From Bacteroidia bacterium (GTDB taxonomy: Bacteria; Bacteroidota; Bacteroidia; Flavobacteriales; Flavobacteriaceae): a stretch of 64,000 bases of DNA. Under the pieces are notes generated by a model. It searched no databases, was not told where the DNA came from, and worked only from the letters and a program-made list of their open reading frames with translations. The translations under genes were made by a program, and so were the position numbers. Positions 1 to 64,000 of this stretch are shown piece by piece; the first letter of the stretch is position 1; each line of letters begins with the position of its first letter. The stretch spans positions 1 to 64,000 of the forward strand of contig JAUIFO010000013.1 of the NCBI GenBank assembly GCA_030430385.1, in the 5' to 3' direction.

Positions 1-1492
1 CTTGAGCAACAAATCCAAATCCGTCATCTTTAAAGTGAGCAAAGTATTCGAAATCTGTTCCACCAGTTCCAATTGGAGCACCTGGATCTTGAACGATCAT
101 ATCAAATGCGAAATATAAATTACCAGGCACTGAAGCAAAAGGTAAATTAATATCTTCACTTGGTGTACCATGTTGTACTAAAGCTTGACCAGAAACTACT
201 AATAAATCGTCTGGACCACCACTATGATTTGTCCATTGACTGTTTCCAACTAAAGGACCATCAGCATAAGAGAAATCGTCATATAATGGTAGTGTTAACG
301 CAGGATCACAATCAGGGCTATCAATATCTCTAGTAAAGTCACAGCTACTGTTAGAAGGGTTTCCTAAGAACGTTACTACAAAATCAGTTCCTTCAGTAAT
401 ATCTGTAATCATTATAGTTCCATCAGCAACGTTAGTTGGATCATCACCACCAACTGTTCCAACACCACCAGTATCGATAGTATAAGTTGTTGTAGCACCT
501 CCAGTATAATCAATAGTTACTGTGTATGTATCGTCTGTTGCAGGAGTAATATCATCACAAGTTGTAGTGATAGTTCCTACTTGAATGTCACATGGGAAAG
601 CAATATCAAAGTTTACTGAATCTGATGAAAGCACACCTCCATCTACTAATTCAACAGTAACATTAAATGAATCACCATCTGATGTAGGTGTAATTGTAAA
701 CGGACTTGTAACATTATTACTTACAACAGGAGCTCCACCATTTGTAATTACTGAAATATTAACTACTGCGCCACCTGGAGCGTTTTCAGTATTGAAAACA
801 ACATCTACAGAAGTTGTTCCTGAAGGTTCAGAAGTACCATTACCAGGAGACGTAATTGTGATTGACGGACTAGTATCACATCCTACAAAAGCACCTATTG
901 TATCCCAACCTGAGTCGATATCACCTACCAACCATTCAGAATCTGCAGCATCTGTACCAAATGATGCTAATGGTACTGGATTAGGACTACATACTGAAGC
1001 TTTTCTAGTAAGCGTTGCATTTTGAGTTCCATTATTAATACCAGCAACTGCCCAACCTGAACCTGGATCATCTCCCATATCACCTAAAATATCAATAATA
1101 GTATAGGTGTTTGCTGTAGCTCCAGCTAGCGTTAATGCATAGGCATCATCACCATTACTTAAGAATCCAAAAGTAACATCTGTTTCATCAGCAATTTCCA
1201 TTGCAGCATCAGGATCAGAGATAACATATACATCACCATTCGCTAAAATAGTTCCAGGTGCAAATGTGATGTTATCAGGAAAATCAAATTCTCCGTTTAT
1301 ATCACATCCATTTGAACAACTAGAGATAGAATAGTTTCCTAAATCAATATCAGATCCAGTTCCATTGTAAATTTCAAGAAATTTATTGTCACCAGAGCCT
1401 TCACCATACTTACTAATAAGTAAGTCTGTAGTCTGCGCAAATGAGAATGAAGCAACTAAAAAAGCTGCCATTAAAAAGTAAAGTTTTTTCAT
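1..1492 (-). CDS. Secreted lamin-tail-domain protein, 3' part missing
   Basis: The reading frame is open from an ATG at 1492 to the left edge, so the C-terminus lies outside the window. It begins with a clear signal peptide (about 20 residues ending SFSFAQ). Residues 21 to about 110 look like a lamin-tail domain: LLISKYGEGSGDNKFLEIYN is the typical opening of these domains in secreted Bacteroidota proteins. The following 300 or so residues are Thr/Asp/Gly-rich beta-sandwich-like repeats. Surface or extracellular location is inferred from the signal peptide. Many such proteins end in a T9SS sorting domain, which cannot be checked here. The substrate or role is unknown. Confidence 0.8.
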   Translation of the reverse strand, partial: MKKLYFLMAAFLVASFSFAQTTDLLISKYGEGSGDNKFLEIYNGTGSDIDLGNYSISSCSNGCDINGEFDFPDNITFAPGTILANGDVYVISDPDAAMEIADETDVTFGFLSNGDDAYALTLAGATANTYTIIDILGDMGDDPGSGWAVAGINNGTQNATLTRKASVCSPNPVPLASFGTDAADSEWLVGDIDSGWDTIGAFVGCDTSPSITITSPGNGTSEPSGTTSVDVVFNTENAPGGAVVNISVITNGGAPVVSNNVTSPFTITPTSDGDSFNVTVELVDGGVLSSDSVNFDIAFPCDIQVGTITTTCDDITPATDDTYTVTIDYTGGATTTYTIDTGGVGTVGGDDPTNVADGTIMITDITEGTDFVVTFLGNPSNSSCDFTRDIDSPDCDPALTLPLYDDFSYADGPLVGNSQWTNHSGGPDDLLVVSGQALVQHGTPSEDINLPFASVPGNLYFAFDMIVQDPGAPIGTGGTDFEYFAHFKDDGFGFVAQ

Positions 1493-1601
1493 AATTATCG
1501 AAATTAAAATTTGCAGCACAAATATAGAAAGATTTGAGGGCTTACACTAATATTTGCTTAGATAAAGTGTGATTTTACAATATGATAATATTAGTAAATA
1601 A

Positions 1602-1931
1602 CTACTTCACAATCAGTTTTCTAACGGCTGTGATGTTGTTTTCGGTAATTTTTATAATGTAAATACCAGGAGATAATCTTGAAATATTGAGTTCGTTTCC
1701 TAAAATGGATGCTGCTATGATACGCTTGCCAAGTACATCAAAAATTTCAACAGCTTTAGAATGGTTGTTTTGAGTAGTAATAAAAAGCTTTCCATTACGA
1801 ACGGGATTCGGATAAATATGTAATCCTTCAATGTCTACCTTTTGAAGATTTGTTTCAGTAGTAGCCTGACCATACATTGAAATGCTAAGCCCCAAAAATA
1901 GAACAGTAAAAAAGTGTACAAATGGTTTCAT
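1602..1931 (-). CDS. Tiny secreted protein made almost only of a T9SS type A sorting domain
   Basis: The start is placed at ATG 1931 because MKPFVHFFTVLFLGLSISMYGQ is a good signal peptide. A longer reading from 1985 would put an unrelated hydrophilic stretch before it. After roughly 15 linker residues the rest is a Por-secretion type A C-terminal domain: IYPNPV near the start, EIFDVLGKRI in the middle, LSPGIYIIKI and a basic end (VRKLIVK). There is no room for a passenger domain. Such domains normally direct T9SS cargo across the outer membrane, so either this is a minimal cargo or the remnant of a longer gene. The frame is intact and has its own signal peptide, which argues against simple decay. 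Confidence 0.75.
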   Translation of the reverse strand: MKPFVHFFTVLFLGLSISMYGQATTETNLQKVDIEGLHIYPNPVRNGKLFITTQNNHSKAVEIFDVLGKRIIAASILGNELNISRLSPGIYIIKITENNITAVRKLIVK

Positions 1932-2127
1932 TTCGATGCGATTACTTTTTAAGTATAAACGGATATCATTCAAATTTTGTACCAAAATGTGCTATATTGT
2001 TGGTAAAGTCTAAGTTGATGTGTTTTTTAAGTTAACTTAACGTTATTAATATTATTGTTTCAATAAGGTTTTGTTATTAATTCTATCTTTACACGAATTA
2101 AAATAAAATTGAGTTTCTGTCTGAATT

Positions 2128-2811
2128 ATGAAAAAAAGAGATATCAAAATTTTACTGGTTGATGACGAACCAGATATTTTGGAAATTGTAGGATACAATC
2201 TTTCTACAGAAGGTTACCAAGTTATTACTGCCGAAAATGGTGTTGAAGCTGTTAAAAAAGCAAAAAAAGAAAAACCACAACTGATCATTTTAGATGTTAT
2301 GATGCCAGAAATGGATGGCATTGAAGCTTGTGAACAAATTAGGAAAATTCCTGAACTCACAGATACTATTATAACATTTCTTACTGCAAGAGGTGAAGAT
2401 TATTCTCAAATGGCTGGTTTTGATGCAGGAGCCGATGACTATATTACAAAGCCAATCAAACCAAAAGTTCTAGTAAGTAAAGTAAAAGCACTTTTAAGAC
2501 GATTAAAAGAAGAAGATGCTTCAGATAGTGTTCTAAAAATCGGAAGTTTAATCATTAATCGCGAAGAATATAAGATCTCTTATAAAGGCGAAGAAATAAT
2601 CTTACCACGTAAAGAGTTTGAATTGTTATCTTTGTTAGCAACCAAACCAGGCAAAGTTTTCAAAAGAGAAGAAATCCTAGATAAAGTTTGGGGAAATGAA
2701 GTCGTAGTTGGCGGTAGAACCATAGATGTTCATATTAGAAAACTTCGCGAAAAAATAGGAGACAAAAGCTTTAAAACCGTTAAAGGTGTTGGTTATAAGT
2801 TTGTAGATTGA
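2128..2811 (+). CDS. OmpR/PhoB-family response regulator
   Basis: 227 residues. An N-terminal receiver domain has the acidic pair in LLVDDEPD, the phosphorylatable Asp at D56 (LDVMMPEMDG), T86 and K108. A C-terminal winged-helix DNA-binding domain follows from about residue 130 (RKEFELLSLLATKPGKVFKR, then GRTIDVHIRKLREKIG). The stop codon TGA shares a base with the ATG of the downstream histidine kinase, so the two are translationally coupled and form a cognate pair. The fold and role are certain. The stimulus is not; Bacteroidota pairs of this PhoB/PhoR-like form are often linked to phosphate or envelope stress, but nothing here decides that. Confidence 0.92.
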   Translation: MKKRDIKILLVDDEPDILEIVGYNLSTEGYQVITAENGVEAVKKAKKEKPQLIILDVMMPEMDGIEACEQIRKIPELTDTIITFLTARGEDYSQMAGFDAGADDYITKPIKPKVLVSKVKALLRRLKEEDASDSVLKIGSLIINREEYKISYKGEEIILPRKEFELLSLLATKPGKVFKREEILDKVWGNEVVVGGRTIDVHIRKLREKIGDKSFKTVKGVGYKFVD

Positions 2812-3854
2812 TGCAAAACAAATTAAAAAAAACGTACAAGTTCGCTTTAAGAACATCACTGTACATTACTATTTTTTTAACGCTCTTATCGAGTGTTTTT
2901 TTGTATGCATTAGATTCTGTTAATGTGTTATATATTACATTGTTTGCATTACTTACCTATATTTTTTCGTTTACCATTATTCAATATCGTGTTGAACGTT
3001 TTATTTACAAACGTGTTAAAAAAATATATGACGATTTAACTTTATTAGAATCGTCTTCACTCAGGAAGCAGCCTATTACGACAGATATGGCTACGTTAAC
3101 TGAAGAGATAGACAAGTATGCTAAAGACAAGAAGTTAGAGATTGAAACACTAAAGGTTAGGGAAGAATACAGAAAGGAGTTTTTAGGAAACGTGTCTCAC
3201 GAATTGAAAACGCCACTATTTACAGTGCAAGGCTATTTATTAACCTTAATTGATGGTGCCATCGATGATAAAAAGGTTAGTGAAAAATACCTCAATAGAG
3301 CCAATAAAGGTTTAGAGCGTTTGATATATATCGTTAAAGATCTTGATATGATCACGAAGTTGGAAGTGGGTGATTTACGACTCAATATTGAAACTTTTGA
3401 TATTGTTGAACTCGTAGAAAGTGTTTTTGACCTCTTAGAAATGAAAGCGGCTAAGAAGAAAATCACGCTTACGTTCGATATGGATTATGACACGCCTATT
3501 TTTGTGACTGCAGATAAAGAACGTATTCAGCAAGTACTCTCAAACCTAGTTGTGAATTCTATAAAGTACGGTAGAGAAAAAGGAACGACCGAAGTAAGCA
3601 TTGAAAACCTGATCAAAAACAAAGTTATTGTCAGGGTTACTGATAACGGAGAAGGTATTTCTAGAGAAAACTTAACACGATTGTTTGAACGCTTTTTTAG
3701 AGTTGATAAAAGTGGTTCTAGAAAAGAAGGTGGCTCAGGTCTTGGATTGTCAATTGTTAAGCACATCATTGAAGCACACGACGAAAAAATTTATGTTGAA
3801 AGTGAGCTAGGCGTAGGAAGTGAGTTCTCATTTACCCTAGAAAAGACTGAATAA
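2811..3854 (+). CDS. Membrane sensor histidine kinase (PhoR-like)
   Basis: 347 residues from the ATG at 2811, which overlaps the regulator's stop codon; a TTG three bases earlier is less likely. Two close membrane helices (about 14-34 and 39-57) leave almost no periplasmic loop, so sensing is probably within the membrane or cytoplasm. The HisKA helix carries the phospho-acceptor His130 (GNVSHELKTPL). The ATPase part shows an N box (QQVLSNLVVNSIKYG), G1 (DNGEGIS), F box (LFERFFRVD) and G2 (GSGLGLSIVKHIIEAH). Its 3' end overlaps the convergent glycosyltransferase gene by 18 bases. It should phosphorylate the regulator encoded immediately upstream. Confidence 0.92.
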   Translation: MQNKLKKTYKFALRTSLYITIFLTLLSSVFLYALDSVNVLYITLFALLTYIFSFTIIQYRVERFIYKRVKKIYDDLTLLESSSLRKQPITTDMATLTEEIDKYAKDKKLEIETLKVREEYRKEFLGNVSHELKTPLFTVQGYLLTLIDGAIDDKKVSEKYLNRANKGLERLIYIVKDLDMITKLEVGDLRLNIETFDIVELVESVFDLLEMKAAKKKITLTFDMDYDTPIFVTADKERIQQVLSNLVVNSIKYGREKGTTEVSIENLIKNKVIVRVTDNGEGISRENLTRLFERFFRVDKSGSRKEGGSGLGLSIVKHIIEAHDEKIYVESELGVGSEFSFTLEKTE

Positions 3855-4889
3855 CTTTTTATAGTTAGTAGCATATTCCATCGCGCTTAAACCTTTAAAA
3901 TCATCTATGGTTTTTAAATGTTCTATAGTAAATTCAGATTGTTTACAACTGGCCACTAAACCCAATTTGGTAAAACGCTCGGCTAAATATTCTTGTTCAA
4001 ATTGACCAGGTGTTGGAATAAAAAAAGCGTTCTTATTCAACTTTGCTAAATCCATTACTGTAGTATAACCAGATCGCGAAAGAACATACCTGCTTTCATT
4101 GAGCGCCTCTTCAAGTGCTGCGCTAGTCATAAAATTATAGATGTCTATATGATGATTTTTTTTCACAGCAATCTTTTCTTCAACCACACCACGAACAAAA
4201 AGAACACGTCCATCAAACAGTTGTAATTCCTTTAAAAGCCTTTGTTCTAGTAGTGTTCGCTGAGGTTCAGGTCCAGATAACAATACTAGCAAGTCGTATT
4301 TTAAATCGGTTGTTTTTTTTGAAAAGCGACTCAGCGGACCAATATATTTTATTGGAATTTCAGGAATGTCTGTATGTCCAAGCTTACCACTTAAATTGTC
4401 TTCACCTAAATTGTCTGGAACCCAGCACTCATCAAAACGTTTGATGATTTTTTGGTGCATTTTAGTGCTCAGCCAAGTAGTATTTCCGCTTAAAACCTGT
4501 AGTTGATGTGTAATAAAGACAGATGGAATATGTTTGCTATAGACACCTAATCTGTTATCTGAAATAATACCATCTATATGATGTGTAGCAATAAGTGACT
4601 TCACAGCTTTCCGTTCGGCCTTAATCGCTTTGACTAGTTTAGGAGAGTTTTGAAGCATTTTAAACTTAAAAAACTGTCCTTTTTTGGCATAGGTAATGCC
4701 ATAGGATGGAAGCGTAACAGTATCAAGATCAGGGAACTCTTTTTGTAATAGCTCTAAAGCTGTTCCATCACTTGCCAGTAAGGGTTCAAAACCACGAGTT
4801 TTTAGTGCGTTGATTATTGGAATGCAACGTGTAGCATGTCCTAATCCCCAATTTAATGGCGCGACTAAAATTCGTTTTTTATATTCCAT
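3837..4889 (-). CDS. MurG-like (GT28-type) glycosyltransferase
   Basis: 350 residues from ATG 4889; a TTG at 4898 is possible but adds only three residues. The N-terminus ILVAPLNWGLGHATRCIPII has the GLGHATR nucleotide-sugar/acceptor loop seen in MurG-like GT-B enzymes, and the C-terminal half has SRSGYTTVMDLAKLNK and TPGQFEQEYLA, matching the donor-binding half. Proteins of this type in Bacteroidota are annotated simply as glycosyltransferases; the acceptor is not known. The gene is convergent with the histidine kinase and divergent from trmB, with about 58 bases between the latter starts. Confidence 0.8.
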   Translation of the reverse strand: MEYKKRILVAPLNWGLGHATRCIPIINALKTRGFEPLLASDGTALELLQKEFPDLDTVTLPSYGITYAKKGQFFKFKMLQNSPKLVKAIKAERKAVKSLIATHHIDGIISDNRLGVYSKHIPSVFITHQLQVLSGNTTWLSTKMHQKIIKRFDECWVPDNLGEDNLSGKLGHTDIPEIPIKYIGPLSRFSKKTTDLKYDLLVLLSGPEPQRTLLEQRLLKELQLFDGRVLFVRGVVEEKIAVKKNHHIDIYNFMTSAALEEALNESRYVLSRSGYTTVMDLAKLNKNAFFIPTPGQFEQEYLAERFTKLGLVASCKQSEFTIEHLKTIDDFKGLSAMEYATNYKKLFSLF

Positions 4890-4947
4890 AAGAAACAAAG
4901 ATAAAACTAATATGTTTCCTTAATTTTGCCTAAAGATTAAATTTATT

Positions 4948-5622
4948 GTGGGAAGTAAAAACAAATTAAAACGCTTTAAAGAAAACGAAACATTCAAAAA
5001 TGTCATTCAACCAAAACGCGATGAATTACTTGATGGGACTTTCGAATTAAAAGGTCACTGGAATGACAAGTTTTTTAAAAATAACCATCCTATTGTCTTA
5101 GAATTAGGCTGTGGAAAAGGAGAGTATTCTGTAGCAATGGCTCAAAAATTTCCTGATAAAAATTTTGTAGGTGTCGATATTAAAGGTGCTCGATTTTGGA
5201 GAGGTGCAAAAACAGCAATAGAAGAACAAATTCAAAATGTTGGTTTTTTACGAATGCAGATCGAACTTATAACTCAAGCTTTTGTAAAAGATGAAGTCGA
5301 TGAGATTTGGATTACCTTTCCTGACCCTCAAATTAAATACAAGCGTACTAAGCACAGAATGACCAACCTCACGTTTTTAGAGAGTTATAAAAACATCTTA
5401 AAGCCTGAAGGTACTGTAAATTTAAAAACAGATAGTGAGTTTATGCATGGTTACACACTTGGTTTGTTACACGGACAAGGTTATGAGGTCTTGTATGCCA
5501 ATCATAATGTTTACAAACTCGAAGGAAGTCCAGAAGAGGTAACGAGCATTCAAACCTTTTATGAAAAGCAATATTTAGAGCAAAACAAACCAATTACGTA
5601 TATTAGGTTTAAATTAAAGTAG
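4948..5622 (+). CDS. trmB: tRNA (guanine-N7-)-methyltransferase
   Basis: 224 residues starting at GTG 4948. TrmB methylates G46 in the variable loop of tRNAs using S-adenosylmethionine. The SAM-binding motif is LELGCGKGEYSVAMA (near residue 50) and the tRNA/catalytic region reads WITFPDPQIKYK, the form of the TrmB FPDP motif. The GSKNKLKRF N-terminus right after the GTG supports this start, as it is typical of Bacteroidota TrmB. It is first in a tight unit: the LysE-type gene starts two bases after its stop. Confidence 0.93.
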   Translation: MGSKNKLKRFKENETFKNVIQPKRDELLDGTFELKGHWNDKFFKNNHPIVLELGCGKGEYSVAMAQKFPDKNFVGVDIKGARFWRGAKTAIEEQIQNVGFLRMQIELITQAFVKDEVDEIWITFPDPQIKYKRTKHRMTNLTFLESYKNILKPEGTVNLKTDSEFMHGYTLGLLHGQGYEVLYANHNVYKLEGSPEEVTSIQTFYEKQYLEQNKPITYIRFKLK

Positions 5623-5624
5623 GT

Positions 5625-6254
5625 TTGAGCATTACAGTTATTTTTTTTCTAGGTTTAATTATTGCACTTATTGGTGTAATTCCTCCTGGATTATTAAATA
5701 TGACCGCTGCAAAAATTAGTTTAAAGGATGGCTACAATAAAGGTATTGCATTTTCAATAGGTGTTTGTATTGTGGTGTTTCTTCAAACTTACATCGCAGC
5801 TATGTTTGCGAGATATTTGAGTAATCATCAAGATGTGGTTGAAATATTACAGCGTGTTGCTTTTGTAATCTTTGTTTTGATCACGATTTACTTTTTATTA
5901 CTAGCCAAAACAGAAAACAAACCTGATATCGATTCACACACCAAGAGTCATCAAAGTCGGTTTTTTCAAGGAATGTTTCTGTCGGCAATCAATGTGTTCC
6001 CAATTCCTTATCAAGCCTATATGACCATTACCATAGCGTCTTTTGGTTGGTTTACTTTCGAAAAGATTAATATTATAACCTATGTTACAGGTGCTGCTAT
6101 GGGAACCTTTGTAATGCTTTATGTGTATATATTCTTTTTTGATAAAATTAAAGACAAGAAGTTTACTTCTCAAAAAGGAATGAATAAAATGATTGGTGCC
6201 ATCACAGGAATTGTCGCAGCAATTACATTGATCAATATTTTAATGGAATTATAA
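5625..6254 (+). CDS. LysE/RhtB-type membrane exporter
   Basis: 209 residues from TTG 5625, two bases after trmB. Five to six hydrophobic helices are visible, and the N-terminal IIALIGVIPPGLLNMTAAKI matches the conserved opening of LysE-type translocators (small amino-acid or metabolite exporters). Its TAA is followed at once by the ATG of the alkyltransferase-like gene, so trmB, this gene and the next are likely co-transcribed. The exported compound cannot be read from sequence. Confidence 0.8.
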   Translation: MSITVIFFLGLIIALIGVIPPGLLNMTAAKISLKDGYNKGIAFSIGVCIVVFLQTYIAAMFARYLSNHQDVVEILQRVAFVIFVLITIYFLLLAKTENKPDIDSHTKSHQSRFFQGMFLSAINVFPIPYQAYMTITIASFGWFTFEKINIITYVTGAAMGTFVMLYVYIFFFDKIKDKKFTSQKGMNKMIGAITGIVAAITLINILMEL

Positions 6255-6584
6255 ATGAAACCTGAAACACTTAATTTTTTCGACAGGGTTTATGAGGTAG
6301 CACGTTTAATTCCTTACGGAAGAGTTACAAGTTATGGTGCTATTGCTAACTTTTTAGGTGCAAAGCGAAGTGCTAGAATGGTAGGTTATGCCATGAACGG
6401 TTCTGTTGGAAAAGATGTACCAGCGCATCGTGTTGTCAATAGAAAAGGACTCCTCACAGGGAAGCATCATTTTGAAGGGACAAACTTGATGCAGCAACTT
6501 TTAGAAAGTGAAGGAATTATTGTTGTTGATAATCAAATACAAGATTTTGAAAAGGTGTTTTGGGATCCAAATATACAGCATTAA
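6255..6584 (+). CDS. Alkyltransferase-like protein (MGMT fold without the catalytic Cys)
   Basis: 109 residues, only the DNA-binding C-terminal domain of O6-methylguanine methyltransferase. The active-site PCHR motif is replaced by PAHR (P56-A57-H58-R59), so it cannot accept an alkyl group. The flipping Arg (R41 in SARMVGYAM) and the helix-turn-helix region RVTSYGAIANFL are intact. Proteins of this ATL class bind O6-alkylguanine lesions and hand them to nucleotide excision repair; a Thermus member also carries Ala at this position. It follows the exporter gene without a gap. Confidence 0.88.
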   Translation: MKPETLNFFDRVYEVARLIPYGRVTSYGAIANFLGAKRSARMVGYAMNGSVGKDVPAHRVVNRKGLLTGKHHFEGTNLMQQLLESEGIIVVDNQIQDFEKVFWDPNIQH

Positions 6585-6708
6585 CCTGTAAAATAATCTG
6601 GCTAAATCTAACCATTTGAATTAGCTATTTCATTCCCTTAAAAACTAAGCTTTATTGAGTATCTTTGCATTTAGAAAGATTCTTAAAGAATTACTACAAA
6701 TAGAAGCT

Positions 6709-7848
6709 ATGAAATTAAATAAACAAGATATACTCAAAGCTCTTGAAACGATTACTGTGCCTGGTGAAGGTCAAAATATGGTTGAGAGTGGTGCTGTAAC
6801 CAATGTCGTAACTTTTGCCGATGAGGTTATTGTAGACATTACAATAAAGAATCCTAGTCTTCAAGCAAAAAAGAAAACTGAGGTTGAAATCTTAAAAACT
6901 ATTCATAATAAAGTTTATGAAAAAGCTAAGATTACCGTAAATGTTAAAGTTGATGCTCCAAAAAAAGCAGAAACCAATGTTATAAAAGGTAAGCCAATTC
7001 CTGGTATTCAAAACATTATTGCAGTAGCTTCAGGTAAAGGTGGTGTTGGGAAGTCAACAGTAACAGCAAACCTAGGTGTAACTCTTGCTAAAATGGGATT
7101 TAAAGTCGGTATTTTAGATGCTGATATTTACGGTCCGTCAATGCCAATTATGTATGATGTTGAGTTGGAGCGACCTATAGCAGTTAATATCGATGGGAAA
7201 TCAAAAATGCAACCCGTGGAAAGTTACGGTGTTAAGATTTTATCTATTGGGTTTTTTACTAAACCTGACCAAGCTGTTGTTTGGAGAGGACCAATGGCAG
7301 CAAAAGCATTGAATCAAATGATCTTTGATGCGCATTGGGACGAATTAGATTTTTTACTGTTAGATCTGCCACCTGGTACTGGAGATATTCATTTAAGTAT
7401 CATGCAGTCTTTACCAATAACAGGAGCTGTTGTTGTGAGTACACCTCAAAATGTAGCCTTAGCTGATGCTAAAAAAGGCGTGGCGATGTTTCAACAAGAC
7501 AGTATTAATGTTCCTGTGTTAGGTATCATTGAAAATATGGCGTACTTTACACCAGATGAGCTTCCTGAAAACAAATATTATATCTTTGGAAAAGAAGGTG
7601 CTAAGCATTTGGCTGAAGATTTAAAAGTACCGTTTTTAGGAGAATTGCCAATTGTTCAAAGTATACGAGAAGCTGGTGATGTTGGTCGACCTGCAGCCTT
7701 ACAAACTGCAACTCCATTAGAGTGCGCTTTTGAAACATTAACACAAAATGTTGTTCAGGAAGTGGTACGAAGAAATAAAAATTTACCACCAACTGAAGCT
7801 ATAAAAATAACCACAATGGCTGGTTGTTCAGCAGTAAATAAAAAGTAA
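6709..7848 (+). CDS. apbC: Mrp/ApbC iron-sulfur carrier ATPase
   Basis: 379 residues. ATG 6709 is chosen over an upstream TTG at 6655 because the family starts with a helix like KLNKQDILKAL. An N-terminal MIP18/DUF59 domain (about 1-90) is followed by a deviant Walker A motif, VASGKGGVGKST, near residues 106-117, and by LLLDLPPGTGDIHL. Mrp proteins bind and transfer Fe-S clusters to apoproteins. The C-terminus carries a short extra tail with AGCSAVNKK. The nfu gene begins one base after the stop, which fits a shared role in cluster delivery. Confidence 0.92.
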   Translation: MKLNKQDILKALETITVPGEGQNMVESGAVTNVVTFADEVIVDITIKNPSLQAKKKTEVEILKTIHNKVYEKAKITVNVKVDAPKKAETNVIKGKPIPGIQNIIAVASGKGGVGKSTVTANLGVTLAKMGFKVGILDADIYGPSMPIMYDVELERPIAVNIDGKSKMQPVESYGVKILSIGFFTKPDQAVVWRGPMAAKALNQMIFDAHWDELDFLLLDLPPGTGDIHLSIMQSLPITGAVVVSTPQNVALADAKKGVAMFQQDSINVPVLGIIENMAYFTPDELPENKYYIFGKEGAKHLAEDLKVPFLGELPIVQSIREAGDVGRPAALQTATPLECAFETLTQNVVQEVVRRNKNLPPTEAIKITTMAGCSAVNKK

Positions 7849-7849
7849 T

Positions 7850-8092
7850 ATGAGTACACAAGAACTTAGAGATAACGTGGAGAAAGCCCTAGAGGAAATT
7901 CGTCCTTTTTTACAAAGTGATGGTGGTGACATCTCATTATTATCGATTGAAGATGGTAAGTTGGTTAAAGTCCAATTACAAGGTGCTTGCGTTGGATGTA
8001 GTGTCAATCAAATGACCTTAAAGTCTGGTGTTGAAATGACGATAAAAAAATATGCACCTCAAATTGAGCAAGTCATCAATATTGAAATTTAA
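7850..8092 (+). CDS. NifU-like Fe-S scaffold/carrier (Nfu domain)
   Basis: 80 residues forming a single NifU C-terminal domain, with the cluster-binding CxxC at C47 and C50 (GACVGC) and the typical LRPxLQSDGGDI-like opening (IRPFLQSDGGDISLL). It binds a transient Fe-S cluster between subunits of a dimer. It sits one base after mrp and upstream of two redox genes that use FAD/NADPH and a 2Fe-2S cluster, so the block looks like an Fe-S and electron-transfer group. Confidence 0.92.
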   Translation: MSTQELRDNVEKALEEIRPFLQSDGGDISLLSIEDGKLVKVQLQGACVGCSVNQMTLKSGVEMTIKKYAPQIEQVINIEI

Positions 8093-8158
8093 AAGCTAAC
8101 ATTTATCATATAACAAATCTTGCATTTCAATTAAATTTACTACCTGAAATTTTTCGCA

Positions 8159-9220
8159 ATGATTAAGACAGATATACTTATTATTGGAGCTGGACCTACT
8201 GGATTATTTACAGTTTTTGAAGCTGGTCTACTCAAATTAAAATGCCATCTTATTGATGCTTTGCCACAACCTGGCGGACAATGCTCTGAAATTTATCCAA
8301 AAAAACCCATCTATGATATACCTGCCTATCCAGAAATTTTAGCAGGCGATCTTACCGATAAACTTTTAGAACAATGTAAACAGTTTGAACCTGGTTTTAC
8401 TCTAGGAGAACGTGCTGAAACTATTGATAAACAAGACGATGGTACATTTATTGTAACTACCAATAAAGGCACCAAACATCATGCGCCTGTAGTTGCTATT
8501 GCTAGTGGTTTGGGAAGCTTTGAGCCTCGAAAGCCTTTAATTCATAACATTAGCGATTTTGAAGATAAAGGCGTTGAATATATCATTAAAGATCCTGAAC
8601 TATACAGAGATAAAAAAGTGGTTATTGCAGGCGGAGGTGATTCGGCTTTAGATTGGAGTATCTTTTTAAGTGATGTGGCTTCTGAAGTGACTTTAATTCA
8701 TAGACGAAATGAATTTAGAGGCCATCTAGATTCAGTAGAAAAGGTTCAGGAACTAAAGAACAAAGGGAAGGTTAATTTAATTACTCCAGCTGAGGTTATA
8801 GGTATTTTAGGTGCTAGAAAAGTAAAAGGAGTCGTTGTAAAACAAACCCAACATATTGAAAAAGAATTTGAAATTGAATGCGATCATTTTGTGCCGCTTT
8901 TTGGGTTATCTCCAAAACTCGGTCCAATAGCAAATTGGGGGCTTGAGATTGAAAAGAACGCTATTAAAGTAAACAATGCCTTAGATTATCAAACCAATAT
9001 TCCTGGAATTTTCGCCATTGGAGATGGTAATACCTATCCAGGTAAATTAAAACTGATTCTTTGTGGTTTTCATGAAGCAACGCTAATGTGTCAAGCGGCT
9101 TATCAAATTATTAATCCAGGAAAGCGTTATGTGTTAAAATACACGACTGTAAGTGGAATTGATGGTTTTGACGGAACCCGAAAAGAAGCACCAAAAGCTG
9201 TTGTGAAAAAAATTGAGTAA
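8159..9220 (+). CDS. Ferredoxin-NADP reductase, thioredoxin-reductase-like type
   Basis: 353 residues. The FAD-binding GxGxxG is at the N-terminus (IIGAGPTGLF), a second NAD(P)H-binding glycine motif is in the middle (VVIAGGGDSALDW), and the second FAD motif GIFAIGDGNTYPG is near the end. The thioredoxin-reductase CxxC is absent: the motif region reads LIHRRNEFRGH without a Cys pair. That is the hallmark of type 2 ferredoxin/flavodoxin-NADP reductases (YumC group). The 2Fe-2S ferredoxin gene follows by 38 bases and is the likely electron partner. Confidence 0.9.
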   Translation: MIKTDILIIGAGPTGLFTVFEAGLLKLKCHLIDALPQPGGQCSEIYPKKPIYDIPAYPEILAGDLTDKLLEQCKQFEPGFTLGERAETIDKQDDGTFIVTTNKGTKHHAPVVAIASGLGSFEPRKPLIHNISDFEDKGVEYIIKDPELYRDKKVVIAGGGDSALDWSIFLSDVASEVTLIHRRNEFRGHLDSVEKVQELKNKGKVNLITPAEVIGILGARKVKGVVVKQTQHIEKEFEIECDHFVPLFGLSPKLGPIANWGLEIEKNAIKVNNALDYQTNIPGIFAIGDGNTYPGKLKLILCGFHEATLMCQAAYQIINPGKRYVLKYTTVSGIDGFDGTRKEAPKAVVKKIE

Positions 9221-9225
9221 TTAAA

Positions 9226-9250
9226 TGTCACCTTGAGCGCAGTCGAAAGG
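9226..9250. repeat. REP-like intergenic repeat (TGTCACCTTGAGCGCAGTCGAAAGG type)
   Basis: The 25 bases between the reductase and ferredoxin genes start with TGTCACCTTGAGCGC and end in AGTCGAAAGG. From general knowledge, sequences of this form are scattered in intergenic regions of many marine Flavobacteriaceae. CCTT and AAGG at the ends can pair. Here it lies between two genes that should be co-transcribed and supplies the purine-rich GAAAGG just upstream of the ferredoxin start codon at 9259. Its identity as a dispersed repeat cannot be confirmed from one copy in the window. Confidence 0.5.
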
Positions 9251-9258
9251 TATTTTCA

Positions 9259-9591
9259 ATGGAACAAGATATTAACATAACAATTATTGATCGTGATGGT
9301 GTTGCTCATAACATTCAAGCGCCAACAGATATGGCTATGAATCTTATGGAGGTTGTACGATCTTATGAATTGGCTCCTGAGGGTACCATTGGTATTTGTG
9401 GTGGTATGGCGATGTGTGCGTCTTGTCAATGTTATGTAAATTCTAATCATGAATTACCTGAAATGCAAGATGATGAAGAGGCTATGTTGAGTGAAGCATT
9501 TAATGTTAAAGAAAATTCTCGCTTGGGTTGTCAGATTCAAATGACACCTGCTATGGAAGGTTTGGAAGTAGAATTGGCTCCTGAAAGTTAA
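9259..9591 (+). CDS. 2Fe-2S ferredoxin, adrenodoxin type
   Basis: 110 residues. Cluster ligands follow the adrenodoxin pattern: C47-x5-C53-x2-C56 (CGGMAMCASC) and C91 (RLGCQI). An additional Cys at 58 is not part of the pattern. The N-terminal MEQDINITIIDRDG strand and the acidic region MQDDEEAMLSEAF match ferredoxins that serve in Fe-S assembly or P450-type chains. The neighbouring reductase is the expected donor. Cytoplasmic. Confidence 0.9.
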   Translation: MEQDINITIIDRDGVAHNIQAPTDMAMNLMEVVRSYELAPEGTIGICGGMAMCASCQCYVNSNHELPEMQDDEEAMLSEAFNVKENSRLGCQIQMTPAMEGLEVELAPES

Positions 9592-9596
9592 TGTGA

Positions 9597-9662
9597 TGTC
9601 ATTCAGCATATAGCTAGAACTTTCCAGATTACTCAATCACTTTGCTTATTGAAAAATGACAG
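9597..9662. repeat. Degenerate terminal-inverted-repeat element
   Basis: The spacer between the converging ferredoxin and phosphoesterase genes begins GTCATTCAGCATA and ends TGAAAAATGACA, so its two ends are inverted copies of roughly GTCATT / AATGAC. This is the layout of the flavobacterial REP-like elements represented at 9226 and 13461, but the sequence between is too diverged to be sure. Confidence 0.3.
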
Positions 9663-9667
9663 ATTAT

Positions 9668-10567
9668 TTATTCCGTTTTATAATCGATCAAAGGTGTTGG
9701 ACCTTCTAGCAAAACCCTAACTATTTTTAAGGTACCATCATCTGTGGTTGCAATTTGCCACTTGATCAAAGAAATGGCTCCATTTTCAATTTCAAGTCCA
9801 GTAATACTTCTTGGATGCACGCAACTTCCATCATTAAAAAAGGCAATATCTCCAGGTTCAGGAAAACGTGGTCTGTGTGTATGACCTGCAATAGTAATGA
9901 GATTGTTGTTTTCTGCAATCCATTTTTTAGTGCGACGTTCGATCTTAATGAGTTCTTTGTAGTTCTTGGCAGGACTAGTTGGATCTGCAATTCCCATAAC
10001 ATTTAATGGTTTCCAAAGAATACGAACCATAAAACGACTCCATTTCCAAAATAAATAATTCCACCAATCAGCTTGATGACCATGCAATAAGAAAAGCTCT
10101 TGAGTAGTCTCTGAATGTTTTAATATCACAGCTTCATGGTAGACAATATCACAGAACAACGCTACGTCTTCACCAATTTTAGGATCAAAATAGGAAGATA
10201 AATGTTTTTCGACATACTTAGGATCGCGATAAACCATATCATGATTTCCCCAAATCATATGTAGTCGGTTTTGCTCATGAAACAATTTCAAAAGCATATA
10301 TACATTTTTATGTGCATTCAATATTGAATCAAAAGAAAGATTTTCCCAAAGTTCATCACCATCACCTAATTCACAGTAACTGAACCCTTCTGCATAATAA
10401 TGTTTTAAGGCATGAAAATAGATGTTTCTGTTGTTCGCAAAATCATCAGCAAAACTATTATCGCCACGATGACAATCACTAAATAAAACAAACTTGCTAG
10501 TATTGTCAAATGAGACCACCTTAGCATTCTTGTAAGCTCTGTCTAATCTTTTCTTAGCGGAAAACAT
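9668..10567 (-). CDS. Calcineurin-like metallophosphoesterase (LpxH-like)
   Basis: 299 residues. The metal-binding motifs of the family are all present in order: FSDCHRGD, GDGDELWE, WGNHDMV, LLHGHQAD and IAGHTHRPRF. The overall layout (SDxH, GDxxD, GNHD, H, GHTH) resembles UDP-2,3-diacylglucosamine hydrolases, but the protein is longer than LpxH and the lipid-A substrate is not certain. It is transcribed toward the ferredoxin gene and is separated from the SGNH lipoprotein gene upstream by 28 bases. Confidence 0.82.
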   Translation of the reverse strand: MFSAKKRLDRAYKNAKVVSFDNTSKFVLFSDCHRGDNSFADDFANNRNIYFHALKHYYAEGFSYCELGDGDELWENLSFDSILNAHKNVYMLLKLFHEQNRLHMIWGNHDMVYRDPKYVEKHLSSYFDPKIGEDVALFCDIVYHEAVILKHSETTQELFLLHGHQADWWNYLFWKWSRFMVRILWKPLNVMGIADPTSPAKNYKELIKIERRTKKWIAENNNLITIAGHTHRPRFPEPGDIAFFNDGSCVHPRSITGLEIENGAISLIKWQIATTDDGTLKIVRVLLEGPTPLIDYKTE

Positions 10568-10595
10568 ACAGTAAAAGTAACTAAAAAAAGGACAG

Positions 10596-11360
10596 CTATT
10601 CTATTTTTTCCAAAGCGAAAGGAAGCAAACGTTCTACAAATTTGGAGTATGCTAATGTTGAAGGATGTAAGCCATCTGAAGCAACAAGCTGAGGTTGCTC
10701 AAGTCCGAGTCGCGTAATATCAGTGATGTAGACATAGGTGATTTCTTGTGCATTACAGTAAGATTCGGCATAATCATTATACAAGTCTATTTCTTGTGTT
10801 GTTACTTCTGGATTTCCAGTGTTTTGACCGAAGACAGTATAGGCGTAATCGGGAATTGAAATCACAATGACTTTATCTTTCATACCATTTGCTTTTGAAA
10901 TGGCAGTTTCAATAAGTTCAGGAAATTCACTTTGGTAAACAGAAAAAGGAACATTTTGATATTGATTGTTGACACCAATCAATAAGGTGACCAAATCGTA
11001 TTCGGAATCAAGTTCTTCGTTGTCGATAGCCTCTATCAAATCAAAAGTTGTCCAGCCGGTTTGTGCAACGATGTCGACTTCAACATTGTAAGATGAAGTA
11101 TTTTGAATACTATCTTTAAGTTGTATTGGGAAACGACAGGTTTCACATACGCTTTGACCAATAGTGTAGCTATCGCCTAAAGACAATATACGTCTTGAAT
11201 TATAAGTCGAGTTATCATTCGTGTTTTCGTTACTATCATCATCAGTATTGTCTGTAGTGTCTACAAGATCAAAAGGACCACCATCAATAGAATCATCTAC
11301 AGCACTGCACGATAAGAATCCAGTAACAATTAATACAAAAAGGAGTTTCAATGTCTTCAT
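10596..11360 (-). CDS. SGNH/GDSL-family hydrolase lipoprotein
   Basis: 254 residues. A lipoprotein signal ends at GFLSCS, and an Asp/Asn/Thr-rich linker (about 25-50) follows. The SGNH blocks are visible: block I ILSLGDSYTIG with the nucleophile Ser, block III GVNNQYQ, and block V SDGLHPS with the catalytic Asp and His. A CETC pair directly after block I is unusual and may form a disulfide. It is probably an envelope-bound esterase, lipase or deacetylase; the substrate is unknown. Confidence 0.85.
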   Translation of the reverse strand: MKTLKLLFVLIVTGFLSCSAVDDSIDGGPFDLVDTTDNTDDDSNENTNDNSTYNSRRILSLGDSYTIGQSVCETCRFPIQLKDSIQNTSSYNVEVDIVAQTGWTTFDLIEAIDNEELDSEYDLVTLLIGVNNQYQNVPFSVYQSEFPELIETAISKANGMKDKVIVISIPDYAYTVFGQNTGNPEVTTQEIDLYNDYAESYCNAQEITYVYITDITRLGLEQPQLVASDGLHPSTLAYSKFVERLLPFALEKIE

Positions 11361-11460
11361 ATGTATAAAATATACGAAAAATGACAGACAAAGGTTTAAA
11401 CTCTTACACGATAGTGTTTATCTCGTTTTGAATTGCATTGCAATTTTGAATTCTAGAGTC

Positions 11461-12639
11461 TTATTTAAAAGCATTTAAGCCAGTAACATCTAATCCTGTA
11501 ATTAATAAATGAATATCATGTGTGCCTTCATAAGTAATCACGCTTTCTAGATTCATAGAATGGCGCATGATACTATATTCTCCAGTAATACCCATGCCAC
11601 CAAGCATTTGTCTTGCTTCTCTGGCAATGTTGATCGCCATTTCTACATTGTTACGTTTTGCCATAGATATTTGAGCAGAAGTAGCACGTCCTTCATTTCG
11701 TAATACACCAAGTCGCCAAGTAAGCATTTGCGCTTTAGTGATTTCGGTGATCATTTCAGCGAGCTTCTTTTGTTGTAATTGAAATTGTCCAATAGGTTTC
11801 CCAAATTGAATACGCTCTTTACTATAACGTAAGGCAGTATCGTAACAATCCATTGCAGCTCCAATAGCTCCCCAAGCAATACCATATCTTGCTGAATCTA
11901 GACAGCCAAGTGGTGCTCCAAGTCCAGATTTATTAGGAAGTAAATTTTCCTTCGGAACTTTCACGTTGTCAAAGATCAATTCTCCTGTTGCGCTTGCACG
12001 AAGCGACCATTTGTTATGGGTTTCAGGAGTAGAGAATCCTTCCATACCACGCTCAACTATAAGTCCGTGAATACGACCTTCTTCATTTTTTGCCCACACG
12101 ACTGCTACCTGACAAAACGGAGCATTGGAAATCCACATTTTAGCACCATTTAATAGGTAATGGTCTCCCATGTCTTTAAAGTTTGTGGTCATTCCTCCAG
12201 GATTACTACCATGATCTGGTTCTGTAAGTCCGAAAGATCCCATCCATTCACCAGAAGCTAACTTAGGCAAAAACTTTTGACGTTGTTCCTCAGTTCCATA
12301 CTTCCAGATTGGATACATCACCAAAGACGATTGTACAGAAGCAGTACTTCTTACTCCAGAATCACCACGCTCAATTTCTTGCATAATCAATCCGTAAGAA
12401 ATTTGATCAAGTCCAGCACCTCCATATTCAACAGGAATGTAAGGTCCAAAAGCACCAATTTCTGCAAGACCACTAATGATTTGGTTTGGGAATTCTGCTT
12501 TTTGAGCGTATTCTTCAATAATTGGAGAAACATCACGCTTTACCCATTCTCTGGCAGCGTCACGTACTAATTTATGTTCTTCAGAAAGTAAATCGTCAAG
12601 ATTATAATAATCAGGAGCTTCAAATAAATCTGGCTTCAT
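11461..12639 (-). CDS. Acyl-CoA dehydrogenase, glutaryl-CoA dehydrogenase type
   Basis: 392 residues covering the whole acyl-CoA dehydrogenase fold. The FAD and substrate region reads GSFGLTEPDHGSNPGG, and the catalytic Glu lies in TYEGTHDIH, a form typical of glutaryl-CoA dehydrogenases. These enzymes oxidise and decarboxylate glutaryl-CoA to crotonyl-CoA in lysine and tryptophan breakdown. RYGIAWGAIGAA and LQQKKLAEMITEI match the C-terminal helical domain. It stands alone as a transcription unit; no electron-transfer flavoprotein genes are nearby. Family membership is firm, exact substrate somewhat less so. Confidence 0.85.
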   Translation of the reverse strand: MKPDLFEAPDYYNLDDLLSEEHKLVRDAAREWVKRDVSPIIEEYAQKAEFPNQIISGLAEIGAFGPYIPVEYGGAGLDQISYGLIMQEIERGDSGVRSTASVQSSLVMYPIWKYGTEEQRQKFLPKLASGEWMGSFGLTEPDHGSNPGGMTTNFKDMGDHYLLNGAKMWISNAPFCQVAVVWAKNEEGRIHGLIVERGMEGFSTPETHNKWSLRASATGELIFDNVKVPKENLLPNKSGLGAPLGCLDSARYGIAWGAIGAAMDCYDTALRYSKERIQFGKPIGQFQLQQKKLAEMITEITKAQMLTWRLGVLRNEGRATSAQISMAKRNNVEMAINIAREARQMLGGMGITGEYSIMRHSMNLESVITYEGTHDIHLLITGLDVTGLNAFK

Positions 12640-12739
12640 TATATAATATGTTTAAGTAGTTTTATTAAGAGGTCTTGAGTAAATTCAATTTTTGAAATAC
12701 CCTTTATGGGTCAAAAATAACGAAAACGTTTTCTTAAAA

Positions 12740-13453
12740 CTACATTTTCAAATAAAAATCCTTAGTCAATTCGATGTACTCACTTGTATATTGATGGCGT
12801 GAGGTTTCTATAATAAGTTCTGAGGTTTCAAGTTCAGCATTTTGAAAAGAAAAGGCTATTAGACTTCTTTTGATTACTGAAGTTGGCGTGCCTTTGATGT
12901 GTGTGATTCTCTTCGGAAAAAGGCGAGCAGCTTCGGCAATCTTAATAAGGTTTTCTTCTTCAGAAAACGGAATGATTACCGCAAAAAGACCATCTTTAGA
13001 AAGTAAAGTAGTCACAGATGCTATTAGATGCTGAAACGGCATAGCATCTTGGAAACGAGCTAAGTCACGTTGTTGGTTTTGTGTTTTATAATCTTCTGAA
13101 TAGAACGGAGGATTACAAACAATGAGGTCATAAGTGTCATCAATTTCTTCAGCAAATTCTTCAAGCGAAGCGTGAAAACAAAATAAGCGATCGTTCCAAG
13201 GTGATTGTTCAAAATTTTCAACACATTGTTCGTAAGCACTATCATCAATTTCTAAGGCTTCTATCACTTCAGCATGACTTCGTTGCGCTAGCATTAATGC
13301 AATAATTCCTGTGCCAGCACCAATGTCTAAAATAGAAAAAGGGTTGTGAGCAATAGGTGCCCAAGCGCCAAGCAGTACACCATCAGTACCAATTTTCATA
13401 GCACATTGGTCTTGATTGACCGTAAATTGTTTGAACTGAAAAGGGTTACTCAT
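12740..13453 (-). CDS. trmN6: tRNA1(Val) (adenine(37)-N6)-methyltransferase
   Basis: 237 residues from ATG 13453. Another ATG at 13465 lies inside the REP-like element, so the inner start (MSNPFQFKQF, the usual family start) is preferred. The SAM-binding motif is ILDIGAGTGIIALMLAQ and the catalytic NPPF motif is VCNPPFYSED, which marks N6-adenine methyltransferases. TrmN6 methylates A37 of tRNA-Val. rimM lies upstream in the same direction, 80 bases away. Confidence 0.88.
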   Translation of the reverse strand: MSNPFQFKQFTVNQDQCAMKIGTDGVLLGAWAPIAHNPFSILDIGAGTGIIALMLAQRSHAEVIEALEIDDSAYEQCVENFEQSPWNDRLFCFHASLEEFAEEIDDTYDLIVCNPPFYSEDYKTQNQQRDLARFQDAMPFQHLIASVTTLLSKDGLFAVIIPFSEEENLIKIAEAARLFPKRITHIKGTPTSVIKRSLIAFSFQNAELETSELIIETSRHQYTSEYIELTKDFYLKM

Positions 13454-13460
13454 TTTTTTT

Positions 13461-13489
13461 GTCATCCTGAACTTGATTCAGGATCTCAT
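13461..13489. repeat. REP-like palindromic repeat (GTCATCCTGAACTTGATTCAGGAT type)
   Basis: The element reads GTCATCCTGAAC, TTGA, TTCAGGATCTCAT. ATCCTGAA (13464-13471) and TTCAGGAT (13477-13484) form an 8-bp inverted repeat with a five-base loop. Similar sequences occur in many flavobacterial intergenic regions. It abuts the trmN6 start, so its hairpin could influence read-through from rimM or translation of trmN6. Confidence 0.55.
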
Positions 13490-13532
13490 AATTTATGATA
13501 TACTACTGAAATTTATTTAATAGAATATAAAA

Positions 13533-14063
13533 TTAATCTTCTAGGTACAAATCGATAAGTCCTTCTGGAGTGTCAACAAAAATGGTCTTATTGGGTTTAT
13601 CTACTTTTGAGATGAATTCGTCATTCATCGGAATTAAAATTTCAATACCATCACGATCGATCTCAAATAACGATTGCGCTGTTGAATCATTTACAGCAGT
13701 AATTATTCCAACATCTCCAAAGGTGTTATCGACAACTTTAAATCCGATAATTTCATGATAATAAAACTTGTCATCGTCTAATTTCGGTAAGAATTCTAAA
13801 GGGAGATATAAATCAGATTTTATAAGAGCATCTGCATCACCTTCGGTGTCTACATCTTCAAATTTGATACGTAAAAGTTCAGATTTATGTAATTGCGATG
13901 ATTCTATAAAAAAAGGCACAAGATGATTACGAACTTCCACAAATACAGATTCCATATGCTCATACAAATGCGGTTCGTCAGTATCAAGTTTAGCGAGTAC
14001 TTCTCCTTTGTAACTGTATTTTTTAACAATCTTTCCTAAGAAAAAACAATCTGCTTTATTCAT
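13533..14063 (-). CDS. rimM: Ribosome maturation factor RimM
   Basis: 176 residues with the two RimM domains: an N-terminal beta-barrel (FLGKIVKKYSYKGEVLAKLDT) and a C-terminal PRC barrel (YYHEIIGFKVVDNTFGDVGIIT ... EILIPMNDEFI). RimM assists maturation of the 30S head and binds protein S19. It follows rpsP in the same direction, the usual rpsP-rimM arrangement, but with a hairpin terminator between them. Confidence 0.93.
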   Translation of the reverse strand: MNKADCFFLGKIVKKYSYKGEVLAKLDTDEPHLYEHMESVFVEVRNHLVPFFIESSQLHKSELLRIKFEDVDTEGDADALIKSDLYLPLEFLPKLDDDKFYYHEIIGFKVVDNTFGDVGIITAVNDSTAQSLFEIDRDGIEILIPMNDEFISKVDKPNKTIFVDTPEGLIDLYLED

Positions 14064-14105
14064 AGACCTCTCTAATTTAATTCTGATATATTAGATTTAA
14101 TACAT

Positions 14106-14136
14106 AAAAAAACTCCGACACATGGTATCGGAGTTT
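14106..14136 (-). terminator. Intrinsic terminator between rpsP and rimM
   Basis: Read on the minus strand, AAACTCCGA (14136-14128) pairs perfectly with TCGGAGTTT (14118-14110) around a nine-base loop and is followed by a short T run. It lies between rpsP and rimM and probably lets only part of the transcripts continue into rimM. Confidence 0.75.
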
Positions 14137-14156
14137 AAAAGTATAAAAATAATGTT

Positions 14157-14675
14157 TTATTCTTCTTCGTTTGAAGCCGTTACTTCACCTTCAGCTTGAG
14201 CTTCTTCAGTAGCATCTTCTTCAACTACAGGTTCTGCTGCAGCAATTCTTGCTTCGTTTACAGCTTTTTCAGCAGCTAAAGCTTCAGCTTTCGCTTTTGC
14301 TTTTGCTTCAGATAAACCATCTGCTTTAGCTTGTATTTTAGATGCTTTTTCATCTAACCAAGCGTTGAATTTTTCTTCAGCTTGCTCTTCAGTTAAAGCT
14401 CCTTTTTTAACACCACCAGCTAAATGGTTTTTTAATAAGGCACCTTTGTAAGATAAAAGTGCTCTAGCAGTATCTGTAGGTTGCGCTCCATTTTGTAACC
14501 ATTGTACTGCACCATCAACATTTAAATCAATTGTTGCTGGATTTGTGTTTGGATTGTAAGACCCTAATTTCTCTAGGTATTTACCATCTCTTTTTGCTCG
14601 TGCGTCTGCTGCAACGATCCAATAATAAGGTTTCCCTTTTTTACCGTGTCTTTGTAATCTAATTTTAACTGACAT
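14157..14675 (-). CDS. rpsP: 30S ribosomal protein S16
   Basis: 172 residues. The first 80 are the S16 core ([20 protein letters not shown], then [15 protein letters not shown]). The remainder is an Ala/Glu/Lys-rich tail ending in a very acidic stretch, a common extension in Bacteroidota S16. It heads the rpsP-rimM-trmN6 direction of transcription, with a terminator hairpin directly downstream. Confidence 0.95.
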
Positions 14676-14869
14676 ATGTAATTAATTAGTGAGGTTCTCG
14701 ACCTCTGTTATTAATGAGAGCGCAAAGATAATACAAATATTTAATTATGAGCATTTTATTTTAAATTAAGTAATATTGAAATTTTATTATACTTTTGGTA
14801 GCCTGAAAACGTTATATTTACCCTAAATTGCACTTCAAAATATTTTTGAAGAGGAAGAAAATTAAAATA

Positions 14870-16204
14870 ATGAGACGATTAACACTACTGTTTATAACTA
14901 TCCTAACCTTTGCTAGTTGTGGTGATGAAGTTGAGTTTAACTCACCAACAATTCAAGGGAATTTGAATTATCAACTCTGGAGGGCAGAATATTTTAATGC
15001 TGATATTGATGTTAATGGGTTTTTAACCATTAAAGGAGGAAACAATGTTGAAACCTTAGAATTGAGAATTCCATCTGTTGCTGTTGGAAGATATATATTA
15101 GGTGATGTGGATTCTATGGAAGCAAGATTCACTGCTGCTGATGGAACCGTGTATTCTACCAATAATAGACCTGATGAATCAGTAACTATTTATCCAGAAT
15201 ATGGTGAGATTATTTTAGATGAAATTATCGATAATACCTTTACAGGAACCTTTGGGTTTAACGCTTTTGATGCAAGTGGTACTCGAGTGATTAACTTTGG
15301 AGGTGTCACAACCCAAAATCCTGATACACCTACCGATGATCCTATTACAGGAGGAATATTTTATCGTGTGCCTTTAACTTCAGGATCTTTTCCAGCAGTT
15401 GTGTTTACTTGTGCTGATGCTGAAGAAGCTACAGATTTAGCTCAAGCAGCTTTTGATGCGACGACTTCTAGTGATTTGATATACATTAATAGCGACGATT
15501 ACATTACAGCTTGTAACAATTTATCATTGGCTCTTGAAACTGAAAGAACTTATTGTGGTGATCTTAACCAATCACTTATGAATAGAATTCTTCAATTAAA
15601 CGAATGCGTTTTTCCATGTAGTCTAGCTACACAAAATAGAAATACTGCACAAACAACTTTTGAAGGTGCAATTATCACAAATTATATTGATTTGTGTACA
15701 GAATATCAGTTTTATTTACAACAACAAATTGATTTCTGTGGTGATGCTGATGGAAGCATTCAAGCAATTTTAGATGATCTAGATTGTGGCGATGATGATT
15801 TAGATGGTATTCCAAATGCATACGAAGATTTTAATGGTGATGGTAACTTAGATAACGATGATACTGATGGTGATACGATACCAAATTACCTAGACGATGA
15901 TGATGATGGCGATGGTGTGCTTACCATAAATGAAGCTGTAGATGATGATGGACTTCCGTTAGATACAGATGGTGATCTTGCATTTGATTATTTAGATAAT
16001 GATGATGATGGTGATGGGATTCTTACACAATTTGAATCTGGTGATACGGATGGTGATGGCATTTTAAATTATTTAGATGATGATGACGATGGCGATATGA
16101 TTTTAACTGCTGATGAAAACCCAGATGTTAATGGTGATGGTGATCCAACTGATGCTGTTGATACAGATGGTGATGGGATTCCAGATTATCTTGATGATAT
16201 GTAA
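14870..16204 (+). CDS. Lipoprotein with Ca-binding thrombospondin-3-like Asp repeats
   Basis: 444 residues from ATG 14870, preceded by GAGGAAG; the upstream in-frame ATG would put the signal peptide too far in. The lipobox is TFASCGD. Residues 20-155 form an unrecognised beta-rich domain. The middle part (about 180-300) has several Cys residues and Ala/Thr helices. From about residue 310 to the end there are at least seven DxDxDG loops ([15 protein letters not shown]), a Ca-binding stalk typical of secreted Bacteroidota proteins. It is a probable outer-membrane surface lipoprotein of unknown role, with its own terminator downstream. Confidence 0.8.
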
Positions 16205-16225
16205 TTTAGAAAATTTAGATATAGT

Positions 16226-16256
16226 AAAAGTCAGCTTTTTAAAGCTGACTTTTTTG
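16226..16256 (+). terminator. Intrinsic terminator after the Asp-repeat lipoprotein
   Basis: AAAAGTCAGCTTT (16226-16238) pairs with AAAGCTGACTTTT (16241-16253), followed by a T run. The stem is nearly the same as the terminator at 16865. Confidence 0.85.
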
Positions 16257-16394
16257 TTAAAGACTTTTTAAAGCATGTTAAAGATGTTAAAACCTTCTCC
16301 TTTTTGTAAGAAAAAAGCTATATTAATTAATGTGATGTGAAACAATACGCATCTTTAAAAAAAGTATTGAAATTTTAAAAATGTAAACGATATA

Positions 16395-16844
16395 ATGAAG
16401 TATTCAGAAGAAATTTCAAACAAATTAAATGAATTATTAATAAAGAATTATGATGCTGAAAAAGGCTATCTTAATGCTATTGAAAATGTGGATGGAGATA
16501 GATTAAAAATGTTTTTTAAGCGAAGAGCTAACGAGCGTAGTGAATTTGCAAAAGAATTAAGAACAGAAATCTTACAATATGGAGAAGTCCCTGTAGACTC
16601 TGGAAGTTTCAAAGGAACAGTGCACAGAAACTGGATGACTTTAAAATCATTATTCAGTTCTAATAATGAAGAAGCTATTCTTGAAGAAGCAATTCGTGGT
16701 GAAGAAACTAGTTTAGAAGAGTATAACGAACTAATTACAGCGCCTAATCTTCCACCAAGTATAGATAGATTGATTTTAAAGCATAGAAATGCAATTCAAT
16801 CTGCTATAAATAGTGCGAAAGTAAAAGAAGAATTAGTGTCATAA
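16395..16844 (+). CDS. PA2169-family four-helix-bundle protein (DUF2383)
   Basis: 149 residues, entirely helical and charged. The order of motifs (LNELLIKNYDAEKGYLNAIEN, FFKRRANERSEFAKELR, GSFKGTVHRNWMTLKS, AIRGEETSLEEYNELI) matches the DUF2383/PA2169 family of ferritin-like four-helix bundles. Members are often stress induced; the function is unknown and metal binding has not been established. It is a single-gene unit bracketed by two near-identical terminators. Confidence 0.85.
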   Translation: MKYSEEISNKLNELLIKNYDAEKGYLNAIENVDGDRLKMFFKRRANERSEFAKELRTEILQYGEVPVDSGSFKGTVHRNWMTLKSLFSSNNEEAILEEAIRGEETSLEEYNELITAPNLPPSIDRLILKHRNAIQSAINSAKVKEELVS

Positions 16845-16864
16845 TTATGCACTTAAAATATGTT

Positions 16865-16895
16865 AAAAGTCAGCTCAAAAGAGCTGACTTTTTTG
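16865..16895 (+). terminator. Intrinsic terminator after the DUF2383 gene
   Basis: AAAAGTCAGCTC (16865-16876), loop AAAA, GAGCTGACTTTT (16881-16892), then more T. Twelve paired bases and a T run make this a strong terminator. Confidence 0.9.
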
Positions 16896-17009
16896 TTTAC
16901 AACTGTTCATAACTTCATTTCTAAAAAGAAGTGTTTATTCGTAATTTTATGCACTTACTTCTGAAGTAATGTTTCTTCAGAAAGGCACTAATAGCTCAAT
17001 AGATTTTAC

Positions 17010-20000
17010 ATGTACTTAATTTTTGATACCGAAACCACAGGACTACCTAAACGTTGGGATGCACCAATTACAGATGTGGATAATTGGCCACGTTGTGTGC
17101 AAATTGCTTGGCAATTACACGATGGTATGGGAAACTGTATTGACCATCAAGATTATTTAATTCAACCTGATGGTTTTAATATTCCTTATGACTCAGAAAA
17201 GGTACATGGTATTTCTACCGAGTTAGCTCAAGAGCAAGGTGTTCCGATGCAAGAGGTTTTAGATAAGTTTAATGCAGTACTGTCTAAAACAAAATTTGTT
17301 GTTGGTCAAAATGTAACCTTTGACCTCAATATTATGGGAGCTGAATTTGTAAGAGCTGATTTAGCGAACCAACTTCAAGAACTTCCAATTTTAGATACCT
17401 GTACAGAACATACAGCCGAACTATGTAAAATTCCTGGAGGTCGTGGTGGAAAATTTAAACTTCCAACACTTACAGAGCTGCATCAGTTTTTGTTTGATGT
17501 GCCTTTTGCTGAAGCGCATAATGCTACTGCAGATGTTGAGGCAACAACACGGTGTTTTCTTGAACTCATTCGTCTTGGTGAATATACCAAAGAAGAATTA
17601 GATGTTCAACCTGATTATTTTCAGAAATTTAAGGAGGCCAACCCTCAAACCATTCAGTTAATTGGACTTAAACACATTAATCTTAAACGAGAAAGTGCTA
17701 AGATCAATGAACGTTTACAAGAGCAACAAACCGATGGTATTTCTGAAGCTGAGATTAAAGAAAATCTGTCTGGACTTGCCGACGTTGATTTTGTGCATCT
17801 CCATAACCATTCACAGTTTTCAGTATTACAATCAACAATGAGTGTTGCGCAATTGGTTGCTGCTGCTGCAGAGCATCATATGCCTTCTGTTGCGTTAACA
17901 GATCATGCCAATATGATGGGTGCCTTTCATTTTGTGAAAGCCGTAAATAATCATAATAAATCTGTTAAGGCTAAAATAGCTGAAGCTGAAGAAAACGGCG
18001 AAACAACAGACCTAAAAGAGATCAAACCTATCATTGGTTGTGAGTTTTTTGTTTGTGAAAACCATACGGACAAAACACGGAAAGATAATGGCTATCAAAT
18101 TGTATTGCTTGCTAAAAATAAAAACGGTTATCATAATTTAGCGAAGCTATCTTCGCACGCTTTTGTTGACGGATTCTATTATTTACCAAGAATTGACAAA
18201 CAACTGATTAAGCAGTATAAAGATGATCTTATTTGTTTAACAGGAAACCTTTATGGTGAAGTTCCTAGTAAGGTGTTAAACGTAGGAGAGAACCAAGCTG
18301 AAGAAGCTTTACTTTGGTGGAAAGAGACTTTTCAAGATGATTTGTATATCGAAATCATGCGTCATAATCAAGAAGACGAAAATCGCGTTAACCAAGTCTT
18401 GATTAAGTTAGCCCAACAACACAATGTGAAACTTGTGGCTACAAATAACACCTATTATCGCAATCAAAATGATGCTAATGCTCACGATATTTTATTGTGT
18501 GTGAAAGATGGTGAAAAGCAAGCGACTCCAATTGGTAGAGGAAGAGGCTATCGTTACGGATTACCTAATCAAGAATATTACTTTAAGTCATCTGAAGAGA
18601 TGAAAGCCTTGTTTAGAGATATTCCTGAAGCGATCTTAAACATTCAAGAGGTCGTAGATAAAGTTGAAGCTTTTCAATTGGCACGTGATGTCCTTCTTCC
18701 TGCGTTTGATATTCCTGACGAATTTAAAGATGAAGCAGACCGTTCTGATGGCGGAAAACGAGGTGAAAATGCTTACCTAAGACATTTGACTTATGAAGGT
18801 GCAAAAAAGCGTTATGGCGAAACCCTTTCCGAAGATGTCATTGAACGCTTAGATTTTGAATTAAGCGTTATTGAAAATACAGGATATCCTGGTTATTTTT
18901 TAATTGTAGAAGACTTCATTCGTGAAGCACGAAAGATGAATGTGTCTGTCGGACCTGGACGTGGTTCGGCTGCTGGATCGGTTGTTGCCTATTGTTTGTG
19001 GATTACCAATATTGATCCTTTAAAGTACGATTTACTTTTTGAGCGTTTCCTAAATCCTGACCGAATTAGCATGCCTGATATCGACATCGATTTTGATGAT
19101 GAAGGACGAAGTCGTGTTATGGATTATGTGATTGAAAAGTATGGCGCGAATCAGGTGGCTCAAATTATCACCTACGGAACAATGGCTGCTAAATCGTCAA
19201 TTCGAGATACTGCTAGAGTTTTAGATTTACCGCTTTTTGATGCCGATCGCATTGCTAAGCTGATTCCTACGATGTCTAAATTGAATAAGATTTTTGGTCT
19301 AGATGAAAAGGAATTGTCTAAAAAATTTAGAGCCGAAGATCTTGATAAAGTGAATCAGTTGCTCAATATTGCTGATGGTGACGATCTAGAATCTGAAACA
19401 GTAAACCTTGCTAGAACCTTGGAAGGTTCGGTTCGTAATACAGGAATTCATGCCTGTGGTGTGATTATTACTCCAGATGATATTACAAAGTTTGTGCCTG
19501 TTGCTACTGCTAAAGATTCGGATCTCTATGTGACACAATTTGACAACTCTGTGGTTGAAGATGCAGGCCTCTTAAAAATGGATTTTTTAGGGCTGAAAAC
19601 ATTAACACTTATTAAGGATACCGTTAAGATTGTTAAAGCGAAACATGGTATAGAGCTAGATCCTGAGAACTTTCCTCTAGATGATCAAAAAACGTATGAG
19701 TTATTCCAAAGAGGTGAAACCGTTGGTGTGTTTCAGTATGAATCTCCTGGAATGCAAAAGCACTTACGTGAATTAAAACCTACAGTGTTTGAAGATCTTA
19801 TTGCAATGAATGCCTTATATCGTCCTGGACCAATGGAATACATTCCTAGTTTTACCAGACGAAAGCATGGTGATGAAGAGATCGCATACGATCTGCCAGC
19901 TATGGAAGAGTATCTCAAAGAAACCTATGGTATTACAGTATACCAAGAGCAGGTGATGTTGTTGTCTCAAAAGTTAGCCGACTTTACTAAAGGTGAAGCT

Positions 20001-21398
20001 GACGTTCTTCGTAAAGCTATGGGAAAAAAACAGATTGCTGTTCTTGATAAAATGAAACCAAAGTTTATTGAACAGGCTGCTGCAAATGGTCATGACGCTA
20101 AGGTTTTAGAGAAAGTTTGGAAAGATTGGGAAGCATTTGCTAGTTATGCATTTAATAAATCGCATTCCACATGTTATGCTTGGATTGCCTATCAGACCGC
20201 TTATTTAAAAGCACATTATCCAGCAGAGTATATGGCTGCTGTGTTATCTAATAATATGAATGACATTAAACAAGTCACCTTCTTTATGGAAGAATGTAAA
20301 CGCATGCGTTTGGAAGTTCTTGGTCCAGATGTCAATGAATCGTATTACAAGTTTTCGGTAAATCAAGATGGTGCTGTTCGCTTCGGAATGGGAGCGATTA
20401 AAGGTGTTGGTCATGGTGCAGTAAAAACCATAGTTGAGCACAGAAAAAAAGATGGACATTATGCTTCTATTTTTGACTTGGCAAAACGTATAGATTTGCG
20501 TGCTGCTAATAAAAAAGCGTTTGAGAATTTAGCCTTGGCAGGAGGTTTTGATGGCTTTGGAAACACGCATCGTGCACAGTATTTTCACGATGAAGGCGAT
20601 GGGATTACATTTCTTGAAAAAGCTATAAAATATGGTGCCAGACATCAGGAAAATGAAAACTCAGCGCAAGTGAGTTTGTTTGGTGCTTCTAGTGATGTTC
20701 AAATTGCTGAACCTCAAATTCCACCTTGTGAAGAATGGGGAACTTTAGGGAAACTAAAGCGCGAGAAAGAAGTGGTAGGAATTTATATTTCTGGACATCC
20801 TTTAGATGATTTTAAAGTTGAAATGCGCACATTCTGTAATGCTAATTTAGGAATGTTACAAGATTTGAATCCTTATGTGAATCGTGAGTTGACTTTTGGT
20901 GGTGTGGTGTCTGATGTTCAACATCGTGTTAGTAAACAAGGCAAAGATTGGGCTATTTTCACTTTGGAAGATTACACCGATAGTTATGAATTTAGAATTT
21001 TTGGTGAAGAATGTTTGAAGTTCAGACATTTCCTCATTGTGAATAGGTTTCTGTACATTAAAATCTTTGTTAGAGAAGGATGGGTTAATCGCGAAACAGG
21101 AAAGAAGAGTGACCCTAGAATTCAGTTTAATAGCTTTCAACTGCTTCACGATGTTATGGATACTTATGCTAAGAAATTATCTATTCAGCTTAATATTAAT
21201 GACATTAAAGCATCAAAGATTACCCAGCTACAAGAGATGTTAAGGACGCATGAAGGCAACCATGCTCTTAATTTTGTCATCTATGATAATGAAGAAGAGA
21301 TCAAACTGAATTTACCCAGCCGAAAACAAAAAGTAAAAATCTCTCAAGAACTTCTTCAAGAGTTAGAACAGAATGACGTGTTTTACAAATTAAACTAG
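17010..21398 (+). CDS. dnaE: DNA polymerase III alpha subunit with N-terminal proofreading exonuclease
   Basis: 1462 residues. Residues 1-185 are a DnaQ-like DEDDh exonuclease: IFDTETTGLP (D6, E8), QNVTFDLNIMG, and HNATADVEA (ExoIII His and Asp). From about 260 comes the PHP domain (FVHLHNHSQFSVLQS, ALTDHANMMG), then the C-family polymerase palm (VGPGRGSAAGSVVAYC and the catalytic PDIDIDFDDEGR). LARTLEGSVRNTGIHACGVI, a helix-hairpin-helix region and a C-terminal OB domain (LTFGGVVSDVQHRV) follow. This is the replicative polymerase, here with proofreading in the same chain, an arrangement seen in Flavobacteriia. It is monocistronic and starts at ATG 17010. Confidence 0.95.
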   Translation: MYLIFDTETTGLPKRWDAPITDVDNWPRCVQIAWQLHDGMGNCIDHQDYLIQPDGFNIPYDSEKVHGISTELAQEQGVPMQEVLDKFNAVLSKTKFVVGQNVTFDLNIMGAEFVRADLANQLQELPILDTCTEHTAELCKIPGGRGGKFKLPTLTELHQFLFDVPFAEAHNATADVEATTRCFLELIRLGEYTKEELDVQPDYFQKFKEANPQTIQLIGLKHINLKRESAKINERLQEQQTDGISEAEIKENLSGLADVDFVHLHNHSQFSVLQSTMSVAQLVAAAAEHHMPSVALTDHANMMGAFHFVKAVNNHNKSVKAKIAEAEENGETTDLKEIKPIIGCEFFVCENHTDKTRKDNGYQIVLLAKNKNGYHNLAKLSSHAFVDGFYYLPRIDKQLIKQYKDDLICLTGNLYGEVPSKVLNVGENQAEEALLWWKETFQDDLYIEIMRHNQEDENRVNQVLIKLAQQHNVKLVATNNTYYRNQNDANAHDILLCVKDGEKQATPIGRGRGYRYGLPNQEYYFKSSEEMKALFRDIPEAILNIQEVVDKVEAFQLARDVLLPAFDIPDEFKDEADRSDGGKRGENAYLRHLTYEGAKKRYGETLSEDVIERLDFELSVIENTGYPGYFLIVEDFIREARKMNVSVGPGRGSAAGSVVAYCLWITNIDPLKYDLLFERFLNPDRISMPDIDIDFDDEGRSRVMDYVIEKYGANQVAQIITYGTMAAKSSIRDTARVLDLPLFDADRIAKLIPTMSKLNKIFGLDEKELSKKFRAEDLDKVNQLLNIADGDDLESETVNLARTLEGSVRNTGIHACGVIITPDDITKFVPVATAKDSDLYVTQFDNSVVEDAGLLKMDFLGLKTLTLIKDTVKIVKAKHGIELDPENFPLDDQKTYELFQRGETVGVFQYESPGMQKHLRELKPTVFEDLIAMNALYRPGPMEYIPSFTRRKHGDEEIAYDLPAMEEYLKETYGITVYQEQVMLLSQKLADFTKGEADVLRKAMGKKQIAVLDKMKPKFIEQAAANGHDAKVLEKVWKDWEAFASYAFNKSHSTCYAWIAYQTAYLKAHYPAEYMAAVLSNNMNDIKQVTFFMEECKRMRLEVLGPDVNESYYKFSVNQDGAVRFGMGAIKGVGHGAVKTIVEHRKKDGHYASIFDLAKRIDLRAANKKAFENLALAGGFDGFGNTHRAQYFHDEGDGITFLEKAIKYGARHQENENSAQVSLFGASSDVQIAEPQIPPCEEWGTLGKLKREKEVVGIYISGHPLDDFKVEMRTFCNANLGMLQDLNPYVNRELTFGGVVSDVQHRVSKQGKDWAIFTLEDYTDSYEFRIFGEECLKFRHFLIVNRFLYIKIFVREGWVNRETGKKSDPRIQFNSFQLLHDVMDTYAKKLSIQLNINDIKASKITQLQEMLRTHEGNHALNFVIYDNEEEIKLNLPSRKQKVKISQELLQELEQNDVFYKLN

Positions 21399-21452
21399 TG
21401 TAACATTTTAAAATAAAACACTACATATCTTTAAACCATAACCATTTGAGAT

Positions 21453-21626
21453 ATGAAAACAACACGATATATTTTGTTAGTGATAGGTGTTGCAGGATTA
21501 GTTGCTGCTGTATTCGGACTCATAAAAGGTGATGCCTTTACAGATCAAGTTATGACGATTGTGTGTGGCGCATGTTTAATTTATGGTTACTTTCAGTTAA
21601 AGAACTATCAGGAAATGGAAGGTTAG
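21453..21626 (+). CDS. Small two-helix membrane protein
   Basis: 57 residues (MKTTRYILLVIGVAGLVAAV ... YQEMEG). Two hydrophobic segments, about 6-24 and 34-48, are joined by a short polar loop (KGDAFTDQ). The ATG has GAGAT just upstream. It lies 54 bases after dnaE and converges on the SRPBCC gene, whose stop codon begins one base after its own. No family recognised. Intact frame, start context and membrane topology support it as a real gene. Confidence 0.6.
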   Translation: MKTTRYILLVIGVAGLVAAVFGLIKGDAFTDQVMTIVCGACLIYGYFQLKNYQEMEG

Positions 21627-21627
21627 T

Positions 21628-22053
21628 TTAGGTGTTTGACTGAAGATGATTTCTTAATTTTTCAGTAATAAACATATCCCAAGTTTTGGAACAGACTTCA
21701 TAACAATTCACTTTAGGTGTTAGACCTATTTGATGAAAATTGATTTCCAGTTCAGTGTCTTTTTTTATAAGCTCCCATTGTAAGATATGCCCAATCCATT
21801 CTTTATTAAAATCGGGTTCACCATCAATACATTCCCATACGATTTTCTTATATGGTGTAAATTCTAAAATATTGAAGGTCCACCAATATCCATTATCAAA
21901 TTGAATCGTGAATTGACCTCCCTTTTTTTGATCAGATTTACTCGTGCTTGACCACCATTTATGAATGTTTTTAGTCAAGGCAATAAAAGCCTTTTTTGCG
22001 TCTACTTTTACGACTATTTGTGTATTATAGTTCATGTTTATTACATCATCCAT
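21628..22053 (-). CDS. SRPBCC (START/AHSA1-like) domain protein
   Basis: 141 residues. The opening IVVKVDAKKAFIALTKNIHKWW and the later YKKIVWECIDG and WEL strands fit the helix-grip fold of SRPBCC proteins, which enclose a hydrophobic ligand. An internal ATG at 22035 is an alternative start. It is the last gene of a three-gene overlapping operon: its start overlaps the ArsR-type regulator's stop by eight bases. The ligand is unknown. Confidence 0.78.
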   Translation of the reverse strand: MDDVINMNYNTQIVVKVDAKKAFIALTKNIHKWWSSTSKSDQKKGGQFTIQFDNGYWWTFNILEFTPYKKIVWECIDGEPDFNKEWIGHILQWELIKKDTELEINFHQIGLTPKVNCYEVCSKTWDMFITEKLRNHLQSNT

Positions 22054-22375
22054 GTTTTGACGAATTTAAATATGTGTCTAAATTATCAAGAGAATTATCC
22101 CAGAATTGCTCATAAAATTTTAACCATTTATTTAGGTCTTGAAGCGGTTTTGCATTAGCGCTACAGAAACGTTCTCTACCTTGGTTTTTAAGATGAATGA
22201 GTCCAGCACCTTCTAAAGTTTTTATATGTTTTGTGACGCCTTGCCGACTAATATCAAACTGGTTTGCAATTTGTGTGATCGATAATGCTGAACTTGCAAT
22301 TACTAAGGCGTGAAATATCTCACGCCTTGTTGGATCTGCGATGGCTTTAAATAGTTGTGTGATTTTATCGTGCAT
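22046..22375 (-). CDS. ArsR-family transcriptional regulator
   Basis: 109 residues. A winged-helix domain covers nearly the whole protein: KAIADPTRREIFHALV, then LSITQIANQFDISRQGVTKHIKTLEGAGLI as the helix-turn-helix, then a wing. No Cys pair of the metal-sensing ArsR kind is present, so it belongs to the branch usually paired with SRPBCC proteins. It is flanked by two SRPBCC genes with overlapping ends and very probably controls this operon through the palindromes at 22815 and 22857. Confidence 0.88.
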   Translation of the reverse strand: MHDKITQLFKAIADPTRREIFHALVIASSALSITQIANQFDISRQGVTKHIKTLEGAGLIHLKNQGRERFCSANAKPLQDLNKWLKFYEQFWDNSLDNLDTYLNSSKHG

Positions 22376-22790
22376 TTACCTGTGGCTTTAAGTAGTGGAT
22401 CAATCCGTTTATACAATTATCCCAACCTCCATTAAAACTTTCAAACATAGCAATTGCTGTGTCTCCAGAATAGTTAGCAATACCAGAATGTTCTAAATAG
22501 AGTTTTGTGCCTTTATTAGTAGGTTCTAAAATCCATTTTACAGTTGTTTCAATAGGCGTGTCTTTAACAATCCACGTATAGATTAAAGTGTAAGGACTAG
22601 CCGATTTAACTTCGCCAATAATGGCTGAACATTCGTCCTCTTTAGAGTTAAAAGTGTAGTGGTAACCTACTTCAGCCTTGAAATCGGCCTCTAAGAACCA
22701 ATTTGAAATTTCGTTAGCATTTGTAATGGCATTCCACACACTATCAATAGGATGATTAAGGACTTTTTCTTTAATAATGGTATCTCTCAT
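22365..22790 (-). CDS. SRPBCC (AHSA1-like) domain protein
   Basis: 141 residues. KVLNHPIDSVWNAITNANEISNWF is the canonical AHSA1-type N-terminus, followed by YTLIYTWIV and WILEPTNKGTKLYLEHSG; the long C-terminal helix is FNGGWDNCINGLIHYLK. These small helix-grip proteins bind hydrophobic ligands. It is first in the operon; the ArsR-type gene begins eleven bases before its end. The start is ATG 22790, about 25 bases downstream of the proximal operator. Confidence 0.85.
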   Translation of the reverse strand: MRDTIIKEKVLNHPIDSVWNAITNANEISNWFLEADFKAEVGYHYTFNSKEDECSAIIGEVKSASPYTLIYTWIVKDTPIETTVKWILEPTNKGTKLYLEHSGIANYSGDTAIAMFESFNGGWDNCINGLIHYLKPQVNAR

Positions 22791-22814
22791 AGTTGTTAGA
22801 TCTTTGATTAATAT

Positions 22815-22872
22815 GCAACTTAACGGTTGCTAAATTATATAAAGTAATTTTAATACGCAACTTTATGGTTGC
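22815..22872 (-). promoter_or_regulatory. Twin palindromic operators around the SRPBCC-ArsR promoter
   Basis: Two 16-base palindromes, GCAACTTAACGGTTGC (22815-22830) and GCAACTTTATGGTTGC (22857-22872), share the arms GCAAC/GTTGC. Their centres are 42 bp apart, four helical turns. On the minus strand the distal palindrome supplies TTG and the DNA between contains TATAATTTAG, close to the Bacteroidota -7 consensus, so a promoter is framed by the two sites. They are the likely binding sites of the ArsR-type regulator encoded downstream. Confidence 0.7.
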
Positions 22873-22886
22873 TTTTTTGGTGTTTT

Positions 22887-23002
22887 GCGCAAAGGATTGC
22901 AGCGACATCCTTTTTGCTTGAGGGTTGAAGTTGCTCGATGCCAAGCAAAAAGATATAGCGGAAAGCCTGACCCTCTGTAACTTTAGTGAAAGAGGGATGC
23001 GC
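22887..23002 (+). ncRNA. Structured repeat element or RNA with possible pseudoknot
   Basis: About 116 bases, more GC-rich than the surroundings. GCGCA (22887-22891) and TGCGC (22998-23002) can close the whole element. CTTTTTGCTTG (22910-22920) pairs perfectly with CAAGCAAAAAG (22942-22952). AGGGT in that hairpin loop (22921-22925) can pair with ACCCT (22970-22974), making a pseudoknot; alternatively CCCTCT (22971-22976) pairs with AGAGGG (22991-22996). The segments GGATTGCAGCGACATCC and GATATAGCGGAAAGCC recall sequences I know to recur between genes in flavobacterial genomes, perhaps the Flavo-1 RNA motif. Strand and identity are uncertain. Confidence 0.5.
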
Positions 23003-23084
23003 CCAAAGTAACAGTATATAAGCACTCAATATCTTTATAATGAAAACAAATACTTTGATTGTAAGGTTTGGCAAAATTTTTGAC

Positions 23085-23092
23085 TAATTTTG
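23085..23092 (+). promoter_or_regulatory. Candidate -7 box of trxA
   Basis: TAATTTTG matches the Bacteroidota TAnnTTTG element, 41 bases before the trxA start. TTG-containing sequences upstream (23059-23061, 23067-23070) are candidates for the -33 element but neither has the ideal spacing. Confidence 0.45.
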
Positions 23093-23132
23093 TGTATTAA
23101 ATTGAAGTTAAACACATTTATAATAGATAATT

Positions 23133-23450
23133 ATGGCATTAGAAATAACAGATGCAACGTTTGAAGAAACAGTATTAAAAAGTGATAAACCAGTAATGGT
23201 TGATTTTTGGGCAGCTTGGTGTGGACCATGTAGAATGGTTGGCCCAATCATAGATGAAATTAGCACAGAATATGATGGAAAAGCTGTAGTAGGTAAAGTT
23301 GATGTAGATGCAAATCAGGAATTTGCTGCTAAGTATGGCGTGAGAAATATTCCAACAGTATTGGTATTTCAAAACGGAGAAGTTGTAGGACGTCAAGTTG
23401 GTGTAGCTCCAAAAAATGCTTACACAGACGCTATCGATTCTTTATTATAA
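23133..23450 (+). CDS. trxA: Thioredoxin
   Basis: 105 residues with the thioredoxin active site WCGPC (C30, C33) and the conserved cis-Pro region RNIPTVLVFQNGE. No signal peptide, so it acts in the cytoplasm as a general disulfide reductase. Length and motifs match classical TrxA. It is monocistronic, with a -7 box upstream and an intrinsic terminator downstream. Confidence 0.95.
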   Translation: MALEITDATFEETVLKSDKPVMVDFWAAWCGPCRMVGPIIDEISTEYDGKAVVGKVDVDANQEFAAKYGVRNIPTVLVFQNGEVVGRQVGVAPKNAYTDAIDSLL

Positions 23451-23472
23451 AAGATATTCTAAAAGAAATGAT

Positions 23473-23508
23473 AAAAGGTTTGCCATTATGGTGAACCTTT
23501 TTTTATTT
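23473..23508 (+). terminator. Intrinsic terminator of trxA
   Basis: AAAAGGTT (23473-23480) pairs with AACCTTTT (23494-23501); inner GCC/GGT can extend the stem. A run of T follows. Confidence 0.85.
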
Positions 23509-23536
23509 TTAGATATTAATATGAATTTAAAAAACG

Positions 23537-24079
23537 ATGAGCAAACAAGCAAAAACTCAAGATAAAATAGATAATAAATTATTAGAAGATCGTAAAGTGT
23601 TTCTTTGGGGCATGGTAGACGACAAATCGGCGAAGCATGTCATTGACAGATTGATGTATTTAGACGCTTTAGAAACTAAAGACATTCATTTGTACATCAA
23701 CAGTCCAGGTGGTTATGTAACATCTGGATTTGCGATCTATGATTGTATTCAGTCTTTAAACAGTGACGTATCTACCATTTGTACTGGATTGGCAGCATCT
23801 ATGGGTTCCATCTTATTATCTGTTGGAACCAAAGGAAAACGTTTTATTCAGCCGCATGCTCGTGTGATGATTCATCAACCAAGTGGAGGCGCAAGAGGTC
23901 AAGCTAGTGATATTGAAATTACAGCTCAAGAAATCTTAAAGACCAAGGAGTTAAGCGCAAAAATTCTTGCAGATAACTGTGGTCAAGACTTTGACAAAGT
24001 GATGAAAGATTTTAATCGTGATCATTGGATGGGAGCTGAGGAATCTGTTGCTTACGGAATTGTAGATAAAATGATCTAA
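23537..24079 (+). CDS. clpP: ClpP-like ATP-dependent protease subunit (paralogue)
   Basis: 180 residues. The catalytic triad is S88 (GLAASMGSILL), H113 (ARVMIHQPS) and D162 (FNRDHWM). LYINSPGGYVTSGFAIYD is the conserved strand-loop. The N-terminal axial-loop region differs from the housekeeping ClpP of Bacteroidota, and no clpX is next to it, so this looks like a second ClpP. Its stop codon overlaps the start of the DUF58 gene (TAATG), suggesting coupled translation. Confidence 0.88.
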   Translation: MSKQAKTQDKIDNKLLEDRKVFLWGMVDDKSAKHVIDRLMYLDALETKDIHLYINSPGGYVTSGFAIYDCIQSLNSDVSTICTGLAASMGSILLSVGTKGKRFIQPHARVMIHQPSGGARGQASDIEITAQEILKTKELSAKILADNCGQDFDKVMKDFNRDHWMGAEESVAYGIVDKMI

Positions 24080-25008
24080 TGAATTTACAGGCAGAACTTA
24101 ATAAAGCAGGCGGTTTTAAAAATTTAGAATTGTTGGCAAAACAAGTCGTGGAAGGCTTTATTGCTGGGATGCATAAAAGTCCGTTTCATGGATTTTCTGC
24201 TGAATTTGCCGAACATAAGATTTATAATAATGGCGAAAGTACGCGTCATATTGATTGGAAGTTATTTGCAAAGACCGATAAGCTTTACACGAAGCGTTAT
24301 GATGATGAAACCAACTTACGTTGCCACTTAATTGTTGACAATAGTAGTTCGATGCATTATCCAGAACGTCGCGATTTTAATATTTCTAATTTGAATAAAA
24401 TTGCATTCTCTGCCTTAGCTTCTGCCTCATTAATGCACATTTTAAAAAAACAACGGGATGCTGTTGGGTTAAGCATTTATAGTGATGCTTATGATTACTA
24501 TGCGCCAGAAAAAGGAAGCGAAAGACATCATCAGATGCTTTTGAATCAGTTGAGTGCGACAGTAATCAACAAGCCTGTAAATAAAGCTACTGAAACGTAT
24601 ACCTATTTGCATCAAATTGCTGAAAACATTCATAGGCGCTCTCTTATCTTTTTGTTTACCGATTTGTTTCAAACAACAACAGATGATGTTAAACTTTTTG
24701 AAGCCTTACGACATTTGAAGCACAATAAACATGAGGTGATCTTATTTCATGTGATAGACAAAAGCAAAGAAGTGAAGTTTGATTTTAATAATACACCTAA
24801 GCGCTTTATAGATGTTGAAACCAATGAATACATTAATTTATATCCTCATACGATAAAGGACAATTATGAGGCTGCTGTAGACGACTATTTTAAATCTATT
24901 AGATTAAAGTGTGGTCAATATCAAATCAAATATGTCGAAGCCGATATTAATAAGCCTTTTGACAAGATTTTGACGACTTATATGGTCGAGCGTCAACGAT
25001 TTATTTAA
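24079..25008 (+). CDS. DUF58 (vWA-like) domain protein
   Basis: 309 residues. The DUF58 signature is clear: HKSPFHGFSAEFAEHKIYNNGESTRHIDWKL, followed by a vWA-like metal site (LIVDNSSSMHYPE, DxSxS) and LIFLFTDLF. No membrane segment is present, so it is cytosolic. In other bacteria DUF58 proteins accompany MoxR ATPases in metal-insertion or secretion systems; no MoxR gene is within the window, and here the partner gene is a ClpP paralogue. Confidence 0.85.
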   Translation: MNLQAELNKAGGFKNLELLAKQVVEGFIAGMHKSPFHGFSAEFAEHKIYNNGESTRHIDWKLFAKTDKLYTKRYDDETNLRCHLIVDNSSSMHYPERRDFNISNLNKIAFSALASASLMHILKKQRDAVGLSIYSDAYDYYAPEKGSERHHQMLLNQLSATVINKPVNKATETYTYLHQIAENIHRRSLIFLFTDLFQTTTDDVKLFEALRHLKHNKHEVILFHVIDKSKEVKFDFNNTPKRFIDVETNEYINLYPHTIKDNYEAAVDDYFKSIRLKCGQYQIKYVEADINKPFDKILTTYMVERQRFI

Positions 25009-25034
25009 AAAAAATAAAAATTTCAATAAAAAGA

Positions 25035-25065
25035 TTTGAGAAATTAAAAATCGAGTGTATATTTG
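25035..25065 (+). promoter_or_regulatory. Consensus Bacteroidota promoter of tRNA-Asp
   Basis: TTTG (25035-25038), 19 bases, then TATATTTG (25058-25065): an exact match to TTTG-N19-TAnnTTTG. Transcription should begin near 25072, a dozen bases before the mature tRNA. Confidence 0.85.
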
Positions 25066-25083
25066 CCCTCGCAATAATGCAAC

Positions 25084-25157
25084 GGTCTGGTAGTTCAGTT
25101 GGTTAGAATATCTGCCTGTCACGCAGGGGGTCGCGGGTTCGAGTCCCGTCCAGACCG
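25084..25157 (+). tRNA. tRNA-Asp (GTC)
   Basis: 74 bases. The acceptor stem is GGTCTGG (25084-25090) with CCAGACC (25150-25156), discriminator G. The anticodon loop CTGTCAC has GTC at 25118-25120, held by TCTGC/GCAGG. The T arm GCGGG-TTCGAGT-CCCGT is intact. The 3' CCA is not encoded, as is common in this phylum. Confidence 0.97.
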
Positions 25158-25175
25158 CAAAAAAATTGCAAAATT

Positions 25176-25204
25176 AAAGCTCTAAAATTTTAGGGCTTTT
25201 TTTA
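25176..25204 (+). terminator. Terminator of tRNA-Asp
   Basis: AAAGCTCTAAAA (25176-25187) pairs with TTTTAGGGCTTT (25188-25199) apart from one T-G position, followed by a T run. Confidence 0.75.
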
Positions 25205-25226
25205 AGCAATAAATGATAGTTGTGTT

Positions 25227-25323
25227 GTTCTAGGAGCAATCCTAGAGTTGTAAGTCTCTTATTAAGAGCTTACCGATGAGAAGCTTTCCTTTTTTCTTAA
25301 CAGAAAATCGGGATGCTTTTTTG
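25227..25323 (+). ncRNA. Candidate structured small RNA or leader with three hairpins
   Basis: Hairpin 1: TCTAGGA (25229-25235), loop GCAA (a GNRA tetraloop), TCCTAGA (25240-25246). Hairpin 2: GTAAG-t-CTCTT (25250-25260), loop ATT, AAGAG-CTTAC (25264-25273). Hairpin 3 is terminator-like: AAGC and TCC (25281-25289) pair with GGA and GCTT (25311-25318), followed by six T. No start codon with a convincing frame lies inside. It sits 18 bases after the tRNA terminator and 60 before a lipoprotein gene. It could be an independent small RNA or an attenuator of the lipoprotein gene; no family recognised. Confidence 0.45.
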
Positions 25324-25382
25324 TTTTAAGTGTGTTGTGATGACATTTTTAAACCAGTTCGATGGTATAAAAAACACACACT

Positions 25383-26672
25383 ATGAAAGCATTTAAATTT
25401 ATTCTTCTTTTAGCAATTATTGCTCTACTATTTGCGTGCAGCAAAAGTGATGACGAAAGTTCTGATGACAATATTCCAAATAATAACGGCTTAACTTTAG
25501 TTAGTGACGTGTCTATTGGAGGTGTTGGCGATGAATTTGGAATCGATATGGTCCAACATCCTGACGGGTTTATTATTTGTGGGATTAATGACCAAGAACG
25601 TCCCTACATTGTAAGTGTTGATGATAATTTTAATGTTCTTTGGGATCTTAACCTAGGTGTTTCAGGGGTTGGTGGTTTTGAAAAAATAATTGCTACTCAA
25701 GATGGTGGTTTTGTGGCAGCAGGATTTACCGAATTTGGTTCGACAGAATTTGATATGGACTTATACCTAGTTAAGGTAAGTTCTCAAGGCAATGTGTTGT
25801 GGAGTACGACTTTAGGATTACACTATGTTACTGATACAACTGTTGATTTAAAGGAGACTTCCAATGGCGATTTGATTATTGCAGGCACCAAACTTACAGA
25901 ACCGTTACCAGACAATTTTTTAAATACAACCACAGATGTCGTTGTTGCTAGAGTTTCTGAAAGCGGAAATCTTTTATGGACCAATACCTATGGTGATGTT
26001 GGAAATGAAACATTAAGTTCAATTATTGAAATGGATAATGGCGAATTATTGATTGGTGGATCATTAGTTGATGTGGAATTAGACACTAATGGAAATGTTG
26101 ATAATTACCTTCCTGGTGATATTTGGATTTTTAAAATCAATGCAAATGGAGGATGGATTGAAGATAGAACCTTTGGCTCTCCAGAATCTGATGGCGCTCC
26201 ATTAATTCAAAAACTACATAATGGGAACCTCGTGGTATTAGCTAATATTAATGGAACAGGAGACGATGTAACAAGTGGTGGTTTTGGAGAAACCGATGTT
26301 TGGTTATTTACTTTAAATAATGCGCTTAATATAAGCTCTCAAGTTAGTTTAGGAGGAGCTGGATATGATATTGCAAAAGCCTTAGTAGAAATACCTAATT
26401 CTGGATTTTATATTGTTGGCGATTCTAATTCTAATATATACTCCTCTAGTAATATTATAAACAGAACCGATTATTGGATTGTTAAGCTGTCTTCTAATTT
26501 TGCTGAAGTAGACGAGTTGTATGTTGGTGGAAGTGAATCTGAAGGTGCTTCAGATGTGGTTGCTCTAGACAATCGTCTTTTCGTTATCGGAAGCTCTAAT
26601 TCAAATGATGGCGATATATCTAATAGCAATGGTTCTTGGGATATTTGGTTAACTGTTATTGAAGACAATTAA
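25383..26672 (+). CDS. Lipoprotein with a seven-fold beta-propeller-like repeat
   Basis: 429 residues with the lipobox LLFACSK and an Asp/Ser/Asn linker. The rest is built of repeats of about 50-60 residues with the pattern GG-x-G-x-E, then a helper strand ending in dGGfvvaG: for example GGVGDEFGIDMVQHPDGF, TQDGGFVAAGFTE, SNGDLIIAGTK, DNGELLIGGS and NSGFYIVGDS. Seven copies can be counted, enough for one propeller. Such lipoproteins are common in flavobacteria; ligand and role are unknown. Probably attached to the outer membrane. Confidence 0.8.
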   Translation: MKAFKFILLLAIIALLFACSKSDDESSDDNIPNNNGLTLVSDVSIGGVGDEFGIDMVQHPDGFIICGINDQERPYIVSVDDNFNVLWDLNLGVSGVGGFEKIIATQDGGFVAAGFTEFGSTEFDMDLYLVKVSSQGNVLWSTTLGLHYVTDTTVDLKETSNGDLIIAGTKLTEPLPDNFLNTTTDVVVARVSESGNLLWTNTYGDVGNETLSSIIEMDNGELLIGGSLVDVELDTNGNVDNYLPGDIWIFKINANGGWIEDRTFGSPESDGAPLIQKLHNGNLVVLANINGTGDDVTSGGFGETDVWLFTLNNALNISSQVSLGGAGYDIAKALVEIPNSGFYIVGDSNSNIYSSSNIINRTDYWIVKLSSNFAEVDELYVGGSESEGASDVVALDNRLFVIGSSNSNDGDISNSNGSWDIWLTVIEDN

Positions 26673-26744
26673 GAAAGATTAAACCCTTAACGATGACATT
26701 TCTGTTTTGTCACGATGTATTATAAACACGATAATTCAATCCTT

Positions 26745-27512
26745 ATGAAAACTATTAATCGCATACTTTTATTCACATTTATTACAGTATTATGCTCATG
26801 TAGTAAAGATGATGACGATAACAACAATCAACAAAACATTCAGCAGTTTGTTTCTACTATTTGTCCTGAGATTTCTGGAGCGACAGCTGTATATTGGGAT
26901 GGTTCGCATAATTTACCTACACCTTTAACGCAAATACCAACTATTTCAAATCCTGGTCAGCAGTTCATTCATCCGCAACATCCAGCCTTAGGGTTTACAA
27001 TGCCTCAAGGATATACTGCAGAACAAATTACCGATTTTCAATCTGGAACCATTGGAGTAAATGTCTTTAGAAATGATAATAACGCGGTTTGGCATTATAT
27101 TCCTTCATCGCCATTTGTTGGTCAAGTTGCTATTGGTGATATTGTTAATTTTGAAATTACTCAGATCAAATCATTTCACGGTGTGACCCAACAAGGTACA
27201 ATTGTTTGTGCAGAAGATGCCGTGTCAAACGAGTTTGGATTTCCAATCAGCTTCTCCTCACGTTTGATAGAATTTGGAAACTTTACAGCTCAAGTTATTG
27301 TGCAAACGCATTTTATGCAAAGCTTAGGAAATACATTTGTTTCTGTAACTATGGCCTCTGGTCCAACAGCTGAATTTGACAATTTAGTGATGAATACCTA
27401 TTTGCCTATACATTGGCAGTTGCAGGTGATTTCGGATGATGTTAGAGATTCTGATTTAGATGGCACTCCAGACAATCAAGATCCTGCACCTTTTAATCCA
27501 AATATTAACTAA
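26745..27512 (+). CDS. Lipoprotein with C-terminal Asp-rich Ca-binding loop
   Basis: 255 residues from ATG 26745, chosen because the lipobox VLCSCSK follows a normal signal there; an earlier in-frame ATG at 26715 adds ten residues without a role. The body has no domain I recognise and is rich in aromatic and beta residues. The C-terminus (SDLDGTPDNQDPAPFNPN) is a thrombospondin-3-like Ca loop. It follows the propeller lipoprotein in the same direction by 72 bases and may share its transcript. Confidence 0.7.
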   Translation: MKTINRILLFTFITVLCSCSKDDDDNNNQQNIQQFVSTICPEISGATAVYWDGSHNLPTPLTQIPTISNPGQQFIHPQHPALGFTMPQGYTAEQITDFQSGTIGVNVFRNDNNAVWHYIPSSPFVGQVAIGDIVNFEITQIKSFHGVTQQGTIVCAEDAVSNEFGFPISFSSRLIEFGNFTAQVIVQTHFMQSLGNTFVSVTMASGPTAEFDNLVMNTYLPIHWQLQVISDDVRDSDLDGTPDNQDPAPFNPNIN

Positions 27513-27837
27513 TTTGAACTGAAGTTATTAACAAGAAATGAACATAAATAGACGCTGAAACTACACTTAATCGATAAAAATATACATTTCATCGTCTTTT
27601 TTTATGATTTAGATGTAAAAAGTAGTATGTTTACAGTCCTTCATAAGCCCCAAAATCACTTATCAAGGAATTTTTATTAATCCATTTATCATTTTGATGC
27701 TTTGTTGCGTCTTAATATTCCCTCATTATTTAGGCTACGCCTTTATAGTTAATAATCCATTCTTCCCTCGACTGGCATTTTTAATGCTAGAATTTTATTG
27801 ACAATATTGAATATTAAAAACCCTAAATGATAAAACT
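27513..27837. other. Gene-free spacer
   Basis: 325 AT-rich bases with stops in all frames and no coding signal. A weak hairpin near 27570-27600 (CGAT/ATCG followed by a long T run) may end the upstream lipoprotein transcript. Short palindromes AGGCtaCGCCT (about 27732) and GCATTTTTAATGC (about 27776) are visible. The promoter of the small secreted peptide at 27838 must lie near the right end; I cannot place it with confidence. Confidence 0.5.
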
Positions 27838-28011
27838 ATGAAGACCCTAAAAATTACTTTGTTATTAGTAGCAGTTGTATGTTTAACAGTATCTTTTACA
27901 AGTACTAAAACTAGTACTAAAGATGATGTTACTACAATGCAAAAAGATACATCAAGTTATGACAAGCTTGTTGTAAATCAAAAGAAAAAGAAAGCTATCC
28001 AACAAGGATAG
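27838..28011 (+). CDS. Small secreted lysine-rich peptide
   Basis: 57 residues. A signal-peptide-like start (MKTLKITLLLVAVVCLTVSF) is followed by a Thr/Ser/Lys/Asp-rich stretch and a basic end (KKKKAIQQG). There is no lipobox Cys at the right place (the only Cys is within the hydrophobic core). A very strong terminator follows at once, which supports a real single-gene transcript. Function unknown. Confidence 0.65.
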   Translation: MKTLKITLLLVAVVCLTVSFTSTKTSTKDDVTTMQKDTSSYDKLVVNQKKKKAIQQG

Positions 28012-28031
28012 ATAATTCTAAAATATAGTTT

Positions 28032-28066
28032 AGCCCTAATGTAATTCTTTTACATTAGGGCTTTAT
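28032..28066 (+). terminator. Strong intrinsic terminator
   Basis: AGCCCTAATGTAA (28032-28044) and TTACATTAGGGCT (28050-28062) form a perfect 13-bp stem with a five-base loop. Confidence 0.9.
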
Positions 28067-28112
28067 TTGTTTAAATTATTCTAAATTTGAGAAGACTTAA
28101 TGTTCTTAAATT

Positions 28113-30149
28113 TTGAAATTAAAAACAGCTTTACTTTTACTTTTTGTAATTTCCTTTAATGTCGTTGTTTCTCAAGAGCAAACAAATTCAAAAGTTTTAG
28201 ACAGTATCTTCAAATTACGTGAGCTGTCCCTTGATGAACGTTTTTCTTCTGAAGAGCAAATTGCCTTTGGTGAGACAGCATTTCAATTATCTAAAGACCT
28301 AAAACAAGATTCTACTGTTCTTAAAAGCGGAAGGAATTTATCTCTTGTATATTATAATTCTGAGAAAGATAGCTTATATCTTAAAATAAATCATGACAAC
28401 TTAAGGCTTGCTCGAAAACTTAAAGATTCTTCATCGTTAACCATAGTCAACTCAAATCTTGGTTCTTTTTTCCATGTAAAAGAATTAAATGATAGCGCTT
28501 TCTACTACTATTCAAAAGCTCTAAAATTATATAATAAGGCAAAGGATTTACAAGGAGAGTCAAGAATTCTACTCAACATTGCAGATATACAAGAAACTGA
28601 AAAAGACTATATAGGTGCCGAAGAAAATGCTGTTAAAGCAATAAGACTTTTAAATACATTACCCTTAAATGAAGATAATCGTGAGAACCTTTGGATCTTA
28701 AATAACTTAATAGGTATTGTATCTCTTAAGCTTAAAAGCTATGATAAAGCACTTGAATATCACAATATCGCTCAGGAGATTGCGCAGACTATGGATTATG
28801 GCTATTACAATAACCTATATTCAATAAATAACAAAGCCATTGTTTATAGAGAGAAAGGCGACATCAATACGTCTATTAATCTGTATGAACGTGTGATTTC
28901 TGAAGATAGTCTTGATTATTATGATCCTTCATTTTATGCGATAACATTAGGGAATCTTGCTTATACAAAATCATTTAAAGAAGATAGAGATATTGCAGAT
29001 GTAAAACGAACCTTTAAATTAGGTGAACGCATCAGTGATACTATTGATGATCCGCTTGCAAAGCTTGGTATTGCTATAGATTTTTCTAAATTTTATTTAG
29101 ATATAAATGAAAGGGATTCAGCGTTATTTTATGCTAATAGAAGTTATAGAATCTCTAATGAAATTTCTAATAATGAATTAAAATTACAATCCCTAGAGTT
29201 ACTTGCCGAACTTAATGAAGGTGAAGTAGCAAAAAGTTATCTAAAGGAACATATTAAATTAAGCGATAGCCTTCTCACTGTAGAGCGAAATGTAAGAAAC
29301 AAATTTGCAAGAATTGAGCTAGAAACAGACAAGCTTGAAGCCGAAAATGAACGCATATCGCAACAACGTATGTGGTTGTTGATTGCCTCTGCTGTATTAC
29401 TAGTAACCCTATTTTTACTGTATATAATTATTACGCAACGTAGTAAGAATAAAGAGCTTCAGTTTGAAAAAGACCAGCAAAAGGCCAATGAAGAGATTTA
29501 CAACCTTATGTTAACGCAACAAGATAAAGTAGATGAAGCTCGAGCTAATGAAAAGAAACGTATCTCTCAAGAAATGCACGATGGTATTTTAGGGCGACTT
29601 TTTGGAACGAGACTTAGCTTAGATAGCTTGAATTTTTCCGAAGGCAAAGACGCCATCCAAAGTCGCTCTAACTATATTAATGAACTCAAAACTATTGAAG
29701 ACGATATTCGTAAGATTTCGCACGACCTGAATACAGATTTTGTTGCAGGCTCTGGGTTTATGGATATTTTGTCTGAACTTATTGAAAAGCAAACCACTGC
29801 ATACCAACTTAAGTATACGTTTGATTATACAGACGATATTAGTTGGGAGTCTGTTTCTAATAAAGATAAGATCAATATTTACAGAATCATTCAGGAATCA
29901 ATGCAAAATATCTACAAGCATGCCGAAGCAACTGAAGTAAAAATTAGCATTGCTACAAAAAATAATGTAATTTTATTAGCTATTGTTGATGACGGAAAAG
30001 GCTTTGATGTTAATAAGAGTAAAAAAGGTATCGGACTCAAAAATATCAATGCTAGAGTTAAGGATCTCGATGGTACTGTAAGCTTTGAATCTGAAATCAA
30101 TAACGGTACAACTATTAATATTCAAATACCCTATAAAACTGACCAATAA
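28113..30149 (+). CDS. TPR sensor histidine kinase (NarL-type partner)
   Basis: 678 residues from TTG 28113; the signal peptide MKLKTALLLLFVISFNVVVS fits this start, and a TAAATTTG -7 box lies at 28082. A periplasmic part of TPR repeats (about 40-390) precedes a membrane helix (about 420-441) and a coiled linker. The HisKA_3 domain has the acceptor His489 (ISQEMHDGILG), and the ATPase ends with DDGKGFDVNKSKKGIGLKNI. This TPR-HisKA_3 layout is frequent in Bacteroidota. Its stop overlaps the start of the regulator gene (TAATG), which is therefore its partner. Confidence 0.88.
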   Translation: MKLKTALLLLFVISFNVVVSQEQTNSKVLDSIFKLRELSLDERFSSEEQIAFGETAFQLSKDLKQDSTVLKSGRNLSLVYYNSEKDSLYLKINHDNLRLARKLKDSSSLTIVNSNLGSFFHVKELNDSAFYYYSKALKLYNKAKDLQGESRILLNIADIQETEKDYIGAEENAVKAIRLLNTLPLNEDNRENLWILNNLIGIVSLKLKSYDKALEYHNIAQEIAQTMDYGYYNNLYSINNKAIVYREKGDINTSINLYERVISEDSLDYYDPSFYAITLGNLAYTKSFKEDRDIADVKRTFKLGERISDTIDDPLAKLGIAIDFSKFYLDINERDSALFYANRSYRISNEISNNELKLQSLELLAELNEGEVAKSYLKEHIKLSDSLLTVERNVRNKFARIELETDKLEAENERISQQRMWLLIASAVLLVTLFLLYIIITQRSKNKELQFEKDQQKANEEIYNLMLTQQDKVDEARANEKKRISQEMHDGILGRLFGTRLSLDSLNFSEGKDAIQSRSNYINELKTIEDDIRKISHDLNTDFVAGSGFMDILSELIEKQTTAYQLKYTFDYTDDISWESVSNKDKINIYRIIQESMQNIYKHAEATEVKISIATKNNVILLAIVDDGKGFDVNKSKKGIGLKNINARVKDLDGTVSFESEINNGTTINIQIPYKTDQ

Positions 30150-30817
30150 TGGAACACATTCATATTTTAATGGTTGATGATCATCCAATTATAATTGAAG
30201 GTTACCAAAATACATTAATGGCTACAAAAAAGGAGAATCAAACCTTGGTCATTGATACAGCAAACACTTGTGATGCTGCTAATATGCTCATGCAACGTTC
30301 GGCAAATGAACGTCCTTATGATGTGTGTTTTTTTGATATAAGTTTGCCACCTTCTTCAGATGGAAAAATAACGTCTGGTGAAGATTTGGCTAAAATTGCA
30401 CGAACCATACTTCCTAATGCCAAGATTATTATTCTCACTATGTTTAATGAATCGTATCGCATTCATAGTATTGTTAAAGAAATTAATCCTGATGGCTTTT
30501 TAATTAAAAGTGATTTGACCTCTAGTGAACTTGCTGAAGCTTTTCATCATATTCTTCAAGATCCACCTTATTACAGTAGCACAGTCACCAATTTTTTAAA
30601 TAAATCGGTGATTAATGAAATCTATGTGGATGAGATCAATCGAAAAATTCTTCATTTATTGGCACAAGGAATGAAAACTAGAAGTCTTCCTGAGCATATT
30701 AACTTGTCTATGAGTGCTATAGAAAAACGTAAAAAACAACTGAAATTACTGTTTTCAATTTCAGATGGAAAGGACGAATCACTCATCATGGAAGCTCGAA
30801 AAAAAGGATTTTTATAA
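30149..30817 (+). CDS. NarL/LuxR-type response regulator
   Basis: 222 residues. The receiver has the acidic pair in LMVDDHP and the phospho-acceptor D63 (CFFDISLPPSSDG). A linker leads to a C-terminal LuxR-like helix-turn-helix (INRKILHLLAQGMKTRSLPEHINLSMSAIEKRKKQL), slightly diverged from the usual pattern. It is translationally coupled to the TPR kinase. Tandem palindromes 70-100 bases downstream of its stop are possible binding sites. Confidence 0.87.
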   Translation: MEHIHILMVDDHPIIIEGYQNTLMATKKENQTLVIDTANTCDAANMLMQRSANERPYDVCFFDISLPPSSDGKITSGEDLAKIARTILPNAKIIILTMFNESYRIHSIVKEINPDGFLIKSDLTSSELAEAFHHILQDPPYYSSTVTNFLNKSVINEIYVDEINRKILHLLAQGMKTRSLPEHINLSMSAIEKRKKQLKLLFSISDGKDESLIMEARKKGFL

Positions 30818-30887
30818 TTAAACGACATTTTTTTTACGGTTTTTTCTTCTGTTTAACCCTCTTGAAACCCTTATAAAACTTACAAAG

Positions 30888-30954
30888 TACGGTTTTTCCG
30901 CATCAAGTTTACGGTTTTTCCGTAACAAAAAGTGCGTTTCATAATCTATATTTG
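30888..30954 (+). promoter_or_regulatory. Tandem palindromes and -7 box of a candidate small RNA
   Basis: TACGG-TTTTT-CCG (30888-30900) and TTACGG-TTTTT-CCGTAA (30909-30925) are two copies of the same palindrome 22 bp apart, about two helical turns. A related half copy, TTTACGGTTTTTTC, lies at 30833. Downstream, TATATTTG (30947-30954) is a perfect TAnnTTTG box, predicting a start near 30961. No TTTG is found at -33, which fits a promoter that needs an activator. Confidence 0.6.
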
Positions 30955-30960
30955 AAATGT

Positions 30961-31050
30961 CAACAAAATTAATTAATCCCTCTAAGTAATTTGTTGAATT
31001 AATAGCAAAGAAAAACCTAACAACGTCTCTCATTGGTTGTTAGGTTTTAT
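30961..31050 (+). ncRNA. Candidate small RNA of about 90 nt
   Basis: The predicted transcript starts exactly at a hairpin: CAACAAA-a-TTA (30961-30971) with TAA-TTTGTTG (30987-30996), exposing ATTAATCCCTCTAAG in the loop. A single-stranded A-rich linker follows and then a 13-bp terminator stem with a U run. No reading frame of note is present. Promoter, 5' hairpin and terminator are all in the correct order and spacing, which is why I call it a small RNA. No known family recognised. Confidence 0.5.
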
Positions 31051-31052
31051 CT
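31012..31052. terminator. Bidirectional intrinsic terminator
   Basis: AAAACCTAACAAC (31012-31024) and GTTGTTAGGTTTT (31036-31048) form a perfect 13-bp stem. T-rich sequence follows on the plus strand and A-rich sequence precedes it, so it can end both the candidate small RNA and the convergent DUF456 gene. Confidence 0.85.
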
Positions 31053-31067
31053 TTTTATACAGGTTTC

Positions 31068-31565
31068 TTAAAATAAGACGTCGTTAAATTCTACAACCTT
31101 TACTATAAATAAACCTAAGAATATTAAGGCTACTACAAACTTGATAAAGGTTGAGGCTAAGAATCCTAAAAATGAGCCAAAAGCAGCTTTTATTGCCTTA
31201 TCCATTTCACTTTTATTCATTAATTCACCAATTAAAGCCCCAAAGAATGGTCCAATAATAATACCTCCAGGAATAGGTGATAGGAGCCCAACAATAAGTC
31301 CGATAGTCGTGCCTATCATTCCAGCTCTACTGCCACCAAAGCGTTTGGTTCCCATAGCAGGAATAATATAATCTAAAATCCAAATGCCTAAAGCAATAAC
31401 AAACGTAATAACGAGGAAGGTCCAATTCATTGGCACTACATCAGTAAGGTGAAAAATAAGTAAGCCAATCCAACTGGTTAACGGACCAGGTAAGACAGGC
31501 AAAAAGCTACCAACGATTCCAAGAATCATAAAAAAGGCAGCAAGTGTAATTAAAAATATATCCAT
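31068..31565 (-). CDS. DUF456 membrane protein
   Basis: 165 residues, nearly all hydrophobic, with about five helices. The conserved openings VGSFLPVLPGPLTSWIGLLI and glycine-rich FGGSRAGMIGTTIGLIVGL, PIPGGIIIGPFFGALIGEL mark the DUF456 family. Function unknown; small inner-membrane protein. Transcribed alone, ending at the bidirectional terminator. Confidence 0.85.
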   Translation of the reverse strand: MDIFLITLAAFFMILGIVGSFLPVLPGPLTSWIGLLIFHLTDVVPMNWTFLVITFVIALGIWILDYIIPAMGTKRFGGSRAGMIGTTIGLIVGLLSPIPGGIIIGPFFGALIGELMNKSEMDKAIKAAFGSFLGFLASTFIKFVVALIFLGLFIVKVVEFNDVLF

Positions 31566-31624
31566 TAAATAGGTTTAAAGTTCTACTATTTAGACGTATT
31601 AAAAATCAATTTGTTACATTTTTA

Positions 31625-31665
31625 AACTAAAAACTTAGTTGAAACTAAAAATTTAGTTATATTTG
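31625..31665 (+). promoter_or_regulatory. BlaI-type operators overlapping the promoter
   Basis: Two palindromes, AACTAA-AAAC-TTAGTT (31625-31640) and AACTAA-AAAT-TTAGTT (31643-31658), are spaced 18 bp centre to centre and abut the -7 box TATATTTG (31658-31665). The layout means a bound repressor would cover the promoter. This is typical autoregulation of BlaI/MecI-type repressors, encoded 20 bases downstream. Confidence 0.75.
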
Positions 31666-31685
31666 ACAATCTAATTCGGTTACTT

Positions 31686-32048
31686 ATGAAACAACTTACC
31701 AAAGCAGAGGAGGAAATAATGCAAGTTTTATGGTCTATTGAAAAAGGAAATGTGAAGGACATTATTCATGTATTACCTGAACCTAAACCTGCTTACAATA
31801 CCGTGTCTACAATTGTTAGAATACTAGAAAGTAAAGGTTTTGTTGATTATGAAAAGCAAGGGAAAGGTCACATCTATTTTCCTTTAGTTCAAAAACAGGA
31901 TTACTCTAATCAATCTATCAATACGTTGGTGGATAATTATTTTCAAGGGTCTTTTAAAAGTATGGTATCTTTTTTTGTTAAAAAGAATGATGTTGATTTA
32001 AAAGATATGGAAGCTATTCTAAAAGAGATTAATAAAAAAGACGCGTAG
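31686..32048 (+). CDS. BlaI/MecI/CopY-family transcriptional repressor
   Basis: 120 residues. The winged helix (LTKAEEEIMQVLWSIEKGNVKDI ... YNTVSTIVRILESKGFVDYEKQGKGHIYFPL) and C-terminal dimerisation helices match BlaI/MecI repressors. The gene is followed after one base by a BlaR1-like membrane peptidase, the classical pair in which the sensor triggers repressor cleavage. No beta-lactamase gene is nearby, so the controlled output is probably the envelope proteins encoded here. Confidence 0.9.
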   Translation: MKQLTKAEEEIMQVLWSIEKGNVKDIIHVLPEPKPAYNTVSTIVRILESKGFVDYEKQGKGHIYFPLVQKQDYSNQSINTLVDNYFQGSFKSMVSFFVKKNDVDLKDMEAILKEINKKDA

Positions 32049-32049
32049 T

Positions 32050-34335
32050 ATGTTACATTATATTTTACAGGTCGTTGCTTTTCAATTGATTTTCCTGATC
32101 TTTTTTGATCTATTCTTAAGGAAGGAAACGTTTTTTAACATCAATAGAGCTTATTTGGTTTTAACTGGAATACTTGCTGTATGCATGCCGTTTATAAAGT
32201 TTAAACAGATCAAGGCCATAGTTCCTGATGACTTTGTAATTCACTTGCCTCAAGTCATTATTGGTAATGTGTCTCAAAGTACGTCACTTTCATCAAGTAT
32301 TATTGAAATGGCTGGAATCTCTTCAGAAACTCCTTCAATACCTATATGGAAAATCATTTTAATAACAGGTATGATCGTAGCTGCGCTTATGTTTTGTGCT
32401 AAAGTTTATACATTAATACGCTTGGTTTACAAAAATCCGAAACGCTGGAAGTCTAATATTTTGATTATAAAATTATTGAATAGTGCTTCAGCATTTTCAT
32501 TTTTTCATTACGTGTTTTTAGGCGATAAGTTAAGTCCTGAAAACCGTGAATCTATTCTGCTACATGAGATGGTTCATGTCAACCAAAAACATAGTGTCGA
32601 TCTGTTACTTTTCGAAATATTCCGTATTGTATTTTGGTTCAATCCTTTAGTGTACATCTATCAAAATCGCATTGCAGAACTTCATGAGTTTATTGCAGAT
32701 GACAAAGCGGTTAAGTATCAAAACAAATGTCAATTTTACAATCAGTTATTATTACAAGTTTTTGATACCAAACAAGTGTCTTTTGTAAATCCATTCTTCA
32801 AACAATCATTAATTAAAAAACGAATTTCTATGTTAAGCAAAGCCAAATCAAAGCAAATCTGTATGTTAAAATATGCATTACTAGTTCCAATGGTATGTGT
32901 GATGCTTATTTATACGTCTTCGTATGCGCAAGAAAGCGTTCAAACTTTATCTGAAACCATACAAGTTGAAGATTCTGATATGAGTCATGATGACCTTTTG
33001 AAAAAGTACTTAGATATAATTTTAGAAATGAAAGCCAATGGTGCAACATTCAAAGAGATCAATGACTATGTTATGCCAGACACCAATAAGTACCTAAATA
33101 CGAAAACGGAGTATTATAAGTTCACAGCTTACATCCATTATATTATGGATGCTTCCAAAAAAAGAACACATGAAAATGATGGGATTTCTGAAGCGCAAAG
33201 CAAATTATCAGAGTCTATGGCTTCAAAAATGAATCGTACGTATGACGAATATGTTGCTTGGAAACAAACAGACGACGCTAAAGCCATTTGGGAAAACAAC
33301 AGTAGAGATGGTGTGTTGAGGCTTATTGTTGAAGACGCTGGAAATATGACTGAAAGCGAAAAGCAAAAAATGAATCATAAATTGGATATGATTGAACGCG
33401 ATGCGTATTTCAAAAAATTGCTCATCGTTTCTATGGATGGACGAACAAAGGTAATTTTAGAAGACCCACAATCTGTTACCAAATCTGAGCCACTTGAAGT
33501 TATTGAAGTTGAACAAGACATAGAAGTGCCTTTTGCTGTTGTAGAGGAAGTTCCAATTATGTTGTCATGTCAGGATTTGCAAACCAATCTTGAACGTAAA
33601 ACCTGTCTGTCTCAAAACGTAGCTAAACATGTAAATAAACATTTCAATACTGGTATTGCCAAAACTTTAGGGCTACAAGGGAAACAACGCATTTCGGTTA
33701 TTTTTAAAATTAATAAAAAAGGAAATGTTGTTGAAGCAAAAGCTAGAGCACCTCACCCTGAACTAGAAAAAGAAGCCATTCGTGTGATTGAATTACTACC
33801 ACAGTTTAAACCAGGTCTTCATAAAGGAAAACCAGTAACTGTGCCTTATAGTCTACCTATTTTATTTCAAGTAAATGGTAATGGCGAGGTGAATGAAACA
33901 CCTGAAGATTCCAAGCAAAATCTATTTGATAAAGTAAGAGAAACTGTTTTAGAGCGTGGTGAAGTTCCGTTTGCAATTGTTGATGAAATTCCTGTATTCG
34001 TCTCATGTCAGTCTTACAAAACTGAAGCTGAATTAAAAAGCTGTACGAATACTCAAATAGCATCTGTGATCAATAAAAATTTTAATGTAAAGTTAGCAAG
34101 TAAGTTAGGCTTAACGGGTAATCAAAGAATTTCTGTTGCATTTAAAATTGATAAGGATGGTAGCATATTTGATGTTAAGGCTAGAGCACCACATCCTGAG
34201 TTAGAAGCCGAAGCCATTAGAGTTGTAAAGCTGCTCCCAAAGTTTATTCCTGGTAAGCATAAAGGCGAAGTGACCGTTGTTCCATATAGTCTTCCGATAC
34301 TTTTTAATGTGGCAGCAAAAGACGAGAAGAATTAA
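32050..34335 (+). CDS. BlaR1-like M56 metallopeptidase with two TonB-like C-terminal domains
   Basis: 761 residues. Several membrane helices (about 5-55, 95-125, 275-295) enclose an M56 zinc-peptidase domain with HEMVH at H172 and ELHEFIADDKAV downstream. A helical periplasmic region (about 300-490) leads to two tandem homologous domains (about 500-615 and 640-755), each with a SC ... C pair, NQRIS/KQRIS, KARAPHPELE and VPYSLPILF, resembling TonB C-terminal domains. In Bacteroidota such fusions couple BlaR1-type sensing to the outer membrane. The signal is unknown. Confidence 0.85.
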   Translation: MLHYILQVVAFQLIFLIFFDLFLRKETFFNINRAYLVLTGILAVCMPFIKFKQIKAIVPDDFVIHLPQVIIGNVSQSTSLSSSIIEMAGISSETPSIPIWKIILITGMIVAALMFCAKVYTLIRLVYKNPKRWKSNILIIKLLNSASAFSFFHYVFLGDKLSPENRESILLHEMVHVNQKHSVDLLLFEIFRIVFWFNPLVYIYQNRIAELHEFIADDKAVKYQNKCQFYNQLLLQVFDTKQVSFVNPFFKQSLIKKRISMLSKAKSKQICMLKYALLVPMVCVMLIYTSSYAQESVQTLSETIQVEDSDMSHDDLLKKYLDIILEMKANGATFKEINDYVMPDTNKYLNTKTEYYKFTAYIHYIMDASKKRTHENDGISEAQSKLSESMASKMNRTYDEYVAWKQTDDAKAIWENNSRDGVLRLIVEDAGNMTESEKQKMNHKLDMIERDAYFKKLLIVSMDGRTKVILEDPQSVTKSEPLEVIEVEQDIEVPFAVVEEVPIMLSCQDLQTNLERKTCLSQNVAKHVNKHFNTGIAKTLGLQGKQRISVIFKINKKGNVVEAKARAPHPELEKEAIRVIELLPQFKPGLHKGKPVTVPYSLPILFQVNGNGEVNETPEDSKQNLFDKVRETVLERGEVPFAIVDEIPVFVSCQSYKTEAELKSCTNTQIASVINKNFNVKLASKLGLTGNQRISVAFKIDKDGSIFDVKARAPHPELEAEAIRVVKLLPKFIPGKHKGEVTVVPYSLPILFNVAAKDEKN

Positions 34336-34340
34336 ACTAA

Positions 34341-34459
34341 ATGAAGTACGATTATTTGAATAAGGATTTATAGGTTTTTTAATTTCTCTTTTTTTAAGCT
34401 TTGCCAAAGAACGTCTTTCAGAATTGAAACAAGAAAAGTTCTTGAAGCATAAGGAGTAA
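34341..34459 (+). pseudogene. Possible frameshifted small membrane peptide gene
   Basis: ATG 34341 opens MKYDYLNKDL before a stop; one base out of frame the reading continues IGFLISLFLSFAKERL and ends EKFLKHKE at 34459. Together these would form a plausible 40-residue peptide with one membrane helix and a charged tail. A single-base shift in a T-rich stretch would explain the break. It may also be chance. Confidence 0.2.
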
Positions 34460-34508
34460 ATGATGTAATCCCGAAAAAAATTGTACTTTTCGCTTTAAGT
34501 AAACAATT

Positions 34509-34985
34509 ATGAAGCGAATTTTATCCTTCCTTTTGCTTTTAAGCGTTCTGTCTTGTGAGTATTTCGGCAAGGAAAAAGTCTATTCTGAAGATTTACTAGA
34601 AGAAGAATTAAAGACCTTCTCTTGGAATGATGTTGATGAATACCCTTCATTTGCTTCTTGCGATTCTACTTCGGGAAAAGCTGAAAAGAAGCAATGCTTT
34701 GAACAGACCCTTCTCGATATTCTGAATAAGAATCTATCAGAGCAACAGATTGTTGTTTCAGGACCCATTGATGATACTGTAAACTTAAAAATTACTATTA
34801 ATAGTAAAGGGGATTTTGCCATCACAGATATTCAAAGTAAACCTTTAACGAAACAAGAAATTCCTCAGCTTGATAGTTTATTAAGAGTGAGTTTACAATC
34901 TTTACCTAAAATATATCCTGCGATAAAGCGAAGTCAGCAAGTCACTACACAATTTAATTTGCCAGTCATCATTAAAATCGAATAG
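34509..34985 (+). CDS. Lipoprotein related to the TonB-like domains of the upstream BlaR1-like protein
   Basis: 158 residues. Lipoprotein signal MKRILSFLLLLSVLSCEYF. The body, EYPSFASCDSTSGKAEKKQCFEQTL, repeats the spacing of the SC ... C segment in both TonB-like domains of the gene upstream, and is followed by the NxxLKITINSKGDF strand and a final FNLPVIIKI resembling YSLPILF. It is thus a free-standing, diverged copy of that domain. Its end overlaps the convergent Bax-inhibitor gene by 14 bases. Confidence 0.7.
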   Translation: MKRILSFLLLLSVLSCEYFGKEKVYSEDLLEEELKTFSWNDVDEYPSFASCDSTSGKAEKKQCFEQTLLDILNKNLSEQQIVVSGPIDDTVNLKITINSKGDFAITDIQSKPLTKQEIPQLDSLLRVSLQSLPKIYPAIKRSQQVTTQFNLPVIIKIE

Positions 34986-35709
34986 CTAATTTTTGCATTA
35001 GCCTTAAAACTTCAACATATAACCATATAAGTGTTGCAAGAAGTCCCCAAGTTGCCAGCCACTCTTTATATTTTGGAGCCTTATTTTTAAAGCGTTCTAT
35101 GTAATCAAAATCGAGAAGCAAAGCAAAAGAAGCGACAATTGCTGCAATACAATTAAAAATAATAGCAAACCAAGAAGTGCCCCAAATGTAAGATTCAATC
35201 CCGAAAAAACTAAGGATCAATGAAATGATGTAAACCACCATAATGCTTACAGCTGATGTTATGATAACACTTCTAAGCTTTTTTGTAACCACAATGATTC
35301 TGAGTTGGTATAACAACAGCATTACAAAAAAAGTTACGATGGTCACACCAATGGCTTGATATGGCAATTCTGGGTAGTTCCTATGAGCAAAAGACGAGAA
35401 GCCTCCTAAGAAAAGTCCTTTAGCAATGGTATATAAAGGCACTAAAAATGGAGCCCAATGATGTCTTACAGAGATAACGACACTAATAATAATGGCAGCA
35501 AGCATACTTCCAAGAGTCAACCATTTTACTGGCATTCCATCTTCATTGAGTTTCCAAACATATGCTGTTATACCAGCAATAGCAATAATACAGAGTAGCG
35601 ATTTTGTAAAAATCCCTAAAACGGTCATTTTGTTTGCTGAATGCTTCTGATTGTCCCAAAAGAAACCAGAAAACACTGGATTATTGGTTTTATAATTTGA
35701 GAAACGCAT
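34972..35709 (-). CDS. Bax inhibitor-1/YccA-family membrane protein
   Basis: 245 residues with about seven membrane helices. The order of helices and the segments NPELPYQAIGVTIVTFF-like (YPELPYQAIGVTI) and LLLDFDYIERFKNKAPKYKEW are characteristic of Bacteroidota YccA-like proteins. Other family members form pH-dependent Ca leak channels. Its start codon shares a base with the stop of the upstream outer-membrane gene. Confidence 0.85.
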   Translation of the reverse strand: MRFSNYKTNNPVFSGFFWDNQKHSANKMTVLGIFTKSLLCIIAIAGITAYVWKLNEDGMPVKWLTLGSMLAAIIISVVISVRHHWAPFLVPLYTIAKGLFLGGFSSFAHRNYPELPYQAIGVTIVTFFVMLLLYQLRIIVVTKKLRSVIITSAVSIMVVYIISLILSFFGIESYIWGTSWFAIIFNCIAAIVASFALLLDFDYIERFKNKAPKYKEWLATWGLLATLIWLYVEVLRLMQKLAIRF

Positions 35710-36581
35710 TACAAATTGAACTTATAGCCTATAGCAAAAGTTTTCGAAAAGTTGTCTGGACTATCTAAAAACAGAGCAATTAATTCATCGTACGATAAGG
35801 TTATGAAACTGTTTTCAGAAACATTAATATCTGCTCCAATGCCAAGTATAAATGGCACATCAAATGCTGTTTCGCTTAGGTCTTCGGTAGTGGTCATACC
35901 ATTATCAACAGTTGTAACTGTAGCATTTGATAGATTTAATGTTGCAAATTTACAGTTAGCATATAAACTAAATTTTGATTGATTGATAACTCTAAATCTG
36001 TAACCAAGTGAAAGTTCTGTAGTAGAATATTTGATATCATCATATTCTAAAACATGCTTAGCTTGCATAAAAACGGCATGGCGTGAGACACGATTTGCAT
36101 CTAAAACTTCAAATTCGCCACCAAATAAAGGTGTTGTTTTATTATCAGGATTTGAAATAAAAGGACTGTTTGTAATACCTCCAAAAACACCTAGTCTAAA
36201 TTGAAGTTTATTTCGACTGGTTTGAGATTCATAGCTCGTGTCTACAGATGAATTATAAGCATCAATAAATTCTTTTAAACTGAAAAGCGTTAATCTTAAG
36301 CGCTTTGTAGGTAAGGCTTGATTGGTTAAATTATCTAAAATAGATTTGTATTCTTCTTGATATTTACCATCCGTTTTGGTATTGGTCAATTCGGTAATAG
36401 TATTATCTTCTGTTCTAACAAAGTAACGGTATTTACCATCAATTATATTCCAAAGCAAATCTAACTTGCCGTCAACTTCAGTTTTTAACTCTAAAGTTTC
36501 GCCATTAATGGTGTAGGATTCTTGTGCTTGAACTAAGGAAACACAAAAAATAAAACTTAGTAGAATGATTAGTTTTTTCAT
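35709..36581 (-). CDS. Outer-membrane beta-barrel protein
   Basis: 290 residues from ATG 36581; the longer reading from 36689 would precede a proper signal peptide (KKLIILLSFIFCVSLVQAQ) with unrelated residues. The C-terminal two thirds alternates strands typical of an outer-membrane barrel (RLGVFGGITNS, FMQAKHVLEY, LSLGYRFRV, KFSLYANCKF, FAIGYKFNL at the end). The N-terminal 110 residues contain YRYFVRTEDNTITEL, a short unrecognised domain. Translationally coupled to the Bax-inhibitor-like gene. Confidence 0.75.
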   Translation of the reverse strand: MKKLIILLSFIFCVSLVQAQESYTINGETLELKTEVDGKLDLLWNIIDGKYRYFVRTEDNTITELTNTKTDGKYQEEYKSILDNLTNQALPTKRLRLTLFSLKEFIDAYNSSVDTSYESQTSRNKLQFRLGVFGGITNSPFISNPDNKTTPLFGGEFEVLDANRVSRHAVFMQAKHVLEYDDIKYSTTELSLGYRFRVINQSKFSLYANCKFATLNLSNATVTTVDNGMTTTEDLSETAFDVPFILGIGADINVSENSFITLSYDELIALFLDSPDNFSKTFAIGYKFNL

Positions 36582-36636
36582 CAGGACATCATGTTGTTGT
36601 TCTGGTAAATCTAACAAAAATAAATGAGAAAAACGC

Positions 36637-37761
36637 CTATTTTGAGTAGCTTCTGCCTTTCCATTTGAATCCTTTAAAAATGGAAACAAACATGATAAAA
36701 ACCGAAAATATTGGATATAAAATACTTGAGATTATGTAGGACGGTAAATAGTGTTCCTGATTGTAGAAACGAGCGGTTTTGAAGAGCAGTAAGAAGTCAA
36801 TACAAAACTTAACAACAAAGAGATACATTAAAAATTTAGCACTCACAAAACCAGCAAGAACTAATAAAGGTGTACAGACCAAGTAGCCATTCATTAAGAA
36901 AACAATTAAGGCTATTAATTTTCCAAAAAGACTATTATAACTAGATGTTTTAGCAGCCCAACGCACACGCTGAGACACCAAGTCTTTAAAACTTTGCTGT
37001 GGATGTGTAGTGACAATAGCGTGTTTGTTTTTTAAATAGTGAACCTGATTTTTATTACGTTGCACCACTTTTTGCAGTAGGAAAATATCGTCACCACTTG
37101 AAATATGACTATTGCCTTCAAAGCCATTTAATTGTTGAAAAAGTTGTTTTTTATAACAGAAGTTTGCACCATTACATAAAAAGGGTTTTCTAATTCCAAA
37201 ACCTCCTATGGTTGCTCCTTGCAGACTTAAAAAATCAAGTAATTGAAAGCGCTTTAAAAACGAATCTGTGTTTTCATAAGTTACAGGGCCAGCGATACAT
37301 TGTGCCTTGTTGTGTTGGATATAATTATCAAATGCATCTAACCAATATTTCGGTAAATGGCAATCTGCATCTGTAGTGATGATCCAGTCGAATGCTGCTG
37401 TATTTATGGCCGAAGTAATGGCATCTTTTTTTGGAGCACTACTTTGCTTAATATTCTTAATGATGCGATAGTTAAACATTGTATTTTGAAAAATACGTTT
37501 GATGATTTCTACCGAATTGTCTTCAGAAGTATCGTCAACAAAAATGATTTCAAAGTGCGATTCAGGGTAGTTTAAAGCTGAAATAGATTCTAGCAAAACA
37601 GGAAGGTGTTCCGCTTCATTTCTAAAAGGAATGATGACACTAAATTTTGTTTGAACTGTTGTGTCATCAAGATGAGAGATTGAAACCTTATCAAATCCGT
37701 AGATCAAACTTCCAATAGTGATGAGGTACAATAACAAGATTGTAATAGAGAGTAATGCCAT
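36637..37761 (-). CDS. Family 2 glycosyltransferase, membrane-bound
   Basis: 374 residues. An N-terminal helix is followed by a GT2 domain: SVIIPFRNEAEHLPVLLESI, DDTSEDNS, TTDADCHLP (the DxD), SSGDDIFLLQK and QRVRWAAK (the QxxRW motif of processive enzymes). Two or three C-terminal helices follow. It likely adds sugars to a lipid or polysaccharide at the inner membrane. It overlaps the end of the upstream flippase-like gene by one base, and the two probably act together. Confidence 0.87.
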   Translation of the reverse strand: MALLSITILLLYLITIGSLIYGFDKVSISHLDDTTVQTKFSVIIPFRNEAEHLPVLLESISALNYPESHFEIIFVDDTSEDNSVEIIKRIFQNTMFNYRIIKNIKQSSAPKKDAITSAINTAAFDWIITTDADCHLPKYWLDAFDNYIQHNKAQCIAGPVTYENTDSFLKRFQLLDFLSLQGATIGGFGIRKPFLCNGANFCYKKQLFQQLNGFEGNSHISSGDDIFLLQKVVQRNKNQVHYLKNKHAIVTTHPQQSFKDLVSQRVRWAAKTSSYNSLFGKLIALIVFLMNGYLVCTPLLVLAGFVSAKFLMYLFVVKFCIDFLLLFKTARFYNQEHYLPSYIISSILYPIFSVFIMFVSIFKGFKWKGRSYSK

Positions 37762-38735
37762 TAGGAGTTATTGTATTTAGGAAGGTTAAAATTAAGGACA
37801 TAGTAGCTGCCAAACACACTAGGAATTACAAAATTGAGTAACCACATTAACGTGACAATGCTCAGTGTTGTAAAGTCGTTAACACCAACAATAGAAAACA
37901 AATACACAGCGACACTACTTTTGATAACCACATCAAAAATGAATATTGTTGGAATGATGGAGGCTAAGAGGTACATTGATGAAATAACAATCATAGCATT
38001 GTAATAACTCACCTGAACGCCAAAAATTTTTAACAAGCAGAAGAATTGAAATGAAAAGACAAAATACCTCAAAATTGAAAGCAAAATCCCTGTTGTAATG
38101 ATTCTAGCAGACATCGTTTTGTAGAATTTAATAATAGTTTCAATAGAGAATCCCTTTACTTTAAAACGCGTTTGTTTGAGACCGAATACAGTAAAAATAG
38201 TCACAACGATAATGATTCCTAAAAAGCGAAACGACTTCATGTAATTGATTGGAATATCGTATTTTGAATTCAGAAGCATAAGACCAACACAACCAAATAG
38301 AAGGGTTGTTCCCATTTGCATCATATTGCCTAACAGGTTTGTTAGTACAACCTTTTTTCTAAAACCACTCACATAATATATTGCTTTAGCGCCATATTCG
38401 CCAATTCTATTTGGTGTGAATAAAGACGCTGTTAAGGAACCTAAACTTTGTTCCATGGCATTTTTAAACGTAATTGTTGTAAATGAACGTGTCAATTCTT
38501 TCCATTTTAAAATTTCTAAAAACCAGTTAAAAAAGCTTAAAAACAATAAAAAAAGGATGGTTTTTGACGAAAATGAGTCGTTTTCTTTTAAAAATTGAAG
38601 AAAATCATAAATATTTAAGTCGGCGTTTGTCGTGAGTTTTTCATAAATAAAATAAAAAGCACCAACAACAATACTTAATTTAATAAGTACAAGAAAGAAT
38701 TGTTTAGTTTTGTAAGGAACACCACCAAAATGCAT
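37761..38735 (-). CDS. UPF0104/YbhN-like integral membrane protein
   Basis: 324 residues with about eight helices. The motifs ELTRSFTTITFKNAMEQSLGSLTASLFTPNR and GEYGAKAIYYV fit the lysylphosphatidylglycerol synthetase TM/UPF0104 family (YbhN, AglD), whose flippase-like members sit beside glycosyltransferases. It is coupled to the GT2 gene by a one-base overlap. It is divergent from the barrel protein at 38762 with only 26 bases between starts. Confidence 0.8.
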   Translation of the reverse strand: MHFGGVPYKTKQFFLVLIKLSIVVGAFYFIYEKLTTNADLNIYDFLQFLKENDSFSSKTILFLLFLSFFNWFLEILKWKELTRSFTTITFKNAMEQSLGSLTASLFTPNRIGEYGAKAIYYVSGFRKKVVLTNLLGNMMQMGTTLLFGCVGLMLLNSKYDIPINYMKSFRFLGIIIVVTIFTVFGLKQTRFKVKGFSIETIIKFYKTMSARIITTGILLSILRYFVFSFQFFCLLKIFGVQVSYYNAMIVISSMYLLASIIPTIFIFDVVIKSSVAVYLFSIVGVNDFTTLSIVTLMWLLNFVIPSVFGSYYVLNFNLPKYNNS

Positions 38736-38761
38736 AACGCAAAATAAACCAAATTAACGAT

Positions 38762-39394
38762 ATGATTTTGAATTTAATCACTCAAAAACAGAAATTAGCA
38801 CTACTTGTTTTGTTGATTTCGGTATCTGCTTTTGCTCAGAAAAGCACTAATAAATGGAAAGCCCAAGTAGCGCTTGGTGTCAATAGTCCGTCTGCTTCAG
38901 GTTTTGTAGAAGGGTTTGAATCAAAATCTATCAATTTTCCAACAGTTAATGCTGGGATTCAACACATGTTTAAACGACAATTTGGTGCTAAGCTGGATTT
39001 TGGTTTTAACCGATTTTCAAATGAAGATAATTCGCCAGAGTTTAAAATTAATTACACTAGAATTAATGCGCAGTTTGTTTATGATCCTACTGAAGATCTT
39101 GGATTTCTGCCACAACGAATAGGATTAGTTGCACATGCTGGTCCTGGTTATTCGTTTGTAAAACCTTTGGGAGATTTTTCAGATAATAATGTGTCCTTTC
39201 TTAATGTGATGGGTGGATTGGAAATTCATTACGGAATTAGTCAGCGAATGTCGGTGTATACAGATGTGTCATATATTCTTGGCTTCGGAAGCGATTTTGA
39301 TCCAATTACAGAAGGTTTCGGATCTTTTAATGGAAATTTAATGACCATAACCTTCGGAATAACATTCTCCATAAGTGGTTGTCGTTATTGTTAA
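38762..39394 (+). CDS. Outer-membrane beta-barrel protein (OmpA-like barrel)
   Basis: 210 residues. A signal peptide ending SVSAFAQ is followed by eight-strand-like alternating hydrophobic segments (WKAQVALGVNSP, GAKLDFGFNRF, LGFLPQRIGLVAHAGPGYSF, MSVYTDVSYILGFG, MTITFGITFSI). The unusual C-terminus ends in GCRYC, with two Cys after the last strand. A TAGTTTTG -7-like box (38705-38712) lies within the divergent gene. ruvC begins three bases after its stop. Confidence 0.75.
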   Translation: MILNLITQKQKLALLVLLISVSAFAQKSTNKWKAQVALGVNSPSASGFVEGFESKSINFPTVNAGIQHMFKRQFGAKLDFGFNRFSNEDNSPEFKINYTRINAQFVYDPTEDLGFLPQRIGLVAHAGPGYSFVKPLGDFSDNNVSFLNVMGGLEIHYGISQRMSVYTDVSYILGFGSDFDPITEGFGSFNGNLMTITFGITFSISGCRYC

Positions 39395-39397
39395 TAG

Positions 39398-39952
39398 ATG
39401 CAAAAAGAAAAAATCATATTAGGGATTGATCCAGGAACAACCATTATGGGTTTTGGACTCATTAAAGTTGAAGGCAAACAGATGAAATTCTTGCAGCTTA
39501 ACGAATTGAATCTCAAAAAATACACCGATCATTATTTAAAATTAAAGCTCATTTTTGAACGTACCATAGAGTTAATAGATACACATCATCCTGATGAAAT
39601 AGCTATTGAAGCTCCTTTTTTTGGGAAAAACGTACAAAGTATGTTAAAGTTAGGACGCGCTCAAGGTGTTGCTATGGCTGCTGGACTTTCTCGTGAAGTG
39701 CCAATCACTGAATATTCTCCTAAAAAAATTAAAATGGCCATCACAGGAAATGGAAATGCAAGTAAGGAGCAAGTTGCTAAAATGTTGCAAAGTGTTTTAG
39801 GTTTGAAATCACTTCCAAAAAATTTAGATGCTACAGATGGCTTGGCTGCTGCAGTATGTCATTTTTATAATGAAGGTCGCGTAGAAGTAGGAAAGAGTTA
39901 TTCGGGTTGGGCAAGTTTTGTAAAGCAAAATGAAAGCCGCGTAAAAAAGTAA
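39398..39952 (+). CDS. ruvC: Holliday junction resolvase RuvC
   Basis: 184 residues. Catalytic acidic residues are visible in LGIDPGTT (D11), AIEAPFFGKN (Glu) and DATDGLAAAVCHF (Asp). RuvC cuts Holliday junctions during recombinational repair together with RuvAB. It is three bases after a barrel-protein gene, so the two share a transcript by position only. Confidence 0.94.
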   Translation: MQKEKIILGIDPGTTIMGFGLIKVEGKQMKFLQLNELNLKKYTDHYLKLKLIFERTIELIDTHHPDEIAIEAPFFGKNVQSMLKLGRAQGVAMAAGLSREVPITEYSPKKIKMAITGNGNASKEQVAKMLQSVLGLKSLPKNLDATDGLAAAVCHFYNEGRVEVGKSYSGWASFVKQNESRVKK

Positions 39953-40020
39953 AAATCTACGATTTATTAGGAATACTCTTTCAATTTTTACATATTCGTA
40001 AAAACTCTAAAGACTTTATA

Positions 40021-40908
40021 ATGAAAAATTACATCACACTTTTATTTGTGTCGTTATCACTTATACTTACTAGTTGTTCTTCTTCAGACGATAGTAACGA
40101 CATGGAAACTCAACTTCCTACAGAGAACTCTTTTTCTGTAACTATAGATGGTCAACTTTATACCTTTGATACATTTATAGCACTTAAAGTATTTGACAAT
40201 TATGAAGTGTTAGGATCAAACAGTAATCAAGAAAATTTTTATTTGAGATTTAATCAAAATGGTGTTTTAGATCGTGCAAATTTTTATGTTATAGATGGCT
40301 CATTTGATAACGACTATAATTCTGCATTTTATAATCCAGATTTCAATTTAACTAATCTCACATTTGATATGTCTCAAAATATTGTTAGTGCCAGTTTTAA
40401 TGGAAATATATATCAAGATGATTTGGATATCACTAGTACCAGTAGAACGGTAGAAAGCGGAAGTTTTAACTTAACTTTTACTGTAAATCAAGCAGATCCT
40501 AATTTAGATGAATTCATTAATGCAACCATAAATGGTCAGTCATATGAAACCATAAAGCATGGGACTACAGGAGGAGCTGCAGGTAGTACAATAGTAGGGA
40601 ATTTTGGAATTTCTGACGGAACAATAACAACTACTATTTATGTTGATGCTTCAAATATTCAAACAGGAACATTTAATTTTACCGAAGGGTCGGCGATAAA
40701 TAAAGTAAGTTTTGAATATGTCAATCCATTTGATGATGATAATGATTATGAAGAATTAGATGCCTCAGGAACTTTAATAATCGACACCATTATAGAAGGC
40801 GCTTTGTTTGATTTAATTCAAGGAACATTCACAGCAACAGCTACAAGCACTTCGGGAGAAACGTATGTAGTAGAAAATGGTACGTTTAACGTAAGCATTA
40901 GTTTATAA
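40021..40908 (+). CDS. Lipoprotein of unknown function with two similar halves
   Basis: 295 residues with the lipobox LTSCSSS and an acidic linker. Two regions resemble each other: FSVTIDGQLYTFDT (near 45) and INATINGQSYETIK (near 170), each starting a beta-rich domain and ending in FNLTFTV or FNVSISL. It looks like two copies of a roughly 120-residue beta domain. No function can be assigned. A strong terminator follows. Confidence 0.7.
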   Translation: MKNYITLLFVSLSLILTSCSSSDDSNDMETQLPTENSFSVTIDGQLYTFDTFIALKVFDNYEVLGSNSNQENFYLRFNQNGVLDRANFYVIDGSFDNDYNSAFYNPDFNLTNLTFDMSQNIVSASFNGNIYQDDLDITSTSRTVESGSFNLTFTVNQADPNLDEFINATINGQSYETIKHGTTGGAAGSTIVGNFGISDGTITTTIYVDASNIQTGTFNFTEGSAINKVSFEYVNPFDDDNDYEELDASGTLIIDTIIEGALFDLIQGTFTATATSTSGETYVVENGTFNVSISL

Positions 40909-40935
40909 TTTTAGTAACACAATAAGATTTTATCT

Positions 40936-40964
40936 AGGCTTCTTATTTTTAAGGAGCCTTTTTT
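40936..40964 (+). terminator. Intrinsic terminator
   Basis: AGGCTTCTTA (40936-40945) pairs with TAAGGAGCCT (40950-40959) with one T-G pair, loop TTTT, then a T run. Confidence 0.85.
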
Positions 40965-40972
40965 GGTAAGTA

Positions 40973-42103
40973 ATGTCAGGAATCTATATTCACATACCAT
41001 TTTGTAAACAAGCATGTCATTATTGCGATTTTCATTTTTCAACCTCTTTGAAAAAGCGCGATGCTATGGTAATGGCTTTAATTAAAGAATTAGAGCTGCG
41101 AAAACATGAGTTTAATGATATTACTGTAGAAACCATTTACTTTGGAGGCGGAACACCAAGTCTGTTGAGTTTGATTGAAATTCAATCAATAATTGATGCC
41201 GTTTATAAGCATTATCAGGTTGGCAATCGTCCTGAAATTACATTAGAGGCAAACCCAGATGACCTTTCTGATGATGTTATAAAGCAATTAGCAAATTCTC
41301 AAATCAACAGATTGTCAATTGGGATTCAATCTTTCAGGGAAGCTGATTTAACATTAATGAATCGTGCTCATAATGCCGAGGAAGCTAAACAATGTTTGAG
41401 TACTGCAATGACCTATTTTGATAATGTTTCGGTGGACTTGATCTACGGAATTCCTGGATTGTCAAATTCAGATTGGAAACAAAATATTGAAACTGCTTTA
41501 GCATTTAAAGTCCCTCATATTTCCAGTTATGCCTTAACTGTTGAACCCAAAACAGCCTTAGAACAATTTATTGCTAAAGGCATAGTTCCTGATGTTAATG
41601 ATGATGATGCTCACGAGCAGTTTCATATGTTGGTAGACATCCTCAATACTCATGATTTTGTGCATTACGAATTGTCAAATTTTGGAAAGGAAGGGTTTTT
41701 TAGTAAGAATAATTCTGCTTACTGGCAAGGGAAATCCTATATTGGAATAGGTCCTTCAGCGCATTCTTTTAACGGAACCCAACGCGGATGGAATGTGAGA
41801 AATAATTCAAAATACATAAAGTCTATCGAAGCAGAAGTTTTACCTATTCAACTAGAGACCTTGACCACAACCGATCGCTATAACGAATATGTGATGACTG
41901 GTTTACGTACTATTTGGGGTGTCTCCTTAAAAAAAATTGGAATAGATTTTGGTGAATCCTATAAAACTTATATCATGCAGCAAGCGCAACCTTATTTAAA
42001 CCAACATTTATTGTATATTGATGATGAAAAGTTATTGGTAACAAAAAAAGGTAAATTTTTAAGTGATGGTATCGCTTCAGACCTTTTTAAAATTAATTTA
42101 TAG
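40973..42103 (+). CDS. hemW: HemW-like radical SAM protein
   Basis: 376 residues. The radical-SAM cluster motif is C11-x3-C15-x2-C18 (CKQACHYC) followed by YFGGGTPSLL and LEANPDDL, RLSIGIQSF and VSVDLIYGIPG, which define the coproporphyrinogen-oxidase-like HemW group. HemW is thought to be a heme chaperone rather than a true HemN. Its stop codon overlaps the GTG start of the next gene. Confidence 0.9.
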   Translation: MSGIYIHIPFCKQACHYCDFHFSTSLKKRDAMVMALIKELELRKHEFNDITVETIYFGGGTPSLLSLIEIQSIIDAVYKHYQVGNRPEITLEANPDDLSDDVIKQLANSQINRLSIGIQSFREADLTLMNRAHNAEEAKQCLSTAMTYFDNVSVDLIYGIPGLSNSDWKQNIETALAFKVPHISSYALTVEPKTALEQFIAKGIVPDVNDDDAHEQFHMLVDILNTHDFVHYELSNFGKEGFFSKNNSAYWQGKSYIGIGPSAHSFNGTQRGWNVRNNSKYIKSIEAEVLPIQLETLTTTDRYNEYVMTGLRTIWGVSLKKIGIDFGESYKTYIMQQAQPYLNQHLLYIDDEKLLVTKKGKFLSDGIASDLFKINL

Positions 42104-42870
42104 TGTTAGCGACAGTACAATACAACTCAAGAAAATTACATATCAATTTAAAACAACCCTTAGATATTTCCATTCCAATGAGCGCGTCTCCATCTAATGT
42201 CAATGCATGGTACATTGATGCGCCAAAGATTGAACCTGTTCAGTTAGATAATTGGATTGGAAGTGTGGCTCAAGGAGGCGACGTTAACTTCAATAACATT
42301 CAATTTAATCCTCATGCACATGGCACGCATACCGAATGTGTTGGTCATATTACTGAAGATTTTTATTCTGTTAATAAACAGCTCAAACAGTTTTTCTTTT
42401 TAGCTGAAGTCGTTTCAGTAGCTGCTGAACAATCTGGTGAGGGTACAGTGATTTCTAAAAAACAACTTCAGTTTGCTCTAGGTAATAAAAAGCGAGATGC
42501 AATTATTATTCGAACCTTACCTAATATGAAAGATAAATTGTCGTACCAATACTCAAAAACCAATTGGACCTATTTGGATGAAGAGGCTGTGGCCTATTTG
42601 GTAAAAAAAGGGATCAAACATTTACTTTATGATTTGCCAAGTGTTGATCGTGAAGAAGATGGAGGTGCTTTAAAAGCACACAGGGCTTTTTGGAATGTTG
42701 ATGGAAAAATTAGAAAGAATTGTACCATCACAGAGTTGATTTTTGTGCCTAATACTATTGAAGATGGTGAGTACTTGTTGAATTTACAAATCGCACCTTT
42801 TGAAAATGATGCAACACCAAGTAAACCTGTGTTGTACAAAGTTCTTAATAACATAAATGTGTCGTTGTAG
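42103..42870 (+). CDS. Cyclase-family protein (kynurenine-formamidase-like fold)
   Basis: 255 residues from GTG 42103, overlapping the hemW stop. The metal-binding motif HAHGTHTECVGHI (HxGTHxE form) and later DLPSVDRE are typical of the cyclase/formamidase family, metal-dependent amide hydrolases. The central LIIRTLPN region and acidic DEEAV fit. The substrate is not clear; no other tryptophan-catabolism genes are close. Confidence 0.8.
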   Translation: MLATVQYNSRKLHINLKQPLDISIPMSASPSNVNAWYIDAPKIEPVQLDNWIGSVAQGGDVNFNNIQFNPHAHGTHTECVGHITEDFYSVNKQLKQFFFLAEVVSVAAEQSGEGTVISKKQLQFALGNKKRDAIIIRTLPNMKDKLSYQYSKTNWTYLDEEAVAYLVKKGIKHLLYDLPSVDREEDGGALKAHRAFWNVDGKIRKNCTITELIFVPNTIEDGEYLLNLQIAPFENDATPSKPVLYKVLNNINVSL

Positions 42871-42900
42871 ACTCTAAAATATTAAGATTACAAACGTTCT

Positions 42901-43509
42901 ATGGAAACATTTTTTATTATCATAATCAGCATATTGGTGACCTTAGGAATCGTCACCATTATAAGACAGTTTAAACTTAAAAAGCGCACTAATTCGCAAT
43001 CTATAATTTTATTAGATCGTATCAAAAAAGTGTGTAAGTTCATCACTGTTGAAGGCGATTTTGCCGAAATTTATCATTATGAAGACGTTAAAGAGCGCTT
43101 TTTAAAATTGGTCACAAGTAAAAAGAAAGCTCTAGTTGTTGTAAATGCGAAAGCTCATGTTGGATTTGACCTGTCTAAAATCCAAATGGAATCTGATACG
43201 AAATCCAAAACGGTTAAACTGTTTCATTTTCCACAACCTGAAGTGTTATCTATAGAAACCGATCTTAATTATTACGACAAAAAAGATGGGATGTTTAACA
43301 AATTTGAAGCTTCAGATTTGACCGAATTACACAATGAAGCCAAAAATCATATTATGAATAAAGTTCCTGAAAGTGGCTTATATGAGATTGCCAAAAAGGA
43401 AGCTTTAGAATCCATTTTACTTATCCAGAATATTGTAGAAACTATTGGTTGGAGCTTAGATTATTCAGCATTACAAATTGAAGATAAAGATCACAAACTT
43501 TTAGAATGA
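42901..43509 (+). CDS. DUF4230 protein with N-terminal membrane anchor
   Basis: 202 residues. A hydrophobic segment (about 3-20) is followed by a basic stretch. The body contains LITVEGDFAEIYHYED-like residues (CKFITVEGDFAEIYHY), VVVNAKAHVGFDLSKI and a pattern matching DUF4230. Function unknown. It overlaps the MmcQ-type gene by four bases (ATGA). Confidence 0.8.
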   Translation: METFFIIIISILVTLGIVTIIRQFKLKKRTNSQSIILLDRIKKVCKFITVEGDFAEIYHYEDVKERFLKLVTSKKKALVVVNAKAHVGFDLSKIQMESDTKSKTVKLFHFPQPEVLSIETDLNYYDKKDGMFNKFEASDLTELHNEAKNHIMNKVPESGLYEIAKKEALESILLIQNIVETIGWSLDYSALQIEDKDHKLLE

Positions 43510-43874
43510 ACATCGAAGACTACAGGAATTATTGTATGGCCAAAAAAGCCGTCACAGAACATTTTCCATTTGACCAAGACACGTTAGTGTTTAAGGTCTT
43601 AGGTAAGATGTTTGCTCTAGCATCTCTTGAACGATGGGAAAATGGCGAAGCATTTATCAACCTTAAATGTGATCCAGAATATGCTCAAGAACTTCGTGAA
43701 CAATACGAAAGCATTCAGCCAGGCTACCATATGCACAAGCAACAATGGAATAGTGTTTATATTCATACTGGAGAACTGCCAGTACAACTCATTCAAGAGC
43801 TAATTGATCATTCCTATGAGATGGTTGTAAAAGGAATGCCGAAGAAAAAACAAACTGAATTAGAAAATCTTTAA
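43506..43874 (+). CDS. MmcQ/YjbR-family protein
   Basis: 122 residues. The start MNIEDYRNYCMAKKAVTEHFPFDQDTLVFKV and the later INLKCDPEYAQELREQY, GYHMHKQQWNSV match the MmcQ/YjbR family of small double-wing proteins, often annotated as DNA-binding. It ends two bases before the first 21-bp-spaced repeat, so the regulator operon downstream has its own promoter. Confidence 0.85.
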   Translation: MNIEDYRNYCMAKKAVTEHFPFDQDTLVFKVLGKMFALASLERWENGEAFINLKCDPEYAQELREQYESIQPGYHMHKQQWNSVYIHTGELPVQLIQELIDHSYEMVVKGMPKKKQTELENL

Positions 43875-43876
43875 AA

Positions 43877-43911
43877 CCATTCGTCGACACTTTTTTGCCA
43901 TCCGTCGACAC
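43877..43911 (+). promoter_or_regulatory. Site A: LytTR-like direct repeat before the sensor operon
   Basis: CCATTCGTCGACAC (43877-43890) and CCATCCGTCGACAC (43898-43911) are direct repeats with 13 of 14 identical bases and a 21-bp period, joined by TTTTTTG. A -7-like TATATTGA lies at 43959, 82 bases from the repeat start, and the receiver gene begins at 43988. LytTR-family regulators bind paired direct repeats on one face of DNA. The repeat is certain; the protein that binds it is inferred. Confidence 0.8.
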
Positions 43912-43987
43912 TTAATTTCGTTCAACCGAATTATAAATTTCAATGTAGCAGATTGAGCTATATTGACCAATCTAATCTTAAGTCAAA

Positions 43988-44398
43988 ATGAAAACCCTAA
44001 ACATATTACTCATTGAGGACGATATGATTGAAGTGATGAAATTGAGCCGAGCTACAACATCATTACAACTCAATCACAATATCATAGAAGCCAATAATGG
44101 TGAGGAAGCTCTAGCTTTATTAGAGCAAAAAGATCAATTACCAGATATTATTCTGTTGGATTTAAATATGCCCAAAATTAATGGTATAGAATTCCTTAAA
44201 ATTTTAAAGGCAGATGATCGACTAAAATATATTCCTACAATTATTTTAACCACATCTAATAATCAACGTGATCTTTTAGAGTGCTATAAAATTGGAATTG
44301 CTGGCTATGTTTTAAAGCCATTGAAATACGAAGATTATGTTTCTAAAATTGAAAAATTATTAGGATATTGGAGCGTCAACGAATTAATTACGGCCTAA
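43988..44398 (+). CDS. Single-domain response regulator (CheY-like receiver)
   Basis: 136 residues, a receiver domain only. The acidic pair lies in LLIEDDMIE, the phospho-acceptor is D58 (IILLDLNMPKINGIEFL), and VLKPLKYEDY supplies the conserved Lys. This Rcp-like form is commonly paired with cytosolic histidine kinases. It is first in the operon with the H-NOX, kinases, FIST, Hpt and LytTR genes and may act as a phosphate sink or as an intermediate feeding the Hpt protein. Confidence 0.92.
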   Translation: MKTLNILLIEDDMIEVMKLSRATTSLQLNHNIIEANNGEEALALLEQKDQLPDIILLDLNMPKINGIEFLKILKADDRLKYIPTIILTTSNNQRDLLECYKIGIAGYVLKPLKYEDYVSKIEKLLGYWSVNELITA

Positions 44399-44419
44399 AC
44401 ACCAAAATAAAAAACACCT

Positions 44420-44959
44420 ATGAAAGGGATTATTTTTACTGAATTTTTAGAACTTGTAGAAGAAAAGTTTGGTTTAGCAATGGTTGATAAAATCATTAAT
44501 CAGTCTAATTTAGAATCTGATGGAGTATATACAGCAGTTGGAACTTATGAATTTTCAGAAATGTTACAACTCATTTCACATTTAAGTGAAAATACAGATA
44601 TTGCTATTGATGATTTATTATTGGTATATGCCGAACACCTCTTTAAAGCGCTTATAAAAACACATCCTAACTTGGTAGAACATTACAAAGATCCAATGAA
44701 TTTGCTGGCCTCCATTGAAAATCATATTCATGTTGAGGTTCAAAAAATTTATCCTGATGCGCAGTTACCAACCTTCGAATTAGAGGAAAAAACAGATGAT
44801 TCAATGGTAATGGTGTACAAATCAGACAAGGCGCTTTACATGCTAGGAAAAGGGCTAATGTTAGAAACGTTTAAGCTCTATGGTGTATCTGCCGATATTG
44901 AAATTGAAAAGTTGAACGAACAGGGAACTGAAGTTAGATTTTTTATAAACAAAGCCTAA
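44420..44959 (+). CDS. H-NOX (heme NO/oxygen-binding) sensor protein
   Basis: 179 residues, a stand-alone H-NOX domain. The start MKGIIFTEFLELVEEKFG and the axial heme ligand region NHIHVEVQKIYPDAQLP (ligand most likely H104) are characteristic. The propionate-binding YxSxR motif reads Y133-K-S135-D-K137, with Lys in place of Arg. Stand-alone bacterial H-NOX proteins bind NO and modulate a histidine kinase encoded next to them; here the PAS kinase starts one base after the stop. Cytosolic. Confidence 0.85.
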   Translation: MKGIIFTEFLELVEEKFGLAMVDKIINQSNLESDGVYTAVGTYEFSEMLQLISHLSENTDIAIDDLLLVYAEHLFKALIKTHPNLVEHYKDPMNLLASIENHIHVEVQKIYPDAQLPTFELEEKTDDSMVMVYKSDKALYMLGKGLMLETFKLYGVSADIEIEKLNEQGTEVRFFINKA

Positions 44960-44960
44960 G

Positions 44961-46553
44961 ATGAGCCAAGAAGAAGTCGATATTCTCAAAAGAGCACTAG
45001 CTCGAGAACGTGCTTCACGAAAGGCAGCTGAAGAAATTCTTGAGGCTAAATCTGCTGAATTATTTGAGCTTAACCAAAAATTAGAAGCTTCACACAAAGA
45101 GCTCGAAACCTTGTACTCAAAAACCAATTCTCAACTACAGGGTGTTTTCGAAACCATCGCAGATGCGTATGTTGTTGCAGATGTAAATGGAGATATCATA
45201 AAAATGAATGAGGCAACACTTCCTTTGTTAGGTATTCAAACTATAAATGATAGTTGTAACTTAATGGAGTTGGTTAAGCCTTCAGAATATGATCGTGTAT
45301 ACAAGGCATTCAATAAGCTATATAGAGAAGGTGGTAATATTTCAGACCTTAGAGTTAATATCACTACTATAGATAAAAGAGACATATTTGTGCAAATAAA
45401 TGCTAGCGTTATTTATGATAAAGAACGACCAATAGCTACTCAAGGTATAGTAAGAGATATTACTTTAGAGAATAAATATCAGCAGGCACTTGTAGCTGAG
45501 AAGCAAAAATATAGTAACATCATTGCTAATATGAATCTTGGTCTCGTTGAAGTAAACAATGATGATGAGATTTTGATGGTCAACCACAGTTTTGAAAAAA
45601 TTTCAGGTTATACCGAATCAGAACTCATTGGAAAGAAAGGTGGCGTTGTTTTTCAAGTAGATCAAGAAAATGACATTATTAAAACTGAAAACGAAAAGCG
45701 ACAGCAAGGTGAATCAAATTCTTATGAATTAAAAGTAAAAAATAAGGCTGGAGAAATTCGTTATTGGCTCATTAGTGGTGGCCCTAATTACGATTTAAAA
45801 GGTAATGTAATTGGCTCCATTGGGATTCATCTAGACATCACTGAGCTTAAAAGTTTAGAATTTCAAAAAGAAAAACTACTTCAGAGATTAGAGAAAAGTA
45901 ACGATGAGCTACAAGAGTATGCACATATCGTTTCTCATGATTTAAAATCACCTTTACGAAGTATAGACGCCTTAGTAAGTTGGTTAAAAGATGATAATAA
46001 AGATAAGCTAGACGATACGAGTCTTCAAAATATAGATTTAATTCAGACGACCTTAGTAAAAATGGAGCAACTAATTTCAGATGTTCTCAATTATTCTAGT
46101 GTGTCTTCAGATAATAGCGAAATACAGTCTGTCGATATCCAATTATTGGTTGAAGATCTGTTGAAAATGCTTTACATACCTGAACATATTGAGGTCAAGT
46201 GTATGCGTCAATTACCAGTATTATGTGGTGATAAGACTAAGCTTCAGCAAGTATTTCAAAATCTAATTGGTAATGCGGTTAAATTTAATGACAAGGATAA
46301 AGGTCTTATAGAAATTGATGTTGAAGATCAAAAAGACTATTATAAGTTCTCAATTAAAGATAATGGTATTGGAATTGAGCCTCAATTTCATGAAAAGATT
46401 TTTAAGATCTTCCATTCCTTGAATAAAAGTAAAGATTCAACTGGTATTGGATTATCTTTAGTAAAAAAGATTGTAAACCTGCACGAAGGCAAAATTTGGC
46501 TGGAGAGTGCACCTAATATCGGTACTACTTTTTTCTTCACACTAAAAAAATGA
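44961..46553 (+). CDS. PAS-domain histidine kinase, probable H-NOX partner
   Basis: 530 residues, no membrane segment. A coiled coil (about 5-58) resembles the N-terminus of H-NOX-associated kinases. Two PAS domains follow (about 60-170 and 182-295; the second ends IGSIGIHLDITELK). The transmitter has H326 (YAHIVSHDLKSPLRSID), N box QQVFQNLIGNAVKF, G1 IKDNGIGIEP and G2 STGIGLSLVKKI. Its transmitter is very like that of the second kinase at 47689. Position after the H-NOX gene suggests control by NO-bound H-NOX. Confidence 0.9.
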   Translation: MSQEEVDILKRALARERASRKAAEEILEAKSAELFELNQKLEASHKELETLYSKTNSQLQGVFETIADAYVVADVNGDIIKMNEATLPLLGIQTINDSCNLMELVKPSEYDRVYKAFNKLYREGGNISDLRVNITTIDKRDIFVQINASVIYDKERPIATQGIVRDITLENKYQQALVAEKQKYSNIIANMNLGLVEVNNDDEILMVNHSFEKISGYTESELIGKKGGVVFQVDQENDIIKTENEKRQQGESNSYELKVKNKAGEIRYWLISGGPNYDLKGNVIGSIGIHLDITELKSLEFQKEKLLQRLEKSNDELQEYAHIVSHDLKSPLRSIDALVSWLKDDNKDKLDDTSLQNIDLIQTTLVKMEQLISDVLNYSSVSSDNSEIQSVDIQLLVEDLLKMLYIPEHIEVKCMRQLPVLCGDKTKLQQVFQNLIGNAVKFNDKDKGLIEIDVEDQKDYYKFSIKDNGIGIEPQFHEKIFKIFHSLNKSKDSTGIGLSLVKKIVNLHEGKIWLESAPNIGTTFFFTLKK

Positions 46554-46554
46554 T

Positions 46555-47688
46555 ATGAAAACGATACAATTAATTAGACAAAATAACAATGATTGGCAGT
46601 ATGTATCGCCAAAATTAGATTTAAAAAAACCTTTGGTTTTAGTATTCGGAAATAGATTTGCTTTAGAAGAACCATCACTCTATGATGATGTAAGAGCTTT
46701 GTTTCCAGATGGTGAAATTATTTTTGGTTCGGCTTGTGCTGAAATTTCATCCAATACAGTTAATGAAAACAGTATTACAATCACAGCTATTGAGTTTGAA
46801 AAGAGTCATTTTTTGGTGAAAAACAGCAATATTTTGTCAAAAGATATGGACAGTCTCGAGACAGGGAAAGACCTAATAAATCAGTTTCCTACTGAAGGTT
46901 TAAAATATGTGTTTGTGGTTTCTGAAGGCAGCTTTGTTAACGGAAGTCAGCTCACGAAAGGGATGAATATTGCAATAGATGAAAACATTATTATAACAGG
47001 AGGTTTGTGTGGAGATGATGAACGATTTGAAAAAACCATTGCTGGTTATAATGAAAATCCGAAACCAGGGGAAATTATTGCTATCGGATTTTATGGAGAC
47101 ACTTTAGATATTTCGTTTTCAATTTATGGAGGATGGACACCTTTTGGTCCTGAACGCATTGTCACGAAATCTGAAGGTAATACCTTATACGAGCTTGATG
47201 GGAAGCCAGCACTAGATTTATACAAATCGTATTTAGGAGATAAAGCAAAAGATCTTCCTGGTGCAGCTTTACTGTATCCTTTAAATGTCACTTCAGAGCA
47301 TGAAAATCAATCTATAGTACGTTCCATTTTAAATATTGATGAAGCAAATAATGCTGTGATTCTGGCAGGTGATATTGCAGAAAATGCTAAAGTACAGCTT
47401 ATGATGACTAATGTAGATAACATTGCAAATGCTTCAGAGAGAGCAGCGCAACAAGCACTTGATTTGAGAACTACAAAACCTGAATTAGCAATGTTGGTGA
47501 GTTGTATAGGAAGAAAATTGGTGTTAGATCAGAGAGTAGAAGAAGAAATAGAAGAAGTAATCGAAGTTCTAGGTAAGGATACTACCATATCAGGCTTTTA
47601 TTCATACGGAGAAATTGCGCCATTTCATGGTGAGGTGAGTTGCCAGTTGCATAATCAAACCATGACAATTACACTAATTAGTGAATAG
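46555..47688 (+). CDS. FIST-domain sensor protein (NosP-like candidate)
   Basis: 377 residues with FIST N and FIST C domains: GEIIFGSACAEISSNTV and ITGGLCGDD in the N-terminal half, GFYGDTLDISFSIYGGWTPFGPERIVTKSEGNTLYELDGKPALDLYKSYLG across the junction (read in pieces), and SCIGRKLVLDQRVEEEIEEV, TISGFYSYGEIAPF at the end. FIST proteins are signal-input modules; the NosP subgroup binds heme and NO and is encoded beside histidine kinases. Whether this one binds heme cannot be told from sequence. A kinase gene without its own sensor domain follows directly. Confidence 0.85.
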   Translation: MKTIQLIRQNNNDWQYVSPKLDLKKPLVLVFGNRFALEEPSLYDDVRALFPDGEIIFGSACAEISSNTVNENSITITAIEFEKSHFLVKNSNILSKDMDSLETGKDLINQFPTEGLKYVFVVSEGSFVNGSQLTKGMNIAIDENIIITGGLCGDDERFEKTIAGYNENPKPGEIIAIGFYGDTLDISFSIYGGWTPFGPERIVTKSEGNTLYELDGKPALDLYKSYLGDKAKDLPGAALLYPLNVTSEHENQSIVRSILNIDEANNAVILAGDIAENAKVQLMMTNVDNIANASERAAQQALDLRTTKPELAMLVSCIGRKLVLDQRVEEEIEEVIEVLGKDTTISGFYSYGEIAPFHGEVSCQLHNQTMTITLISE

Positions 47689-48750
47689 ATGAATTCATTA
47701 CTCAAAAGACAAATACGTAAGTTTCTTAGTGATGAGCTAAAAGATAATAAAGATTTGAAGGCTTTTTTGGAAGCTGTTGATTTGTCTTACAATAATTTTG
47801 ACGAACAGTTTGCAATGACGCAAAGAGCTATGAAAATTAGTTCTGAAGAATTGTTTGATGCCAATCGCAAACTTCATCAAGAAGCCAAGGAACAAAAAGA
47901 ATTAATAGATAAACTCAAAAAAGTAATCAATAGATTAAAGGTCTTTGATAAAAATTCTAGCAATAGTGAAGATATTGAACTAAGTGAACTTGAACTTGTT
48001 GCATTTATTGAAGATCAAGCAAACGAAATCATTAAAATGAACAAACAACGTGAAATTTTAATGAAAGAACTTGAATATCAAAACCAAGAACTTAGTGATT
48101 ATGCGCATATGGTTTCTCATGATTTAAAATCGCCATTGCGAAGTATAGATACTTTAGCCGCTTGGCTGGTTGAAGACAATAAAGATCGCCTTGATGAGCA
48201 TTGTAGCACACAATTAAATTTAATTCGGACTAATGTTGAAAAAATGGATGCTTTGATTAATGGTATTCTAGATTATTCTACTATTGGAAAAGATCGAGAA
48301 GAAGTCTACCCTGTAGATTTAAATGTGCTTATGCAAGAGGTGTTGAAAATGATTGATATTCCAAATCATTTTAAAATTACAATTTCTGATTTACCTAAGG
48401 TTCTAGGTGATAAATACCGTTTGCAGCAACTATTTCAAAACTTGTTGAGTAATGCTATAAAATACAATGATAAACCAAAAGGACTTGTTGAAATTGGTTA
48501 TCAAGAGCTAGATGAGTTTTGGGAGTTTTATGTCAAAGACAATGGAAAAGGCATTGATGAAAAATATTTCGATAAAATATTTAAAGTTTTTGAGAAATTA
48601 GAAAACACAAAAGGTTCAACAGGTGTTGGTTTATCTATAGTTAAAAAAATTGTAGACGTTTATGGCGGAAACATTTGGTTAACTTCAATACCAGATGAAG
48701 GAACAACCTTTTTCTTTACTTTAAAAAAGCAACAAAATGGAGCAGCCTAA
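47689..48750 (+). CDS. Cytosolic histidine kinase, probable FIST partner
   Basis: 353 residues. The first 135 are helical and coiled-coil with no PAS or membrane segment, so input must come from another protein, most simply the FIST protein encoded one codon upstream. The transmitter has H144 (YAHMVSHDLKSPLRSID), QQLFQNLLSNAIKYND, VKDNGKGIDEKYF and STGVGLSIVKKIVD. It is closely related to the PAS kinase at 44961, including the DNKDxLDE linker. Its end overlaps the Hpt gene by 14 bases. Confidence 0.9.
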   Translation: MNSLLKRQIRKFLSDELKDNKDLKAFLEAVDLSYNNFDEQFAMTQRAMKISSEELFDANRKLHQEAKEQKELIDKLKKVINRLKVFDKNSSNSEDIELSELELVAFIEDQANEIIKMNKQREILMKELEYQNQELSDYAHMVSHDLKSPLRSIDTLAAWLVEDNKDRLDEHCSTQLNLIRTNVEKMDALINGILDYSTIGKDREEVYPVDLNVLMQEVLKMIDIPNHFKITISDLPKVLGDKYRLQQLFQNLLSNAIKYNDKPKGLVEIGYQELDEFWEFYVKDNGKGIDEKYFDKIFKVFEKLENTKGSTGVGLSIVKKIVDVYGGNIWLTSIPDEGTTFFFTLKKQQNGAA

Positions 48751-49054
48751 CTTATCTTACATTCATAGCATGTCAGGAGGCGATAAAGCTTTTGAAGAAA
48801 AGCTTCTTGATATTATTAAGAATGAATTTCCTCTAGAAAAACAAGTGTATTGCACAAATTTTGAAGCAGGACATTTTAAAGCTACAGCAGAATGCGTTCA
48901 TAAACTTAAACATAAAATTAGTATTTTAGGCCTTGAAAAAAGTTATGAACTTGCTCAGGCTTACGAAGCAAATCTTCTCGAAAGTAATACGAAAGGTCAT
49001 TTAGAATTCGAAGCAGTACTAAAGGTCATAACTGATTATTTAGAACAGTTATAG
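48737..49054 (+). CDS. Hpt-domain phosphotransfer protein
   Basis: 105 residues, a four-helix Hpt domain. The phospho-acceptor is H55 in CVHKLKHKISILGL, the HKLKG motif with His instead of the usual Gly. It should carry phosphate from receiver to receiver, for example from the CheY-like protein to the LytTR regulator. It overlaps the kinase gene upstream and lies nine bases before the LytTR gene. Confidence 0.88.
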   Translation: MEQPNLSYIHSMSGGDKAFEEKLLDIIKNEFPLEKQVYCTNFEAGHFKATAECVHKLKHKISILGLEKSYELAQAYEANLLESNTKGHLEFEAVLKVITDYLEQL

Positions 49055-49063
49055 CACGTATTT

Positions 49064-49774
49064 ATGAATTGTATTATTATTGATGATGAAGCAGCTGCAA
49101 GGGCAATTATTGGTCAGTTGTGTACTAACGTAGAAGGCTTAGATGTAATTGAAGAATTTCCAAATGCAATTCAGGCTATAAAGTATCTCAACCAAAACGA
49201 GGTTGATCTTATTTTCTTAGACATTCATATGCCAGATTTTACAGGTTTCGATTTTATTGAAACCATAAAAAATCCACCTAAAATTATTTTAACAACATCA
49301 GATTCTAAGTTTGCTATACAGGCTTTCGAGTATGACTGTATTGTAGATTATTTAGTGAAACCAATTACACTAGAACGATTTCAAAAGGCCATAAAAAAAG
49401 CCAAATCAAAGTCAGTTTCCAAACAAGAATCGCAGCAATCCGAAAAGGTTGCATCAAGTTCAGGGAATGATCTCTATGTAAATATTGATAGACGCCTTAT
49501 CAAAATCGATATCCCAAGTATTTATCTAGTGGAAGCCAAAGGAGATTACATTCATGTAAAAACTGAAACACAAAACTATACGGTTCATTCAACTCTTAAA
49601 AAAATTGAAGAGAAATTACCAAACGATTTGTTCTTGAAAGTACATCGCTCTTACATTATTAATGTTGATAAAATCATTGATATTGAAGATAATAGCGTCT
49701 TGATCAAGAAAGATGTTATTCCTGTTAGTCGTTCAAATAGACCTGAACTTATGAAACGACTCAACTTACTCTAA
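49064..49774 (+). CDS. LytTR-family response regulator
   Basis: 236 residues. The receiver has IIIDDEAAAR and the phospho-acceptor D53 (IFLDIHMPDFTGFDF). After a Lys/Ser/Gln-rich linker (about 120-135), the LytTR DNA-binding domain begins (LYVNIDRRLIKIDIPSIYLVEA read in pieces), with GDYIHVKTE, FLKVHRSYIINVDKI and VSRSNRPELMKRL. It is the only DNA-binding protein of the operon and so the likely output. The direct repeats at 43877, 49777, 56107 and 57777 are its proposed targets. Confidence 0.93.
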   Translation: MNCIIIDDEAAARAIIGQLCTNVEGLDVIEEFPNAIQAIKYLNQNEVDLIFLDIHMPDFTGFDFIETIKNPPKIILTTSDSKFAIQAFEYDCIVDYLVKPITLERFQKAIKKAKSKSVSKQESQQSEKVASSSGNDLYVNIDRRLIKIDIPSIYLVEAKGDYIHVKTETQNYTVHSTLKKIEEKLPNDLFLKVHRSYIINVDKIIDIEDNSVLIKKDVIPVSRSNRPELMKRLNLL

Positions 49775-49776
49775 TA

Positions 49777-49811
49777 CCATTCGTCTATACTTTTTTACCA
49801 TCGGTCGCTGT
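49777..49811 (+). promoter_or_regulatory. Site B: LytTR-like direct repeat before the T9SS protein
   Basis: CCATTCGTCTATAC (49777-49790) and CCATCGGTCGCTGT (49798-49811), period 21 bp, joined by TTTTTTA exactly as at site A. The -7 box TAGATTTG (49859-49866) is a perfect TAnnTTTG and is 82 bases from the repeat start, the same distance as at site A. The T9SS protein gene starts at 49887. Confidence 0.78.
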
Positions 49812-49886
49812 CTTGCTCTAAGCCAACGAAAATTCCTTTTTTTCATGTGAGTAACCAATAGATTTGTCATCAAATTAAAACTCTAG

Positions 49887-52487
49887 ATGATGGATCAACT
49901 CAGTAAATTTAAACTGAAATTATTACTCTACGTTGTACTCTTTACAACCATAGTAGCTCAAGCACAAGACATACCATTTAATTGTGATTACAATGCCTAT
50001 TTGTTTCAATACAATGATGTATACGCTATCGATTTAGCCTCTGGTAGCTCCTATCAGGTTGCACAAGATGTAACGCCTGGTAATATTAATGCAGCAGCTT
50101 ATAATCCTGCAGATGGGTTTATTTGGGGTTCACTAAGTTCTCCAGCAAAATCGATTGTTAGAATAGGTAAAAATTTCACCACTACTACATTTTATATAGA
50201 CGAATTACCAACTAATAATCGCTATGTAGGTGATATTAACAATGAGGGTATTTACTTCTTAAAAGGAGGAGGGACTACGTATTATAAAATTGATTTAAAC
50301 CCGAATTCAGCTAATTACACATTACACGAGTCTACAGAAACATTATCTCAAAATATCAATGTGCACGACTGGGCTTTTAATGCTGTTGATGGCCAATTGT
50401 ATACCGTTGAAAAAGGGTCTAACATCCTATATCGTATTAACCCATTAAACGGTTCAGTTCAAGCTCTTGGATTAGTGCCAATTCTTTCAGGTTTAAATTA
50501 TACCTATGGAGCAGTTTATTTTGATGCTGACGGTAGATTTTATGTTTCTGCAAACCAAACAGGAACGATATACGTGATTCAAAGTGTACAAAATTTAAAT
50601 GCTGGTGATACTATAGATTCTAATCTTTTTGCTTTTGGTCCATCAAGTGCTAGTAATGATGGTGCACGTTGTCCAACAGCTCCTGTTCCTCAAGAAATTT
50701 GTGACAATGGTATTGATGACGATGGTGATGGTTTAATTGATTGTGAAGATCCTTCTTGCTCAGGTTTTGGTGAATGTGCTGTGATTGTACCTCCTACATC
50801 TGCAGCCAATGATGGCGGACTAGAAAGTAATAATAGATTGTCTGAACAAATCAATCAAAGAAATTTTAACCGCGCCAAAACAGGCTATAAATTTAATTTT
50901 AGTCAAGCGCAACGTCTTCAAAAATCTACAAGTTATTTGCAGCGTAATGCTTACTCAAGCTTTACATTAGAAGATTTTATTCCATTTGATATCATTAACG
51001 AAGATGAGGTGATAGAATCTACACCTTCAGATTTATTGCAAATCACAAATGCTTCAGAAATCTACGCAGTGGATTACTTAAAAAATAATATACCATTTGC
51101 TTCTATTCTAGCATTAAAAACCGACAATGGAGTGTATGAACATACAAAATACATTTGTGATCGATTGTTAGGTGCCGAATTAATTTCTGTATCAACGATA
51201 GCCATTAATGAGCAATCGTTTATAAAATCTATTATCAAAAACGTAGATGGCACTTTTGAATATGTGTTGAGTTTTTCAGCTAAAACAGTTAATAATGACG
51301 AAAACTTCGCAATTGAAAGCCATTGGAATTTAGATCAATATGAAGCAAATGTTACTTTTTACAACTTTCAAATTTGGACGAATTCTGTTGATGACTTATT
51401 TCAACTCGGACAAGAAGTCTTGAATTTATTAGATGTACAAAAGTCAATTTCAGATTATAATAATTCAACACCTCCAACCGTATTTGTGAGAAAAGGAAGC
51501 TATACAAATGGCGCATTAGATTTACAAATTATTAATACAAATGCATCAGATACAGTGGCTTTTGATGCAGGATATCGAACAACTGAAACTTCAGAATTTG
51601 ATTCTATGAACTCTACAATCAATTTAAATTCTGAATACATTACCAATTTACAAATTGAGACAGGAAATCTATTTGATATTGGCTTTAGAATTGGTGATGG
51701 TATAGCAACACCAGATGACTTATTTATGTCTGATGGTCCTTGGGGAATTGATGATTCTCAGCCAGATTCTGAGGTAATCACATATGAAGTAAGTGAAAAT
51801 ACAGAAACCTTTGATGTATCAGAATTTCCAGTAGAACGCAATGTGCAATTGCAAGCCAACACAAGTACTTATGTTGCTGCTTACAGAGCATTAACACCAA
51901 GATTCAAACCTGTAAACCTAACAGCTTATAATAGTTTGCAATTTGAAGCTCAAGGAACAGGTACTTTAGAGGTAGCACTTTTAAAGGCTAGTATTTCAAA
52001 TTGGGAGGATCAATATAAAATGACGATTGATTTAACTGAAACCTTACAAGAGTTCACACTTCCTATTTCTAGTTTTGAATCAAATACAGGAACTGGTTTA
52101 GAGCTTAACGATATTGTAACTGTAGTTTTTACAATGGTTTCAGATACAGGAACATTGGAGTCAAAATCGATGACACTTCAGCAATTGCGTTTTTCAAAAG
52201 AAGATACACTCTCTGTTGAAGATTTAGATGAAACAACAAATGACCTTAGAGCTTTCCCTAATCCTATTACAAGTAAAACCAACATTCAATTTACAACAAA
52301 TCAAGCTGAAACTGTACAACTTGTCATTTATGATCAACTAGGTAAAGCTGTACTAAAAAAATCAATTACTGTTAGCGCTGGGAAAAATCAAATTGCTCTA
52401 GATGTTAATCTATCAAGTGGTTTGTACATAGCAAAGGTACTTAGTAAACATAACATTTATAATCCCTTAAAATTAATAGCTAGATAA
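49887..52487 (+). CDS. Large T9SS-secreted surface protein
   Basis: 866 residues. Signal peptide ending VAQAQ. Residues 30-250 form a propeller-like beta domain (FNCDYNAYLFQYNDVYAID, AAYNPADGFIWGS, DWAFNAVDGQLYTVEKG). A metal-loop motif follows (CDNGIDDDGDGLIDCEDPSC, near 270). The central 280-770 region is beta-rich with no recognised domain. The last 80 residues are a type A T9SS sorting domain (AFPNPITSKTNIQFT, VIYDQLGKAVLKK, SSGLYIAKVLS). It should be exported through T9SS and kept at the surface or released; an adhesin or matrix role is inferred from its regulation with the polysaccharide genes. Confidence 0.82.
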   Translation: MMDQLSKFKLKLLLYVVLFTTIVAQAQDIPFNCDYNAYLFQYNDVYAIDLASGSSYQVAQDVTPGNINAAAYNPADGFIWGSLSSPAKSIVRIGKNFTTTTFYIDELPTNNRYVGDINNEGIYFLKGGGTTYYKIDLNPNSANYTLHESTETLSQNINVHDWAFNAVDGQLYTVEKGSNILYRINPLNGSVQALGLVPILSGLNYTYGAVYFDADGRFYVSANQTGTIYVIQSVQNLNAGDTIDSNLFAFGPSSASNDGARCPTAPVPQEICDNGIDDDGDGLIDCEDPSCSGFGECAVIVPPTSAANDGGLESNNRLSEQINQRNFNRAKTGYKFNFSQAQRLQKSTSYLQRNAYSSFTLEDFIPFDIINEDEVIESTPSDLLQITNASEIYAVDYLKNNIPFASILALKTDNGVYEHTKYICDRLLGAELISVSTIAINEQSFIKSIIKNVDGTFEYVLSFSAKTVNNDENFAIESHWNLDQYEANVTFYNFQIWTNSVDDLFQLGQEVLNLLDVQKSISDYNNSTPPTVFVRKGSYTNGALDLQIINTNASDTVAFDAGYRTTETSEFDSMNSTINLNSEYITNLQIETGNLFDIGFRIGDGIATPDDLFMSDGPWGIDDSQPDSEVITYEVSENTETFDVSEFPVERNVQLQANTSTYVAAYRALTPRFKPVNLTAYNSLQFEAQGTGTLEVALLKASISNWEDQYKMTIDLTETLQEFTLPISSFESNTGTGLELNDIVTVVFTMVSDTGTLESKSMTLQQLRFSKEDTLSVEDLDETTNDLRAFPNPITSKTNIQFTTNQAETVQLVIYDQLGKAVLKKSITVSAGKNQIALDVNLSSGLYIAKVLSKHNIYNPLKLIAR

Positions 52488-52536
52488 TCCCTATGCTAAT
52501 TACTTAGTTCACCAACAAATGAAGGTGTCTTAAGGT

Positions 52537-52572
52537 AAAGGCAAAAGCGAAAGCTTTTGCCTTTTGATTTTT
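52537..52572 (+). terminator. Intrinsic terminator with GAAA tetraloop
   Basis: AAAGGCAAAAGC (52537-52548), loop GAAA, GCTTTTGCCTTT (52553-52564), then T-rich sequence. Ends the T9SS protein transcript just before the KAP gene. Confidence 0.85.
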
Positions 52573-52601
52573 GTATTGGTATATTTAGAAAAAATAAAGT
52601 T

Positions 52602-54014
52602 ATGCGACTCAAAAACAGTAAGATAATTATTCCTTCGGATGGACATGATCCATTTGTCAATTGCAAATTGGATAGAAAAAAATACGCTGAAATTCTGACG
52701 AGCATTGTTGAAAACTACAAAGACGGATTTGTTCTTGCCATCGATAACAAGTGGGGAACAGGTAAGACAACTTTTATCCAAATGTGGAGACAATACTTAA
52801 TAAATAAAGAGTTTAATACTCTTTATTTCAATGCTTGGGAAAATGATTTTCAAGAGGACGTAATAATTGCCTTACTTTCGGAGCTAGAAGAGTTTAAGTA
52901 TAAAGAAGAAAGAACTTTCAAGAAACTTGTAGAAAAATCCGCTACCTTTTTAAAGAGAGTATTTCCTGCTATTGTTAAGGGAGTCGCTAACAAGGCAATT
53001 GGAGAACAAGGTGTTTCGGAAGTTGCTGAGGCAATGACTGAATTTACTTCTGAGGAAGTAGAGAATCAAATGAAATACTTTAACGAAAAGAAACATGGCA
53101 TAAAGGAGTTTAGGAAAATATTAGAGGAGTTTGTTGACTATGTTGATCAAAGTAAGCCTTTGATATTTATTATTGATGAACTAGATAGATGTAGACCAAA
53201 GTATTCAGTTGAAATTTTAGAACAGATTAAACATCTATTTAATGTACCAGGAATTGTATTTGTTTTATCCATTGATAAAATTCAATTAGGAAATGCAGTT
53301 AGAGGATTTTATGGAAGTGATATGATAGATGCGGACGAATATTTAAGACGGTTTATTGATTTAGAGTATAGGATTCCAGAACCAAATCCAGAGTTATTTA
53401 TATCTTACTTATATGACTTTTTTGAGTTCGGTAGTTTTTTAAATTTAAGTGAAAGACAGAACGTACGTGATTTTCAAGAAGATCGTAATAGATTTATTCA
53501 ATACTCATTGGTTCTATATTCCAAAGGTTTTAGCCTGAGACAAATTGAAAAAGCTTTTGCTCGAATAAGATTAACGCTAAGATTTTTTAGTATTAAACAA
53601 TATGTATTTCCAGAAATCATCGTAATAGTTTCATTCCTTGATTTAAAGCATTCTTCTACTTTGTATAAAATTCGAAAATTTGAATATAGTTTACAAGGTT
53701 TAGTCGATGAACTAGATAAAATTTTCTTGCCATTAATCAATGAAAGAAATAATAGAAGAGTTAGGTTTATGTTTGGGTCTTTTTTATGTAGATATGAAAA
53801 TTTCCATTTGGATAAATACGGACAACTAAAAAATGGATTGGTTGAAAAAGATGAGTCAAATAATTCAAAACTTTCAATAACATCGAGATTAGAGAACGAT
53901 AATGGCGAACTACTTCATGCAATTGAATATTATAAAAGACACTTTTATACTGACAATATAAGTTTAGATTACATTTTAAAAAAATATGACTTGACAGAGT
54001 TTATTAATAACTAA
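52602..54014 (+). CDS. KAP-family P-loop NTPase
   Basis: 470 residues from ATG 52602; a TTG at 52557 would start inside the terminator stem. Walker A is NKWGTGKTTF (K55), Walker B is FIIDELDRCRPKYSVEIL, followed by GIVFVLSIDKIQLGNAV, all diagnostic of KAP NTPases. The membrane helices that many KAP proteins carry between these motifs are not obvious here. Some members are linked to phage exclusion or defence. A TATATTTA box at 52577 gives it its own promoter. It is unrelated in function to its neighbours and converges on the TPR gene with a four-base overlap. Confidence 0.85.
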   Translation: MRLKNSKIIIPSDGHDPFVNCKLDRKKYAEILTSIVENYKDGFVLAIDNKWGTGKTTFIQMWRQYLINKEFNTLYFNAWENDFQEDVIIALLSELEEFKYKEERTFKKLVEKSATFLKRVFPAIVKGVANKAIGEQGVSEVAEAMTEFTSEEVENQMKYFNEKKHGIKEFRKILEEFVDYVDQSKPLIFIIDELDRCRPKYSVEILEQIKHLFNVPGIVFVLSIDKIQLGNAVRGFYGSDMIDADEYLRRFIDLEYRIPEPNPELFISYLYDFFEFGSFLNLSERQNVRDFQEDRNRFIQYSLVLYSKGFSLRQIEKAFARIRLTLRFFSIKQYVFPEIIVIVSFLDLKHSSTLYKIRKFEYSLQGLVDELDKIFLPLINERNNRRVRFMFGSFLCRYENFHLDKYGQLKNGLVEKDESNNSKLSITSRLENDNGELLHAIEYYKRHFYTDNISLDYILKKYDLTEFINN

Positions 54015-56062
54015 TTTCTGAAAATAGGTTGGTTGAAGAGATTCCATTTAAAGCGTAGTCCTATTTCAGTAAATGTAAAACCTGCTGCTGTAGCCGAAGC
54101 AATATTACTATGCGTTCCATAAATATTAAGAAGTGCGCGTTTTGAAAATTTATAACCTAGTTTTCCTTGAAATCTGTATGTTGTTTGACTGTCATTGTCT
54201 TTAATATTTTGAATTCCAGTGGCTGCAGTAAGCTCATAAAACCAAGACTTAGGTTTTACAATGTTTTCATCCTTAATTATGTTTATAAAAACCTCACCAG
54301 CATTAAATTGTTTTGGACTGAAATAGATTTCAGGAACTTGATTTTTAAACCCAATGAATTGATAGTTCAATCCGACTTTTAATGAAGGGTTACGCAATAG
54401 ATTGTAATAAAGCGACGTGAATAATAACTGTCTGGTATTGCCATCATTTTGAGATGTATATATTAGCTGTGTATACCATCCTAAATTAATATTAGTTGCT
54501 AAATTGTAATTTAAATAATAATTATTCTGAACAATTTCACGATCTAGTAGATCTGCATTAAAGCTTTGTAGATCTCGTTTATATCCAATATCTAATGTTT
54601 GAAGTTTAAAAGGCTTAATATTAACACTGAGGTCTGTTAATAATTGTGTGAAATTATTATTCTCTGCTGAAGCGCTTGTCACTCCAACATTGCCTTTAAG
54701 TGTAATATTATTTTTAATTCGATAAGAAGTTCCAATTGAAAAATCATTAGAGCTTGCCATATCATCAGTTTCTGAATTAGAAGTGCTTCTATAATTGTAT
54801 TGTCCCGTAAAACTCAGTTTGGTAGAAACAGGAATAGTGATACTGCTATTCGCATAATAAGCGATGTTATTTCCATTATCAAAACTATAAGCAGCTTTGG
54901 TATGTAATGAAGGTGAAAAGCTCTCGTCTAGCTTTGATATAAATTGTACGGCATCTTTCTGTTTATTGTAGAACTGAAGCGTTTGTGCCGCAGCAAGATA
55001 GGCGTCTTCATAATTACCTAAGGCTTTAAGTGTATTTGCTTTTCCAAGATTCCCATCAAAAGAAGTGCTGTCATTGGCTAAAATCTTATTGTAGTCTTCT
55101 AAACTTTTATCAAAGTCGCTTTTATAGATATGAAGTGTTGCACGTAATGCCAAAACCCAATTTTCGTTTGAAAAACTTGTCATAAGTTGGTCAATTTGAG
55201 ATTGAGCATCTTTAAACTTACGATTCCAAATTAAAGCTTGAATATAACGTTCAGAGGCATTTTTATTATTATCAGTTGTACTAGAATCTAATGCGCGTTT
55301 ACTGAGGTCTAAAGCTTGTTTGTCTTTTCCGTTCAAATGTGCAACCAAAGCTAATCCAATTTTTGCTTCCGTGTTAAAACTCGTGTTTTGATCTAGTTGG
55401 TTATAAGTCGCTTCAGCCTTATTAAAGTCTTCTTTAATGATATACAGATTCGCAAGGTTTAAAAGGATGTCTTTGTCATTATTTAATAATTCTAAAGCTT
55501 CTAATAATAAGGTTTCAGCGTGTTCTAAGTTTTGAGCTTGCTGATTTTGATATGCATACCCTAAGTAAATGTATTTTTTTGAGGTTAAGGCATTCAAGTT
55601 TCCAGGTGAAACGATTAAAGCCTTATTTACCATCTCTAGCGCTTGAGGATAGTTTTTTAAATTTGATAAAGTATTGGCATATCCCAACAAAGCAGGAAAA
55701 CTTTTTGAATCTTCTATAACTAAGGCTTTATAATAGGATTGGGCTTTTGAGAACTTACGATTCCAAAGTAATGCTTCACCATAATTAAGCTTAATCTCAA
55801 AGTCGTTTGGGTATACTTCTAATAATTCGGTAAAGAGGGTTAACGCTTTTTCTGGGTTACCATTTAATCCAACGGCTCTTCCATAACATAATGTTGCTGT
55901 TCTCTGATTAGGATACTGTTCTAAGATCTGTTTGAAATAATCTTCAGCTTCAGCATATGCACCAGTCTCGAGTAGATTGAATCCTTCATCCATTTGTTGG
56001 GAATAATTCCAATTAAAAATGAATAGGATACCGATAATTATAATAGATTTTAAAGTCTTCAT
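54011..56062 (-). CDS. TPR protein with C-terminal outer-membrane barrel (PelB/BcsC-like layout)
   Basis: 683 residues from ATG 56062 (an ATG at 56068 is equally possible). A signal peptide ends near NWNYSQ. From about 25 to 365 there are ten or so TPR repeats (EGFNLLETGAYAEAEDYFKQIL, ALLGYANTLSNLKNYPQALEMV, read in pieces). From 390 on, alternating strands (LSFTGQYNYRS, NDFSIGTSYRI, LDIGYKRDL, NLGWYTQLIYTSQ) end in IGLRFKWNLF, an outer-membrane barrel. This layout is used by polysaccharide export proteins such as PelB and BcsC. It is divergent from the STAS gene across site C. Confidence 0.8.
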   Translation of the reverse strand: MKTLKSIIIIGILFIFNWNYSQQMDEGFNLLETGAYAEAEDYFKQILEQYPNQRTATLCYGRAVGLNGNPEKALTLFTELLEVYPNDFEIKLNYGEALLWNRKFSKAQSYYKALVIEDSKSFPALLGYANTLSNLKNYPQALEMVNKALIVSPGNLNALTSKKYIYLGYAYQNQQAQNLEHAETLLLEALELLNNDKDILLNLANLYIIKEDFNKAEATYNQLDQNTSFNTEAKIGLALVAHLNGKDKQALDLSKRALDSSTTDNNKNASERYIQALIWNRKFKDAQSQIDQLMTSFSNENWVLALRATLHIYKSDFDKSLEDYNKILANDSTSFDGNLGKANTLKALGNYEDAYLAAAQTLQFYNKQKDAVQFISKLDESFSPSLHTKAAYSFDNGNNIAYYANSSITIPVSTKLSFTGQYNYRSTSNSETDDMASSNDFSIGTSYRIKNNITLKGNVGVTSASAENNNFTQLLTDLSVNIKPFKLQTLDIGYKRDLQSFNADLLDREIVQNNYYLNYNLATNINLGWYTQLIYTSQNDGNTRQLLFTSLYYNLLRNPSLKVGLNYQFIGFKNQVPEIYFSPKQFNAGEVFINIIKDENIVKPKSWFYELTAATGIQNIKDNDSQTTYRFQGKLGYKFSKRALLNIYGTHSNIASATAAGFTFTEIGLRFKWNLFNQPIFRN

Positions 56063-56106
56063 AGTCATTAAATTAATCTATTTGCAAGTTACGGACGAAT
56101 ACCACT

Positions 56107-56141
56107 TCATTCATCTACAGCAAACTGCCATCCGTCGAAAT
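56107..56141. promoter_or_regulatory. Site C: LytTR-like direct repeat between the TPR-barrel and STAS genes
   Basis: TCATTCATCTACAG (56107-56120) and CCATCCGTCGAAAT (56128-56141), period 21 bp. The second copy matches site A in ten consecutive bases or more. A -7-like CAGATTTA lies 73 bases from the repeat start, and the STAS gene at 56217. On the opposite strand a single half-site-like ATTCGTCC (56101-56094) faces the TPR-barrel gene, so divergent control is possible. Confidence 0.62.
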
Positions 56142-56216
56142 CAAACGTGATTACATAGAGTTTGTTAAGATATTAGCGTCAGATTTAAACAAACAAATAC
56201 TTAAAAATTAAAGATT

Positions 56217-56495
56217 ATGGCTTTACAAATTTTAGAAAAAAACGGAACATTTGAATTAAAAGGAAGTTTAACATCTCACACAACAAAATCCTTTGTGAAT
56301 CATTTCGAGCACCTCATAAAGGCTCTAAACGATGTTACAGTTAATATCGATCGTGTTGATGTAATCGACGTTAGAGGCGTTGAGGCTTTAAAAGGACTTT
56401 TAAATTTCGCATTAATATCTAACAATGCCTTTTCTATTATTGGAGATGGTTGTAAAGATATTTACGACGATTATAGAACTTCATTAGCAGCCTAA
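56217..56495 (+). CDS. STAS-domain protein without the phosphorylatable serine
   Basis: 92 residues, a single STAS domain (MALQILEKNGTFELKGSLTS, then VTVNIDRVDVIDVRGVEAL). In anti-sigma antagonists the loop reads DSSG, with the second Ser phosphorylated; here it is D51-V52-R53-G54, so control by an anti-sigma kinase is unlikely. No anti-sigma factor gene is nearby. It is 18 bases before the flippase gene and probably acts in or on the polysaccharide machinery as a binding module. Confidence 0.8.
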   Translation: MALQILEKNGTFELKGSLTSHTTKSFVNHFEHLIKALNDVTVNIDRVDVIDVRGVEALKGLLNFALISNNAFSIIGDGCKDIYDDYRTSLAA

Positions 56496-56513
56496 CAGCA
56501 AAAAAAGAACATT

Positions 56514-57767
56514 ATGCAATTTATTTCAGTATTAAAAACCAAACGTTTAACACCAGAGCAATTATTTATGCTTAGCGTGATCTTGGTCAATGGAGGAAAT
56601 TATCTTTATAATCTCATTCTTGGACGAATTCTTGGACCAGCAGAATTTGCAGATGCAGCCATTTTAATTACGTTTTTGTTGGTACTGTCTTTTATTGCCA
56701 TGACCTATCAATTGGTGACAGCCAAATTCTCGGTACTTTTTGAAGGAGAATTGTTTAACGGATTTATATCTAAAATCTTCAAGAATGCCTTCGTTATAGG
56801 ATTAATTTTAGGTGCAATTATAATAGGGTTTTCGAAGCAGCTTCAAGAACTATTTAGAACCTCAAGTTCTGAGATGTTTGTGGTGTTTGGAATTGGTGTG
56901 CCTATCTATTTTTTAATGAGTGTCAATAGAGGGATTTATCAAGGGCATCAATCTTATAAGTGGCTTTCGTTAACCTATCAAGCAGAAATGCTAAGCAGAT
57001 TGCTTCTTACTTTAGGACTTTTATTTGTTTTAAATAATAATTCATCCTTGATCATTTCAATAGGAATTTTAATTTCTTTCGGCTTTGGATTAGTGCCTTT
57101 TGAATGGCGTTACCTTAAATTAAAAGCTCCATTTACGTTAAGTAAAACTCAATCATTACAGGTAAAACGCTTTTTTTTGATTACCGCATTTTATGAATGT
57201 ACGCAAATTGTCATCAACAATAGTGATATTTTATTAGTGAAACACTATTTTGAATCTTATGATGCTGGATTATATGCGTCTCTTGCTTTAATTGGACGTG
57301 TTGTGTATTTCATCGCATGGATGTTTGTCATGTTGTTATTGCCAAAAGTTGTTCAACTGAAGAAAGAAGGCAAACAAACAACAACAGTATTGTTTAAATA
57401 TGTCTTGTACATTGTGGCAATAGCCTTTATTATTGTTTTTTGCTGTGCATGCTTTCCTGAATTAGCCATTCAATTACTTTTTGGATCTGATTATCTCTCA
57501 ATGGCACCATTACTATGGAAATATGCAACTGCCACAGGATTGTTTGCTGTCGCTAATCTATTTGCCTACTATTACTTGTCTTTAGATCGATACATTCCTG
57601 TAGTGATTTCTGGATTATTTGGACTATTACAAGTAGCACTAGTTATTGTATTTCATTCAAGTTTAGAAGAAGTAGTACTTGTTCAAATTTGGGCAATGAC
57701 CTCACTGTTAGTTCTGCAAATTGGGTATTTTATTATTGACTCAAGACAAACTAAAAGTCATATCTAA
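56514..57767 (+). CDS. Polysaccharide flippase-like membrane protein (MVF/MATE superfamily)
   Basis: 417 residues with about twelve membrane helices. The N-terminal LILGRILGPAEFADAAILITF and RGIYQGHQSYKWLS segments are typical of oligosaccharide flippases (Wzx or PelG-like). It probably moves a lipid-linked or nascent glycan across the inner membrane. It follows the STAS gene by 18 bases in one unit under site C and precedes the glycosyltransferase gene. Confidence 0.82.
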   Translation: MQFISVLKTKRLTPEQLFMLSVILVNGGNYLYNLILGRILGPAEFADAAILITFLLVLSFIAMTYQLVTAKFSVLFEGELFNGFISKIFKNAFVIGLILGAIIIGFSKQLQELFRTSSSEMFVVFGIGVPIYFLMSVNRGIYQGHQSYKWLSLTYQAEMLSRLLLTLGLLFVLNNNSSLIISIGILISFGFGLVPFEWRYLKLKAPFTLSKTQSLQVKRFFLITAFYECTQIVINNSDILLVKHYFESYDAGLYASLALIGRVVYFIAWMFVMLLLPKVVQLKKEGKQTTTVLFKYVLYIVAIAFIIVFCCACFPELAIQLLFGSDYLSMAPLLWKYATATGLFAVANLFAYYYLSLDRYIPVVISGLFGLLQVALVIVFHSSLEEVVLVQIWAMTSLLVLQIGYFIIDSRQTKSHI

Positions 57768-57776
57768 AGAAATCAA

Positions 57777-57811
57777 CCATTCGTCTACAGCTATTGGTAG
57801 CCTATCTATAA
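57777..57811 (+). promoter_or_regulatory. Site D: LytTR-like direct repeat before the glycosyltransferase gene
   Basis: CCATTCGTCTACAG (57777-57790) is an excellent first copy; the second (57798-57811, TAGCCTATCTATAA) keeps only the TCTATA core at the 21-bp period. A -7-like CATCTTTG lies 62 bases from the repeat start and 31 before the gene at 57870. Site D begins nine bases after the flippase stop codon. Confidence 0.5.
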
Positions 57812-57869
57812 TCAACCTTTTTCAGAAGAATTATCAATCATCTTTGTAATATAATTAAAACATTAAATC

Positions 57870-59087
57870 ATGAAACTCGCAATTGTAACAGCTTATCCAC
57901 CAAGTAAAGTAACCTTGAATGAATATGCATACCACTTAGTTAAACACTTCAGAATGATGGATGACATTACTGAAATTGTATTGTTAACAGATAAAACAAA
58001 TACACCTAAAGATATAACTTTTGAAGCCGAAGGCTGTAAAATTTCGGTAGAGGAATGTTGGTCATTCAATAGTTACAAAAATTTGTTTTCTGTGACTAAG
58101 GCGCTTTCCAAAGTTAATCCAGATGTCGTACTTTTTAATCTTCAGTTTATGAAGTTTGGCGACAAGAAAGTGGCTGCGGCATTAGGTTTAATGTTACCTT
58201 TAGTTTGTAAGTTAAAGAAGCTCCCAAATGTGGTCTTGCTTCATAATATTATGGAAGAAGTAGATTTAGGTTCTGCTGGCTTTACATCAAATAAACTCAT
58301 GCAAAAACTCTATGGATTTATTGGTGCTACTTTAACACGCTTAATTCTTCAAGCTGATACTGTAGCAGTCACCATGCAAAAATATGTTACGGTTTTAGAA
58401 CAAAAATACAAAGCTAAAAACGTGACGTTAATTCCACATGGTACCTTTGAAATTACCGAACAAGAACCAACGTATACTATTCCTGAAGGACCATTACAAG
58501 TCATGACATTTGGTAAATTTGGAACTTATAAAAAGGTTGAAGGAATGATTGAAGCTGTTGAAATCGTTAGAGCGCGTACAGGATTAGATCTTGAAATTGT
58601 CGTAGCTGGAACAGACAACCCAAATGTTCCTGGATACTTAGATAGTGTTAAAGCGCAATATCATCAAGTCCCTCAAATGAGATTTACAGGTTATGTAGAA
58701 GAGTCTGATGTACCAAGACTCTTTAATGAAAGTGCTGTTGTTGTGTTTCCATATACATCCACAACTGGAAGTTCTGGTGTTTTACATCAGGCTGGTAGCT
58801 ATGGTAAAGCTGTAGTTATGCCAGATATTGGAGACTTAGCACTACTAGTTAAAGATGAAGGTTATAATGGTGAGTTTTTTGATCCAACTTCGGTTGAAAG
58901 TTTAGCTGATGCTATTGAAGCTATTGTTACAAATGACAAATACAGAGTGTTATTAGGAAAGCTCAATTTTGCTGCCGCAAACGCATTTCCAATGTCAAAA
59001 ATTACTGCGTTGTATGTGGAGACTTTTAAGGAGATTCAATTATCAAAAAATAAGGTGTCTGCTCAATTAGAAACTACTCTGAACTAA
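57870..59087 (+). CDS. GT4-type glycosyltransferase
   Basis: 405 residues, GT-B fold. The acceptor half starts MKLAIVTAYPPSKVTLNEYAY-like (AIVTAYPPSKVTLNEYA). The donor half has MTFGKFGTYKKVEGMIEA, FTGYVEESDVPRLFNESAVVVFPYTSTTGSSGVLHQAGSYG (in pieces) and the E in NGEFFDPTSVESLADAI, matching GT4/GT1 enzymes including PelF-like polymerases. It should build the exported glycan. It overlaps the convergent hydrolase gene by 14 bases. Confidence 0.87.
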   Translation: MKLAIVTAYPPSKVTLNEYAYHLVKHFRMMDDITEIVLLTDKTNTPKDITFEAEGCKISVEECWSFNSYKNLFSVTKALSKVNPDVVLFNLQFMKFGDKKVAAALGLMLPLVCKLKKLPNVVLLHNIMEEVDLGSAGFTSNKLMQKLYGFIGATLTRLILQADTVAVTMQKYVTVLEQKYKAKNVTLIPHGTFEITEQEPTYTIPEGPLQVMTFGKFGTYKKVEGMIEAVEIVRARTGLDLEIVVAGTDNPNVPGYLDSVKAQYHQVPQMRFTGYVEESDVPRLFNESAVVVFPYTSTTGSSGVLHQAGSYGKAVVMPDIGDLALLVKDEGYNGEFFDPTSVESLADAIEAIVTNDKYRVLLGKLNFAAANAFPMSKITALYVETFKEIQLSKNKVSAQLETTLN

Positions 59088-60591
59088 TATATTCGAAACT
59101 TGGTTTTGGGTTTCCTTCTTGATCGAGAAACCCAAAATACTTTTGATTTTGTTGTCGCCAAGGCAAACTTCCCACAACAGCTTCAGGAATAGTTTCAAAA
59201 TCGTAAAGCGTCCAAGACATTGCATTCAAATCAAGATTTGAAATGATGTTTTGGGCTTTTTTATGGTATTCGGCTTGGTCGTCTTCATCACTACCCATAG
59301 GATTCCAAAAGCCATCAAAGGATGACAATCCAAATTCTCCTAGAATCAGTGGTTTCTCCCCAATTTCAGATTTTAAATTATTGACATTTGAAGCAAGTTC
59401 GTTGAGATCGTTGTAATAATGAAATGTAATAAGATCTAATTCCTCTTTTAGAATTGTGGCACTTGATGGATTTGACCATCCAATTGTAATTGGATGCACG
59501 GAATCAAGTGTTTTAATGTGTTGCGCCATTTGTTTCAACCAAGAGGTGACATTAAATTCGCCACGAGATTCAAAATCAAGATCAGGCTCATTTTTAATGT
59601 CCCAACCTAACAGCGCTTTATGAGATTTTAAGGCATTCACAATGGTTTCTGCATGTTGTCGTGTCAAAGTCCAATCAGAGACTTCATAATTTCCATAAAA
59701 ATCAAATAGCGTTATAAATACTTTCAAATTTGCTTCATATGCAGCGTCTAATGTTTCCTGAACACGTTGTAATTTGTTTAAGTCAACATTAGCGCTTCCA
59801 AAGGCTTCATATTGAATAAAAAGTCTTACAGTATTAAGGCCAGAATCTTTTATAATATTAAAATCTTGTGCAATTGTATCTTTAGAAAATTGATCGCCAA
59901 ACATATTCCAAGGTGATGCTTTAGGATAATAATTAATGCCTTTAATTTTATCTCGATAGGCAATTGGATCTTTTTGTTTCTCAGACTGTAACTTTTGAGC
60001 CGTTTTAACCAAATGTCTAATGCGCCAAAATCCATCTTCTAACAGTAAAATTATTTGGTACGTTGATGCTTCTTCATATGCTTTTAGTAAGGTGTTATTT
60101 GCAAACACTCTCTTATATTCAACAACATTGTGATCGGTTAGTACTGCTAGTTGTCCGTCTTCACTAAAAAATTCTAATTTCGGATGATGTTCTAGAGTTG
60201 TTGCTTCAATGGTAATGTTTTCTGATGTGTTTTGAGCAATAATTTTAGTTAGATTTTCTCGAGCGCTTTCAGTGTAATAGTCTGCTATTCCTGAAGTGCT
60301 ATTTGTTTTGAATGCAACGTGTTTTACATACCATGCGTCTAAGTAATCATCTTTAATCTGATTAAGATTTTCTGAGTCTATAATTCGCCCTTCATTTGGA
60401 GTGTCATCCCAAATAAATGTAGGTGTATAATGTTCAATTTTTTGAATTTCAGTATTAAGCATATTGCTTCTGTCTGCTCCAGAGTTTAAGTAAGCAAAAA
60501 GTACACTAATACCATATATTATAAATGTGATAATCATAATGTATGAACTTATAAGAAGAATGCGTAGTATATGTTTATTGAGGTTTACCAT
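59074..60591 (-). CDS. Membrane-anchored GH5-like glycoside hydrolase with NTF2-like domain
   Basis: 505 residues. One N-terminal membrane helix (about 8-35) anchors the protein facing the periplasm. Residues 70-200 resemble an NTF2/SnoaL-like module ending EDGFWRIRHLVK. From 215 on is a TIM-barrel of the cellulase-like clan: GLNTVRLFIQYEAF, acid/base E335 (GWDIKNEPD), FHYYNDL and nucleophile E419 (PLILGEFG). It probably trims or remodels the polysaccharide made by the locus, as PelA or BcsZ do in other systems. It is last in a minus-strand unit of three overlapping genes. Confidence 0.8.
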   Translation of the reverse strand: MVNLNKHILRILLISSYIMIITFIIYGISVLFAYLNSGADRSNMLNTEIQKIEHYTPTFIWDDTPNEGRIIDSENLNQIKDDYLDAWYVKHVAFKTNSTSGIADYYTESARENLTKIIAQNTSENITIEATTLEHHPKLEFFSEDGQLAVLTDHNVVEYKRVFANNTLLKAYEEASTYQIILLLEDGFWRIRHLVKTAQKLQSEKQKDPIAYRDKIKGINYYPKASPWNMFGDQFSKDTIAQDFNIIKDSGLNTVRLFIQYEAFGSANVDLNKLQRVQETLDAAYEANLKVFITLFDFYGNYEVSDWTLTRQHAETIVNALKSHKALLGWDIKNEPDLDFESRGEFNVTSWLKQMAQHIKTLDSVHPITIGWSNPSSATILKEELDLITFHYYNDLNELASNVNNLKSEIGEKPLILGEFGLSSFDGFWNPMGSDEDDQAEYHKKAQNIISNLDLNAMSWTLYDFETIPEAVVGSLPWRQQNQKYFGFLDQEGNPKPSFEYISSE

Positions 60592-61802
60592 ACCGAAACG
60601 TGAGTGACTTGTTTTTTAATTCCAGCAGCTTCAATCTCTATATCATAGTAGTCTTTTGGTACAATGTCTTCTTGTAGCGTAAAGCTTACATAACCATCCT
60701 TACTGGCTTTTAGTTCTTGCAAAATAGAAGTGTTGTTTAAACTTAATCGCAATGTAACTTCCAATCCGTCAGGAATTAATTGATTCATAAAGCTTTTAAA
60801 TGGACCTACAGTTACAGTTCTTCCATTGTTACTTACACTAAATTGGAAGTCCGAAATTACTGGTTGGTACTTTAATCGTATCTCATTACTATCTGCGATA
60901 CCTTCTATAAATGCTTTTACAATCCAAGAACTTTGTCTGTCTGGATGAATCATTTGCGCCTTAGCAATACCATTAACGGTTAATCCAGAAGTCTGTAGCA
61001 TTCTATGGTCATGAGTTTCAATATAGAATTGCACATAAGTGCCATCACTAACCACATTATTATTTTTGTCTTTAATGACTGAAGTTTCAAAACTTGTAAT
61101 TTGATTTCCATCAGCAAAATCATGAGGGCGATCTGCCTGAATTGTAAACTGTGAAGGAATTGCAGGACTCACCATAATGGTGTGTTCTTTAGAATTTAAT
61201 CCCAGACATTCTGAAGCAACTAAAAGACGTCCACTTTCTTGTTTTGAATAGATCGTATTATAGGCAATCATATTTCGAACCTCAATACTTTCTGTTGTAA
61301 TAGTACTTAAGAACTGCTCCGAACATTGTACTGATGTGCCATCGGTTAACGGATTGTCAAAAGGGTCGGTTGGAATACTAACTAACATCGCAAAATCGGC
61401 ACCTCCAGCTTCGATGCTTGGAGGTCCAATATAATTTTCAATAGACGAAGCAAGATCTGAAGGTGAGATGTATAATTGGCCATTTAATGTTGAGGTATCG
61501 GTAAGCAATTCCCAATTTAAAATTCCTGACTTTGAGCAAAACAACTCTGGGATTTTAAATAAAAGGATAGATGTTTCAGTTTGCGATTTGATAACGGTTG
61601 TGCCATAGCTATTAGTACAAATCAAATTGGCTTCAATAGGTTTAGATACTGAAAATTCTAAGAAAATAGACGCGCCAGCAACAAAAGCGGTTTTTGATGT
61701 TTTTAGTACAATGCTGTTTTGGGTTGTGCTATTGTTGTTTTCTGAAGGATTGTTAAAAACAACCATCAAAAAAAAGAATATGTATATGTGTTTAAAAGTC
61801 AT
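60585..61802 (-). CDS. Secreted Ig-like (invasin-type) domain protein
   Basis: 405 residues. A short signal sequence (HIYIFFFLMVVF) is followed by beta-rich domains. The pattern DGTYVQFYIETHDHRML ... TVNGIAKAQMIHPDRQSSWIVKAFIEG is that of a bacterial Big_1/invasin-like fold, and a similar but weaker one lies near residues 160-190 (DGTSVQCSEQF). It overlaps the hydrolase gene by seven bases and the upstream membrane protein gene by one, so all three are made together. A structural role in the periplasm or at the surface is likely. Confidence 0.65.
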   Translation of the reverse strand: MTFKHIYIFFFLMVVFNNPSENNNSTTQNSIVLKTSKTAFVAGASIFLEFSVSKPIEANLICTNSYGTTVIKSQTETSILLFKIPELFCSKSGILNWELLTDTSTLNGQLYISPSDLASSIENYIGPPSIEAGGADFAMLVSIPTDPFDNPLTDGTSVQCSEQFLSTITTESIEVRNMIAYNTIYSKQESGRLLVASECLGLNSKEHTIMVSPAIPSQFTIQADRPHDFADGNQITSFETSVIKDKNNNVVSDGTYVQFYIETHDHRMLQTSGLTVNGIAKAQMIHPDRQSSWIVKAFIEGIADSNEIRLKYQPVISDFQFSVSNNGRTVTVGPFKSFMNQLIPDGLEVTLRLSLNNTSILQELKASKDGYVSFTLQEDIVPKDYYDIEIEAAGIKKQVTHVSVW

Positions 61803-64000
61803 TAGTTTGGGTTTCCAATATATGAATTAGTTTCAATTTTAATGTATTCAAAATTTGAATTATCCAAGGCTTGTAATTGTTTATTTGAATGATTTTGAAT
61901 GCGCTCAGGAACAATCTTATCTGAGATTTCCATATTTGGAAGACCATTTACAAAAACGTGTTCCATATTGCTATTTATAACTTTTACAGAGGCGTCTTCT
62001 TCGAGTTGATATTCGAATGACTGCTTTCGTTGCTGTCTAATTCCTTCTTTAATAAATTGATGGTCAACCCAAAGAAGCTCTTTTTCAGTATTGTAGTAAG
62101 CAATTAATAATTGCGGAATTGTAATTTCTTTGATGCCAGTATTTAACAAAGTTCCTGTTAATTTAGAATCATCTTGTTCGAGATGACTTATGGCAATGTC
62201 TTTATAAATTTCAGAACCAGATACATTTCCAGCGGCATGAAGATCAAATTTAGATGGAATGTCTTCTAGGTTGACAGGTGTAAATTCGTCTGGATTGAAA
62301 CTATCAGGAATTGAATCCTTTGTGCTGGACCAAGCGATACCTTCAAAGTCTATTCTAAACATGGTCGACTCTTTAGGCATTAGTTTATGTTTCATGTGGT
62401 ACTTAGCATTGTATGTTGCTAATGCTTTATTTGCTTTGCTATATAATGATGCTTTAAGGACAACATCAGAAGGTACATTGTCTATATTTTGAACCTCTCC
62501 AATAATAGAGTACTTTCCTTTATACTGAATTAGTTTTGCATGTAAGACCTCAAGAACAGGTTGTTTTAAGACATCTTCATGATGCGTTTGTTCTGTTGTT
62601 ATGCGTCGTCTACCTTGATTAAAAAAACTCGGTTGACTTTTACTGTACAGTTGGTCTGGAGGTAAATCTGTGTCAAGTACTTCAGGTACAATAAACCATT
62701 GTCCATCAATTTTTGTCAGTGATTTGATCTCTTCCTTTTCAAGGCGTTCTAAAGGTGTTATCCAATTGGAAGTTACAAGTATGGTCACCTTATCAAACGA
62801 TTGTTTTATAATTTTGGTTTCTAAAGCATCTAATTTTGCATAACTGCTTAACAATCCATCTGTAACTGAAACTTCAAGCATGTATTGATCTAAAGATAAA
62901 TCACTACTTGGATCAATAAAACTGAAGGCTTTTTCAAATGCTTTAAAATCTAAAGCATCATAGTAGGATATAAGAACATCTTCAGGATCATTTTGGGTAT
63001 TTGTTTTAAGGTACAAATGATAAATGCTAGTAAATATAATTACAAAGAGTATTAGATTCCATAGGTGCGAAAGCTTTATTAAAGCTGAAGAAAATCCGTC
63101 ATAAGTTGATTTAAATTTCATGTAGACACTTTCAGATTTAGTCGGGATTTTCAATGCTCTTATCCAAATCATTTGAATGTTTAACATAAATGCGATTAGG
63201 ATTGTAGAGATTGGAATAATTCCCCAGAGTAATTTCTGCCATTTAGGGACATCATTTTTGGGAAGAATAGACGAAATAGGAGGTACGTTAAGTCGTTCCC
63301 ACACCATAATTCCGTTTTCTAATTGTTGCAAGCGTTGCCAACCACAATAAAACAAAATTGGGTCATAAAACTTATCGTTAGAAAAGATATATTTCAGATT
63401 ATACTTTTCAGGTGTTGTTAGAAACTGCTGTAATGAGCCAATGCCAGCCACACCTTTAAATTTAGAGTTTTCTAAGCGCTCAATAGGTCTTGTAGTGAGT
63501 TCTGGTAATCGTCTTGCGGAATGGTAATTGCCATCAACAGTTAATGCTTTTGTTTGTGTACTTAGCCAAGCCATTTGATCCCCAAATCCAAGGGTTAAAA
63601 ATCGCCATTTATCATGATCATCCTGATTTAGGAAGTTTACAATAGGGAGCATTTTAATAGTTTCAGGTTGAGCAGGTCTAAAGTAACTCAGACTAATCGT
63701 AAAAGCAGTCATGAATAAAAATAAGGTTGCTAAAGCTCCTCCGAGAATTCTATGGTATATGGTTCCTAACGATGCTTGAATTTTTGATTTTAAATCGGTT
63801 TCAACCAATCTATATGTGAATTCACCAAACATTGGTAAGGCCATAATGGAAGCCCAAAGTGTAAATCGATCTAGTGTAAGAATATTAAAGGCGGTTTCAC
63901 CTAAAACTAGTCTTGGTATTGGTGTTGTACCACCTGTACCTAAAATAGTTAAGATGGTAAATGATAAGCCAAAAAATAAATAACGTTTACTATAGAATCT
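61802..64000 (-). CDS. Large multi-domain membrane protein, 5' end missing
   Basis: The frame has no stop and stays open to the right edge, so the internal ATG at 63844 is not the true start; the residues before it (ILGTGGTTPIPRLVLGETAF, LTLDRFTLWASI) read as part of the same protein. At least 730 residues are visible: membrane helices near the right edge and around 63.7 kb, a soluble loop, more helices at 63.2 and 63.0 kb, then an NTF2-like module (DPEDVLISYYDALDF ... DGQWFIVPEVLD) and beta domains. The N-terminal part recalls the membrane proteins annotated as PTPS-related. Probably part of glycan synthesis or export. Confidence 0.65.
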   Translation of the reverse strand, partial: RFYSKRYLFFGLSFTILTILGTGGTTPIPRLVLGETAFNILTLDRFTLWASIMALPMFGEFTYRLVETDLKSKIQASLGTIYHRILGGALATLFLFMTAFTISLSYFRPAQPETIKMLPIVNFLNQDDHDKWRFLTLGFGDQMAWLSTQTKALTVDGNYHSARRLPELTTRPIERLENSKFKGVAGIGSLQQFLTTPEKYNLKYIFSNDKFYDPILFYCGWQRLQQLENGIMVWERLNVPPISSILPKNDVPKWQKLLWGIIPISTILIAFMLNIQMIWIRALKIPTKSESVYMKFKSTYDGFSSALIKLSHLWNLILFVIIFTSIYHLYLKTNTQNDPEDVLISYYDALDFKAFEKAFSFIDPSSDLSLDQYMLEVSVTDGLLSSYAKLDALETKIIKQSFDKVTILVTSNWITPLERLEKEEIKSLTKIDGQWFIVPEVLDTDLPPDQLYSKSQPSFFNQGRRRITTEQTHHEDVLKQPVLEVLHAKLIQYKGKYSIIGEVQNIDNVPSDVVLKASLYSKANKALATYNAKYHMKHKLMPKESTMFRIDFEGIAWSSTKDSIPDSFNPDEFTPVNLEDIPSKFDLHAAGNVSGSEIYKDIAISHLEQDDSKLTGTLLNTGIKEITIPQLLIAYYNTEKELLWVDHQFIKEGIRQQRKQSFEYQLEEDASVKVINSNMEHVFVNGLPNMEISDKIVPERIQNHSNKQLQALDNSNFEYIKIETNSYIGNPN

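Follow-up and report, generated by a model that had tools for sequence, protein, structure and literature searches.

Several genes in a 64,000-nucleotide stretch of DNA from a marine member of the Flavobacteriaceae (contig JAUIFO010000013.1, positions 1 to 64,000; here called the window) are preceded by short direct repeats of a kind associated with LytTR proteins, which raises the question of what reads these repeats and to what effect. The answer that sequence evidence makes highly probable is a dedicated regulon: the LytTR response regulator of a phosphorelay operon would activate both its own operon and the promoters of a polysaccharide cluster. The original prediction had joined the sensor operon, a protein secreted by the type IX system (T9SS), a STAS-flippase unit and a glycosyltransferase in one such regulon, and conserved, promoter-anchored and co-occurring sites support it (features in Table 1).

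Table 1. Repeat arrays, -7 boxes and genes of the sensor operon and its candidate targets in the window
Feature	Position	Strand	Details
LytTR-type array 1	43877..43932	+	precedes sensor operon; repeats 43877, 43898, 43919; model R1 E 1.2e-9
Candidate -7 box TATATTGA	43959..43966	+	4/6; 40 bp after start of array 1 third repeat; offset 82
Single-domain response regulator, first gene of operon	43988..44398	+	Pfam Response_reg 3.4e-22
H-NOX haem gas sensor	44420..44959	+	Pfam HNOB 3e-35
PAS histidine kinase	44961..46553	+	Pfam
FIST-domain protein, NosP-like	46555..47688	+	Pfam FIST 1.3e-40, FIST_C 2.4e-35
Second histidine kinase	47689..48750	+	Pfam; no sensor domain found by Pfam
Probable Hpt phosphotransfer protein	48737..49054	+	Pfam Hpt E 0.00098, 19.8 bits (cut-off 24.6)
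LytTR response regulator	49064..49774	+	Pfam LytTR 1.7e-21 (over cut-off), Response_reg 3.7e-20
LytTR-type array 2	49777..49832	+	precedes T9SS gene; repeats 49777, 49798, 49819; model R1 E 1.2e-4
-7 box TAGATTTG	49859..49866	+	6/6; offset 82
Secreted protein with T9SS sorting domain	49887..52487	+	Pfam Por_Secre_tail, DUF6923
LytTR-type array 3	56107..56141	+	precedes STAS gene; repeats 56107, 56128; model R1 E 2.8e-8
Candidate -7 position GATATTAG	56169..56176	+	4/6; offset 62
Small STAS-domain protein	56217..56495	+	Pfam STAS 1.3e-5
Polysaccharide flippase	56514..57767	+	Pfam Polysacc_synt_3 2.6e-12
LytTR-type array 4	57756..57811	+	precedes glycosyltransferase; repeats 57756, 57777 (strong), 57798 (weak); R1 E 0.02, partial match
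-7 box CATCTTTG	57839..57846	+	5/6; 62 from 57777
GT4-type glycosyltransferase	57870..59087	+	Pfam Glyco_trans_1_4 4.9e-19

The sensor operon (43988-49774) would form a self-contained phosphorelay: H-NOX and the NosP-like FIST protein are its two putative sensors, each encoded next to a histidine kinase, and Hpt would hand phosphate to the receiver-LytTR protein. The latter, which shares its receiver domain with the LytTR response regulator AgrA, was predicted to be the only DNA-binding protein of the operon, and Pfam indeed shows no other DNA-binding domain there. Searching solved structures with it returned, among the best 60 of 127 matches, hits to the receiver with the exception of 3d6w, a weak match to the LytTR part of the regulator among the matches listed. 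That the operon is gas-sensing is probable, and its input may be nitric oxide (NO) or another gas. The H-NOX motif YxSxR ends in Arg in 70 of 74 relatives and in Lys in the other four, as it does in the window H-NOX. The nearest solved chain of this protein is the Kordia algicida H-NOX 6bdd (E 8.9e-74, over residues 1-178), identified as Ka H-NOX in PMC7356049 (the PDB molecule name reads aldolase); the accessible part of that paper presents simulation only and describes no regulon.

A different input is a possibility that deserves weight, if only a tentative one: the regulon could be correct and respond to oxygen, redox, another ligand or other kinases rather than to NO. Loci of relatives (the best 80 of 560 relatives) all contain Hpt (80/80), and H-NOX is found in 73; of the seven loci in which it was missed, three are uncut. 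FIST is found in 50 (five of these at 24-28% identity) and not in the other 30, some of which are cut. The FIST protein is no NosP equivalog (52.9 bits against NCBIfam NosP, far under the cut-off of 450) and the PAS domains could sense a different ligand; encoded beside a kinase, the FIST protein may nevertheless work like NosP. On the side of NO, the haem-ligand (proximal) histidine of H-NOX, His104, is kept in 73 of the 73 relatives whose alignment covers it, and H-NOX and NosP are described as NO sensors acting on kinases (PMC12570481, PMC8738867). The H-NOX/kinase and NosP/kinase pathways of Proteobacteria share with this operon the placing of H-NOX and FIST proteins beside kinases, together with Hpt and receivers; cyclic-di-GMP enzymes and quorum-sensing relays make up most of their outputs, as far as the same two sources cover them (HnoC is a transcription factor), whereas the factor here is a LytTR protein. 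Neither GGDEF (PF00990) nor EAL (PF00563) has a match at E<=0.001 in this genome (99.91% complete), and therefore the usual cyclic-di-GMP output seems unavailable.

Whatever the input, phosphorylated LytTR would bind sets of two or three consecutive 9-bp direct repeats with a 21-bp period, and this 9-12-9 layout would set the repeats on one helix face, two helical turns apart. The sequences and coordinates of the repeats predicted at 43877, 49777, 56107 and 57777, with their 21-bp period, are as claimed. The description of them as pairs is correct as far as it goes; the arrays are not pairs alone, since three of the four carry a third in-register repeat core (43919, 49819 and 57756, identified by eye and in agreement with relatives). 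The one at 43919 is weak (core CCGAA); the repeat whose core is ATCTAAA, at 57756, shares bases with the stop codon of the flippase gene. Similarly, the TTTTTT spacer is common to the first two arrays as stated and is not general in relatives. Pairs 43877/43898 and 49777/49798 have no mismatch to CCATYCGTCK-N11-CCATYSGTCK and pair 56107/56128 has two; in pair 57777/57798 one half is perfect and the other (TAGCCTATCTATA) retains the 3' core alone. The window holds three pairs of this pattern versus 0.02 expected (100 shuffles), a count made on the very sites from which the pattern was derived, and the claim that nothing similar precedes unrelated genes in the window holds at 3 mismatches. Single half-sites were dropped as evidence because their numbers lie near those of controls, both in the window (33 vs 33.6 expected, at <=3 mismatches) and in the genome (10 at <=1 mismatch vs 8 in the control). 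Spacing is far more distinctive: half-sites lie 21 bp apart in 180 pairs, at most 7 pairs have any other spacing from 15 to 30, and the reversed control gives 2 at 21.

The matrix scan of the genome and of relatives that the original prediction had proposed found the motif confined to the cluster here, not scattered at random, and conserved in relatives' loci. Model R1 was built from 117 relatives' sites, none taken from the window, and is circular in that these sites were initially chosen with a matrix from window half-sites (alignment A1: 127 distinct relatives' pairs scoring at least 24, minus 10 removed by hand as overlapping or one-sided). With 150 of 1091 first-look candidates scored, it gives five matches at E<=0.02 in the 3.2-Mb genome: the four window arrays and a fifth site (C6:64952), 1 kb past the window end and before a receiver-glycosyltransferase (receiver-GT2) gene. 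All five are on the + strand within 21 kb, and the next-best match has E 0.63. Only the three window pairs have <=2 mismatches to the pattern genome-wide; six more have 3 mismatches, where the backwards-pattern control gives 9. Half-site C6:64973 is part of the genuine array at C6:64952. Two others, C20:149426 and C26:72557, fall within open reading frames encoded on the opposite strand and were taken as chance, and none of the 1-mismatch half-sites C18:16947, C23:4087 and C25:169716 is recovered by R1.

A lack of conservation in relatives, named in advance as grounds for giving up the idea, was not what the 80 loci revealed. With a matrix trained on sites from the same loci (and to that extent circular), a site lies ahead of the operon head in 76/77, of the T9SS protein gene in 55/58 orthologues, of the STAS gene in 35/38 and of the glycosyltransferase gene in 35/41. 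The sole operon-head miss (L097) is a 32% receiver match that follows LytTR on a short contig; this receiver is probably not the operon's own. Sites are less regular before the flippase gene (10/45 relatives; reversed control 1) and the receiver-GT2 gene (7/20, with no clean -7 offset). No sites precede the control groups YjbR (0 of 30), DUF4230 (0 of 29) and TPR (0 of 53), nor H-NOX (0 of 73), FIST (0 of 45), Hpt (0 of 80) and LytTR (0 of 80), which are weaker controls because all four lie within the operon. Of 53 downstream proteins that have no window counterpart, 24 were aligned and scanned. The predicted agreement in orientation between repeats and downstream gene extends to relatives, where conserved sites are co-directional and intergenic: 409 matches lie on the LytTR strand and 5 on the other (reversed controls 1 and 1), and in a first scan, which gave 158 pairs (reversed control 0), 156 were intergenic versus 17% of random positions. 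The two-turn repeat layout is kept in many relatives across the Flavobacteriaceae.

The sites are also anchored to promoters of the Bacteroidota -7 type. In 261/311 arrays an in-register repeat is followed, at 40-42 bp, by a -7 box (at least 5/6). Promoters can count twice in this set of arrays (80 loci, the window and locus L116), for example 57777, added by hand, and the set was scored with the same locus-trained matrix; twelve other shifts give counts of 5 to 20, and the 94 at a 21-bp shift represent the next repeat. Distances to the -7 box had been predicted as 82, 82, 73 and 62, of which 82, 82 and 62 stand. The 73 at the STAS gene was rejected in favor of 62 on orthologue offset counts: both candidate boxes of the window STAS promoter are poor (as is the box at array 1), and among 35 distinct STAS promoters offset 62 is the commonest (24 counts) and 73 occurs once. 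Counted per promoter, again with that matrix, a third-repeat core is present in 62/76 orthologous operon-head promoters, and in 25/34 orthologous glycosyltransferase promoters the best pair has a further core 21 bp upstream. From the start of the promoter-proximal repeat to the -7 box the distance is 40-41 bp, a position from which bound protein could touch RNA polymerase.

This arrangement bears on the sign of regulation. It is unlikely that LytTR binds the repeats as operators and represses, with phosphorylation or gas releasing it: the sites end ~30 bp before the -7 box, without overlap, and their phasing to that box is fixed across two array lengths, as is typical of activators. Nor do the profiles of two promoter classes, compared by eye, contain a conserved -33 TTTG. 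A position ahead of the promoter leaves the sign unfixed in itself, and there is a precedent for repression in HnoC of Shewanella, which is phosphorylated in an H-NOX pathway and represses the hno regulon (PMC8738867); the LytTR systems described in PMC6193735, on the other hand, work via positive feedback. Under the favored reading, activation, LytTR would drive its own operon in a feedback loop and would further target the T9SS-secreted protein, the STAS-flippase unit, the glycosyltransferase and the receiver-GT2 operon, giving a cluster-specific switch for a polysaccharide that is probably extracellular.

Motif and regulator also occur together. A first count over 249 Flavobacteriaceae genomes found LytTR in 98, the motif in 90 and both in 86; the revised count is 87 with both, 3 with the motif only, 12 with LytTR only and 147 with neither (raw genome counts, ignoring kinship). 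One initially motif-only genome (G180) has a LytTR orthologue that aligned in two pieces. Among the motif-only genomes, G049 has a decayed operon (head present, FIST gene cut, no Hpt or LytTR adjoining), and G040 and G158 have a single weak match each, where ~2.5 of 249 genomes are expected by chance at E<=0.01. The 12 LytTR-only genomes lack a strong motif; eight have weaker operon-head sites (score at least 10), a ninth scores 8.8, two have no operon-head site and in one the contig is too short. In a sample of the order, LytTR is present in 16/17 motif genomes, and 7/23 LytTR genomes have no match at E<=0.003; within one genus the motif occurs in 8/9 genomes with LytTR and in 0/13 listed genomes that lack it. 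Because co-occurrence ties the motif to the whole operon, it cannot alone separate LytTR from another operon product. A reader encoded elsewhere, with LytTR acting on different targets, would fit this co-occurrence with the operon as a whole and the 16 LytTR-domain matches in the genome, yet it is very improbable: where this LytTR orthologue is missing the motif is at chance level (one decayed operon excepted), this genome has no convincing site beyond the cluster, Pfam finds no second DNA-binding domain in the operon, and the repeat geometry is that of LytTR sites (PMC6193735).

Published LytTR repeats, for example ACCACTTAT-12 bp-ACCGCTTAT, often lie 10 bp before the -35 element and have a spacer of 11 to 13 bp, mostly 12 (PMC6193735), which the 9-12-9 geometry matches. 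In the available text of that source, the LytTR Regulatory Systems HdrR and BrsR likewise have 9-bp direct repeats, all oriented alike, immediately ahead of the promoter and autoregulate the regulator's own operon, as proposed here. Half-site ACCATTCGT looks like its ACCACTTAT and ACCATTCAA in an unscored comparison by eye, and there are multiple differences. First, the half-site here is CCATTCGTC, as against ACCACTTAT-like. Second, the systems in the source consist of a regulator and a membrane protein, whereas here a receiver-bearing regulator stands amid haem/FIST sensors, kinases and Hpt, its neighbors by Pfam being the Hpt-like protein and the T9SS-secreted protein rather than a membrane protein. 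Third, unlike in those systems, the arrays here often have three repeats and the promoter is of the Bacteroidota -7 type. No description of the regulon was found among the matches listed in open-licence PMC literature. Finally, that the repeats are due to chance or are a repetitive element with no regulatory role is scarcely credible: lone half-sites do occur at chance frequency in the window, but the repeats are conserved, intergenic, strand-biased and anchored to promoters, which contradicts it.

Gas control of biofilm by H-NOX and NosP is described, in the part of PMC8738867 available, mainly via cyclic-di-GMP in Proteobacteria, and no described output for this H-NOX operon, with H-NOX in 73/80 related loci, was found in the literature searched. 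The broader claim, which could equally well prove right or wrong, is that the Flavobacteriaceae harbor a widespread gas circuit that bypasses cyclic-di-GMP, combining H-NOX and NosP-like sensors, one dedicated LytTR activator, arrays 40-41 bp from the -7 box and one local exopolysaccharide/secreted-protein regulon. In this marine bacterium, LytTR very likely switches on the operon that encodes it as well as neighboring genes for slime production and for a secreted protein. The operon gains a candidate DNA code, together with a list of genes and, in one genome, five promoters; the fixed -7 distance, with a third repeat at some promoters, offers a clean system for LytTR contact with Bacteroidota RNA polymerase. 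These findings suggest a route by which marine polysaccharide producers may link gas sensing directly to transcription.

The original prediction held that four 21-bp-period direct-repeat pairs mark a LytTR regulon, and all four pairs are present in the window sequence. The two-repeat pattern is matched by three pairs there (0.02 are expected in shuffles), and when two or fewer mismatches are allowed these remain the only pairs in the 3.2-Mb genome; pairs with three mismatches occur at the control level. The fourth pair (57777) combines a perfect half-site with a weak partner, and single half-sites are uninformative in both window and genome. A matrix scan of the genome had been proposed as a check. 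The genome was scanned with R1, a sequence-only model of the paired site trained on 117 aligned sites from relatives and none from the window, a test that is not wholly independent because window half-sites supplied the matrix by which the training sites were selected. With 150 of 1091 first-look candidates scored, R1 gave seven matches in the window's genome at E<=10. The top five (E 1.2e-9 to 0.02; positions 43876, 56107, 64954, 49776 and 57776) all lie on the same strand of C6, the contig carrying the window, and include the four predicted sites; the sixth (E 0.63) falls within an open reading frame. Past the window, the gene 3' of a fifth array encodes a 396-aa fusion of a receiver and a GT2 domain, followed by a second GT2 gene and then phosphomannose isomerase.

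The pairs recur in relatives, as the prediction required. One LytTR-protein scan of named genome contigs supplied the loci, the best 80 of 560, with LytTR identities of 75 to 89% and titles that are mostly Psychroserpens, Winogradskyella, Algibacter and other Flavobacteriaceae. Using a matrix of seven window half-sites, 180 pairs were found at 21-bp spacing and no more than 7 at each of the remaining spacings between 15 and 30 bp, while reversed sequence gave 2 pairs at 21 bp and never more than 9 for a single spacing. A stricter cut-off left 158 pairs (window plus 80 loci) versus 0 in the control; 156 of the 158 are intergenic, compared with 17% of random positions. Across the 80 loci, 409 sites run with the LytTR strand and 5 against it.

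Features, their positions, and sites upstream in 80 relatives' loci (score >=10, <=330 bp before the gene)
Feature	Position	Site upstream	Remarks
Operon first gene	array 43877	76/77	
T9SS gene	array 49777	55/58	
STAS	array 56107	35/38	
Glycosyltransferase	array 57777	35/41	
Flippase		10/45	
Receiver-GT2 gene	array C6:64952-65041 (L116:952-1041)	7/20	fifth array, three repeats, past window; perfect -7 box TACTTTTG, offset 82
Small GT2 gene after receiver-GT2		1/6	
H-NOX	44420-44959		
KAP-family P-loop NTPase	52557-54014		
TPR protein	54011-56068 (-)		
Small pre-operon ORFs (relatives' loci)	e.g. L036:4154-4447; L039:4002-4400; L170:8204-8677		

In the same 80 loci no site precedes YjbR (0/30), DUF4230 (0/29), TPR (0/53), KAP (0/1), H-NOX (0/73), PAS kinase (0/74), FIST (0/45), second kinase (0/45), Hpt (0/80) or LytTR (0/80); the seven control groups among these exclude KAP and both kinases (kinase matches cross), and four of the seven lie within the sensor operon. 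Reversed upstream regions gave a single match, before a flippase. Further targets among 24 relatives' proteins scanned include UDP-glucose dehydrogenase (5), OEP (5), CAP (3), Wzy_C (1) and GNVR (1).

The -7 box has the consensus TAnnTTTG and was counted when 5 or more of 6 positions matched. Over 158 sites, the distance from first repeat to -7 box (the offset) peaks at 62 (51 sites), 82 (45) and 83 (14). To assess a third repeat, counts of its C[GT]A core in register were set against counts of the same core slid by 1 to 7. The 76 operon heads most often have offsets of 82 (33 counts) and 83 (12), with the core in 62/76 versus 0 to 10 when slid; the 55 T9SS promoters peak at 82 (30) and 61-62 (23), with the core in 32/55 versus 0 to 4. 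The 35 STAS promoters favour 62 (24 counts) and have no third core in either direction. The 34 glycosyltransferase promoters favour 61-62 (27 counts), and in 25/34 a core precedes the best pair by 21 bp (0 to 3 when slid); the 7 receiver-GT2 promoters gave no clean offset. Together, these offsets and cores put the start of the promoter-proximal repeat, in most cases, 40-41 bp upstream of the -7 box, and show that promoters differ by having two or three repeats. Of the predicted distances, 82, 82 and 62 stand, the last when array 4 is measured from its strong half-site; the 73 proposed for STAS is instead read as 62, the commonest STAS offset. Among 33 sites from genomes outside the 80-locus set, offsets of 61-62 count 11 and those of 82-83 count 8, though an array read as a shifted pair may account for some of these sites.

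Motif and LytTR gene also travel together. Among 249 Flavobacteriaceae genomes, an orthologue (E<=1e-60) was found in 98, the motif (E<=0.01, stricter filters) in 90 and both in 86; once exceptions were checked, 87 had both, 3 the motif only, 12 LytTR only and 147 neither (Fisher 1.7e-49, a statistic that ignores kinship of genomes). An overlapping order-wide sample of 296 genomes (LytTR E<=1e-70, motif E<=0.003) gave LytTR in 23, the motif in 17, both in 16, LytTR only in 7 and motif only in 1, where about one is expected by chance. Within genus g127, among genomes listed, the motif occurs in 8/9 with LytTR versus 0/13 lacking it; genera g4, g7 and g18 each gave one genome with neither and one with both, and g3 gave two LytTR-carrying genomes, one with a strong motif and one lacking it. 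Locus L170 (genome G049) has a decayed operon that keeps the head array, receiver, H-NOX and kinase; its FIST gene is truncated, and Hpt and LytTR are missing from the locus.

The operon encodes a receiver, H-NOX, PAS kinase, FIST protein, second kinase, probable Hpt and receiver-LytTR. By tblastn, Hpt and LytTR are found in 80/80 loci, the receiver in 78/80 (in L091 and L097 at 29-32% identity and out of place), H-NOX in 73/80 and FIST in 50/80 (five at 24-28% identity), counts to be read knowing that several loci end at contig ends and that the two kinases' matches cross. The window H-NOX reads YKSDK, and the last YxSxR position is Arg in 70/74 aligned relatives. NosP-type FIST proteins are described as haem-binding, NO-sensing and located beside a kinase (PMC12570481); the window FIST protein scores below the NosP cut-off. 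GGDEF and EAL had no match in the window's genome, while the same searches found GGDEF in 8/14 and EAL in 6/14 control genomes.

Directly before the operon, about 20/80 relatives carry a small ORF with its own LytTR-type array; the two scanned had no Pfam match. In the window YjbR is the operon's neighbour on that side, and no such ORF was seen. The TPR protein, divergent from STAS, bears a weak likeness to PgaA, far below the family cut-off, and may be a polysaccharide exporter. The KAP-family NTPase, whose gene falls between those for the T9SS protein and for polysaccharide functions, is found in 1/80 relatives' loci and is perhaps an insertion.

Direct-repeat sites of this kind are already known; among the literature matches listed, none showed sensors of these types paired with a LytTR protein that acts on polysaccharide genes where the genome lacks GGDEF and EAL. 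The conservation of the sites, their promoter placement and their co-occurrence with LytTR support the predicted regulon well, as a local and dedicated one. LytTR very probably binds the predicted sites and activates from them, and nitric oxide may be the input signal.
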